Below are positions 1-40,959 of a stretch of DNA of 40,959 nt, one piece after another. The DNA comes from an uncultured Ruminococcus sp. (lineage in GTDB: Bacteria > Bacillota > Clostridia > Oscillospirales > Acutalibacteraceae), in contig CACYSI010000008.1 of assembly GCA_902776975.1 (NCBI GenBank), forward strand, positions 1 to 40,959, read 5' to 3'. Each line of letters starts with the position of its first letter. Position 1 is the first letter of the stretch. The notes under the pieces are model-generated. The model was not told where the DNA came from and did no database searches. It saw only the letters and a program-made list of their open reading frames with translations. The translations under genes and the position numbers were made by a program.

Positions 1-1
1 C

Positions 2-811
2 GACGGCGATACTTGGGCGTTCAATGCTAAGGAAGCAGGCGTACAGGAAGGTCACGAGTACGGTATCATCTTTGAGAATCTTGATACAACAGCTCAGACC
101 GCCGATCTGCTCTTCAACTCCAGTTGCTTCGGCGATACAGCTTATGTTCCCAATCCCGATGACAAGATCGAGAACGCTGTTGACTCCAACAAGAAGAGCA
201 TGAAAGCTGCTTGGAAGGGTTCTTCTTTAGGTTCTATCAAGCAGATCACTTCTCTCGGTAATATCGTCGGCGACTCTATCCCCAGCACAACCTCTGCTTA
301 TCAGATGATGGTCAACTTCCTCGCCAGCAAGGGTTCTCAGAGCCTTACAAACGCTCTTGGCTTCAACAACAAAGACGCTCAGACCACTATCGACGAGACA
401 GCTGCGGCTCTCGGTCTGAATAAGAGTGATGTCGAGAAGGCTATCAAAGAAGCTGCGGAAACCGGCGCAAACGACGGTACAGGCGATAAGACTGACTGGT
501 CATCCAAGTGGGATGCGTCTAAGTCCTCTCTGCCCGGCGAGAGCAGCGGTGGCTCAGGTAGCGGCTCAGGTTCTGGCGACGGCTCAGGTTCTGGCGACGG
601 CTCAGGTTCTGGTGACGGCTCAGGTTCAGGTAGCGGCTCCGGCTCAGGTTCAGGTAGCGGCTCCGGCTCCGGTTCTTCAAGCTCATCTAAGAGCGGTTCT
701 GCCTCTAACACTCAGACCGGTCAGACAGAAGACATGATCTTCATCATGCTCGGCGTCATGGTCGTAGCTGCAGGCGTTATCTTCTTCGCTCGCAAGAGAG
801 AGCGCGCTTGA
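2..811 (+). CDS. C-terminal part of a surface-anchored protein with Gly-Ser linker (5' end outside window)
   Basis: The reading frame is open from the first bases of the window, so this is the C-terminal 269 residues of a longer protein whose start lies upstream. An extracellular part of no recognised family is followed by a low-complexity Gly/Ser/Asp linker built of six-residue GSGSGD-like repeats (bases about 551-675). A hydrophobic segment ([19 protein letters not shown]) and a short basic tail (RKRERA) end the protein. This is a typical cell-surface arrangement: ectodomain, flexible wall-spanning linker, membrane anchor. No LPXTG sorting motif is visible before the membrane segment, so anchoring is probably by the transmembrane helix alone. 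A strong terminator follows directly. The function of the ectodomain cannot be told from this fragment. Confidence 0.8.
551..675 (+). repeat. Tandem 18-bp repeats encoding (GSGSGD)n
   Basis: About three near-identical 18-bp units (ggctcaggttctggcgac type) are followed by degenerate ggctccggctcaggt units. They encode the Gly-Ser-Asp linker of the surface protein. Such arrays commonly change in length by slippage. Confidence 0.85.
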
Positions 812-837
812 TCAATTGATTAAGTAATATTGTTATT

Positions 838-865
838 AAGACCCCGTCTTCGGACGGGGTCTTTT
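838..865 (+). terminator. Rho-independent terminator after the surface protein gene
   Basis: A perfect GC-rich stem (gaccccgtc 840-848 with gacggggtc 853-861, extended by an AA/TT pair on the outside), a TTCG tetraloop and a following T-run, 27 bases after the stop codon. Confidence 0.92.
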
Positions 866-953
866 GTTATAGAATAAACAGTGAGTCACATATATATTAA
901 CAATCCGTGTGATAAGCTGATTTGTTATGAAGCGGTGACGCGCTAATTATTAC

Positions 954-982
954 TTGCAAAAAAACTGAATCTATAGTATAAT
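954..982 (+). promoter_or_regulatory. SigA-type promoter for the YbhN-like gene
   Basis: A TTGCAA -35 box (954-959), a 17-base spacer and a perfect TATAAT -10 box (977-982) lie about 30 bases before the GTG start at 1014. Confidence 0.7.
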
Positions 983-1013
983 ACGGTTATGTGTGTGAAA
1001 GGAGTGAGGCTCT

Positions 1014-2261
1014 GTGGCTAAAAGGAAAAAGTCTGCCGGTGAAAAAGCTCAGACCAAAGCTGAGCGTAAGGCTAAGACTGCCGGTGAAAAAGCTCAGATC
1101 AAAGCTGAGCGTAAGGCTAAGACTGCTGCAGAAAATGCCGAGCTCCTGAAAGAAGTAATGGAGATGGAGAGCTCTCCGGAGGCTGCGCCCGAAAAGCCGA
1201 AGGGCGGCAATAAGGCGGCTAAGAACATCGGCTTGATACTGTTTATCGCGCTCAATGCCGCTGTGATCTGGTATACAGCGTCGCTTGAATTCTCCAAAGA
1301 CGCTCCGCCGCCTCAAAAGTTCGGATTAACAAACATCTTGTTCTTGCTCGGCGGTGTTATGTGCCTTGTTGTCGTACTTGCGTGTGAGACATTAAAATAT
1401 GTCTTGATGATGCGTCATTTAGGCGAGAAGGTCAGTGTCAGGCACGCCTTTTCGACCGCGGCGCTGGGCAAGTACTATGACTGTATCACTCCATCGGGCG
1501 CCGGCGGTCAGCCTTTTCAGATATACTATCTGCATTCTAACGGCTACAGCAACGGCGCTTCGTCAGCTATGCCGCTGAGCGGATTCTTTACTATGCAGTT
1601 CGGATTTGTCATCCTCTGCGTCTTCGCTTTCATTTTCGGTAACAGCGCGTTTGACGCTACCGGACTTACCGGAATCAAGATCACGGCTTATGTAGGCGCG
1701 GTAGCGTATACCGTAGTACCCGTGATGATCATTATCTCGGGCGCGGCTCCTAAGATAGCTATGAAGATAGTTGCCGCTGTAGTTAGGTTCGGCGCTAAGC
1801 TGCATATAGTCAAAAAGCCTAATCACGCGATAATGAAGGCGGTCCGCTCTCTAAATAACTACAGCACTAATATAAAGAAGATCACTACGGACAGAGGTAT
1901 GCTGATAAAGCTGCTGGTTTTATCCACTGTTTTTCAGCTTGCGATGTGCAGTATGCCGTTCTTCATGGTGCGTACCTTTGACGGACGCATGGGGTATTTT
2001 GAGGCGTTGTTCATGTGCGTGTTCATCCAGGCGGCTGTATCGCTTATACCTACTCCCGGTAACGCCGGCGCGGCAGAAGGCTCGTTCTACATGGTTTTCT
2101 CGAGCCTCGGTACTTCGGGTACCTTCTGGGCTATGCTGCTGTGGCGACTTTTATGCTACTATTCTTTCATCATTATCGGCGTGCTGATATATGCTTATAA
2201 CGGCGCCGAAAAGCTGATAGCTAAACGAAAAGAAATGAAAAACGCGAAAAAAGCGGAGTGA
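1014..2261 (+). CDS. YbhN/LPG-synthase-TM family integral membrane protein
   Basis: A 415-residue polytopic membrane protein of the lysylphosphatidylglycerol synthase transmembrane family (YbhN/UPF0104, PF03706). It starts at GTG with an AAAGGAG site at 998-1004. Residues 1-60 are a Lys/Glu/Ala-rich cytoplasmic extension containing an exact-length 15-residue duplication; about seven or more hydrophobic segments follow. The late motif PTPGNAGAAEGSFY is the characteristic Pro-x-Pro-Gly...Glu signature of this family. The soluble aminoacyl-transferase domain of MprF is absent, so it is not a full MprF; stand-alone members are thought to move or modify lipids. A GT4 glycosyltransferase follows after 41 bases, so a joint role in an envelope glycolipid is plausible, but this is inference from context. 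Confidence 0.85.
   Translation: MAKRKKSAGEKAQTKAERKAKTAGEKAQIKAERKAKTAAENAELLKEVMEMESSPEAAPEKPKGGNKAAKNIGLILFIALNAAVIWYTASLEFSKDAPPPQKFGLTNILFLLGGVMCLVVVLACETLKYVLMMRHLGEKVSVRHAFSTAALGKYYDCITPSGAGGQPFQIYYLHSNGYSNGASSAMPLSGFFTMQFGFVILCVFAFIFGNSAFDATGLTGIKITAYVGAVAYTVVPVMIIISGAAPKIAMKIVAAVVRFGAKLHIVKKPNHAIMKAVRSLNNYSTNIKKITTDRGMLIKLLVLSTVFQLAMCSMPFFMVRTFDGRMGYFEALFMCVFIQAAVSLIPTPGNAGAAEGSFYMVFSSLGTSGTFWAMLLWRLLCYYSFIIIGVLIYAYNGAEKLIAKRKEMKNAKKAE
1031..1120 (+). repeat. 45-bp tandem duplication in the YbhN-like gene
   Basis: Units 1031-1075 and 1076-1120 differ at only two or so bases and encode SAGEKAQTKAERKAK and TAGEKAQIKAERKAK. This is a recent in-frame duplication in the charged cytoplasmic extension. 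Confidence 0.9.
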
Positions 2262-2273
2262 TGGCTCCGCTTT
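2250..2273 (+). terminator. Hairpin overlapping the stop codon of the YbhN-like gene
   Basis: Arms aaagcggag (2250-2258) and ctccgcttt (2265-2273) form a perfect 9-bp stem around the TGA stop. No long T-run follows, so it is more likely a weak attenuator or RNA-stability hairpin between two cotranscribed genes than a strong terminator. Confidence 0.45.
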
Positions 2274-2302
2274 AGCTATGTTATGTTTAAAGGTGATATC
2301 CT

Positions 2303-3493
2303 ATGATAAATCCCGACACAATCAGATCGGCTCAGTTTAACGACACTTACTTTCCTGTCGTAGACGGTGTTGTACAGACCGTACATAATTACGCGGAGCT
2401 TATGAACAAGACCGGCTACTGTTGTGTGGTGACACCTCGCCCGCTTAAGAATACATATGACGACAGTACGTTGGGCTATGATGTTTTCAGAACAAGCTCG
2501 ATCAATTTTCCCATAGCTGAGTATTCGATAGCGTCGCCTAAGTTTGACAGCAAGATCAGAAAAATCATCAACAATCGCAATATCCAGATCTTTCACGCTC
2601 ACAGTCCTTTTTTTGAAGGCTCTTTCGCGGCTACATACGCTAAAAAGATCGGTGTGCCTTGTGTCGCGACCTTTCATTCGAAGTACTATGACGATGTTGT
2701 CAATATCACGGGTTCTAAGACTATCGCTAAGATCGTAGTATCGAGGATCGTCAGCTTTTATAACCGCGTTGACAGCGTCTGGTCGTGCTCGGAGGGTACC
2801 GCCGATACATTGCGCAGCTACGGATATAGGGGCCATATCACCGTCATGGATAACGGCACTACCTATGAGATGCCGGATGATCCCGATAAGCTGAGAGCTA
2901 AGGCGGGAGAGGCGTTCAAGATACCCGCAGGCAAAAAGATCATCCTGTTTGTCGGTCATCTGATCTGGCATAAGAATCTGAAGCTCGTGCTGGATACATT
3001 CAAGCTCTTGGATGACCACAGCGATGACTACAGACTGTTTTTGGTAGGTAACGGCTATGACGGCGAGGCTATACGCAAATACGCGGATTCGCTCGATTTC
3101 AAGGACGGGCATGTCAACTTTGTCGGCAAAATTGCCGATCGTGAGGTACTCAAGGGAATGTACCTCAGCGCCGATCTGCTGTTCTTCCCGTCGGTTTATG
3201 ATAACTCTCCGCTGGTAGTCAGAGAGGCTGCGTCTATGGGAGTACCTTCGCTGCTGACAGAAGGCTCTAACTCCGCCGAAGCGGTGATCAAGAATAAGAC
3301 CGGCTTCACCGCAAGTGAAAACAAGGTGGCTATGTTCCGCGAGATGCTGTCGATATTCGGTACCGACGGACTGTTGGAAGCGGTAAGCGAAGGTGCCAGA
3401 CAGCATGTAGCAAAAACATGGAAAGAGATCGTGCCTAAGGTGCAGGAGCAGTACGCCGAGATCATAGAGAGATACAACTATTCACATAAATAA
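2303..3493 (+). CDS. Glycosyltransferase family 4 (group 1)
   Basis: A 396-residue GT-B fold glycosyltransferase. The N-terminal acceptor domain begins with the usual FNDTYFPVVDGVVQTVHNYAE segment, in which the Gly-Val motif follows a variable-length first strand. The C-terminal nucleotide-sugar domain has KIILFVGHLIWHKNL, a GNG turn and the late SVYDNSPLVVREAASMGVP segment, where the family places the E-x7-E catalytic motif. The closest well-known relatives are diacylglycerol glucosyltransferases and PimB-like enzymes that add a hexose to a lipid, but the exact sugar and acceptor are not readable from sequence. The start is fixed by AAAGGTGA at 2289-2296. It probably shares the promoter of the upstream YbhN-like gene. 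Confidence 0.88.
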   Translation: MINPDTIRSAQFNDTYFPVVDGVVQTVHNYAELMNKTGYCCVVTPRPLKNTYDDSTLGYDVFRTSSINFPIAEYSIASPKFDSKIRKIINNRNIQIFHAHSPFFEGSFAATYAKKIGVPCVATFHSKYYDDVVNITGSKTIAKIVVSRIVSFYNRVDSVWSCSEGTADTLRSYGYRGHITVMDNGTTYEMPDDPDKLRAKAGEAFKIPAGKKIILFVGHLIWHKNLKLVLDTFKLLDDHSDDYRLFLVGNGYDGEAIRKYADSLDFKDGHVNFVGKIADREVLKGMYLSADLLFFPSVYDNSPLVVREAASMGVPSLLTEGSNSAEAVIKNKTGFTASENKVAMFREMLSIFGTDGLLEAVSEGARQHVAKTWKEIVPKVQEQYAEIIERYNYSHK

Positions 3494-3500
3494 TATAATA

Positions 3501-3770
3501 AGGGGCTGTCGCATTAAAGAATAAATGTCATTCTGAACGTTAGTGATGAGGTGCTGTCCAAATCTATGATTTGGCTTACAGCACCCATGCTTTAGCTAGA
3601 ATCTTAAAGTGCTTACTTTTCCGTCAGATTACACATGATTGGTATTATGTAATTGCATGAATTGCACTATAAGATCCTTCAACTTCGCTCAGGATGACAT
3701 TTCTACTTCGTTCAGGATGACAACGGTTAGGGGCTGTCGCACACTTAGTGCGGCAGCCCCACTTTTTGGT
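3501..3770. repeat. Intergenic repeat region with direct and inverted repeats (MITE-like)
   Basis: The 285-base gap between convergent genes holds no credible gene. Two copies of aggggctgtcgca (3501-3513 and 3729-3741) flank it. Inside, tgtcattctgaacg near 3527 is roughly inverted relative to cgttcaggatgaca (3709-3722), and a second ttcgctcaggatgaca copy ends at 3699. A strong hairpin is at 3550-3585 (ggtgctgt/acagcacc plus ccaaatc/gatttgg). The mix of short direct repeats around an inverted-repeat core resembles a small non-autonomous element or REP-type repeat. Confidence 0.6.
3730..3766. terminator. Terminator between convergent genes
   Basis: A 13-bp stem with one G-T pair (ggggctgtcgcac 3730-3742 with gtgcggcagcccc 3748-3760), a five-base loop and a following ACTTTTT tract. 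It lies between the plus-strand glycosyltransferase and the minus-strand deaminase and could serve both, though the T-run favours the plus strand. Confidence 0.75.
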
Positions 3771-3778
3771 TGGGTGAA

Positions 3779-4264
3779 TTATTTGTTGCGGTTGAAATCT
3801 ATGGTGATGGTGTCGCGGTTGAGATGCAGCTGAGTCATGCGCACACCCGCGGAGTTGAGCATCTTTTTTGACGCCTGAGTCTCGGGCGTATCAGCATATT
3901 TGTCATAGAGATATACTATCTCTGAAATGCCGCTCTGGATGATCGCCTTAGCGCACTCGTTACAGGGGAAGAGGTCAACATAGAGGCGCGAGCCCTCAAG
4001 CGACTTGCCGTGAGAGTTGAGTATGGCGTTGAGCTCAGCGTGTACTACATATTTGTACTTGGTATCTTCGCCGTCACGCTCCCATGGGAAGGTATCGTCA
4101 GAGCAACCGTAGGGGAAACCGTTGTAGCCTGTAGAGAGGATCCGCTTGCTCTTGTTGACAATACAGGCGCCTACCTGAGTGTTGGGGTCTTTAGAGCGTT
4201 TAGCGGCTAACAGCGCGACTCCCATAAAGTATTCGTCCCATGAGATATAATCTTCTCTTTTCAT
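3779..4264 (-). CDS. dCMP deaminase (ComEB family)
   Basis: A 161-residue cytidine/deoxycytidylate deaminase. It carries the zinc-site motifs HAE (His75, Glu77) and PCNEC (Cys101, Cys104), with Glu77 the expected proton shuttle. The length and the N-terminal SWDEYFMGVALLAAKRSKDPNTQVGA segment match dCMP deaminases of the ComEB type. The enzyme converts dCMP to dUMP and so feeds thymidylate synthesis. The start is fixed by AGGAGG just upstream. A TATAAT box on the minus strand (attata at 4307-4312 on the plus strand) supports its own promoter. There is no competence operon around it, so a nucleotide-metabolism role is more likely than DNA uptake. Confidence 0.93.
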   Translation of the reverse strand: MKREDYISWDEYFMGVALLAAKRSKDPNTQVGACIVNKSKRILSTGYNGFPYGCSDDTFPWERDGEDTKYKYVVHAELNAILNSHGKSLEGSRLYVDLFPCNECAKAIIQSGISEIVYLYDKYADTPETQASKKMLNSAGVRMTQLHLNRDTITIDFNRNK

Positions 4265-4306
4265 TTTTGCCTCCTGTTGGAATAATTATTATATAGAACG
4301 GTATAT

Positions 4307-4312
4307 ATTATA
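4307..4312 (-). promoter_or_regulatory. Probable -10 box of the dCMP deaminase gene
   Basis: A minus-strand TATAAT about 43 bases before the start codon. No convincing -35 box accompanies it. Confidence 0.4.
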
Positions 4313-4356
4313 CAGCAATACTTTTCGATCGAGAATATACGGATAGTTTAACGGCA

Positions 4357-4599
4357 TCAGCGATTCTTGAGCTTTTCGAGGCAGTCTGAGCATATCGGCT
4401 TGCCTTCAAAGTCGATCAGATCTTCACTGTTACCGCAGAATATGCAGTTCATGCCGTACTTCTTCATAACTATGGCGTCGGGCTCGGTAAACAGCTCGAT
4501 AGTATCGTCGGTGTGCAGATCATACTTGGCGCGCAAAGGCTTTGGGATCACAACACGACCGAGTTTGTCTATTTTGCAGAGAAATCCTGCAGGCTTCAT
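4357..4599 (-). CDS. AbrB/SpoVT-family transition-state regulator with C-terminal zinc ribbon
   Basis: An 80-residue DNA-binding protein. Residues 4-48 form a SpoVT/AbrB swapped-hairpin domain (KIDKLGRVVIPKPLRAKYDL, then DTIELF and AIVMKKY), the fold used by AbrB, Abh and SpoVT as dimers or tetramers. Residues 52-73 add a compact CxxC-N14-CxxC zinc ribbon (Cys52, Cys55, Cys70, Cys73) in place of the multimerisation tail of AbrB. AAAGGA upstream sets the ATG. The gene is divergent from spmA, and their promoters overlap, so it may regulate itself and the spore maturation genes; that is inference. The DNA target cannot be read from the protein. Confidence 0.88.
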   Translation of the reverse strand: MKPAGFLCKIDKLGRVVIPKPLRAKYDLHTDDTIELFTEPDAIVMKKYGMNCIFCGNSEDLIDFEGKPICSDCLEKLKNR

Positions 4600-4632
4600 A
4601 TTTTACGTCCTTTCGTGATGTATTATGTAGAA

Positions 4633-4661
4633 ATCTTACCAAATAAAGGTAAATTTGTCAA
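4633..4661 (-). promoter_or_regulatory. Promoter of the AbrB-like gene
   Basis: On the minus strand a perfect TTGACA (plus-strand tgtcaa 4656-4661), a 17-base spacer and TAAGAT (plus-strand atctta 4633-4638). The spacer contains the inverted repeat ttacc/ggtaa (4636-4640 and 4648-4652), a possible operator. Confidence 0.75.
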
Positions 4662-4684
4662 GATTAATACAGAGCTTTTATAAT
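4655..4684 (+). promoter_or_regulatory. Promoter of spmAB, overlapping the divergent promoter
   Basis: TTGTCA (4655-4660), an 18-base spacer and TATAAT (4679-4684). The -35 box shares almost all its bases with the -35 box of the divergent AbrB-like gene, so the two promoters probably exclude each other. Confidence 0.65.
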
Positions 4685-4744
4685 ATTAGTGATAATATAC
4701 AAATAAACAACTTGTTTTTGTGCAATTATACTGAGGGGGATATT

Positions 4745-5338
4745 ATGTCATACATATTCGGCGTGATGATAGCGTTAGGCTTCATATACGCGCTGGTGAG
4801 CGGAAATATGGCGGCTTTGAGCGCGGGCATACCCGAGGCGGCGGCATCGGCTGTAGAGCTGCTCATATCAATAAGCGGTATGCTGTGTATGTGGTCGGGA
4901 TTTATGAGGATAGCCAAGGACTGCGGCTTGACAGAGAAGCTGGCGAGGCTTTTGGCGCCGCTGCTAAGGAGGCTATATCCCGATATTGATCCCGACAGCA
5001 AGGCTTTCGGCTACATATCGGTGAACATCAGCGCAAATCTGCTCGGACTGGGTAACGCGGCTACACCGCCGGGGCTTAACGCTATGCGTGAATTGAGAAA
5101 GAGGAGCGGCACTGAAATCGCGAGCGACAGCATGATAACCTTTGTGGTGATGAACACAGCTTCGATCCAGCTTGTGCCTGCTACCGTAGCGGCGCTGAGG
5201 AAGAGCTACGGCTCAACTCAGCCCTTCGATATCATCATATGTGTATGGATCACTTCGGCAGTCGCTCTGGCTGTCGGGCTTATGTCATCGCGTCTTATCT
5301 CGGCGCTTACGCGAAGGGGGCGGATATGGAAGCGATAA
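4745..5338 (+). CDS. spmA: Spore maturation protein A
   Basis: A 197-residue membrane protein of the SpmA family, related to nucleoside-transporter gate domains. The motif NISANLLGLGNAATPPGLNAM is the family hallmark. In Bacillus, SpmA and SpmB are needed for dehydration of the spore core. The start is ATG at 4745 with GAGGGGGA just upstream; an in-frame ATG at 4655 would place 30 unrelated residues, read from the promoter region, in front. The stop overlaps the start of spmB by 13 bases, indicating translational coupling. The pair is evidence that the organism, or a recent ancestor, forms spores. Confidence 0.93.
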   Translation: MSYIFGVMIALGFIYALVSGNMAALSAGIPEAAASAVELLISISGMLCMWSGFMRIAKDCGLTEKLARLLAPLLRRLYPDIDPDSKAFGYISVNISANLLGLGNAATPPGLNAMRELRKRSGTEIASDSMITFVVMNTASIQLVPATVAALRKSYGSTQPFDIIICVWITSAVALAVGLMSSRLISALTRRGRIWKR

Positions 5339-5835
5339 TACCGGTCATCATCACATCGGTTTGCGTATACGGACTGTTCAGGAGGATCAATATATTTGAC
5401 AGCTTTGTCGAGGGAGTAAAAGAGGGCTTCGGCACGGTAAGATTTGTCGCGCCTACAATGATAGCTCTGCTTGTGGCTGTGGGGACGCTCAGAGCATCCG
5501 GCTTTCTGGATTTTATAGCTGAGCTGATAAGCCCGTTGGCTGAGTCTGTGGGCTTTCCTGCCGAGCTTGTGCCCATGGGATTGCTGAGACCTGTATCAGG
5601 CTCGGGGGCGACTGCGCTGCTGACAGGGATATACCGGGATTGCGGTCCCGACAGCTTTGCGGGCAGATGCGCGAGCGTGGTGGCAGGCTCTACCGAGACA
5701 ACGTTTTATGCCGTTACGATGTACTACGGAGCGGCAGGTATAAAAAAGATCCGCCATACGCTTTTTTCGGCGCTTTTGGCGGATCTAACGGCGATCATCG
5801 TCAGTGTTATCACGGTAGGGCTGCTCATGAGTTAG
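5326..5835 (+). CDS. spmB: Spore maturation protein B
   Basis: A 169-residue membrane protein with the SpmB architecture: a nucleoside-transporter gate-like domain with VEGVKEGFGTVRFVAPTMIALLVAVGTLRASG and the late MGLLRPVSGSGA and VVAGSTETTFYAVTMYYGA motifs. ATG at 5326 follows GAAGGGGG and overlaps the end of spmA. It works with SpmA in spore core dehydration. Its last 11 bases overlap the end of the convergent spoVAF-like gene, so the two transcripts run into one another without an intervening terminator. Confidence 0.93.
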   Translation: MEAIIPVIITSVCVYGLFRRINIFDSFVEGVKEGFGTVRFVAPTMIALLVAVGTLRASGFLDFIAELISPLAESVGFPAELVPMGLLRPVSGSGATALLTGIYRDCGPDSFAGRCASVVAGSTETTFYAVTMYYGAAGIKKIRHTLFSALLADLTAIIVSVITVGLLMS

Positions 5836-7240
5836 CCTGTTTCATCCTTGTTCTGGTGAGCTTCTTCTTCAGTTCCTGCGGCTTGAAGGGGATGAGTGGG
5901 TACAGATAGCTCTTGCCGCTGATAGTCTTGTTTGAGGCTAACAGAGCGATGATTATGACTATGCCCGCGATAAATCCGATGAAGTTCCCTATATAGGTAG
6001 CGGTAAGCAGGATGAAGCGGGCATATTTGAGCGAGAAGCCCAGCTCATAGTTCGGCTGGCTGTAGTTGGCTATCGTGACAAAGGCTACATACAGCGCGCT
6101 TGCCGTAGTGAACCAGCCTGTGTCTATAGCGAACTGGCTGAAGGCTATCGCACCGATGATGCCTATAGCAGAGGTGAGCGAGCTGGGCGTATGCAGAGCT
6201 GCGAGTCGCAGTCCGTCGATGCACAGCTCCATGATGATGAGCTGCCAGTATATCGGCAGATTGACAGGCTCTGTATGCAGCACAAAGGCGAAAACCGGCG
6301 GGACGTGCTCGGGGTTTTGCAGGCAGAGCAGCCACAGCGGGGTGAGTATCACCGATACTATTGTTATCAGATATCTTGTGATACGGATATAGGTGCCTGT
6401 GATAGGAGGAAAGTAATAGTCGTCCGCCTCTTCGAGCACATCGAAGATAGAGGTCGGGATCAGCAGAGCTGAGGGAGAGTTGTCTACCAGTATCACTATA
6501 TTGCCCTTTAAGCAAACTGCCGCGGCTACATCGGGTCGCTCGGTATACTTGATCTTGGGAAACGGGTTGAGCCACTTCTTTTGATACAGGGCTTCAATAA
6601 GACTCTGCTGATTCATGCTTAGGTTGGCTATATCGAGATTTTTTATTCGATCGGTTATATTATGAAGCAGCTTGTGATCGACCTTGTTGTCCATATAGCA
6701 GATGATGACGTCGCTCTTGCTCTCTCTGCCGACGGTCATGGCTTTGGTGATAAAGTTGCTTGAGCGTATGCGTCGGCGTATCAGCGCCGAGTTGAAGATG
6801 ACGGTCTCGACAAAGCCGTCTTTACTTCCTCTGAGCACTTTGTCGTCCTCGGGCTCAGATGTATTGCGCTGGGGATAGGTGCGCATATCGAAAGCTATAG
6901 CGGCAGTGAAGCCCTCGGCGATCAAGCAAGGTATGCCGCTGAGGACGTTTTTGACGACCTCTCTGTCGTCTTTTACCACACTGATCTCGACATACGGCAC
7001 ACAGTGGCGGGTGAACTCCTCGGCAGAGATGAGATACTCGGGTCTTGTGTTGTTATAAAAGAACTCCATCAGCTTTTCCATGATATCGTCCTTGATAAGT
7101 CCGTTGATGTAGAAGATGACCGCCTTCTTGCCCGCGATAACTATATGGCGCTCGATTATGTCAAAACATTCATCCGCGCGCAGCATTTCGGATATCAGCT
7201 GACGGTTGCTCTCGTATGATGTGCTGAATATAACTGACAC
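5825..7240 (-). CDS. SpoVAF/GerA-family spore membrane protein
   Basis: About 471 residues matching the GerA spore germination family (PF03323), closest in layout to SpoVAF. A long N-terminal cytosolic domain (CLKGNIVILVDNSPSALLIP near residue 250) precedes the signature PPITGTYIRITRYL and about four to five transmembrane segments in the C-terminal 190 residues. SpoVAF-type proteins sit in the spore inner membrane and modulate germination. The start is uncertain: GTG at 7240 directly abuts AAAGGG with no spacer, and no better in-frame start is visible for 17 codons. Partner genes of a gerABC or spoVA operon are not adjacent. The neighbouring spmAB supports a sporulation role. Confidence 0.85.
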   Translation of the reverse strand: MSVIFSTSYESNRQLISEMLRADECFDIIERHIVIAGKKAVIFYINGLIKDDIMEKLMEFFYNNTRPEYLISAEEFTRHCVPYVEISVVKDDREVVKNVLSGIPCLIAEGFTAAIAFDMRTYPQRNTSEPEDDKVLRGSKDGFVETVIFNSALIRRRIRSSNFITKAMTVGRESKSDVIICYMDNKVDHKLLHNITDRIKNLDIANLSMNQQSLIEALYQKKWLNPFPKIKYTERPDVAAAVCLKGNIVILVDNSPSALLIPTSIFDVLEEADDYYFPPITGTYIRITRYLITIVSVILTPLWLLCLQNPEHVPPVFAFVLHTEPVNLPIYWQLIIMELCIDGLRLAALHTPSSLTSAIGIIGAIAFSQFAIDTGWFTTASALYVAFVTIANYSQPNYELGFSLKYARFILLTATYIGNFIGFIAGIVIIIALLASNKTISGKSYLYPLIPFKPQELKKKLTRTRMKQANS

Positions 7241-7290
7241 CCCTTTCGATAGTTTTAGGAAAAATCAAAAATCAATAATATTTTTTCTCG

Positions 7291-7320
7291 GTTGCATAGT
7301 TTTATGCAACTTTTTTCTTT
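7291..7320 (+). terminator. Terminator-like hairpin upstream of the phage operon
   Basis: A perfect 8-bp stem gttgcata (7291-7298)/tatgcaac (7303-7310), a four-base loop and TTTTTTCTTT. No plus-strand gene lies between spmB and here, so it is either a leader attenuator or an insulator for the phage operon. Its arms could also be a repressor-type operator. Confidence 0.6.
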
Positions 7321-7346
7321 ATACGCTCATAGGTGAAACCGGTGCG

Positions 7347-7371
7347 GCGATATCTTGAATAATGATATCGC
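7347..7371 (+). promoter_or_regulatory. Palindrome next to the TerS ribosome binding site
   Basis: Perfect arms gcgatatc (7347-7354) and gatatcgc (7364-7371) with a nine-base spacer, ending three bases before the AAAGGAG of terS. It could be an operator or an RNA hairpin that affects translation of the first phage gene. Confidence 0.5.
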
Positions 7372-7384
7372 GGAAAGGAGAAGT

Positions 7385-7873
7385 ATGAAACCGAGAGAAA
7401 AAGACTTTTGCCGCCTTATGACGGCATATGCCGATCCGCTGAAAGCGGCGCGCGAGGCGGGATATAAAAACCCCGACAGAGCGAGTATAGAGCTGATGAC
7501 GCGCGACGATATAAGCGGTGAGATCAGTCGTCTGAGTGAGAATGTCCGCTCGATATACGAGAGATCAGCCGTATGCGGTCTGTACAGGCTCGCGTACGGA
7601 GGTATCGGAGATCCTTTGACGCTCCTTTACCGCAACGATTTGACCGATGAGGAGCTGGGCTCTCTCGACCTGCTGAACGTGTCTGAGATAAAGAGGACAA
7701 AGGACAAGTCTATCGAGATAAAATTCTTTGACAGAATAAAGGCGGTAGAAAAACTGAATGAGATCCTCGGCACGGATACGGAAAAGCGAGAGGGCGGGGG
7801 ACTGATCGACGCGATACTTCGCTCGGCAGAGGCTTTAGGCGCGAACCCGGGAGTGAGCACGGATGAGGTATAA
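7385..7873 (+). CDS. Phage terminase small subunit
   Basis: 162 residues, the size and gene position of a TerS. The N-terminal KPREKDFCRLMTAYADPLKAAREAGYKNP is the helix-turn-helix DNA-recognition start of the Terminase_2 (PF03592) family, and the C-terminal part (DRIKAVEKLNEILG) matches the family's oligomerisation region. It recognises the packaging site and stimulates the large subunit. ATG at 7385 follows AAAGGAG (7374-7380); an ATG ten codons upstream lies inside the palindrome and lacks a binding site. It overlaps terL by 11 bases. Confidence 0.85.
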   Translation: MKPREKDFCRLMTAYADPLKAAREAGYKNPDRASIELMTRDDISGEISRLSENVRSIYERSAVCGLYRLAYGGIGDPLTLLYRNDLTDEELGSLDLLNVSEIKRTKDKSIEIKFFDRIKAVEKLNEILGTDTEKREGGGLIDAILRSAEALGANPGVSTDEV

Positions 7874-9113
7874 GCCTTTTTCGAAGAAACAGCTTACAGC
7901 CATGTTCTGGTGGGCGGAGGGCTCGGGGTTTGAGCGTTACGACGCTATCATATGTGACGGCGCGGTACGTTCGGGAAAGACCTTTTCGCTCTCGTTATCG
8001 TTTGTGATATGGGCTACGTTCAGCTTTGACAAGGCTCTGCTGGGCTTTTGCGGCAAGACGATCACGGCGCTAAGGCGTAACGTGATAATGCCTCTCTTGC
8101 CTTGCCTGAAGGAGCTCGGCTTTGCCGTCAGAGAGAATATCGCTCAGAACAGGCTTACTATAAGTTGCTCGGGGCACGAAAACACCTTCTATCTCTTCTC
8201 GGGAAAGGACGAGAGCAGCGCCTCGCTGATACAGGGCGTCACGCTTTCGGGCGTTATGTTTGACGAGGTGGCATTGATGCCGCGCTCATTTGTCGAGCAG
8301 GCGCTCGCTCGCTGTTCGATAGCGGGCTCGAGGTTTTTCTTCAACTGTAATCCGGAGTTTCCGTCGCACTGGTTTTATAAAGAGTGGATACAGAACAGGC
8401 GTATGAAAAACGCGCTCTATATCCACTTTACGATGCGGGACAACCCCTCTCTCTCCGAGAAGATGCTCAGCAGGTATGAGAGCCTGTATACGGGCGCTTT
8501 TTACCGCAGGTTCGTCTTGGGAGAGTGGGTGAGCGTCTCGGGAGCTGTCTATCCCTTCATGGATGACAGCGGTATGTTCATCCGTCCGCCTGAGCCGCCC
8601 TTTGATGAATACTGTGTCTCATGTGATTACGGCACGGTCAATCCTACCTCGATAGGGCTTTGGGCAAGATCGGGAGATACATGGTACAGGCTGTGTGAAT
8701 ACTACTATGACGCGCGTAAAGAGGGCAGGAGCAAGACCGATGAAGAGCATTATAGTTCTCTTGAAGAATTATGCGACGGTGTTGTCCCTACTGCGGTGAT
8801 AGTCGATCCGTCGGCGGCGAGCTTCATCGAGGTTATACAGCGACACGGCGTATATACCGTCCACAGAGCTGACAACAACGTCATAGACGGTATCAGAAAG
8901 ACCTCTCAGGCTCTCAAAAACCGTGAGATAGTTATTTGCGACACCTGTACCGACGCTATCCGCGAATTCTCGCTGTATCGCTGGGATGAGAACAAGCCCA
9001 GCGATACGGTGGTGAAGCGCGACGACCACGCGATGGATGACATACGGTATTTTGTCAGTTATATAAAGGCGGCGGACGAAGGCTTTGAATGCGCCTTTAT
9101 AGACAGGAGGTAA
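7863..9113 (+). CDS. Phage terminase large subunit (PBSX family)
   Basis: A 416-residue two-domain packaging motor. The ATPase domain has Walker A GAVRSGKT (residues 33-40, Lys39) and Walker B VMFDE (Asp134, Glu135). The RNase H-like nuclease domain has the metal-binding acidic residues Asp255 (SCDYGTVNP), Asp315 (VDPSAAS) and the DDHAMDD cluster (387-393). All catalytic positions appear intact. It resembles the PBSX XtmB group. It would cut and pump DNA into the procapsid with the small subunit just upstream. Conservation of both active sites argues against a long-dead prophage. Confidence 0.93.
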   Translation: MRYKPFSKKQLTAMFWWAEGSGFERYDAIICDGAVRSGKTFSLSLSFVIWATFSFDKALLGFCGKTITALRRNVIMPLLPCLKELGFAVRENIAQNRLTISCSGHENTFYLFSGKDESSASLIQGVTLSGVMFDEVALMPRSFVEQALARCSIAGSRFFFNCNPEFPSHWFYKEWIQNRRMKNALYIHFTMRDNPSLSEKMLSRYESLYTGAFYRRFVLGEWVSVSGAVYPFMDDSGMFIRPPEPPFDEYCVSCDYGTVNPTSIGLWARSGDTWYRLCEYYYDARKEGRSKTDEEHYSSLEELCDGVVPTAVIVDPSAASFIEVIQRHGVYTVHRADNNVIDGIRKTSQALKNREIVICDTCTDAIREFSLYRWDENKPSDTVVKRDDHAMDDIRYFVSYIKAADEGFECAFIDRR

Positions 9114-9117
9114 GGTA

Positions 9118-10254
9118 TTGAAACTTTTTTCATTCGGAAAACGTCCCCAAGCTCCGACTGTGCAGACCTGTACCGCGGCTGACAGGGGCATTATCCCGCA
9201 GTTGCGTTCTGCCCAAAACTGCGCCGAGCTGAAGCTGTACAAGCAGCTCAGAGAAAATGTGCCTGTGATAGACGCGGCTGTGATGAAGCTGGTCAGATTG
9301 CTCGGCAGCTTCAGCGTGGTCTGTTCCGACAGCTCAGCGCAGAATGCTCTTGACAGCTTTGTCTCGGGCGTCAAAGTCGGCGGGACGGGCACGGGACTGT
9401 ACAGCTTTGTTTGCTCATATTTTGATCAGCTGTTGACCTACGGGATCGCTGTCGGCGAGATAGTGACGTATGACGACGGTACCGTAGCGGCGCTGTATAA
9501 CGCTCCCGCCGACGCGGTTGAGCTGAGACACGGCGATAATCCCGTTGATGTGCGTATCTTCGTCAGAGATATCGGACAGCCGCGGGAGGCAGAGCATCCT
9601 GAGCTGATCGCGGTCAGCCTGCTCAATCCCGAGCCCGGTACGTTGCGCGGTACTTCTCTTATGAAGGGTCTGCCGTTTGTCAGTGATATCCTTATGAAAA
9701 TATTTGACTGCGTAGGACAGAACTTTGAGAGAGCCGGCAACGTGCGCTTTGCAGTGACATACAATCCTCCGGCGGGCGCTTCGGCAGTCAACTCAGGTCA
9801 GCGCGTCAAGGAGATAGCCGACCAGTGGGGCAAAGCTATGCGCGACAAGGGCAGAGTATGTGACTTTGTATCGGTAGGCGACGTCAGTATCCGCGCGATA
9901 GGCGCGGACAGTCAGATAATCGACTGTGACGTTCCTGTCAGACATATCCTCGAGCAGATAGTCGCTAAGCTGTCTGTCCCGCCGTTTCTCTTAGGACTCA
10001 GCTGGTCGTCTACAGAGAGGATGTCCGCTCAGCAGGCGGATATACTGACGTCGGAGCTCGATTACTATCGCTCTTTGATCACACCTGTGATAGTTAAGAT
10101 CGCGGGAGTATATCTGCGCTCGTCAGGACTTGATCCAAGTGTGAGCGTAGAGTGGAGCAATATCAGCTTACAGGATGAGACCGAGCTTGCGCAGGCGCGT
10201 CTCGATAATGCCCGCGCGGCTCAGCTCGAACAGGGCTTGGAGGTGAATGTATGA
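9118..10254 (+). CDS. Phage portal protein
   Basis: A 378-residue protein in the portal position, directly after the large terminase. It starts at TTG (9118) with AGGAGG seven bases upstream. Recognisable portal features are the N-terminal DAAVMKLVRLLGSF helix, the central segment RAGNVRFAVTYNPP, and the late LSVPPFLLGLSW and ERMSAQQADILTSELDYYRSLI region that forms the stem and crown of portals. It would form the dodecameric DNA channel at one capsid vertex. It is somewhat shorter than many SPP1-like portals. The stop overlaps the next ATG (ATGA). Confidence 0.8.
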   Translation: MKLFSFGKRPQAPTVQTCTAADRGIIPQLRSAQNCAELKLYKQLRENVPVIDAAVMKLVRLLGSFSVVCSDSSAQNALDSFVSGVKVGGTGTGLYSFVCSYFDQLLTYGIAVGEIVTYDDGTVAALYNAPADAVELRHGDNPVDVRIFVRDIGQPREAEHPELIAVSLLNPEPGTLRGTSLMKGLPFVSDILMKIFDCVGQNFERAGNVRFAVTYNPPAGASAVNSGQRVKEIADQWGKAMRDKGRVCDFVSVGDVSIRAIGADSQIIDCDVPVRHILEQIVAKLSVPPFLLGLSWSSTERMSAQQADILTSELDYYRSLITPVIVKIAGVYLRSSGLDPSVSVEWSNISLQDETELAQARLDNARAAQLEQGLEVNV

Positions 10255-11204
10255 AAAACGGACAGGTAATAAAAAGTGTTGTTGACTATGATGCTCAGAG
10301 TGAGCTGGAGCTGATCAACGGCTATTCACGCCGTCAGATGACTGCCGATGAGGTGTATGTCTTTACGGTAGCTCTGTGCGACAACGATATCGACAGGGAT
10401 AACGAGCGTTTCACGGTCGAGTCGCTGTTCGCGCTCGAAAAGCTCTTTGTCGGTAAGACGGGTATCATCGACCACGATCCGACCGCTAAGAACCAGAAAG
10501 CGAGGATCATCTCTTGCAGAGTCGAGAGCGTTGACGGAGAGACTACCGTGCTCGGCGATCAGCTCTTTCGCCTTACGGCGAGAGCGTATATACCGCGAAC
10601 CGACGGCAACCGCGAGCTGATCGAGGCTATCGAGGCGGGGATCGTCAAGGAGGTATCGGTCGGCTGCAGTATGGGGCACACCATATGCTCTGTATGCCGC
10701 AACGATATGAACTCGCCTTCGTGCAGTCACATCAAGGGCCGTGAGTATGACGGCGCTGTATGCTACGGTGAGCTGACCGAGCCTAAGGACGCGTATGAAT
10801 TCAGCTTTGTCGCGGTGCCGGCCCAGAGAGCCGCAGGCGTGATAAAGTCATGCAAGAAGGAGAAGGATATGGAAGATATTTGCAAGGCTCTCAAATGTGA
10901 GAGCGAGGTCACGCTCTCTAAGGGTGAGGCTGAAAAGCTGACAGAGTATATCGCCCGCCTTGAAAAAGAGAGCGAATATGCCAAAGCGTACAAGGAGGAG
11001 CTGGACAACAAGCTCAGAGCCGCTCTGAAGAGCCGTGATGTAGAGCTTGACTACGCTATAGAGAGCTGTGTGCTCAGAAAGCTGAGTATAAGCGAGACCA
11101 AGGCGCTGATAAAGGCGCTGCTCAAAAAGGAGCGAAGAGTGGTATCGCAGCTCTGTTCGCCCGATAGTGAAAAGACTATCGGCAATACAGAATTTACTAT
11201 TTAA
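10251..11204 (+). CDS. Prohead protease with C-terminal scaffold region
   Basis: 317 residues. The N-terminal 195 look like a phage prohead maturation protease: ALCDNDIDRDNERF (near 42-55), GIIDHDPTAKNQKARI, VKEVSVGCSMG and YEFSFVAVPAQRA are in the order seen in this group. A cysteine cluster near residues 145-171 (CSVCRND...CSHI...C) is unusual and could bind a metal. Residues about 205-300 are highly charged with coiled-coil character, typical of a fused scaffold that is removed on maturation. It sits between portal and decoration/capsid genes, as expected. The protease family is not certain from sequence alone. Confidence 0.75.
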   Translation: MKNGQVIKSVVDYDAQSELELINGYSRRQMTADEVYVFTVALCDNDIDRDNERFTVESLFALEKLFVGKTGIIDHDPTAKNQKARIISCRVESVDGETTVLGDQLFRLTARAYIPRTDGNRELIEAIEAGIVKEVSVGCSMGHTICSVCRNDMNSPSCSHIKGREYDGAVCYGELTEPKDAYEFSFVAVPAQRAAGVIKSCKKEKDMEDICKALKCESEVTLSKGEAEKLTEYIARLEKESEYAKAYKEELDNKLRAALKSRDVELDYAIESCVLRKLSISETKALIKALLKKERRVVSQLCSPDSEKTIGNTEFTI

Positions 11205-11215
11205 CGGAGGTAAAT

Positions 11216-11545
11216 ATGGAAATCAATTTTACAGGTTATCAGGAAAATGTGCTGACCTTTGAGTGTACTGACACAGTCAAGGCAGGCGATCTCGTAGCTA
11301 TGGTCTCTTCGGGTAAGGTGACCAAGGCTTCGGCTGACGGTTCGTTCAGCGGTAAGTGTCTGAGCGTACGCGACGGTTATGCCGCTGTGCAGCTCAGCGG
11401 CTATGTAGAGACTCCCAAGACCGGTACCGTCAATATCGGCTACAACAAGCTCGTAGTCGCGGCGTCGGGCGTCAAGACTGCTTCATCCGGTATCGACCGC
11501 CTCGTTATCTACAGTGACGACACCAAGGTCGGCTTTATTCTCTGA
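11216..11545 (+). CDS. Capsid decoration-like protein
   Basis: A 109-residue, beta-rich protein between the protease and capsid genes. Segments such as TVKAGDLVAMVSSGKVTKAS, RDGYAAVQLSGYVE and GYNKLVVAASGV resemble head decoration or stabilisation proteins of the DUF2190/gpD-like type, which sit on the capsid exterior. CGGAGG precedes the ATG. The assignment rests mainly on position, size and fold-like pattern. Confidence 0.6.
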   Translation: MEINFTGYQENVLTFECTDTVKAGDLVAMVSSGKVTKASADGSFSGKCLSVRDGYAAVQLSGYVETPKTGTVNIGYNKLVVAASGVKTASSGIDRLVIYSDDTKVGFIL

Positions 11546-11563
11546 TAAGAAAGGACTGTTATT

Positions 11564-12571
11564 ATGGCGAAATATGAAAACATAAATCTTGAAAAAGGTA
11601 TGTATCAGAGCGGCAGATCCCTGACCGAGGTTCTGGAGGCTATGGACCCCAGCGAGGAGTACAAGGGTACGTCTCTCGAGGGACTGGACGCTTTCTCTCG
11701 TCAGCTCAAGCGCTTCGATATCAAGGTCAGCGGCAAAGGCTCCGATTGTATCGAGAAGTTCTTTTCTACATCAAACTCAGCCGCGCTCTTTCCGGAGTAT
11801 GTCAGCCGCGCCGTAAACGCGGGTATCGAAGAGGCAGACGTACTGAGCGATATAGTAGCGACTACTACTAAGATCGACGGAATGGACTACCGTTCATGCA
11901 CATCCGATCTCAGCGATGACGATAAGGCTCTCAAGCGCGTAGCCGAGGGCGCGTTCATCCCCGCGACCGAGATCAAGACCGGCGACAATCTGGTACATCT
12001 GCATAAGCGCGGCAGAATGCTCGTGGCGAGCTATGAGGCTCTGCGTTTTCAGCGCATAGACCTGTTCACGGTCACACTCAAGCAGATCGGCGCTTATATC
12101 GCCCGTTCTCAGATGGCTGACGCGGTAGATGTTATTATCAACGGCGACGGCAATAACAACGGCTGCGGTTCTGTCAGCCCTGCTTCTTCGGGCAGCCTGA
12201 GCTATGAGGATCTCATCAATATGTGGAGCGCTCTGTCTCCCTTCAGCCTCAATACCGTGCTCGCTTCCACCTCTGCCATGACGGCTCTGCTGACCATGTC
12301 TGAGATGAAGGACTCTACCGCGGGTCTGAACTTTCAGGGCACAGGCAGGATGATCACGCCTTTAGGCGCCGATCTGATCCACACCACCGCGCTCAGCGGC
12401 AACAATATCATAGGTCTGGACAAAAACTGCGCTCTCGAGATGGTAGTATCCGGAGATGTATCGGTAGACTACGATAAGCTCATAGACCGCCAGCTTGAGA
12501 AGGCTGTTATCAGCTGTATCGCCGGCTTTGCCAAGATCTACAGTGGCGCTTCGAAGAAGCTGACATACTGA
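11564..12571 (+). CDS. Phage major capsid protein
   Basis: 335 residues in the capsid position. Features expected of an HK97-fold shell protein are an N-terminal charged arm (residues 1-65), a segment with VLSDIVATTTKIDGMDYRS, the E-loop-like LKRVAEGAFIPATEIKTGDN, a long helix ARSQMADAVDVIINGDGN that matches the ubiquitous 'G.G' capsid motif, and a C-terminal domain ending near AKIYSGASKK. AAAGGA lies upstream of the ATG. It would form the icosahedral shell in which terminase packages DNA. Confidence 0.8.
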   Translation: MAKYENINLEKGMYQSGRSLTEVLEAMDPSEEYKGTSLEGLDAFSRQLKRFDIKVSGKGSDCIEKFFSTSNSAALFPEYVSRAVNAGIEEADVLSDIVATTTKIDGMDYRSCTSDLSDDDKALKRVAEGAFIPATEIKTGDNLVHLHKRGRMLVASYEALRFQRIDLFTVTLKQIGAYIARSQMADAVDVIINGDGNNNGCGSVSPASSGSLSYEDLINMWSALSPFSLNTVLASTSAMTALLTMSEMKDSTAGLNFQGTGRMITPLGADLIHTTALSGNNIIGLDKNCALEMVVSGDVSVDYDKLIDRQLEKAVISCIAGFAKIYSGASKKLTY

Positions 12572-12585
12572 GGAGGTCGTGACAC

Positions 12586-12945
12586 TTGAGTCTGAAAGAG
12601 ATAATAGAACGCTTTACTCTGGTGTCCGGTCTTGAGATGAAAGATGTGTCGCGTTTTATGCCTATCATCGTCGATTGCAAAGAGTACTTTGAGGAGCATA
12701 TGGCTGACGGGCTGAGCGATGTCGATCTTCGCAGAGCCGCTCACGCCTGTGCCGCTTACGCCTTTTACAGAGTCGCCTTGCTCGGGCGTTTTGACGAGCT
12801 TGTGTCATTTAAGGTAGGCGATGTCCAGATGAGCTCTGAGTCGGCGGGTATCGCGGCAGAAAAGCTGTGGGCAGCCGAAAGGGAGAGCGTCAGCGATATA
12901 CTGGATATCGGCGACAGCTTCGCTTTCAGGAGCGTGAGAGTATGA
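12586..12945 (+). CDS. Head-tail connector protein (YqbG/gp6-like position)
   Basis: 119 residues starting at TTG (12586) with AGGAGG nine bases upstream. A helical protein with DLRRAAHACAAYAFYRVALLG and a C-terminal GIAAEKLWAAERESV segment, in the place where head-completion adaptor proteins (gp6/gp15/YqbG) lie. The assignment is by position and helical make-up. The stop overlaps the next start. Confidence 0.6.
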   Translation: MSLKEIIERFTLVSGLEMKDVSRFMPIIVDCKEYFEEHMADGLSDVDLRRAAHACAAYAFYRVALLGRFDELVSFKVGDVQMSSESAGIAAEKLWAAERESVSDILDIGDSFAFRSVRV

Positions 12946-13301
12946 AGCTGACTTCTTATCTTGATCGCGCTCTCAAAAAATTCGGCAATACCGTCATCAT
13001 CACGCGAGACGGCTGCACAGAGGTCGCTAAAGCCTTTGTGCAGCCGCTCAGGCGGCGTCACAGGCTGTATATCAGCGACAGGTATATACCGGCGGGATAC
13101 TTTGACAACCGATATTTGCTGTATATCGGCTCGTGTAAAAATCCTCTTGATACAGGCATGAGAGTGCGCTGCGACAGGATCTTCTACAGAGTCGTGACCG
13201 CGGAAGAATTCACGGCTCATGATGAGGATATCTATGTCTGGGCGATACTGATGCCGGAGAGCAAAGCTAAGGAGGGCTATTATGACGACTTTGATAGATA
13301 A
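12942..13301 (+). CDS. Head-tail joining protein (YqbH-like position)
   Basis: 119 residues, ATG at 12942 preceded by AGGAG (12929-12933) and overlapping the previous stop. A beta-rich protein (TVIITRDG, YLLYIGS, RVRCDRIFYRVVTAEEF, IYVWAILMP) that fits a head-closure protein such as SPP1 gp16/YqbH, which seals the connector after packaging. The family was not recognised directly; context carries the call. Confidence 0.55.
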   Translation: MKLTSYLDRALKKFGNTVIITRDGCTEVAKAFVQPLRRRHRLYISDRYIPAGYFDNRYLLYIGSCKNPLDTGMRVRCDRIFYRVVTAEEFTAHDEDIYVWAILMPESKAKEGYYDDFDR

Positions 13302-13722
13302 CAGGATCGACGAGCTTATCTCAAGAGTAAAGAAGCACGGCGCGATAACAGACTTTTGCTTCATACCGGCGTACCCTCCGAATAAAACTCCCAATCCAGT
13401 CAAAAAATATACCGTAGCCGCCGAGAATCTCGGTACAAAAGAAAAGCGTGTGTTCGTCGGAAACAAAGCAGGATTATCGCTTAACGGCAGACTGTATGAA
13501 GTTAAGCTGAGACTCAGAGTATACGCGCCGTCGTATACCTCGGGGTCTTCACTGCTCAGAGCCTGCGCTCTGCTCGCTGACGCTCTCGAAGCCGAGGACA
13601 GCGAAAGATTTATAGCTGAGACGGCTTTCTCGGGAGTAGGCTTCGATACCTCATCAAGAACCGAGTACAGGGATATACTCGTGACGCTTGAGATGCTTCT
13701 GACAGAGGAGGCGGCGTTATGA
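13282..13722 (+). CDS. Tail-terminator-like protein
   Basis: 146 residues, ATG with AAGGAGGG upstream. The layout (N-terminal helix IDNRIDELISRVKKHG, central strands VKLRLRVYAP, helix LLRACALLADALEAED, then strands YRDILVTLEMLL) follows the tail terminator/XkdJ-like fold that caps the tail and joins it to the head. In PBSX-like operons the sheath gene would come next; here a tube-like gene follows with a four-base overlap instead. Confidence 0.5.
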   Translation: MTTLIDNRIDELISRVKKHGAITDFCFIPAYPPNKTPNPVKKYTVAAENLGTKEKRVFVGNKAGLSLNGRLYEVKLRLRVYAPSYTSGSSLLRACALLADALEAEDSERFIAETAFSGVGFDTSSRTEYRDILVTLEMLLTEEAAL

Positions 13723-14102
13723 GAGAGCTTACTGTACTGCGAGGAAGGGATATCGAGCTTTTTATCGACGATAAGCCGCTTTTCGGCGTTACATCATTTT
13801 CCGCTAAGGAAAAGACCACTTATCACAATGTTCACGAGTTTCTCAGTTCGGCGCCTGTTGACAGAGTTGCTCAGGGCACAGAGTATGAGATCAAGCTCAA
13901 GATCATGGCTATGTTCACGGCTCAGATATCTGCCGAAAGAGCTTTTGATCTCAGACTGAGCGCTGACGGCGAGGAGTTCACATACTGCGGCTGCAGAGCG
14001 ATCTCTGTTGAGCGGGAGACTCAGGGCAACAAGAACGCTGAAAGTATATTCATCTTGACAGCAGACAGCTTAGTAAGGCGGGTGACAGACGATGGACAAT
14101 GA
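13719..14102 (+). CDS. Tail tube-like protein
   Basis: 127 residues, in the position of XkdM, the tube of contractile phages. The start ELTVLRGRDIELFIDDKPLFGVTSFSAKEK resembles tube proteins, where a short strand carrying 'G..G...DG..l..v..f' opens the beta-sandwich, and YEIKLKIMAMF and ESIFILTAD could be the sheet strands. It is a little shorter than XkdM. If this is the only tube protein, and with no tape measure nearby, the tail must be very short or assembled differently. The assignment is from position and pattern. Confidence 0.5.
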   Translation: MRELTVLRGRDIELFIDDKPLFGVTSFSAKEKTTYHNVHEFLSSAPVDRVAQGTEYEIKLKIMAMFTAQISAERAFDLRLSADGEEFTYCGCRAISVERETQGNKNAESIFILTADSLVRRVTDDGQ

Positions 14103-14217
14103 GTCAGTCAACAACTACGGACTATTTGACAGCGAGAGCTTGTCGGAGGATTTCGAACGCGACGCAAGGCGATACAATAAGGAGTTTACCGAGGAACAGG
14201 AGGTAAAGCTGATATGA
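14092..14217 (+). CDS. 41-residue acidic protein at the chaperone/tape-measure position
   Basis: ATG at 14092 overlaps the end of the tube-like gene, and its TGA overlaps the next ATG (ATGA at 14214). The product begins MDNESVNNYGLFDSES and is rich in Asp, Glu and Asn with no hydrophobic core. In PBSX-like operons this place holds the tail assembly chaperone and then a long tape measure. Here only this short frame remains. It could be a remnant or a reduced protein. Coupling to both neighbours suggests it is translated. Confidence 0.6.
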   Translation: MDNESVNNYGLFDSESLSEDFERDARRYNKEFTEEQEVKLI

Positions 14218-14732
14218 AGAACGCCCCTATGAGATTCGGCGGACTGAGCCTCAGCCACAATCCGCATACGCTCAAAATTGAGCACTCGGGCAATATCCGC
14301 GAGCTTATGCCGCCCTGCTGTGAGCCTGACAGCGTATATCTCGGTGAGAGGATAAGCAGAGTATCGGGTGAGGGAGAGATGTACGGTGAGGACTGCATAG
14401 AGCGCTTTGCCGTTCTTGAAAAGCTGTATAAGGCGCATATCCGCTCTAAGCTCGCTTTACCTCACATGAGACCGATATACGCTTATATCAAAGAGCTGGA
14501 GCTGATAGCAGAACCGATGGATAATGTGCTGAGATACCGCTTTGTTTTCACTGAGGCTCAGAGTCCGAGGAAGAGTGAGCGGCTCGGAGTGTATCATACC
14601 GTTATAGGTTCGGAGAGTCTGTGGGATATATCGTACTCTTACGGCGTTCCGATAGAGCGGCTCATAGAGCTTAATACCGGGATACCGTATATAGATGATG
14701 TCAGCGAAGGGACGAGGGTGCGTATATGCTGA
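14214..14732 (+). CDS. Baseplate hub protein with C-terminal LysM domain (XkdP-like)
   Basis: 172 residues. The N-terminal 110 residues (RFGGLSLSHNPHTLKIEHSGNI, then YIKELELIAEPMDNVLRYRFVFTEA) resemble the gp53/XkdP-type hub region. Residues about 125-172 are a LysM domain: YHTVIGSESLWDISYSYGVPIERLIELN...G.RVRI, the peptidoglycan or hub-binding motif found in baseplate proteins of contractile systems. In PBSX this gene follows the tape measure; here it directly follows a 41-residue frame. Confidence 0.8.
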   Translation: MKNAPMRFGGLSLSHNPHTLKIEHSGNIRELMPPCCEPDSVYLGERISRVSGEGEMYGEDCIERFAVLEKLYKAHIRSKLALPHMRPIYAYIKELELIAEPMDNVLRYRFVFTEAQSPRKSERLGVYHTVIGSESLWDISYSYGVPIERLIELNTGIPYIDDVSEGTRVRIC

Positions 14733-15661
14733 GCTTTGTATTCAGCGATATAAACGATCGCGATGTGATATTACCATCGGCTCTTTCTGTCAGAGTTGAC
14801 GTTGATGAGAGCGCTCCCGCGGATTCGCTGTACGCGGTTTTTCCGTATGCCGATACAGCAGAGCTGAAAAGAGTAAAGGTCTACGACGGCGGCAAGCTGA
14901 TATTCAGCGGTGTTATCGACGAAGAGGAGAGGTCGTTTGCGCCATACGGAAAGCAGCTGAGGATCTCGGCGAGGAGCCCCGCAGCTTATCTGCTCGACAA
15001 CGAGGCGGCGCCGTGCTCATATGACCATCCCTCGGCAAAGCTGATATGCGAGAGATATGTTCTGCCTTTCGGCATTACCGTCAGCGATGATGATGACACG
15101 GTGTATTTCGGAGAACAAAACATATCTAAGGGCGCTTCGTGCTGGAGCGTTCTTAAGAGCTTTTGTATAGCTTGCTATTCTTCGATCCCTCGCGTCAGCG
15201 CCGACGGTATACTGTATCTTAAGGGTATGCGCAGGGATGAGAGCGTTTCTTTCGGAAACGGTACAGGTGACATCAGATACTCTAATTTGATCGAAAAAAT
15301 CAAGCGCTGTGAGGAGATATCCGCCGTGCGGGTCAAGACAGCTGCCACCGGCGGTTACACTCTGCCTGTTGTCAACAACGACGCTGATATACGAGGCGTC
15401 AGACGCGAGAGATATCTCAACGCCGTGCTTACCGAAAGCCCCATGAGGTGCGCCGATGATATGATACGCGCAGGCTCACAGAAGGCGTATACGCTCAGGC
15501 TGAGATGTCCCTGCTGTCTGCTCGGCAAAGAGGGATGCGCGGCGAGGGTCAGCGGCATTCATGAGGAATCGCTGTATATCAGCGCTCTGCGCTATAGATT
15601 CAGCGAGAGCGGTGAGTACACCGATGTGATACTGAAAAGGAGGATAAACCGATGTGGTTAA
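14726..15661 (+). CDS. Baseplate hub protein, gpD/XkdQ-like (late control D family)
   Basis: 311 residues, overlapping the LysM gene by seven bases. The opening DVILPSALSVRVDVDESAPADSLYAVFP and KVYDGGKLIFSGVIDEEERSF match hub proteins of the phage late control gene D/gp27 family, which form the ring at the centre of a contractile baseplate. The C-terminal half contains strands and a cysteine pair (CPCCLLG) near residue 258. It would hold the spike encoded by the next gene. Confidence 0.75.
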   Translation: MLSFVFSDINDRDVILPSALSVRVDVDESAPADSLYAVFPYADTAELKRVKVYDGGKLIFSGVIDEEERSFAPYGKQLRISARSPAAYLLDNEAAPCSYDHPSAKLICERYVLPFGITVSDDDDTVYFGEQNISKGASCWSVLKSFCIACYSSIPRVSADGILYLKGMRRDESVSFGNGTGDIRYSNLIEKIKRCEEISAVRVKTAATGGYTLPVVNNDADIRGVRRERYLNAVLTESPMRCADDMIRAGSQKAYTLRLRCPCCLLGKEGCAARVSGIHEESLYISALRYRFSESGEYTDVILKRRINRCG

Positions 15662-15990
15662 GTGAATATCTTACAGGTAAATCATCCGGCGCCGAGCTGT
15701 CGGCGTCGGGAGAGATACGCGCCGCTTCATCAGGCGGTGTCTCGGTCAGCTCTACACGCGACTTTCGCACTCTGCCTGTCATAGCTCCCGCGGGAATAGC
15801 CTATGTGCCGGCGACGGGATCACAGACGGTGGTTTTACCGTCATCCGGCGGCGCGGTGTGCCTCGGAGTGGTATCGGCTCCCCGCGACGGGATCGAAGCG
15901 GGCGAGCTGATGCTCTACTCCGCGGGCGGTGCTTCTATCGTACTGAAAAATGACGGAAGAGTACTGATCAACGGCAGGGCGGTGACATAA
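15652..15990 (+). CDS. Baseplate spike/assembly protein (gpV-like)
   Basis: 112 residues, ATG with AAAGGAGG upstream, overlapping the hub gene by ten bases. An OB-fold-like core (RTLPVIAPAGIAYVPATGSQTVVLPSS, CLGVVSAPRDGIEAGELMLYSAGGASIVLKNDGRVLINGRAVT) follows the pattern of gpV/VgrG-type spikes, where 'GE...Y...G..i.l..dG.v.in' precedes the beta-helix. It is short, with almost no beta-helix needle, so the spike is a minimal one. Confidence 0.75.
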   Translation: MWLSEYLTGKSSGAELSASGEIRAASSGGVSVSSTRDFRTLPVIAPAGIAYVPATGSQTVVLPSSGGAVCLGVVSAPRDGIEAGELMLYSAGGASIVLKNDGRVLINGRAVT

Positions 15991-16337
15991 TGGATGTATT
16001 GATAGAAGACGGCGATATAGCTACACGGATGGCAGGAGGTTACTCTTACATAAACGGTCTTGAAGAGGCGGTACAACGCGTGCATATAGCCGCATTGACC
16101 GTTAAGGGGAGCTTCATATATGACCGTGAACTGGGTACGGATTACGGATCATTAACAGTCGATGACCCTTTGATAACAGAAAAGCTGGATATGCTTATCA
16201 AAGAGGCCTGCTGCGATATAGCGGACACCGATATTGAGGTGATCTCGTTTGAAAGCCAAGCCATGATAGCGCTGATAGAAGTATCTTATCGCGCTGATAA
16301 AACGATAACGGAGGTTGAGCTCAGTGGAATCATATGA
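15990..16337 (+). CDS. Baseplate wedge protein, gp25/XkdS-like
   Basis: 115 residues of the GPW/gp25 family (PF04965). The motif VKGSFIYDRELGTDYGSL, followed by EKLDMLIKEACCDIADTDIEVIS and an IEVSYRADK strand, is the usual wedge-core pattern. gp25 proteins nucleate sheath assembly in contractile tails and related secretion systems. Its presence without a sheath gene is odd. The ATG shares one base with the previous stop. Confidence 0.82.
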   Translation: MDVLIEDGDIATRMAGGYSYINGLEEAVQRVHIAALTVKGSFIYDRELGTDYGSLTVDDPLITEKLDMLIKEACCDIADTDIEVISFESQAMIALIEVSYRADKTITEVELSGII

Positions 16338-17382
16338 CGAAATACTGACAAGGATGAAAGAGCATTATCGGGAGCTCAGCGGATTCGCTCCCGAAAACGA
16401 ATCGGATATCATGCTCAGACTCAGGGTGCTCGCGGGAGAAGTATTTAAGGAGCGAGCTTATGCCGATTACATAATGCGGCAGATGTTTCCGACTACAGCA
16501 GAGGGCAGTTATCTTGACGAGCATGCCGCTCAGCGTAATATAACTCGCAAAGCAGCTACCAAGGCTGTAGGTACGGTGCTGTTTTCTACCGATTCACAGG
16601 AGCACGGCGATATAGTTATCCCTGCCGGCACGGTAGTATGCACTACCGGGGATATGAAACGCTTTGTGACGGACAGGGACGCGGTGATACCGTTCAATCT
16701 CGACAAGATCGGCGTAGCCGTAACCGCGGCTCGCGGCGGCAGTGAGTATAACGTAGGAGTAGGCACGGTAGGTATCATAGTTACTCCCGTTTTGGGAGTA
16801 GACAGTGTGACTAACCTGTATCAGCTTACAGGAGGATCGGACGCGGAGAGCGACGATCAGCTCAGGCAGCGTATCAAGGACAGCTTTGTCAATATCTCTA
16901 ACGGTACAAACGAGGCGTATTACTGCTCTGTAGCTATGTCGGTGGACGGTGTGTATTCGGCATCGGCTGTAGGCAGGGGCAGAGGTATAGGTACGGTAGA
17001 CGTATATGTATGCGGCAAAGGGTCATATGTGCCGATAGAAAAACGCAGAGAGATAGAGAGCCTTATGCGTTCCGCAAGAGAGCTTAATGTTGATGTCAGA
17101 GTTTTGAACCCAACTCCGGTAACAATAAACCTTTATATCAAGCTCAGCGTAGCGGAAGGATATGATTTTTCGGAGGTTTCGTCCGAGACCGGCAGAGCTG
17201 TGAAGGATTATATCAACTCTCTCGGAATAGGAAAGAATGTACTGCTCAGTGATATCGGAGATGTGATCTATCATATCAAAGGCGTTACCGGATACAAGTT
17301 TCTTGAGAGCTACGGTTCTGATCGCAGCATATCCAAATCACAGTATCCTGTAGCGGGCAGTATTTTGGTGGCGGATCACTGA
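16324..17382 (+). CDS. Baseplate J-like wedge protein (gpJ/XkdT)
   Basis: 352 residues of the baseplate J family (PF04865). Typical segments are the N-terminal SYDEILTRMKEHYRELSGFAP, the second domain FPTTAEGSYLDEHAAQRNITRKAATKA, GTVLFST and VIPAGTVV, and the late SVDGVYSASAVGRGRGIGTVDVYV. GTG at 16324 is preferred over a TTG at 16315, because the GGAGG at 16310-16314 directly abuts the TTG but is nine bases from the GTG. It overlaps the gp25 gene by 14 bases. With gp25 and gpI it forms the baseplate wedge. Confidence 0.88.
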   Translation: MESYDEILTRMKEHYRELSGFAPENESDIMLRLRVLAGEVFKERAYADYIMRQMFPTTAEGSYLDEHAAQRNITRKAATKAVGTVLFSTDSQEHGDIVIPAGTVVCTTGDMKRFVTDRDAVIPFNLDKIGVAVTAARGGSEYNVGVGTVGIIVTPVLGVDSVTNLYQLTGGSDAESDDQLRQRIKDSFVNISNGTNEAYYCSVAMSVDGVYSASAVGRGRGIGTVDVYVCGKGSYVPIEKRREIESLMRSARELNVDVRVLNPTPVTINLYIKLSVAEGYDFSEVSSETGRAVKDYINSLGIGKNVLLSDIGDVIYHIKGVTGYKFLESYGSDRSISKSQYPVAGSILVADH

Positions 17383-17383
17383 T

Positions 17384-17947
17384 ATGGTTTATGAAAGCAT
17401 GAAGAAGAGCTTGGAGCCGCTGAAGATATATCGCAGCGACGCAAGGCTGATTGATATCGAGCTCAGAGTATACGCCGCCGAGATAGAACGGCTGTACAGC
17501 GCTCTTGACTCGATGTTTACCGAGAGATTCATCAGTACGGCTCAAGGGGACGGACTGACTGTATATGAGGAGATGTTCGGTCCCGACAGAACAGGCGAGG
17601 ACATCATACGCAGGCGTGAGATGTTGAATCTGAGGATGAATCTGGGTGAGGGCGATTTTACGCCAAACGGTATAAAGAAGGCTCTGGACAGTTTAGGGCT
17701 GACTTATGTCATCAGCGAGTTTCCTGAGATAGACAAGCTCAATATCACCGCCGTCACAGAGGATTATTCTGTTGCCGAGCAGGCGTTCATCGAGCGTGAG
17801 ATCGCTAAGATAATACCCGCTCATTTGGATTATCAGATAACCTTCAACACTCTGACATGGGGTCAGATCGACGCTATGGACAGGAACTTCGCGGCGGTTG
17901 ACGCAGAGGATCTGACATGGAAGCAAATAGATACCCGTACCGAATAA
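17384..17947 (+). CDS. Baseplate/tail protein I-like (XkdU, DUF2313 type)
   Basis: 187 residues. The opening KKSLEPLKIYRSDARLIDIELRVYAAEIERLY and EMLNLRMNLGEGDFTPNGIKKALDSLGL follow the XkdU/YmfQ pattern, and the C-terminal half (EREIAKIIPAHLDYQITFNTLTW) is the usual end. It links the baseplate wedge to the fibre. The ribosome binding site before the ATG at 17384 is weak. Near the end, LTWGQIDAMD and LTWKQIDTR form a short duplication. Confidence 0.78.
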   Translation: MVYESMKKSLEPLKIYRSDARLIDIELRVYAAEIERLYSALDSMFTERFISTAQGDGLTVYEEMFGPDRTGEDIIRRREMLNLRMNLGEGDFTPNGIKKALDSLGLTYVISEFPEIDKLNITAVTEDYSVAEQAFIEREIAKIIPAHLDYQITFNTLTWGQIDAMDRNFAAVDAEDLTWKQIDTRTE

Positions 17948-17966
17948 TACCGAAAGAAGGAAGAAA

Positions 17967-18431
17967 ATGGCAACAAGTAATTATACACCGAATCTGCATT
18001 TGAGCGCATGGGAAGAGACAGACCGCCCTAAGAGAGCGGACTTTGTATCTGACAACAATATCATAGATACACAGCTCGGCGGACATATAGGCGACAACGG
18101 CATACATATGACCTCTGCCGAAAAAGCAAAGCTCAGTGAACCGTATGTGTGCGCGATATACGCGGGCTCCGGAGAGGCAGAGCGCACTATATCTGTGGGC
18201 TTTGTACCAAAGTTCGCGATAGTATATAAGCGCGGAGCGCCGCCGGTCACATATACTAACGGTGTTATCTGCGCAAACAGCGGCTATGCGTTTTACGGCA
18301 ACGGCAGCAGTTTGGGTCTGACGATAAACAGTTCCGGCGTGGTAGTGCAGCAGTCCGCGTCGGCGGTAGGCGGAGTCAAAGCTAATCTGAACGAGAGCGA
18401 CGGTCAGTATACCCTGGTTGCGTTCAAATAG
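17967..18431 (+). CDS. Short tail fibre protein
   Basis: 154 residues, GAAGGA upstream of the ATG. The N-terminal SNYTPNLHLSAWEETDRPKRADFVSDNNIID is the common attachment module of Firmicutes tail fibres. A spacer (GDNGIHMTSAEKAKLSEPY) and a small beta-rich tip (GFVPKFAIVYKRGAPP...) follow. It is probably the receptor-binding protein, short compared with most fibres. It is the last gene before the convergent terminator. Confidence 0.75.
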   Translation: MATSNYTPNLHLSAWEETDRPKRADFVSDNNIIDTQLGGHIGDNGIHMTSAEKAKLSEPYVCAIYAGSGEAERTISVGFVPKFAIVYKRGAPPVTYTNGVICANSGYAFYGNGSSLGLTINSSGVVVQQSASAVGGVKANLNESDGQYTLVAFK

Positions 18432-18461
18432 GATAGTAACCAATGTAACGGGTCGAAAAAA

Positions 18462-18497
18462 AACGCCTGTCGTACAAGTCATTGTACGACAGGCGTT
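18462..18497. terminator. Bidirectional terminator between phage operon and host gene
   Basis: A perfect 16-bp stem (18462-18477 with 18482-18497) and a GTCA loop. On the minus strand it is followed by a run of eight T; on the plus strand T-rich sequence begins about seven bases later. It separates the phage operon from the convergent minus-strand gene. Confidence 0.9.
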
Positions 18498-18530
18498 GGT
18501 GTTTATCGTTTTTTTGATTTAAGGATCGCT

Positions 18531-19427
18531 TTATCTCGCTCTGCGGGGCACATATACCTCACCTGTGTCAGCTTTAGAAGACACGCGGCGATTGTATGCT
18601 TTTATCTCATCGTTATAGCGGTTGATGCTGCGCTGAGAAGCTGACTCGCGGCGCTCGCGTTCATTCATTCTTGCTGCCTGTGAACGGGGAGCGGCGCTGT
18701 ATGCGGCTCTGCTCTCACGGGCTGCGGCATTGTTGTACGCCTTACGCTGAGCTATGCTCGCGATAATGAAGTACAGGATGCCTAATACGGATAAAGCTAA
18801 GAGCAGATAGCCGAGATACAGTATCCACTGACCGTTATCCGCGGTTTCGGTATTGGTCTTGATAGAAGAGAAGTCAGCTACACCGGTTTTGACGGTTTTC
18901 TCATCGAGCTTTATATCGCTCCAGGTATTGGGAGCCGCGTCAGCGGCGCTTATACCGGAGGAGCTGTAAAGAGTATTGTTCTTGGATACAGATCCCGCGG
19001 TTTCATCGCTGTAGACATAGTTGTTGCTGTTATTGCCGTTGCTTGTGTCGGCGTAGTTGCCGTAGTTTTGAGAGTTATCATATGTCTGCTGCGAATTGTT
19101 TGAGTAGCCGTTGTTATTGTTGTTATTGTAGTCGACGGTACCGCCGGCGTTAGAGTCAGTGCCTGTACCGGTGTTTGTGTCAGTTCCCGTGCCATCGTTA
19201 CCGGTGTCTGTACCGGCGCCTGCGCCGGGATCGGGAGTGACAGGCTCCTGATTTCCCTGATCGGGAGCGGGTTGTTCCTGATTTCCCTGATTAGCGTTGC
19301 CCTGATTCTGATTATCAGGCTCCGCGACTACGACATCTCCCTCTTCCGCAAAGGCTACGGTAGCGCAACCTGCTATCAAAAAGACAGCTGCCAGAATAAG
19401 CGAAATGTATCTAAGTGATTTTTTCAT
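18531..19427 (-). CDS. Secreted/membrane-anchored low-complexity protein
   Basis: 298 residues of no recognised family. An N-terminal signal sequence contains both a lipobox-like IAGC (Cys21) and a possible signal peptidase I site (AFA-EE). Residues about 30-150 are a low-complexity stretch rich in Asn, Gln, Gly, Thr, Pro and Tyr (NQGNANQGNQEQ, GTDTNTGTGTDSN, DYNNNNNNGYSNN). A transmembrane segment at about 202-225 is followed by a basic, Ala/Arg-rich tail of some 70 residues that would be cytoplasmic. Only 14 bases separate it from the PrsA-like gene upstream, so the two are likely cotranscribed, and a role at the cell surface is plausible. Function unknown. Confidence 0.7.
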   Translation of the reverse strand: MKKSLRYISLILAAVFLIAGCATVAFAEEGDVVVAEPDNQNQGNANQGNQEQPAPDQGNQEPVTPDPGAGAGTDTGNDGTGTDTNTGTGTDSNAGGTVDYNNNNNNGYSNNSQQTYDNSQNYGNYADTSNGNNSNNYVYSDETAGSVSKNNTLYSSSGISAADAAPNTWSDIKLDEKTVKTGVADFSSIKTNTETADNGQWILYLGYLLLALSVLGILYFIIASIAQRKAYNNAAARESRAAYSAAPRSQAARMNERERRESASQRSINRYNDEIKAYNRRVSSKADTGEVYVPRRAR

Positions 19428-19441
19428 AAAATCAACTCCGT

Positions 19442-20578
19442 TTATTTTTTAGCTTCGAACATTGAAGGCTTATAAGAGTCGCAGGAAGAAGAGAGCTTGA
19501 TATCCATCTTTTCGGCGTATTCTTCGAGAAGCTTATCAAAGTCCTCATGCTTCATGCTGCTGAGTACGCTGTTACGGTTATCGCTGTCTGCCGCGGTATA
19601 CTCTTCGACCTTATCGGCGATCGGCTCTCTGTAGATCACATAGATTTGCTTTGTGTTTTCCTCTTTACCGATGGTGACAGTCATAGCCTGACCGTCCTTC
19701 ATATCTTTGATGGTCTTTTTGAGCTCATCGGTATCATCCTCTGAGATGACCTCGACGTTCTCTGTACGGGGATCCTCTTCAATATTGTAATCGCTCATAT
19801 ACTCCTTGACTACATCGTCAAAAGATGTGCCTGATGAGAGCTTGCTCGCATAGCTGTCAAAGCTCTTCTGATAAGCCGCGATCTCATCCTGTGACAGAGC
19901 TACATCTGTACCGGTATCGGTAGACGAGCCCTCTTCACCTGTAGAGGTGGTCTCGGTCTTGTAGAGGTTAGCCGAGAAGTACTTGTAAGAAACATAGTTG
20001 TCGGTAAAGTACTTTGTGAGCTCTTCGTTCGAAACAGCTGAGGGACCGTTTGTGCCGTACTCAGCCTTGAAAGCTTCGCCTTCCATAGCAGTTACGGTAT
20101 ATCCTGCCATGAAGAAGGAGTCAAAGCTGATGCCGTAGCTCTCTAACTGCTCGCTGTAGCCCTGCTCCCAGTAGTTTTTGTAGTAGGACTTAGCCTGGTC
20201 GATCTCTGTCTGGTCGAGAGTGCAGCCAAGCTCGTTGAACTTAGTCATGGTAGCTACCGCGGTCTTGGTGTTTTCAGCCGCTTTATCCTTGATCCAATCC
20301 TCTGCTACGGCAGTTTTTCCGTCATCATCGGTGATCTCCATCTTGAGGAAAGACTTTTTGCCGTCATATTTGCCTGTTGCCGAGTCATAAAGCTCAGACT
20401 TCTGAGCGTATGACTGAGCCTGGCTGTAGGCGTTGTACAGATAGTAGATGTATACGCCGATGGGCAGCTTGACGTCATCCTTCTCATAAGCGAACTGCGG
20501 AGTTAATGAGCAGGCAGCCGCTGACAGGGCGATCACAAGCGCCAGTACAACGCAGAGGATTTTCGAAAAATTCTTCAT
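19442..20578 (-). CDS. PrsA/SurA-like extracytoplasmic foldase lipoprotein
   Basis: 378 residues. A lipoprotein signal peptide ends in LSAAAC (Cys23). The first part (PIGVYIYYLYNAYSQAQSY...EDWIKDKAAENTKTAVATM) has the pattern of the SurA/PrsA N-terminal chaperone domain, and the second (SQDEIAAYQKSFDSYASKLSSGTSFDDVVKEYMSDYN) the helical region. A short segment (IKDMKDGQAMTVTIGKEENTKQIYVIYREP) recalls the end of a parvulin domain, but a full parvulin of about 90 residues is not evident. Such proteins help secreted proteins fold outside the membrane. AAAGGACGG precedes the ATG. Confidence 0.75.
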   Translation of the reverse strand: MKNFSKILCVVLALVIALSAAACSLTPQFAYEKDDVKLPIGVYIYYLYNAYSQAQSYAQKSELYDSATGKYDGKKSFLKMEITDDDGKTAVAEDWIKDKAAENTKTAVATMTKFNELGCTLDQTEIDQAKSYYKNYWEQGYSEQLESYGISFDSFFMAGYTVTAMEGEAFKAEYGTNGPSAVSNEELTKYFTDNYVSYKYFSANLYKTETTSTGEEGSSTDTGTDVALSQDEIAAYQKSFDSYASKLSSGTSFDDVVKEYMSDYNIEEDPRTENVEVISEDDTDELKKTIKDMKDGQAMTVTIGKEENTKQIYVIYREPIADKVEEYTAADSDNRNSVLSSMKHEDFDKLLEEYAEKMDIKLSSSCDSYKPSMFEAKK

Positions 20579-20668
20579 TTTAATTACCGTCCTTTGTGTT
20601 ATTATCGTGCGTATAGGTATGTTTGAAAATATGCATACAACCGCATGATAATATTATTTAACTAATAC

Positions 20669-20697
20669 AATATACAACATTTTTTGAAATTTGTCTA
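20669..20697 (-). promoter_or_regulatory. Promoter of the foldase operon
   Basis: On the minus strand TAGACA (plus-strand tgtcta 20692-20697), a 17-base spacer and TATATT (plus-strand aatata 20669-20674), about 90 bases before the foldase start. Confidence 0.6.
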
Positions 20698-20794
20698 TAT
20701 ATTGCGATAAAAATTTGCATTATTAACAGTTTATTATAATTTTAATTCTTAGCGGGAATTATATGCGTGCGGTTGCACAGCCTGCCGCGAGGTT

Positions 20795-23700
20795 TCAGCC
20801 CGTAAACAAGGTTTTAAGAGTGTCGAGCACCTTGTCTCCTTTGTTCATGCGAACCGCTATATACGGCTTTCCTCCGGCTGAGAGCATCGCCCTGCCGGGG
20901 AGCTTGCCGATGAGCTCGGGTACCTCTCTGCGGCGGATATCGCTCAGATACAGCAGCAGTGAGCTGTCGTTCTGACGTATCTCGTAGATGCCCATATCTG
21001 CGGCGCTGTTGCGGACGAGAGCTATATCTATCAGCCCCATCACCGACTGCGGTACATCGCCGTAGCGGTCAAGCAGCTCGTCTATGACGTCGCGCGAGTC
21101 TTCCTTGGTGCGGATATCCGCTATACGGCGATAAGCGTCGAGACGGTTTGAGAGGCTTTCGATGTACTCGTCGGGTATGTGAGCCTGTACCTGAACATCG
21201 ACCAGACAGTCATGATTCTCGATATCCTCGGGTTTTTCACCTTTTTCTTCCTGTACCGCCTCGCCGAGCAGCTTGATGTACATATCGTAGCCTACATCCT
21301 CCATATGGCCGTGCTGTTCGGCGCCGAGGATATTGCCCGCGCCTCTCAGTTCGAGATCGCGCATGGCTATCTTGAAGCCCGAGCCGAACTCGGTAAATTC
21401 GCGGATGGCGGTTAGCCTCTTTTGAGATATATCAGACAGCACCTTGCCGCCGTTATAGGTGAAATAGGCGTAGGCTCTGCGTGGCGAGCGTCCGACTCTG
21501 CCGCGTATCTGGTGGAGCTGGCTGAGTCCGAAGCGGTCGGCGTTTTCTATTATAAGAGTGTTGGCGTTAGGCAGGTCGACGCCGGTTTCGATGATCGTGG
21601 TGCATACGAGTACGTTGACCTCCTGATTGAGCATCCTGCGCCATACGTCGCTCAGCTCCTGCTCGCTCATCTTGCCGTGTCCTACGGCTATGTTAGCCTC
21701 CGGTATCGCCTCGCCCAAGCGTACAGCCTTAGCGTTGATGCCCTCTACGTTGTTATACAGGTAGAACACCTGACCGCCGCGCCTGAGCTCCTTGCGTATA
21801 GCCTCGTGTATGACGGCGTTGTCGTGCTCGAGCACATAGGTCTGTACGGGGTGACGGTCGAGCGGGGCTTCTTCGATGACCGACATATCGCGTATGCCGC
21901 TCATAGCCATGTTGAGGGTGCGGGGGATAGGGGTAGCTGAGAGCGTCAGTACGTCGATGTTCTTTCGCATCTCTTTGAAATGCTCTTTATGAGCTACGCC
22001 GAAGCGTTGTTCTTCGTCGATTATCGCCAGTCCCAGGTCGCGGAACTCAACGTCCTTTTGTACGAGACGGTGTGTGCCGATTATCATATCTATCTCGCCG
22101 CGTTTGAGCTTTTCAAGTATTTCTTTTTGCTGAGACGGTGAGCGAAAGCGCGACAGCAGCTCTACTCTGATCGGATATCCGTCAAAGCGGTTGAGCACGG
22201 TCTGATAATGCTGCCACGCAAGGATGGTGGTGGGGCATAGCAGAGCGCACTGCATGCTGTCGGAGACGCATTTGAACGCGGCTCTGAGAGCTACCTCGGT
22301 CTTGCCGAAGCCTACGTCGCCGCACAGCAATCTGTCCATAGGAGCGGTACGCTCCATATCGTGCTTTATCTCCTCGCAGCAGCGGAGCTGATCGTCTGTC
22401 TCATCATAGGGGAAGCTTGCTTCAAAGTCGCGCTGCCACTCGGTGTCTCCCGAGAAGGCGTGTCCCTGTGCCTGCATACGCTTTGAGTATAGCTCTATAA
22501 GCTCCTTAGCCATCTCCTTAGCCGCCGCCTTGACTCTGCGCTTGGAGTTCTGCCACTCCTTGGAGCCTAAGCGGTTCAGCTTGACGCGGCTGTTTTCTTT
22601 GGGTCCGATGTATTTTGCCACAAGGTCGAGCTGGGTTACGGGCACATACAGATTGTCGCCCTTGGCGTATTCGATCATTATATAGTCTTTGATCAGACCC
22701 TGAACATCCATTTTGCGTATGCCTCGGTATATGCCGACGCCGTGGATGGAGTGCACTACATATTCTCCGGGGCTCAGGTCAGAGAGCTGATAAACAGCCT
22801 TGCCGTCCTTGGGAGTACGTCGGCGTTTTTTCTTAGGCGCGTTATTGACCGCCGAGAGACTGTAGAGTATGAAGTGCTGTTCGGGGTATTCTACGCCTGC
22901 GCTCAGCATACCCGGCATGACATATACAAAGCCGCGCTCCGCTTTCTCGGGGCAGGGGGAATATACCGCGTTCACGCCTCTGTCATTAAGCAGAGATGTA
23001 AGGTTTTCGGCGCCCTTTTCGGTACCTGCCATGATGACTACCGCCATACTGCGATAGCCTATATCTTCCAGATCCTCGGTCAGAGCGGCGCTGTTGCCCG
23101 ACCATGGGGAGGTCTGGCGCGCGTTGAAGGTCACAGCGGCGCTCAGCTCGGTATTGTATGACGAGTGTGAGAAGGTATCGAGAAAAACCGTAGGTCTGTC
23201 GAGCAGAATGTTCATGCTCTGCGTGAAGTCGAGAGAGTAGGTCTCGAAGCCTCTGCACAGCACACCGTCGGCGAAAAGCTCCTTGAGCTCTTCTTTTTCG
23301 TGAAAAGCTATCGAGCGGTCGCGCTCTTTTACATTTTTATATTCAGAGATAAAAACTATCCCGTCGTTATCTAAGTAGTCAAACAGTGTAGCGGGTCTAT
23401 CGTAAACCAGCGATATGTATTTGTCGTATGTCGCGAAGCTGAGCCCCGAAGCCAGAGCGTCAGCCTCCTTGAGCAGCCGTTCTTTTGCGGCGGCGCTGCC
23501 CGCGCTCTTGAGATAAGAGGCTTTTTTGCGCAGCTTATCGGCGAGAGCCTCTTTGCTGTCTATCAGTATCTCGCTCGACGGAGTAAGCGAGATCTCTTCA
23601 CAGTAGTCGGTGCGGCGCTGTGTCTCGGGATCAAAATAGTTGATCGTGTCTATGGCGTCGCCCCACAGTTCTATGCGGACGGGAGCCTCGCTGTCGGGCA

Positions 23701-24244
23701 TGAAAAGGTCTATAAGACCGCCGCGCACGGAGAACTGTCCGCTGCCCTCTACGTTGTCGCAGCGCTCGTATCCCAGCAGCAGCAGAGATTTTTCAAACTC
23801 GTGTATGTCTATCTCTACATCGGGCTTTAATGTACGCGATACCGACCCGAGCACATCTTTAGGGATCGTGTACTGAGCGGCGGCGTCGAGGGTGGCGATG
23901 ATAACATCGTAGTCGCCGCTGAGCATACGGCTCAGTACGTTCAGCCTCCTGTGCTCGTACTCGTGTGATTTCACCTGCGACGGTATATATATAAAGTCCT
24001 TTTTGGGATATACCAGCGCGCGCAGCCCCATAGAGCAGATATCATTGCACAGTATCTGCGCCTCCTGCTCGTTTTGGGCAACACAAAAGGCTCTGAGGGA
24101 GTTATCCCGACAGAGCGAAGTGATGATATTTGCTTTGTGTACTCCCGATACGCCTATCGCGGCGGCTCGGGAGCTGTTTTTTACTGCTTTGTCCAGCGCC
24201 TTATACTGCTTTGAGGCGCTGATGATTCGGTCTAAAAATCGCAT
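20795..24244 (-). CDS. mfd: Transcription-repair coupling factor Mfd
   Basis: 1149 residues, the usual length. An N-terminal UvrB-like region, the RNA polymerase-interaction domain ([21 protein letters not shown]), then the RecG-like translocase: Walker [31 protein letters not shown] and the RIRGRVGRS motif, and a C-terminal TRCF domain. Mfd removes stalled RNA polymerase and recruits UvrA. The start is taken at ATG 24244 (MRFLDRI), because the 32 extra codons of the longest frame run through a heptad repeat array and have no homology-like content; no clear Shine-Dalgarno site is visible before either start. Confidence 0.95.
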
Positions 24245-24325
24245 AGGTAATAAATGTTGACGGATGATTGATTGTTCGGTAGGCATTGAGATGATCGGGA
24301 TCGGGTGCGGGTGTCCCGCCATCCA

Positions 24326-24353
24326 CCATTCACCCTTCACCGTTCACCATTCA
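24326..24353. repeat. Heptad repeat (ccNttca)x4 upstream of mfd
   Basis: Four 7-bp units, ccattca, cccttca, ccgttca and ccattca, in the mfd-pth gap. Similar 7-bp arrays occur at 26063-26166, so this is a dispersed, non-coding repeat type in this genome. The rest of the gap holds nothing else recognisable. Confidence 0.7.
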
Positions 24354-24356
24354 CCT

Positions 24357-24379
24357 CAATTAACGCCGAGCGTTAATTG
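24357..24379 (-). terminator. Hairpin over the pth stop codon
   Basis: A perfect 10-bp stem (caattaacgc 24357-24366 with gcgttaattg 24370-24379) and a three-base loop, overlapping the pth stop. There is no T-run on the minus strand, so termination is only weakly supported. Confidence 0.4.
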
Positions 24380-24969
24380 TAAAGGTTCATCGCCTTATCG
24401 ATGTCTTCGGATACTATCAGCTCGACAGCGCCGAGTATATCGGGCAGGCGCTCGGATATCAGCTTTTTGTCCTTATCGGTAAAGCGGCTGAGTACCCAGT
24501 CCTTAAGATCGTACTCCGGATGAGGCTTTTTGCCTATGCCGATCTTGACGCGCGGAAACTCGTCGGAGCCGCTGAGATAGATGATATTCTGCAGTCCCTT
24601 TTGACCTCCGTCCGAGCCTTTGCGGCGTATCCGGATAGTGCCTACGTCCAGCGATATGTCATCTGACATTATAACAGTGCGCTGAGGCGGGATTTTGTAG
24701 AAATTCATCGCCTCGGTCACAGCCTGACCGCTGAGATTCATAAAGGTGGACGGCTTCATCAGCAGACATCTCTTGCCTGCTATATTTGCTTCGCCTACGG
24801 TTGATTTGAATTTTATCTTGTTGATCTTTACGCCCAGTTTGTCGGCTATATAATCCATGGCGATGAAGCCCGCGTTGTGTCGGGTGTTTTCGTACTGGCG
24901 CCCGGGATTACCCAGACCTACTATTATATATTCGATGCTGTTTGAGGCGTATTCTTTCTTAAAAAACAT
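24373..24969 (-). CDS. pth: Peptidyl-tRNA hydrolase
   Basis: 198 residues. The signature GLGNPGRQYENTRHNAGF carries the catalytic His and Asn region; the later FMNLSGQAV and GSDGGQKGLQNI segments are the family's second and third blocks (the usual HNGLR is GQKGL here). The enzyme releases peptides from tRNA dropped by stalled ribosomes. About ten extra N-terminal residues (MFFKKEYASNS) precede the usual start. A TTTGGAG site lies 5' of the ATG. It follows prs and precedes mfd, a common Firmicutes order (prs-pth-mfd). Confidence 0.95.
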   Translation of the reverse strand: MFFKKEYASNSIEYIIVGLGNPGRQYENTRHNAGFIAMDYIADKLGVKINKIKFKSTVGEANIAGKRCLLMKPSTFMNLSGQAVTEAMNFYKIPPQRTVIMSDDISLDVGTIRIRRKGSDGGQKGLQNIIYLSGSDEFPRVKIGIGKKPHPEYDLKDWVLSRFTDKDKKLISERLPDILGAVELIVSEDIDKAMNLYN

Positions 24970-24982
24970 ATTTACTCCAAAG

Positions 24983-25006
24983 AAAGGGAGCTGTAAGGCT
25001 CCCTTT
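24983..25006 (-). terminator. Hairpin between prs and pth
   Basis: Perfect 9-bp arms aaagggagc (24983-24991) and gctcccttt (24998-25006). On the minus strand it is followed by CTTTGG only, so it is probably a partial terminator or an attenuator that lets some prs transcripts continue into pth. Confidence 0.5.
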
Positions 25007-25030
25007 CACAGTTATGATCAAATAGTTGTA

Positions 25031-25990
25031 TTATACAAACATCGGAGATACGGGCTTGTCCTCGTAGATCCTCTCGATTGCCTCCGCGAAGAGCGGAGCT
25101 GTTGAGAGTACGGTGAACTTGTCGAGCATCTTTTCCTCGGGGATCGGTACGGTATCGAGCAGGATGCACTCTTTGATAGCACTGTCACGGATACGGTCGA
25201 TAGCGGGACCCGAGAGAACCGCGTGAGAAGCGCAGGCATATACCTCGATGGCGCCGCCCTTTTCGACGATAGCGTTAGCCGCGTTGCACAGTGTGCCTGC
25301 GGTGTCGATCATATCATCAACTAAGATGCACTTTTTGCCTCTTACTTCACCGATGATATTCATGACTTCGGACACGTTGGCGCGCTGTCTGCGCTTGTCG
25401 ATGATAGCGATAGGACAGCCGATCTTAGCGGCGAAGTTACGCGCTCTGGTTACGGAGCCGAGGTCGGGCGATACTACTACGAACTCATCCTCGTGTCCGT
25501 CTACCAGCTTTTTCATATGCTTAGCGAGCATCGGAGCGCCTACAAGGTGATCTACCGGAATATTGAAGAAGCCCTGTATCTGAGCCGCGTGCAGATCCAT
25601 TGTCAGCAGACGGTCGGCGCCGGCTGTGGTGATCAGGTCGGCTACCAGCTTGGACGAGATCGGATCTCTCGCCTTGGCTTTACGATCCTGACGCGCGTAG
25701 CCGAAGTAGGGTACGACCGCTGTGATGGATGAGGCGGACGCTCTCTTCATGGCGTCTATCATTATGAGAAGCTCCATCAGGTTGTCGTTCACGGGCGAGC
25801 AGGTCGACTGTACGATGAAGCAGTCCGATCCGCGCACCGATTCGTGCAGAGATACGGCTATCTCACCGTCAGAGAAGGTCGCGCAGTCGCTCTTGCCGAG
25901 CGGGACGCCTAAGCAGTCCGCTATACCGTGCGCTACCGCCTTGTTGGAGTTGAGTGTAAAAATCTTGATGTCCTTACCGTGTGAATTCAT
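25031..25990 (-). CDS. prs: Ribose-phosphate pyrophosphokinase
   Basis: 319 residues, full length. It makes PRPP from ribose 5-phosphate and ATP for nucleotide, His and Trp synthesis. Visible motifs are the N-terminal [22 protein letters not shown], the flexible-loop region [28 protein letters not shown], the metal-binding [18 protein letters not shown] and the PRPP-binding loop [20 protein letters not shown] is upstream of the ATG. Confidence 0.96.
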
Positions 25991-26062
25991 TATTTGTCCC
26001 CCTATTAAATGAATTTGTGTAATAATCTATATTAACCTTGCGGTTTGGAGTACATTAAATGA

Positions 26063-26166
26063 GGAATTAGGAGTTAGGAATTAGGAATTATTGAAACTCT
26101 GATATTTGAATTGCAAATGTCGCGAAGCGACCACCGCAATTCCTTATTTCTCATTCCTCATTCCTG
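26063..26166. repeat. Paired heptad repeats flanking a palindromic gap
   Basis: Left array: ggaatta, ggagtta, ggaatta, ggaatta (26063-26090). Right array: attcctt, atttctc, attcctc, attcctg (26139-26166), roughly the inverse of the left array. The 48 bases between include ttgcaaatgtcgcgaagcgacc. The whole is a candidate hairpin element. It overlaps the last eight codons of the GlmU-type gene. Confidence 0.65.
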
Positions 26167-26902
26167 ATTTAAGTCTTGCTATGTCATTCAGTTCCTTAAG
26201 CTGGGCGGGATCGTTGGCTCCGAGGACGGTATCTGGAGAAGAAGCCGTGAAAGCGCCCGCCTTCTTGCCGTTTTGAAGCAGCAGATACAGAGCGTCGGGC
26301 AGATAATATTCTTTTGCAGAATTATTTGCCTTTATATCATCGAGTACCGAGAGCAGGTCTTCGGTATCGAACCAGTAACCGCCTGAGTTTACCTCTTTTA
26401 TAGCTAAGGTCTCTTCGTCGGCGTCTTTCTGCTCGACTATGGTTTTGAGAGTGCCGTCGGCGTTGCGCACTATGCGTCCGTAGCCGGTGGGCTCGTCGAG
26501 CATAGCCGAGATGACCGTAGCGGAGAAACCGCCCTCCTCGTGCGCCTTGTACGCGTCGGCTATGGTGTCTGTATCCATGAACGGAGCGTCGCCGCATAGG
26601 ATCACTACGTCGCCGCCGTTGCTCTTCAAAAAGTCCTTAGCCATCATCACGGCGTGGCCTGTACCGAGTCTCTCGCTCTGCAGTACATGCTGTACCTCAA
26701 AGGGGAGAGCTTCAAGATACGCCTCGGTGATCTCGGTCTTGTAGCCGGTGACTACGCATATCTTATCTATGCCCGCGTTCTTGACAGAGTCGATGACCCA
26801 TCTGAGCATAGGTTTGCCCAAAACCTCGTTCATAGGCTTCGGGATATCTGATTTCATACGCTTGCCCTCGCCGCCGGCGAGGATAACGGCACATTTATTC
26901 AT
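26144..26902 (-). CDS. GlmU-type nucleotidyltransferase without acetyltransferase domain
   Basis: 252 residues matching the N-terminal uridylyltransferase half of GlmU. The start CAVILAGGEGKRMKSDIPKPM is the nucleotide-binding signature, followed by QSERLGTGHAVM, GDAPFMDTDT, EPTGYGRIVR and VNSGGYWFD. It would make UDP-GlcNAc from GlcNAc-1-phosphate. The left-handed beta-helix acetyltransferase half (about 200 residues) is absent: the gene stops just after the conserved GANDPAQLKELNDIA. Its last eight residues are read from the heptad repeat array, so the present 3' end may have been set by that repeat. Another enzyme must supply the acetyl transfer. Confidence 0.88.
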   Translation of the reverse strand: MNKCAVILAGGEGKRMKSDIPKPMNEVLGKPMLRWVIDSVKNAGIDKICVVTGYKTEITEAYLEALPFEVQHVLQSERLGTGHAVMMAKDFLKSNGGDVVILCGDAPFMDTDTIADAYKAHEEGGFSATVISAMLDEPTGYGRIVRNADGTLKTIVEQKDADEETLAIKEVNSGGYWFDTEDLLSVLDDIKANNSAKEYYLPDALYLLLQNGKKAGAFTASSPDTVLGANDPAQLKELNDIARLKSGMRNEK

Positions 26903-26950
26903 ATATTATACCTCATTAAAACTCAATTAAATATATTAAAAGAAAAGGCG

Positions 26951-27024
26951 AGTATTCAGGCAGAGAGCCCTTGAAAGCGCTCTCATACACAATACTATTA
27001 TCGCATATATTTGTGAATTTGCAA
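26951..27024 (-). promoter_or_regulatory. Promoter and structured leader of the GlmU-type gene
   Basis: On the minus strand TTGCAA (27019-27024), a 16-base spacer and an extended -10 TGCGATAAT (plus-strand attatc at 26997-27002). The leader that follows can fold: outer stem agtatt/aatact (26951-26956 and 26991-26996) and inner stem gagagc/gctctc (26963-26968 and 26979-26984), then a pyrimidine-rich CCTTTTCTTTT. The remaining bases up to 27150 are AT-rich with nothing recognisable. Confidence 0.45.
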
Positions 27025-27147
27025 GAACAAATTACAAAAATATGACAATTTAAACATTTTTCACAATATCCACAAAATTCTGCCATTACTTTTGTGCCTG
27101 TTTTTTCTTTCTTTTTTCTCTTATGTATAGAATTATCTTCCGTTTTT

Positions 27148-27156
27148 TGCTATAAT
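27148..27156 (+). promoter_or_regulatory. Extended -10 promoter of ppdK
   Basis: TGCTATAAT, a perfect extended -10 element 86 bases before the ppdK start. The -35 region (tagaat 27128-27133) is weak, as usual with extended -10 promoters. Confidence 0.65.
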
Positions 27157-27170
27157 ACAACTGTATATGT

Positions 27171-27228
27171 ATATCGTGGATTTCCGTTCAGGGCCTTCAC
27201 GATATTAAGTATATATAAACTATACTTA
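27171..27228 (+). promoter_or_regulatory. Two hairpins in the ppdK 5' leader
   Basis: First stem atatcgtg (27171-27178)/cacgatat (27198-27205); second stem taagtata (27206-27213)/tatactta (27221-27228). The second abuts the AGGAGG site (27228-27233) and could affect ribosome access. Confidence 0.45.
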
Positions 27229-27241
27229 GGAGGAGATTCCA

Positions 27242-29872
27242 ATGAGCAAAAAATGGGTTTACCTTTTTACAGAAGGTAACGCTGACATGAGAGAACTTCT
27301 CGGCGGTAAGGGCGCTAACCTCGCTGAGATGACCAACATCGGTCTGCCTGTTCCTCAGGGCTTCACAATCACCACAGAGGCTTGTACTCAGTACTATGAG
27401 GACGGCCGCCAGATCAATCCTGAGATCCAGGATCAGATCAACGAGTATATCGTAAAGATGGAAGAGATCACCGGCAAGAAGTTCGGTGACAAGGAGAACC
27501 CGCTTCTCGTTTCCGTACGTTCCGGCGCGCGCGCTTCCATGCCCGGTATGATGGACACCATCCTCAACCTCGGTCTTAACGAAGAGGTTGTAGAGACGAT
27601 CGCCGAGCAGAGCGGCAACCCCCGCTGGGCTTGGGACTGCTACAGAAGATTTATCCAGATGTATTCCGACGTCGTTATGGAGGTCGGTAAGAAGTATTTT
27701 GAAGAGCTCATCGACGAGATGAAGGCTGACCGCGGCGTAACTCAGGACGTTGAGCTGACAGCTGACGACCTCAAGGAGCTGGCAGGTAAGTTCAAGGCTG
27801 AGTACAAGGCTAAGATCGGCGACGACTTCCCCTCGGATCCCAAGGAGCAGCTCATGGGCGCTGTCAAGGCTGTATTCCGTTCTTGGGACAACCCCAGAGC
27901 TAACGTTTACAGAAGAGATAACGATATCCCCTACAGCTGGGGTACCGCCGTTAACGTTCAGTCTATGGCTTTCGGTAACATGGGCGACGATTGCGGTACA
28001 GGCGTTGCGTTCACTCGTGACCCCGCTACAGGCGACAAGGGTCTGTTCGGTGAGTTCCTGACAAACGCTCAGGGCGAGGACGTTGTCGCGGGCGTTCGTA
28101 CACCTATGCACATCACAGAGATGGAGCAGAAGTTCCCCGAGGCATTCAAGCAGTTCACAGAGGTTTGCAAGACTCTTGAAGACCATTACAGAGATATGCA
28201 GGATATGGAGTTCACCGTTGAGCACGGCAAGCTCTATATGCTCCAGACCCGTAACGGCAAGCGTACAGCTCAGGCTGCTCTTAAGATCGCTTGCGACCTC
28301 GTTGACGAGGGTATGAGAACAGAGGAAGAGGCCGTTCTGATGATCGACCCCAGAAACCTCGATACACTTCTCCATCCGCAGTTCGACGCTAAGGCTCTCA
28401 AGGCCGCTACCCCCATGGGCAAGGGTCTGGGCGCTTCTCCCGGCGCTGCTTGCGGTAAGGTAGTCTTCACCGCTGAGGACGCTAAGGCTCAGGGCGGCGC
28501 AGGCGAGAAGGTAGTTCTCGTTCGTCTCGAGACCTCTCCCGAGGATATCGAGGGTATGAAGGCTGCTCAGGGTATCCTGACAGTTCGCGGCGGTATGACC
28601 TCTCACGCTGCCGTTGTAGCCCGCGGTATGGGTACCTGCTGCGTATCCGGCTGCTCCGATATCGCTATGGACGAGGCTAACAAGCAGTTCACACTTGCAG
28701 GCAAGACCTTCAAGGAAGGCGACTATATCTCCATCGACGGCTCTACAGGTAACATCTACGACGGTATCATCCCCACAGTTGACGCTACCATCGCTGGCGA
28801 GTTCGGCAGAGTTATGGAATGGGCCGACAAGTACAGAACTCTTAAGGTTCGTACAAACGCCGACACACCCGCAGACGCTAAGAAGGCTCGTGAGCTGGGC
28901 GCCGAGGGTATCGGTCTGTGCCGTACAGAGCATATGTTCTTTGAGGCTGACAGGATCGCCGCTTTCCGCGAGATGATCTGCGCCGATACAGTTGAGGAGC
29001 GCGAGGCTGCTCTTGACAAGATCCTGCCTTATCAGCAGGGCGACTTTGAGAAGCTGTATGAGGCTCTCGAGGGCAACCCCGTAACCATCCGTTTCCTGGA
29101 TCCGCCTCTGCATGAGTTCGTACCCACAGAGGAGGCTGACATCGAGGCTCTGGCTAAGGCTCAGGGCAAGACAGTAGCCGAGATCAAGACTCTCATCGAC
29201 TCTCTGCATGAGTTCAACCCGATGATGGGTCACCGCGGCTGCCGTCTGGCTGTAACATATCCCGAGATCGCCAAGATGCAGACCAAGGCTGTTATCCGCG
29301 CCGCTATCAACGTTAAGAAGGCTCATCCCGACTGGACTCTCGTACCCGAGATCATGATCCCGCTCGTAGGCGATATCAAGGAGCTCAAGTACGTTAAGAA
29401 GTTCGTTGTTGAGACCGCTGACGCTGAGATCGCCGCTGCAGGCGTAGAGCTCGAGTATGAGGTAGGTACAATGATCGAGATCCCCAGAGCTGCTTTGACA
29501 GCTGACGAGATCGCTACAGAGGCTGACTTCTTCTGCTTCGGTACCAACGACCTTACTCAGATGACCTTCGGCTTCAGCCGTGATGACGCAGGTAAGTTCC
29601 TTGACGCTTACTATGACGCTAAGATCTTTGAGAACGATCCGTTCGCTAAGCTCGATCAGACAGGCGTAGGCAAGCTGATGGATATGGCTATCAAGCTCGG
29701 CAAGCCCGTAAATCCCGCTCTCCATATCGGTATCTGCGGCGAGCACGGCGGTGATCCCACATCCGTTGAGTTCTGCCACAAGATCGGTCTGGACTATGTA
29801 TCCTGCTCACCCTTCCGTGTTCCGATCGCTCGTCTGGCTGCTGCTCAGGCTGCGATTAGCTGCAAGGGGTAA
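27242..29872 (+). CDS. ppdK: Pyruvate, phosphate dikinase
   Basis: 876 residues, matching the length of the well-studied Clostridium symbiosum enzyme. It interconverts pyruvate, ATP and phosphate with PEP, AMP and pyrophosphate, a central step in glycolysis or gluconeogenesis of anaerobes. The N-terminal nucleotide-binding domain begins GGKGANLAEMTNIGLPVPQGFTIT; the swivelling phosphohistidine domain has GGMTSHAAVVARGMG with His455; the C-terminal TIM barrel has the acid catalyst in GICGEHGGDP (Cys832). AGGAGG lies eight bases before the ATG. Its very regular, GAC/GCT-rich codon usage suggests high expression. Confidence 0.98.
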   Translation: MSKKWVYLFTEGNADMRELLGGKGANLAEMTNIGLPVPQGFTITTEACTQYYEDGRQINPEIQDQINEYIVKMEEITGKKFGDKENPLLVSVRSGARASMPGMMDTILNLGLNEEVVETIAEQSGNPRWAWDCYRRFIQMYSDVVMEVGKKYFEELIDEMKADRGVTQDVELTADDLKELAGKFKAEYKAKIGDDFPSDPKEQLMGAVKAVFRSWDNPRANVYRRDNDIPYSWGTAVNVQSMAFGNMGDDCGTGVAFTRDPATGDKGLFGEFLTNAQGEDVVAGVRTPMHITEMEQKFPEAFKQFTEVCKTLEDHYRDMQDMEFTVEHGKLYMLQTRNGKRTAQAALKIACDLVDEGMRTEEEAVLMIDPRNLDTLLHPQFDAKALKAATPMGKGLGASPGAACGKVVFTAEDAKAQGGAGEKVVLVRLETSPEDIEGMKAAQGILTVRGGMTSHAAVVARGMGTCCVSGCSDIAMDEANKQFTLAGKTFKEGDYISIDGSTGNIYDGIIPTVDATIAGEFGRVMEWADKYRTLKVRTNADTPADAKKARELGAEGIGLCRTEHMFFEADRIAAFREMICADTVEEREAALDKILPYQQGDFEKLYEALEGNPVTIRFLDPPLHEFVPTEEADIEALAKAQGKTVAEIKTLIDSLHEFNPMMGHRGCRLAVTYPEIAKMQTKAVIRAAINVKKAHPDWTLVPEIMIPLVGDIKELKYVKKFVVETADAEIAAAGVELEYEVGTMIEIPRAALTADEIATEADFFCFGTNDLTQMTFGFSRDDAGKFLDAYYDAKIFENDPFAKLDQTGVGKLMDMAIKLGKPVNPALHIGICGEHGGDPTSVEFCHKIGLDYVSCSPFRVPIARLAAAQAAISCKG

Positions 29873-30007
29873 TGAGGAGCTGACTCCGCATTTTTCCTAT
29901 ACTTTTCGGAAATCGGATGCTGAGGCATATCACACCGAAACGCATAAAAAGTATTCAGTCCGAAAGTGGAAGGACATCACAATAAATGTCCTGATATAAA
30001 ACAAACG

Positions 30008-30037
30008 AGAGCAACATCGCAAGGTGTTGCTCTTTTT
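30008..30037 (+). terminator. Terminator of ppdK
   Basis: agagcaaca (30008-30016)/tgttgctct (30025-30033), extended by two more pairs and closed by a GCAA tetraloop, then TTTTT. It lies about 135 bases after the ppdK stop. Confidence 0.88.
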
Positions 30038-30073
30038 GCTTTACAGAAACTGCTCGTTTCTGTAAAGCAAAAA
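30033..30073. repeat. Perfect 18-bp inverted repeat at the ppdK/ICE junction
   Basis: tttttgctttacagaaac (30033-30050) and its exact complement (30056-30073) around the five bases tgctc. It overlaps the ppdK terminator tail. It could be a second terminator, or mark the host/element junction. Confidence 0.7.
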
Positions 30074-30149
30074 GTGATTTTTATGCCCGCCCAGTTTGCC
30101 GCTTCGCGTCAACGGGCGATGGCTATGCGAAAATTGCGTGTCGAAGGCA

Positions 30150-30172
30150 CGATTCTCTTGTACCCAGAATCG
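30150..30172. other. Imperfect palindrome, possible attachment site of the recombinase
   Basis: cgattct (30150-30156) and agaatcg (30166-30172) around cttgtaccc, some 230 bases before the recombinase gene. Large serine recombinases use imperfect inverted repeats around a dinucleotide next to their own gene. Placement and shape fit, but there is no right end in the window to compare. Confidence 0.25.
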
Positions 30173-30200
30173 CACAATAGCATTTTATGTCGTATACATA

Positions 30201-30206
30201 TATAAT
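30201..30206 (+). promoter_or_regulatory. Probable -10 box for the recombinase operon
   Basis: A perfect TATAAT 24 bases before the 57-residue protein gene. The matching -35 (tagcat) is poor. Confidence 0.4.
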
Positions 30207-30229
30207 AAAGCTGTAAGGAGGTCGAGATC

Positions 30230-30403
30230 ATGAGAAACCCGAAATATCATCTTTATATGGATTACGGCGAGTATAAGGAGATTATTGATGCCCTCATCGC
30301 CAAGAAAAACGACTTGATCGCCACCGGTCATTATACGGACGCTATCGATGAGATTCTCATCAAGCTCAGCCGTGCCAAGCAGAAAAAGGTCAAAGTAATA
30401 TGA
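30230..30403 (+). CDS. 57-residue protein coupled to the recombinase
   Basis: ATG at 30230 with AAGGAGG (30215-30221); the TGA overlaps the recombinase ATG (ATGA). The product begins MRNPKYHLYMDYGEYKEII and is helical with a basic tail (SRAKQKKVKVI). Its base composition matches the ICE rather than the AT-rich recombinase. The family was not recognised. Translational coupling to an integrase makes a control or directionality role possible, but that is speculation. Confidence 0.75.
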   Translation: MRNPKYHLYMDYGEYKEIIDALIAKKNDLIATGHYTDAIDEILIKLSRAKQKKVKVI

Positions 30404-32025
30404 GCGGATACAGTAATTGCACAAACGTCACAACAAAAGATCGAATTGCCGCATACTGTCGAATTTCTGTCGATGATGAACGTAGCAGAGAGAATACATC
30501 GATAGAAAACCAAAAAGCGATAATTCAACAATATATTCATAGCACATTTCCTGAATGTATACCGACATTTTATATCGATAGAGACAAAAGCGGATACACG
30601 TTCGAACAGAGAGAAGCGTATCAAATACTCCGAAAAGAATTGTTTGATCATCAATATGATGTCCTTATAGTAAAAGATCTATCAAGGTTTTCAAGAAGAA
30701 ATGGCGCCGGATTGGTAGAATTAGAGGCTTTGAGAGATGAAGGTATTAGAATAATCTCTATCGGAGACAATATTGATTATCCAACAAGCGACGATTGGTT
30801 GAGAATTCAAATCTATTTTTTGATGAATGAGATTCCAGTCACAGATACCTCAAAAAAAGTTCGCAATGTGATTAAGCAGCGTCAAATGGATGGAAAATGG
30901 ATTTGTTCTGTTCCCTATGGTTATGTGATGAAAAACAGCAAGGCTATGATCTATGAGGTGGATTATTCAGAGGCGGCAATAATTCAAAAAGTGTTTAATC
31001 TGTACCTTTCCGGGTGGGGTTATAAACGTATTGCCAATTATCTTACGGATCTATGTATCCCTACACCTCGCATGGATCAAAGAGTTCGTATAGAATCAAG
31101 AAAGGAAAAATGTAATCTAAAGGTTAAATCTACGTGGAGTATAGCAACTATTCAAGGTATTCTTACTAATGATTTTTACATCGGAACTCTTCGTCAGGGC
31201 AAATACTCAAGAAACAGAATCAATGGTATAGATATTAAAACAGACGAGGAATCTCATATTGTTTTTACTAACCATCATGCACCTATAATTGATACGTATT
31301 CTTTTGAACTGGTACAAGAAATCATGAGAAAACGCTCAAAATCATCCTACCGTGGGACGAAAAAGTACCCAAATATCTATTCAGGATTATTATTCTGTGG
31401 CGATTGTGGTAGCCCAATGTTTTCTATGAGCAGAAGCGATGTTAAAGAGGCATATCGTTGCGGAGAATACCATAAACGCGGAAGAAAGGGTTGCACGAGT
31501 CACCATATTCGTGTTGCAGAGCTTGATTCTCTTGTCAAGCGATATGCACAGAAGATGCGTGATAGTTCAACTGCTTCAATAAATCAAATTCAACAGATTA
31601 TTAGGATAAAACAGAGAGCAAAATTCCCGGATGAAATCAGTTCAATAGAACAAATAAGAGTATTGATACAGGATTCCAGAACAGAAAAGAAAGCTTTGAT
31701 TAGACAATGTACAAAAGATATAATACGTAGACCTGAACATGAACAGGATCTTCAAGAGGCATATGATGAACTGATATCTGAATGTGACAATAGAATTAAA
31801 GGTTTGGAGAATCAAATCGCTATTATAGAAGGGAAAAAAGAGGATTATAAAAACACTAAATCGGAAGATGTATTTGTTTTTTTGAATGACATTCAGGAAA
31901 AGGATAAACTAACAAGAAACGATCTTGATATACTTCTTATAGAAAAGATATTGGTTTACGACGATTTTATAACTATTGTTTCAAAAGATAACAATACCTA
32001 TTGTATTGATAGAGGTACAAAATAA
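30400..32025 (+). CDS. Large serine recombinase (ICE integrase)
   Basis: 541 residues. The resolvase catalytic domain begins RIAAYCRIS, with the nucleophile Ser23, and includes the VKDLSRFSRR arginine motif. A recombinase domain (residues about 165-300) and a zinc ribbon (FCGDCGSPM with Cys333 and Cys336, then YRCGEYHKRGRKGC) follow. A coiled coil occupies about 400-500. This is the TndX/TnpX type that integrates and excises conjugative and mobilisable elements. The gene is clearly more AT-rich than its neighbours, with many ATA, AGA and AAA codons, which suggests a different recent origin from the rest of the element. A good terminator follows. Confidence 0.95.
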   Translation: MSGYSNCTNVTTKDRIAAYCRISVDDERSRENTSIENQKAIIQQYIHSTFPECIPTFYIDRDKSGYTFEQREAYQILRKELFDHQYDVLIVKDLSRFSRRNGAGLVELEALRDEGIRIISIGDNIDYPTSDDWLRIQIYFLMNEIPVTDTSKKVRNVIKQRQMDGKWICSVPYGYVMKNSKAMIYEVDYSEAAIIQKVFNLYLSGWGYKRIANYLTDLCIPTPRMDQRVRIESRKEKCNLKVKSTWSIATIQGILTNDFYIGTLRQGKYSRNRINGIDIKTDEESHIVFTNHHAPIIDTYSFELVQEIMRKRSKSSYRGTKKYPNIYSGLLFCGDCGSPMFSMSRSDVKEAYRCGEYHKRGRKGCTSHHIRVAELDSLVKRYAQKMRDSSTASINQIQQIIRIKQRAKFPDEISSIEQIRVLIQDSRTEKKALIRQCTKDIIRRPEHEQDLQEAYDELISECDNRIKGLENQIAIIEGKKEDYKNTKSEDVFVFLNDIQEKDKLTRNDLDILLIEKILVYDDFITIVSKDNNTYCIDRGTK

Positions 32026-32048
32026 TAGCGATAACAAACACATGAGTC

Positions 32049-32087
32049 AGCGCTCACTTCTTTTTACAAGGAAGTGGGCGCTTTTTT
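32049..32087 (+). terminator. Terminator after the recombinase
   Basis: gcgctcacttc (32050-32060)/gaagtgggcgc (32071-32081) with one G-T pair, then TTTTTT (32082-32087). Confidence 0.9.
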
Positions 32088-32177
32088 GCGTTTACGGGAC
32101 TTTTTAAACCGTATGCTATTTATGTGTATTCCCCAAAAGGGTTAAATACAAATCTATAAAAGGAAGGAGGAAAACGT

Positions 32178-33005
32178 ATGCCAAATAGTAAAACGATTGC
32201 TATCTGTAATCAGAAAGGCGGTGTCGGCAAAACGACTACCACACTAAACCTCGGCGTTGCGCTTGCTGATCAAGGAAATCGTGTGTTGCTTGTTGATGCC
32301 GATCCGCAGGGCGATCTGACTACCTGCCTCGGCTATAATGCTGATGATTTCAGCGTCACGCTCGCCAATAAGCTCATATCTGTCGTTCGGGAAGAACGAA
32401 GCAATCCATATGAAGGTATCATCCGACACCCTGAGGGTGTGGATCTGCTGCCGTCGAATATGGATTTGGAATCCACTGAAAACTATCTCGTGACAGCGAT
32501 GAGCCGCGAGAGCGTGATGAAAACATACCTGAATAAGGTCAAACACAATTATGACTATGTTCTGATTGATTGCCGTCCCTCGCTCGGTATGCTGACGCTG
32601 AACGCTTTGACCGCCGCAGACAGTGTGATCATCCCTGTTCAGGCACAATACTTATCGGCAAAAGCGATGACACAGTTGTTTCAGACGGTTGAAAAGATAC
32701 GGACGCACACCAATCCCGAGTTGGCGATTGACGGAATCCTTTTGACCATCGTGGACAACCGCACCAATCTTGCCAAAAGCACGGTGGAAGCGATCCGGCA
32801 CAACTTCGGTAGCTGTCTGCGAATCTACAATGCCCAGATACCGATCGCCGTCAAAGCCGCTGAGGTCGCGTCCAAGGGTAAAAGTATCTTTGCTTATGAG
32901 CCGAGCAGTAAAGCAGCCGTCGCATACGCCGATTTCGCTAAGGAGGTGTTAGCGCATGACAAGCAAAGGGCGAAAGAGCGATTTCGATCTGCCGACGCTC
33001 GATGA
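32178..33005 (+). CDS. ParA-family partition ATPase
   Basis: 275 residues. The deviant Walker A box QKGGVGKTTT (residues 12-21, Lys13 and Lys18) is followed by VDADPQGDLTT and the Walker B-like YVLIDCRPSLGMLTLNAL. It is the Soj/ParA type without an N-terminal helix-turn-helix. With ParB it would segregate or stabilise the excised circular element. AAGGAGG upstream. Its last 50 bases overlap parB. Confidence 0.95.
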   Translation: MPNSKTIAICNQKGGVGKTTTTLNLGVALADQGNRVLLVDADPQGDLTTCLGYNADDFSVTLANKLISVVREERSNPYEGIIRHPEGVDLLPSNMDLESTENYLVTAMSRESVMKTYLNKVKHNYDYVLIDCRPSLGMLTLNALTAADSVIIPVQAQYLSAKAMTQLFQTVEKIRTHTNPELAIDGILLTIVDNRTNLAKSTVEAIRHNFGSCLRIYNAQIPIAVKAAEVASKGKSIFAYEPSSKAAVAYADFAKEVLAHDKQRAKERFRSADAR

Positions 33006-33912
33006 TCTGTTCTCGACGCAGCAGGAGCGTGACGAAGCGAAGCTCGATAAGATCAGAGATATTCCGATTGCTGAGATCGACGACTTTCCCAATCATCCGT
33101 TCCAAGTCCGTGATGACGAGGATATGTTGCAGCTTGTGGAAAGCATCAAAGAGCACGGTGTGATGACACCCGCTGTACTCCGCGTCAAAGATGACGGACG
33201 CTTTGAGATCGTAGCAGGACACCGCCGAAAGCGAGCTTGTGAGCTTGCCGGATTGGATACGCTGCGCTCAGAGGTCAAGCATCTGTCCCGTGATGAAGCG
33301 ACTGTCTATATGGTAGAGAGCAATTTTCAACGATCGTCCATACTCCCCAGCGAAAAAGCATTCGCGTATAAAATGCGGTTAGATGCTATGAATCGGCAAG
33401 GTCAGCGTTCAGATTTAACTTGTGCGCCAGTGGAGCACAAGTTAAAATCGCGTGATATTCTGGCTGAACAAGTCGGCGAAAGTAAAGACCAAATACGCCG
33501 CTATATCCGCTTGACCTACCTTATCCCCGAACTGTTGCAGTTGGTGGATGAAGGCAAGATGAAAATGCGCCCTGCTGTCGAACTGTCTTATCTCAACGCA
33601 GACTTTCAGAGGGATGTGTTGGAGAACATCGAACTCAATGACTGCACTCCCTCTCATGCCCAGACGATACGAATGCGGCGACTGTATGAGGAACACAGCC
33701 TGACACCGGAAGTGATTGCCGATATCATGTGCGAACAAAAGCCCAATCAGCGTGAACGCATGGTGTTCAACGGTGAGCGTATGCGAAAGCTCTTGCCTCG
33801 TGATCTGCCGATGAACAAAACGGAGGATTACATCTGCGAGGCGATCGCGTTTTATCGCAAGCACAACCGTGAGCATGAGCAATCTCGCAAATCAAGCAGG
33901 GACGCGCGGTAA
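32956..33912 (+). CDS. ParB-family DNA-binding protein
   Basis: 318 residues. The ParB N-terminal domain (IPIAEIDDFPNHPFQVRDDEDMLQLVESIKEHGVMTPAVLR) includes the CTP-binding GHRRKRACELAG box; the helix-turn-helix region (SRDILAEQVGESKDQIRRYIRLTYLIPELLQLVDEGK) follows. ATG at 32956 has AAGGAGG at 32940-32946 and lies inside parA, indicating coupling. A 12-bp inverted repeat interrupts the gene between the two domains. The parS site was not recognised. Confidence 0.93.
   Translation: MTSKGRKSDFDLPTLDDLFSTQQERDEAKLDKIRDIPIAEIDDFPNHPFQVRDDEDMLQLVESIKEHGVMTPAVLRVKDDGRFEIVAGHRRKRACELAGLDTLRSEVKHLSRDEATVYMVESNFQRSSILPSEKAFAYKMRLDAMNRQGQRSDLTCAPVEHKLKSRDILAEQVGESKDQIRRYIRLTYLIPELLQLVDEGKMKMRPAVELSYLNADFQRDVLENIELNDCTPSHAQTIRMRRLYEEHSLTPEVIADIMCEQKPNQRERMVFNGERMRKLLPRDLPMNKTEDYICEAIAFYRKHNREHEQSRKSSRDAR
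33414..33446. repeat. 12-bp inverted repeat inside parB
   Basis: tttaacttgtgc (33414-33425) and gcacaagttaaa (33435-33446) are exact complements around nine bases. They encode the inter-domain segment DLTCAPVEHKLKS. Confidence 0.85.
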
Positions 33913-34065
33913 TCTACCGCTCCCCCTTTCTCACACTCTAACCCCCTGTTACTCTCACTTACTTACCGAAAGAGAAATACTATATCTCATTTAATGTATT
34001 ATTATCTCTTAAAGGCAGGCGGCAGAATAACAGGAGTAATAATCCCAATATAGGAGGTGAATCAG

Positions 34066-34152
34066 GTGAAAACCATTATCGGTATCGTTATTTTTGCGCT
34101 GGTACTCGGCGTATATCTGTTCATTACCATCAAAAACCACAGAAAAAAGTAA
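34066..34152 (+). CDS. 28-residue single-span membrane peptide
   Basis: GTG at 34066 with TAGGAGGTGA eight bases or so upstream. The product is one hydrophobic helix (IIGIVIFALVLGVYLFITI) and a basic tail (KNHRKK). The 153 bases before it, after parB, hold no other gene. The strong ribosome binding site and clean topology support expression. Small membrane peptides of this sort are common in ICEs; the role is unknown. Confidence 0.65.
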   Translation: MKTIIGIVIFALVLGVYLFITIKNHRKK

Positions 34153-34178
34153 AATTATTCACAAGGAGGTGAGCTGAA

Positions 34179-34397
34179 ATGTCAGAGATGACCTTTCAGC
34201 AGAAAACAAAAACGATGGCGAAGCTGATTGATAACGGCATCACATCCGAAAAGGACTTGCAGAATCTGAACTTTGATTCAGTTCTGCAAATCCCCGGCAT
34301 TACCATGCAGGATCTTGCCGTTGTTTCTCAGCTTCAAAAACACACTAAAGACAACAAACTCTATTCTTATCTTTCGGGAGGTGAACGGAATGAGTAG
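34179..34397 (+). CDS. Small ICE protein, 72 residues
   Basis: ATG with AAGGAGG (34163-34169). A soluble helical protein (FQQKTKTMAKLIDNGITSEKDLQNLNFDSVLQIPGITMQDL), which looks like two short helical hairpins such as a helix-hairpin-helix; the segment LQIPGITMQDL is compatible with that. No family was recognised. It overlaps the next gene by eight bases. Confidence 0.72.
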   Translation: MSEMTFQQKTKTMAKLIDNGITSEKDLQNLNFDSVLQIPGITMQDLAVVSQLQKHTKDNKLYSYLSGGERNE

Positions 34398-35352
34398 TGA
34401 AGGATATGAGATCATTCCTATGAAGCCCGAAGAGGTCTTGTATTCTTATCGGAACAGTCAGCAGATTTCCGGTCAGACAGGCTTGGTCGGCTATATCCGT
34501 GCGGATATGGGAACAAACGGAAATCAGTTTTGGGTAACTTGGAACTGTTTTCGCAATGATCTGAATACCCCTGAATTCAGCAATGAACTGTCGGAGCTGC
34601 TCCACTCACTCAGACAGAATGGCAAATACCTTTCTGACAGGGATACGCTGATGCGGTTTTGCCTTGACAGTAAAAATGCGCTGCCTTATGAAACCGGCAG
34701 AGATTTCGGCGTGAGAGTCAATACCAGAGATCATGCCTATCTCATGCGGCTGAATCCGCATAAGGGGGAATACAATCTTTACTGTTACTGTTATCGCAAG
34801 GACTGGCTCGACAGTCATATCCGGCAGGCAAAGCGCGGAATTCGTTTCATTGATCCGCATTACCGAGAGAAGTTCAGGCTTTACGACGGTGATGAGATCA
34901 TGATTATCGGTGAGCCGAATGCCTACACCGTCAGGGATGTTCCTGCTCGGTATGTATGTCGCTATATTGATGACTCCCATTTTGAATACGGTCCGAATCT
35001 CCGTCATATCTGTGAATTCGCGGAAATGATAGAGGATTTGGGGTATAAGGTTGTACCGCTCAGAGCGTCTTTACCTGAGAAAGCCTATGTTTACATAGAA
35101 TCCGAGAACAAGATTGGCGTTGTAACGAAAGGCGAAATGGGATACAAGGAAATGGATATTACCTTTTCCGATAAGCAAGACGCGCTGGATATGGTTGACA
35201 TCAACAACAAAAAGCACGGCATTACCAAAGCGCAGTCGGTGGCGATGAAGTGCGGTTCCATGTTTGGATGGCACGTTCCTGCCGCCGACCCGAAAAACTA
35301 TGAAGAGAACGGTATCCCCAAGAATTTCAGAGCCAGAGATACCGCTCGATAA
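34390..35352 (+). CDS. Conserved-type ICE protein of unknown function
   Basis: 320 residues. ATG at 34390 is chosen because GGGAGG precedes it; a longer frame from 34273 would run through the upstream gene. Aromatic-rich segments (GNQFWVTWNCF, YNLYCYCYRKDWLDSHI) and DGDEIMIIGEPNAYTVRDVPARYV suggest a folded soluble protein of mixed alpha/beta type. No catalytic motif was recognised. It is 12 bases before the polyvalent protein gene and probably cotranscribed with it; such neighbours are often accessory proteins of transfer or of protection of the incoming DNA. Confidence 0.75.
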   Translation: MSSEGYEIIPMKPEEVLYSYRNSQQISGQTGLVGYIRADMGTNGNQFWVTWNCFRNDLNTPEFSNELSELLHSLRQNGKYLSDRDTLMRFCLDSKNALPYETGRDFGVRVNTRDHAYLMRLNPHKGEYNLYCYCYRKDWLDSHIRQAKRGIRFIDPHYREKFRLYDGDEIMIIGEPNAYTVRDVPARYVCRYIDDSHFEYGPNLRHICEFAEMIEDLGYKVVPLRASLPEKAYVYIESENKIGVVTKGEMGYKEMDITFSDKQDALDMVDINNKKHGITKAQSVAMKCGSMFGWHVPAADPKNYEENGIPKNFRARDTAR

Positions 35353-35364
35353 GGAGGTGTTCTG

Positions 35365-38300
35365 ATGGCGAGAAAATACGAGCTTCTCAGCGAGATGTAC
35401 GACAAGACGACAAAAACAATGACCAATCCTGTTGTGTGGCGTCATTTTTTGGAGTCTGCTTGCCGTAACTATCGTCTGCGATTTGATGAGCAGCTCCTTG
35501 TCTTTGCCCAGCGCCCCGACGCTACCGCCGTTCTTGAGATAGAACGCTGGAATAAGCAGTTCGGAAGATGGGTCAATCGAGGAGCCAACGGTATCGCCGT
35601 ATTTGAGGACGCGGAGCGTAATTCTCAGCGATTGAAGTATTATTTTGATATCTCAGATACGCATGAGAGCCGCTTATCCCGACCGGTTCCGATCTGGAAT
35701 ATGCGCGAGGAATACACCGATGATGTCATCGACACCCTTGAAAGCACCTTCGGCGCATTGGAAAACAGAGAGAATCTTGAAGAAGCGATCCTCAGTGCGG
35801 CAAACAACGCCGTCGAGGACAATGTTCCCGATTATGTCGGCGATTTGCTGCTTGCAATGGATGATACCCTGTTATACGGACTGACCGAAGATACGGCACG
35901 GTATATGTATAATAACCTCGTTACCCACAGCGTAGCCTATATGCTGATGACGCGCCTCGGCGTGGATACTTCCCTGTATTACAGTAACGAGGATTTCAAG
36001 GATATCGTCAATTTCAATACGGAGGACGCTTTGAACGCGCTGGGATACGCCACCGGCGATATATCCGAAATGGCGTTGTCCGAGATTGCAAAAACCGTTC
36101 TGTCGCTTGACAGAGCCAATCGCACATTTGATAATCCGCAGAGAAGCGAATACAATAATAACACAATACAACCCGAAAGGAGACTTGAACATGACAGAGA
36201 TAGCTTACACCAGACAGGGCGATTACAATCTGCCCAACCTGACCTTACCCGAGCAGCCGAAGGTAGAGCTGGGAATGTACGCTCAGATGAGGCGCAGATT
36301 CCTGAAAGAGCATCACAAGATCCTGTACTACAACCTCCTGACGAAATGCAAGCTGATCGAGAACCTGTACGAGACCGAACAGACGGCGCTGAAGATGGAG
36401 AACGATCTTATCCGTCAGATGGCGCAGGATCAGGGCGTGACGGAGCAGCTGAAGGCACAGGATCAGCTCAGTTGGGTGAGAAAGATGAACAACATCCGAC
36501 AGGCAGTGAGAGAAATCGTAATGGACAAGGTGATCTACACCGTATAAACCCGGACGGGCAGACTCAGCATGATGATGAGCCTGCCCTTTCTTTATCAACA
36601 ACCTTTGGCTTGGCGGATCGTATTTACGATTACCTGACCGATTATATTATCAACTTCTACGAAGAAGCTGACGGAGAACCTCTTGAAGTGGTTGAGGACG
36701 GTTCCGACCCGGTGGTGGTCGCTCGTATCGAACATGACTTACATGATACGAGAATCATGGAGGAAATGATCGACTATTTTGACGGTCAATACGAACGGTT
36801 TGATAATGATGAGGAAACTAATGCACAGTATGACCTCATTATGAAAGCCTTGCAGGATCGACTTATTATACTCGACGACCGTTTTGTCAGCGGGGACACC
36901 CGCTTTGATGTTTTCGATGAAGACGGCGAAAGATTAAAGTATCCGTTCTTCGGCGTCGATGAGGTCGTCAATGAAATCTTTGCGACCACTCCATATCTCG
37001 GTGCAAGCCTTGAGGACATCGGTGCTTATCTTGAAGGTGTATCCGATACCGACAGACGAATCGAGTATATCCGCAGTATCTTCAACAATGATTTCACCGA
37101 GCTTATCTTGGCTGACGATACCCGTGTCGGCTACAAGACCTACGATAACGGCGTTCTGATCTGGAAAGGGCGTTATCCCAGCCGTGAAGGACAAAGATTC
37201 CTCAGATGGGATGCGGTAGCCGGTCATTTCGACGCAATGCGTAAGCTCGGTATGCTGCGCAGCGATATCAAATCGCTGTTATCGCAGGACGGGCAGCTGC
37301 AATATCTGACAGACGCGGCAGGAGCCAACGCTCCTGCTTTCGTCTTTCCGCAGGAGATCATCGACAATGTTCTGACCAGAGGCAGCAATGTTACCGAGGG
37401 CAAGATGAGGATCTATGAGCAGTTCCAAAAGAGCCTTTCCCGTGATGAAAACATCCGTTTTCTGAAAAACGAGTACGGCATCGGCGGCGGTTCAAGCGCA
37501 GTAGCCTATACCGGCATATCGGAAATGCACGACGGTAAGGGTATTGAGCTGAGCTTCGGCTTTGATCCCGACCGTCCGCGACAGCTCTTGAAATGGAATT
37601 ACGTTGAAAAGCGTATTCGTGAGTTGATCAGTCTTGACCGTTATCTCAACGATAAGGAAAAGGAAACGTATCCGTCATGGCTGGAACGTACAGAACAACG
37701 CCGTGTCGAACAGGCGGAGGAAGCTCGCCGCCGCGAGGAAGAACGACGCCGTCAGATGGAGATGGAAACATCCCCCGAAGAACGACTGCAAAACAAGGGC
37801 GTTCAGCACACATACGAGTATCAGTATCACCTCGGCGACACGGTGTATATCGGCGCTTCATCCTATGAGCTGTTGTCCATCGACGATGACCGCGTGATGT
37901 TGTTTGATTCAAACTTTCCCTTATTCAATAAGGAAATGCCCCGTGCCGAGTTTGAGGCAAAGGTGCAGGAGAACCCGCTGAACAATCATCTTCGCATTCT
38001 GGTGGAACAGAAGGGCGAACCGAAAGAAGCATCACCGTCCGAAGAAAACAGGAGCTTCAGTGATAAGCTATGGGACGATTATCGTCAGGCGCAGGACGCG
38101 AACCCCAACCGAATCGTTCTGTATCGTGTCGGTGAATTCATGGAGATCATGGGTGACGATGTGCCGAAGATAGCTCAGGAGCTGGATATTACGCCGACTC
38201 AGCGTATGATGTCCGACGGCAGACGAATCCCGATGTGCGGATTCCCTCGCAACCATACACAAGCGCTGTCGGATATGCTGATGGACAGAGGTCACGATCT

Positions 38301-40959
38301 GGTGCTTTGCACCGATGAAAACGGCGAGTATCAAATGATACGCTTGAACTCTGATTCAAAAGAAGAACCCCGACAGTCAAGAGTGATCGCCCGCGTCGAG
38401 TATATCAACAGAGCCGGTGAAACCTATGACACGCAGGAATACACCAGCGAATATCATTTCAGAACGGATATTCAGGAGGAAAGCGATATCGCCGACGAGA
38501 TAAAAGTCAATCTCTATGCGGATAAAGACGGCATGGTTGGCGACTATCCTTTCTTAAATATCCCCGCCGTTAAGTCAATAGACATTATTGATTATGCGCC
38601 TTTCGCTAACGAGCATGATATGCTGATTGACCGAGCAAAGGAACTGATCAACGAGTTTTGCCGCACAGAATATGCCGGTGAAGGAGCGGATTTCTCTGAT
38701 ATGTCTGAGGTCAACTTGGCATATACAGAAACCGAGGACGGATTGCATGAGATACAGTCATATGCAAATCTTGAGGATTTCCGTATCGTTACGATGGTTG
38801 ACGGTCAGGTCGTTCGTATAGAACAGCATGAATCCTTACAGGCTCTTGTTGATAACGCTTTGGAGGCTCTCGAATTCGGCGATCTTGTCTATGTCAGCGA
38901 GGAAGAGCTTGCGCCTTACTATGAGGAGTATGACGAACTCGACGACGTTGATCCCGAAGAGATTCGTCAGCGTTTAGCCGAAGCCGGGATTGTGAACGGT
39001 CAGCTTGTCGATGAGGAAAAGTTGAATAATGATCCCTTCATTCAACAAGTAATGGCTGATGCGGATAGAATAGCACAGGAAGAAAAGGAACAATCCGAAG
39101 AAGTAAACCTCCGATCTGTCGTAGTCGATTTAACGCCGAATGAAATCGACGGTACCAACAGCGACCTGATCGGTCAGCGGCTCACCTTTGATGACCGTGA
39201 ATTTGAGATCAAAAGGGTGAATGCCTACGGCGACGTCAGTATGGAGGATCTTACCTTTAGAGGCGAAACAGGATTCCCTGTTAATCGTGTGGAAAAGGTT
39301 GATTTTGTCCGCAGAGCGCTGGAAGAACAGCGTGCGAAAGAGAACGAGATCACACCGTCGTGGGAACTTCAGCCGCGAGTTAAAGCACAAACCTTCGACC
39401 TGCATCCCGATATTCCCATGTCACAGCGGCACACCTTTGATCTCAAACATTTTGAGTTGGAGGAAGTCGGCAAAAAGGCTCGTTTCCGCAGAAATGCTGA
39501 TGCGATCCGCGTACTGAAAGAGTGTCAGTTTGACAATCGTTTTGCCACTCCCGAGGAACAAGCTATCCTTGCGCAGTATGTCGGCTGGGGTGGTATCCCC
39601 GAAGCGTTTGACGAACACAACGACGCATGGTCAAACGAGTTTACAGAGCTGTATGGCTTGTTATCTCCCGAAGAATACGCATCTGCTCGCGCCAGTACGC
39701 TGACTGCTTTCTACACGCCGCCTGTGGTGATCAACGCCGTTTACAAAGTGATGGAGAACATGGGCTTTCAGCGCGGCAATATCTTGGAGCCGTCCTGCGG
39801 TATCGGTAACTTTATCGGTATGCTGCCCGACTCCATGAGCGACAGCCGTGTGTTCGGTGTTGAGATCGACACGATCTCAGCCGGAATCGCGCAGCAGTTG
39901 TATCAGAAAAGCTCCATAGCGGCACAGCCGTATGAAAAGGCGGAGATCCCTGACAGCTTCTTTGACGCGGTAGTCGGTAATGTACCATTCGGCGACTTCG
40001 GCGTATCAGATAGGCGGTATGATAAATACCACTTTATGATACATGATTACTTCTTTGCCAAGTCACTGGATAAGCTCCGTCCGGGCGGCGTGATGGCGCT
40101 CGTTACCTCACGCGGTACAATGGATAAGGAGAATCCCGCTGTTCGTAAGTACATCTCACAACGCGCCGATTTGCTCGGCGCTATTCGTTTGCCCAACAAT
40201 ACCTTTAGAGGAAACGCGGGTACGGATGTTGTATCGGATATACTTATTCTCCAAAAGCGTGACCGTATTATCGACATTGAGCCTTCATGGGTGCATTTGG
40301 ATACCGACGCAAACGGTATCTCGATGAACAGCTATTTTGTCGAGCATCCCGATATGATCCTCGGTGATATGAAGATGGTATCCGGTCGCTTTGGTATGAC
40401 TGCCGATTGCATTCCTTATGAAAACGCCGACCTCGGCGAGCTTTTGGATGAAGCGGTCAGCAACATCCACGGTGAAGTGACCGACTATGAACTGGACGAG
40501 GATGTGGAGGAAGATTTATCTATCCCTGCTGACCCGTCCGTCAGGAACTTCTCCTTCACGTTGGTAGACGGCAAGATCTACTTTCGAGAGAACAGTCGTA
40601 TGACTCCGTTCGATGTGTCCGCGACGGCGCAGAATCGTATCAAGGGTATGATCCCGATCCGAGACAGCGTTCGCCGCTTGCTCGAAATGCAGACCGAGAA
40701 CTATCCCGATGATGTGATCAAAGCGGAGCAGGAACGGCTGAATACCCTCTATGATAACTATACGAAAAAGTATGGTTTGATCAACTCGCGCGCCAATAAC
40801 TCCGCGTTCTCGATGGACAGCTCTTATTCGCTTATTTCATCCTTAGAGGTGATTGACGAAGAAGGTAATCTGGAGCGCAAGGCGGATATTTTTACCAAGC
40901 GCACGATTCGACCGCATGAGCCTATCACCTCGGTAGATACCGCGTCGGAGGCGCTCGCT
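35365..40959 (+). CDS. ICE polyvalent protein: ArdC-like, MutS-I-like and N6-adenine methylase (3' end outside window)
   Basis: Open for 1865 codons to the window end, so the C-terminus is missing. ATG at 35365 follows AAGGAGGT. Residues 1-90 resemble the ArdC/LtrC N-terminal domain (FDEQLLVFAQRPDATAV, WVNRGANGIAVF). Residues about 255-400 are a low-complexity linker rich in Arg, Asp, Gly and Gln, under which TnpV is encoded in another frame. A charged coil lies at 775-798. Residues about 890-990 resemble MutS domain I, with Phe925-x-Glu927. Residues about 1395-1640 are an N6-adenine methylase: EPSCGIGNF (1475-1483) and GNVPFGDF (1538-1545, in place of the canonical NPPF). A SNF2-type helicase normally follows. 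Such proteins are thought to protect or process the element's DNA on entry. Confidence 0.9.
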   Translation, partial: MARKYELLSEMYDKTTKTMTNPVVWRHFLESACRNYRLRFDEQLLVFAQRPDATAVLEIERWNKQFGRWVNRGANGIAVFEDAERNSQRLKYYFDISDTHESRLSRPVPIWNMREEYTDDVIDTLESTFGALENRENLEEAILSAANNAVEDNVPDYVGDLLLAMDDTLLYGLTEDTARYMYNNLVTHSVAYMLMTRLGVDTSLYYSNEDFKDIVNFNTEDALNALGYATGDISEMALSEIAKTVLSLDRANRTFDNPQRSEYNNNTIQPERRLEHDRDSLHQTGRLQSAQPDLTRAAEGRAGNVRSDEAQIPERASQDPVLQPPDEMQADREPVRDRTDGAEDGERSYPSDGAGSGRDGAAEGTGSAQLGEKDEQHPTGSERNRNGQGDLHRINPDGQTQHDDEPALSLSTTFGLADRIYDYLTDYIINFYEEADGEPLEVVEDGSDPVVVARIEHDLHDTRIMEEMIDYFDGQYERFDNDEETNAQYDLIMKALQDRLIILDDRFVSGDTRFDVFDEDGERLKYPFFGVDEVVNEIFATTPYLGASLEDIGAYLEGVSDTDRRIEYIRSIFNNDFTELILADDTRVGYKTYDNGVLIWKGRYPSREGQRFLRWDAVAGHFDAMRKLGMLRSDIKSLLSQDGQLQYLTDAAGANAPAFVFPQEIIDNVLTRGSNVTEGKMRIYEQFQKSLSRDENIRFLKNEYGIGGGSSAVAYTGISEMHDGKGIELSFGFDPDRPRQLLKWNYVEKRIRELISLDRYLNDKEKETYPSWLERTEQRRVEQAEEARRREEERRRQMEMETSPEERLQNKGVQHTYEYQYHLGDTVYIGASSYELLSIDDDRVMLFDSNFPLFNKEMPRAEFEAKVQENPLNNHLRILVEQKGEPKEASPSEENRSFSDKLWDDYRQAQDANPNRIVLYRVGEFMEIMGDDVPKIAQELDITPTQRMMSDGRRIPMCGFPRNHTQALSDMLMDRGHDLVLCTDENGEYQMIRLNSDSKEEPRQSRVIARVEYINRAGETYDTQEYTSEYHFRTDIQEESDIADEIKVNLYADKDGMVGDYPFLNIPAVKSIDIIDYAPFANEHDMLIDRAKELINEFCRTEYAGEGADFSDMSEVNLAYTETEDGLHEIQSYANLEDFRIVTMVDGQVVRIEQHESLQALVDNALEALEFGDLVYVSEEELAPYYEEYDELDDVDPEEIRQRLAEAGIVNGQLVDEEKLNNDPFIQQVMADADRIAQEEKEQSEEVNLRSVVVDLTPNEIDGTNSDLIGQRLTFDDREFEIKRVNAYGDVSMEDLTFRGETGFPVNRVEKVDFVRRALEEQRAKENEITPSWELQPRVKAQTFDLHPDIPMSQRHTFDLKHFELEEVGKKARFRRNADAIRVLKECQFDNRFATPEEQAILAQYVGWGGIPEAFDEHNDAWSNEFTELYGLLSPEEYASARASTLTAFYTPPVVINAVYKVMENMGFQRGNILEPSCGIGNFIGMLPDSMSDSRVFGVEIDTISAGIAQQLYQKSSIAAQPYEKAEIPDSFFDAVVGNVPFGDFGVSDRRYDKYHFMIHDYFFAKSLDKLRPGGVMALVTSRGTMDKENPAVRKYISQRADLLGAIRLPNNTFRGNAGTDVVSDILILQKRDRIIDIEPSWVHLDTDANGISMNSYFVEHPDMILGDMKMVSGRFGMTADCIPYENADLGELLDEAVSNIHGEVTDYELDEDVEEDLSIPADPSVRNFSFTLVDGKIYFRENSRMTPFDVSATAQNRIKGMIPIRDSVRRLLEMQTENYPDDVIKAEQERLNTLYDNYTKKYGLINSRANNSAFSMDSSYSLISSLEVIDEEGNLERKADIFTKRTIRPHEPITSVDTASEALA
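36191..36547 (+). CDS. tnpV: TnpV-family protein nested in another frame of the polyvalent gene
   Basis: 118 residues. A consensus AAAGGAG (36176-36182) lies eight bases before ATG 36191. The product matches the TnpV family (PF14198) along its length: YTRQGDYNLPNLTLPEQ, then the basic MRRRFLKEHHKILYYNLL and the late VTEQLKAQDQLSWVRKMNNI. It lies in the +2 frame relative to the polyvalent gene, whose own frame here is only a disordered-looking linker. Folded, family-like content in one frame and low complexity in the other indicates that tnpV was the original sequence. TnpV was named from Tn4451-type mobilisable elements; its function is not established. Confidence 0.75.
   Translation: MTEIAYTRQGDYNLPNLTLPEQPKVELGMYAQMRRRFLKEHHKILYYNLLTKCKLIENLYETEQTALKMENDLIRQMAQDQGVTEQLKAQDQLSWVRKMNNIRQAVREIVMDKVIYTV

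Follow-up and report, generated by a model that had tools for sequence, protein, structure and literature searches.

Results

A complete tnpV gene within a polyvalent protein gene

A gene for a TnpV-family protein and the long polyvalent protein gene that wholly contains it very probably form a genuine pair of overlapping genes, fully nested and on the same strand. The sequence basis for this is that both frames are open, that the inner one has its own ribosome-binding site, start and stop, that the arrangement is widely conserved, and that purifying selection acts on TnpV while stop codons are avoided in the host frame. The window, i.e. the whole stretch of 40,959 nucleotides analysed here, contains the features listed in Table 1. 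The TnpV frame (36191-36544, plus strand) runs from an ATG to a TAA at 36545-36547, lies in phase +1 to the host frame and wholly inside the host gene, and the third frame is closed there. The predicted protein matches PF14198 with an E-value of 2.4e-40 and 137.4 bits against a cut-off of 27, over positions 2-111 of the 111 in the profile. This match, together with the intactness of both frames, bears out the initial annotation, which had placed a complete TnpV gene within a polyvalent methylase gene. Its further claim that tnpV has a ribosome-binding site of its own also held; the site and the start are nearly invariant across loci. In 84 loci (80 homologues found by the host N-terminus, as described below, plus the window, L029, L031 and L032) every start is ATG and the octamer upstream is GAAAGGAG in 76, GAAAGGGG in five and a variant in three; a Shine-Dalgarno core is present in all 84. 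The host Arg codon that falls in this site is AGG in 82 of the 82 loci with Arg there, against a background of 140 AGG among 1641 Arg codons upstream in the same host genes. An ATG with a Shine-Dalgarno-like site was also found in 50 of 50 further nested loci, whose starts were picked for the best such site and in which two places repeat others.

Table 1. Position of the nested pair and of the genes upstream of it in the window
Feature	Position	Strand	Remarks
Large serine recombinase	30400..32025	+	PF00239, PF07508, PF13408
ParA-like and ParB-like genes	32178..33912	+	ORFs, named by eye
Gene directly upstream of host	34390..35352	+	start set by eye; ORF 34273-35352
Host polyvalent gene	35365..40959	+	1865 codons without stop; PF01624, PF02384
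tnpV Shine-Dalgarno GAAAGGAG	36175..36182	+	within host gene, host codons Glu-Arg
tnpV	36191..36547	+	118 amino acids, nested in phase +1, PF14198
Host linker, other frame of tnpV	36191..36544	+	host residues about 276-394

The host protein and its genomic setting

The host gene consists of an ArdC-like N-terminus, a low-complexity linker, a MutS-I domain and an N6-methylase, and its 3' end is lost as the frame runs off contig C8, of which the window is the entire length. A relative (L036) with a 98% identical N-terminus adds a helicase-type ResIII domain. Several effector domains are therefore joined in one long polypeptide, MutS_I and N6_Mtase in the window and ResIII in L036, as is characteristic of polyvalent proteins. 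The ArdC label in the initial annotation stands for relatives, since ArdcN is at the Pfam cut-off or above in L180 (25.3 bits), L206 and L208, all of which match the same N-terminal profile; it does not reach the cut-off in the window, and no Pfam match, ArdC-N included, was obtained for the N-termini of the window, L175 and L177. The odd composition noted earlier for the linker was confirmed, the product there being rich in Gly, Asp, Glu, Ser and Arg. In the structural model of the host segment, which is weak overall (mean pLDDT 60.9), residues 253-408 have a pLDDT under 50 and form no secondary structure; values under 50 also occur at residues 56-110 and in three short segments. The linker is probably disordered, because low pLDDT without secondary structure coincides with this residue composition.

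The neighbourhood of the host gene looks like an integrated element. The large serine recombinase upstream is probably its integrase, and no conjugation genes were seen up to the contig end. A relative of the gene directly upstream of the host (query 34309-35349) occurs in 59 of the 79 nested genome-contig loci and in none of the 80 free-standing TnpV loci, the latter holding less flank, and ParA-like and ParB-like relatives occur in 10 and 18 of the 79, respectively. Elsewhere in the window, an 860-codon frame (27197-29779, minus strand) lies antisense to an 876-codon frame (27242-29872, plus strand) that by eye resembles pyruvate phosphate dikinase, and is probably due to codon bias; a run of genes at 7355-18431 is phage-like by eye. 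Moreover, another contig of the same genome (C34, 138-230; L002) carries near its end a TnpV fragment covering profile positions 81-111.

Conservation of the nested arrangement

When 84,980 species were searched with the host N-terminus alone, 142 pattern matches were obtained, 90 of them coding for relatives, and the best 80 were kept; because of this query, the 80 loci are unselected for TnpV. The initial annotation had named decay of the TnpV frame in polyvalent relatives as an observation that would speak against it, and all 80 best homologues proved to carry TnpV in phase +1 without a stop in its frame, complete in 79 of them and cut by the contig end in L049. In 78 of the 80 the host frame continues from the N-terminus across TnpV without a break; in L056 a stop falls inside tnpV and in L078 before it. 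In 11 further loci the host frame comes to an end within the sequence that was fetched, and the host may thus decay in loci that retain TnpV. Six loci (L054, L056, L067, L078, L099 and L112) have a host frame that ends before, in or soon after tnpV, with TnpV intact. Clostridia account for 75 of the 80 and Erysipelotrichia for one, two are unassigned, and two (L109 and L110) come from a bin named Alphaproteobacteria and are probably mis-binned.

Sixteen regions were fetched from records labelled as plasmid or phage, namely 15 of the 118 records hit by the N-terminus (8 of 103 plasmids and 7 of 15 phage-labelled) and one found by a TnpV match. A profile built without them recognised TnpV in the same phase in 15 of the 16, and the host spans TnpV in 14 of these 15, both frames reaching the contig edge in L185. 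The sixteenth, the Listeria plasmid L180, has a TnpV-like frame at the corresponding position, which was recognised by eye. The first profile had not picked it up at 1e-5, and its later E-value is circular because the frame had by then been entered into the profile. The N-termini are 41% identical in Cohnella, 26% in Virgibacillus, 25% in Anaerococcus and 18% in S. suis, and the phase is kept in all. Judged by these sequences the pair is old, because it reaches Bacilli and Tissierellia with N-termini only 18-41% identical. The pair is also carried by L183-L189 (MT83xxxx, named Bacteriophage sp., from human stool), which may be integrative or conjugative elements, not phages. A scan of viral_contigs gave one weak locus.

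A phylum-wide sample of 398 genomes gave 58 N-terminus places in 33 genomes, and 30 of them were fetched, among which L196 repeats L135 and L197 is the window (elsewhere L243 repeats L202). TnpV is in phase in 16 of the 30, and no TnpV was recognised in the other 14, which are mostly short ArdC-like frames, six of them of 292-304 codons; L217 is a polyvalent frame of 2354 codons without recognisable TnpV. L201, L203 and L204 exceed the PF14198 cut-off on their own, and L202 stays below it at 25.5 bits. At the class level a TnpV match, nested or free-standing, is present in 140 of 391 genomes, and 90 loci hold 91 TnpV stretches, 22 nested and 69 free-standing; these loci are the best-scoring matches only, so that 22 of 91 is no unbiased rate. 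At two places, G076:C216:33066-33869 and L240, two TnpV stretches lie near each other. Taking all loci together, there are 134 nested entries, 122 of them distinct, with the host frame spanning 120 (L056 and L185 being the exceptions), and 82 free-standing entries, 80 distinct, with the same phase open across only one (L139). The figures of 122 and 80 were counted after removal of identical sequences, while the best-80 and entry counts, and the counts of stop-making T given below, precede it; to judge by their equal lengths, some contigs from separate genome searches are the same.

Selection on the two frames

A host stop arises where a T-ending TnpV codon precedes a codon starting with AA, AG or GA. 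T was therefore counted at codons with a T-ending synonym in 40 representatives of the nested copies that share less than 90% nucleotide identity (L011, which has no ATG, was excluded). It is present at 1 of 986 stop-making positions versus 471 of 2161 other codons, which keeps the host frame open, and in 26 free-standing TnpVs used as a control it is present at 175 of 713 and 578 of 1516, respectively. The third frame of the nested copies contains 7-20 stops. When TnpV codons were resampled synonymously at nested codon usage, the host frame stayed open in 266 of 8000 draws. Together, the resampling, the avoidance of T and the comparison with free-standing copies reject the idea that the frame is open by chance.

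The ratios of dN to dS come from 33 disjoint pairs, drawn after identical sequences had been removed, and every site was assigned to a class according to what a change does in both frames. They are uncorrected proportions from our own simplified script, which follows the idea of OLGenie as outlined in PMC7531306 and was checked by bootstrap only. For TnpV, dNN/dSN is 0.252 (95% bootstrap 0.216-0.285), i.e. purifying selection, and for the host linker dNN/dNS is 1.074 (0.920-1.245), which gives no sign of constraint on its residues. Relative to the dS of the host N-terminal region, whose own dN/dS is 0.237, dNS is 0.170 and dSN 0.728; the latter value, 0.73 of the flank, leaves room for a slight constraint on the residues of the linker or for a bias in codon use. 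An earlier run in which identical sequences were kept (34 pairs) gave nearly equal ratios. Among the 40 representatives the amino-acid identity is 0.373 for the linker (0.310 with TnpV codons resampled), 0.571 for TnpV and 0.598 for the host N-terminus. The overall pN/pS of TnpV is 0.261 in nested and 0.242 in free-standing copies, nested ones being somewhat higher per identity band. The initial annotation expected both frames to be constrained, and this is true of the TnpV residues, while the host linker is mainly kept free of stops. Because dN/dS is 0.25 in one frame and about 1.07 in the other, the host seems to need chiefly the absence of a stop; thus TnpV is conserved in sequence and the linker mainly kept open, perhaps under weak constraint.

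These data bear on two simpler explanations. It is very improbable that TnpV alone is real here, the polyvalent 'gene' being two genes and the host frame open through codon bias. The near-neutral evolution of the linker residues would fit this, as would the annotation of L174 (4848-8789), where TnpV is listed and the host protein begins 1037 codons downstream, and that of L175 (6280-7180), where TnpV is listed with an antisense hypothetical protein instead of a host protein. However, stops are avoided in the host phase specifically, as the T counts and the stops in the third frame show, that phase is open in only one of the 80 distinct free-standing TnpVs, few resampled sequences leave it open, and the annotation of L177, L179 and L181 has one long protein spanning the tnpV stretch. 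The converse, that the host frame alone is real and TnpV is a chance or relic frame, is hardly credible: TnpV is indeed unlisted wherever annotation runs the host across the tnpV stretch, but its dN/dS of 0.25, the kept ribosome-binding site and ATG, the PF14198 match of 137 bits and the confident structural model all argue against it, and TnpV is intact where the host frame is broken. None of the six plasmid loci that carry annotation has both proteins listed across the overlap; each has one or the other, in a feature table that is incomplete by design.

For the nested pair, which we prefer, the following expression can be proposed. A single mRNA of the integrated element would carry the polyvalent gene, and ribosomes starting at 35365 would make the long polyvalent protein, in which the tnpV stretch, read in the host frame, would form a probably disordered spacer that connects the ArdC-like N-terminus with the domains behind it. 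A second set of ribosomes would begin at 36191 by means of the internal Shine-Dalgarno sequence and make TnpV, a small and mostly helical protein. We infer that both proteins are made and that TnpV initiates independently, and the nesting would ensure that TnpV is expressed and transferred together with the polyvalent protein.

Origin of the nesting

How the two genes came to overlap can be approached from the relatives and from trees. A free ardC-like gene may have lost its stop and been read through the following tnpV, in another frame, into a methylase gene; this is the likeliest course, although we give it somewhat less than an even chance. Among histories that leave every domain intact it is the simplest, because several TnpV-less ArdC-like proteins have about 300 codons and tnpV starts near host residue 276; with their 292-304 codons, six of the TnpV-less frames end near the beginning of tnpV. 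No TnpV was found downstream within the fetched 1.5 kb of the 14 TnpV-less loci, and no unfused ancestor was seen there. For the initial annotation, the simplest course was an insertion of tnpV into an ArdC-methylase gene, with an orientation and phase by which both frames stayed open. This now stands as one of several possible origins, and as a rather doubtful one; if it happened, it is old, since nesting is found in the earliest-branching host lineages of a long-branched tree. In favour of it, free-standing TnpVs are common (69 of the 91 stretches at the best-scoring matches, with a TnpV match, nested or not, in 140 of the 391 class-level genomes). Host relatives lacking the linker are L217 and the short ArdC-like frames. 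In L217 an ArdC-like start appears by eye to be joined to a methylase by a shorter linker without TnpV, and the profile for the domain that follows the linker had no match in it. The AU test does not reject a topology in which every free-standing TnpV falls on one side (p-AU 0.231). Against insertion, TnpV is placed near the end of the N-terminal region and not inside it, and nested copies make up the deepest branches of a midpoint tree built from 73 nested and 57 free-standing TnpVs, except for the free-standing fragment S_L150_2280 on a long branch.

The free-standing copies found among nested ones in the TnpV trees suggest escape, and it is conceivable, though not likely, that the TnpV family arose, or at least spread, inside the polyvalent gene and later escaped to give the free-standing TnpV of the Tn4451 type. 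The deep position of nested copies in the midpoint tree also speaks for this. In a more careful TnpV tree a branch with support 100/96 parts nested L177, L180, L201, L203 and L204 from all free-standing TnpVs, and the same five lie near the base of a host tree rooted on ArdC-like proteins, although the other three basal host lineages (L178, L179 and L181) fall elsewhere in the TnpV tree. The host tree has eight outgroup rows, of which L217 fell inside, and several long branches; nested Bacilli and Tissierellia lineages are near its base, with Cohnella in the core, so the nesting seems older than that spread. An arrangement with the remaining nested copies set apart from free-standing ones is not rejected either (p-AU 0.079), and the TnpV trees rest on 116 columns with several long branches. 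Thus the AU tests do not choose between read-through fusion, insertion and escape. In the midpoint tree, nested L171 groups with free-standing copies and free-standing S_L123 and S_L156 group with nested ones, possibly by exchange or through weak resolution.

Structure and possible role of TnpV

The TnpV model consists of a beta hairpin and five helices (pLDDT 86.8). No fold match at E 0.001 or less was found in PDB or BFVD, a sequence search of PDB gave 0.13 as the best E-value, and NCBIfam gave no match; TnpV does match PHROG 24764, a group without assigned function. With low confidence, we assume that TnpV could be an accessory factor or partner of the polyvalent protein during establishment or movement of the element. 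An excisionase role, postulated for the TnpV of Tn4451 by homology with lambda Xis in the available text of PMC3158075, seems improbable. Of the 80 free-standing loci, 7 do have a relative of the window's serine recombinase no more than 1.1 kb from TnpV, an underestimate because a single query at E 1e-5 was used. But none was found in the 79 nested genome-contig loci, up to 6 kb upstream, the hairpin with five helices has no PDB match at the above threshold, and a title cited in PMC3158075 states that TnpX alone is required for transposition.

Discussion

Few long overlapping genes in bacteria are known to have broad comparative support. The 122 distinct nested copies of the present case share one arrangement, with stop avoidance in one frame and purifying selection in the other. 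A nested tnpV would account for the unusual linker in these polyvalent proteins, and existing genomes now offer a way to test gene birth, escape and the tolerance of linkers; if the escape reading is true, a widespread gene family of mobile elements descends from an overlapped frame. The pair also predicts mis-annotation, and the available text of PMC8665328 notes that the standard programs for annotation do not permit long overlapping genes. In the literature searched, including the accessible parts of PMC3158075, PMC9815147 and PMC5512222, with subscription journals mostly and bioRxiv wholly outside its scope, an overlap of polyvalent protein and TnpV is undescribed; a term search of the main text of PMC5512222 gave no mention of TnpV or of overlap.

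As portrayed in the text available for PMC5512222, the polyvalent proteins of Tn1549-like and other elements have, as here, many domains in one long mobile-element protein, and ArdC-N and MutS-I are named among these domains; unlike the polyvalent proteins described there, the inter-domain linker doubles as a gene in the present case. The TnpV of the Tn4451 type belongs to the same family (PF14198) as the nested TnpV over nearly the whole profile, but tnpV is a separate ORF in Tn4451, according to the part of PMC3158075 at hand, whereas here it lies wholly inside the host gene. In the E. coli O157:H7 genes pop, laoB and ano, going by the available portions of PMC7103648, PMC5810103 and PMC5960689, a frame is embedded in another gene, as in our case; those three are antisense, whereas the tnpV pair is on the same strand, involves a recognised family and extends over at least three classes of Bacillota. 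Similarly, ardD inside tniA of Tn5053, as reported in the accessible text of PMC3533173, is a mobile-element gene nested in another, but ardD is on the complementary strand of tniA, while tnpV is on the strand of its host.
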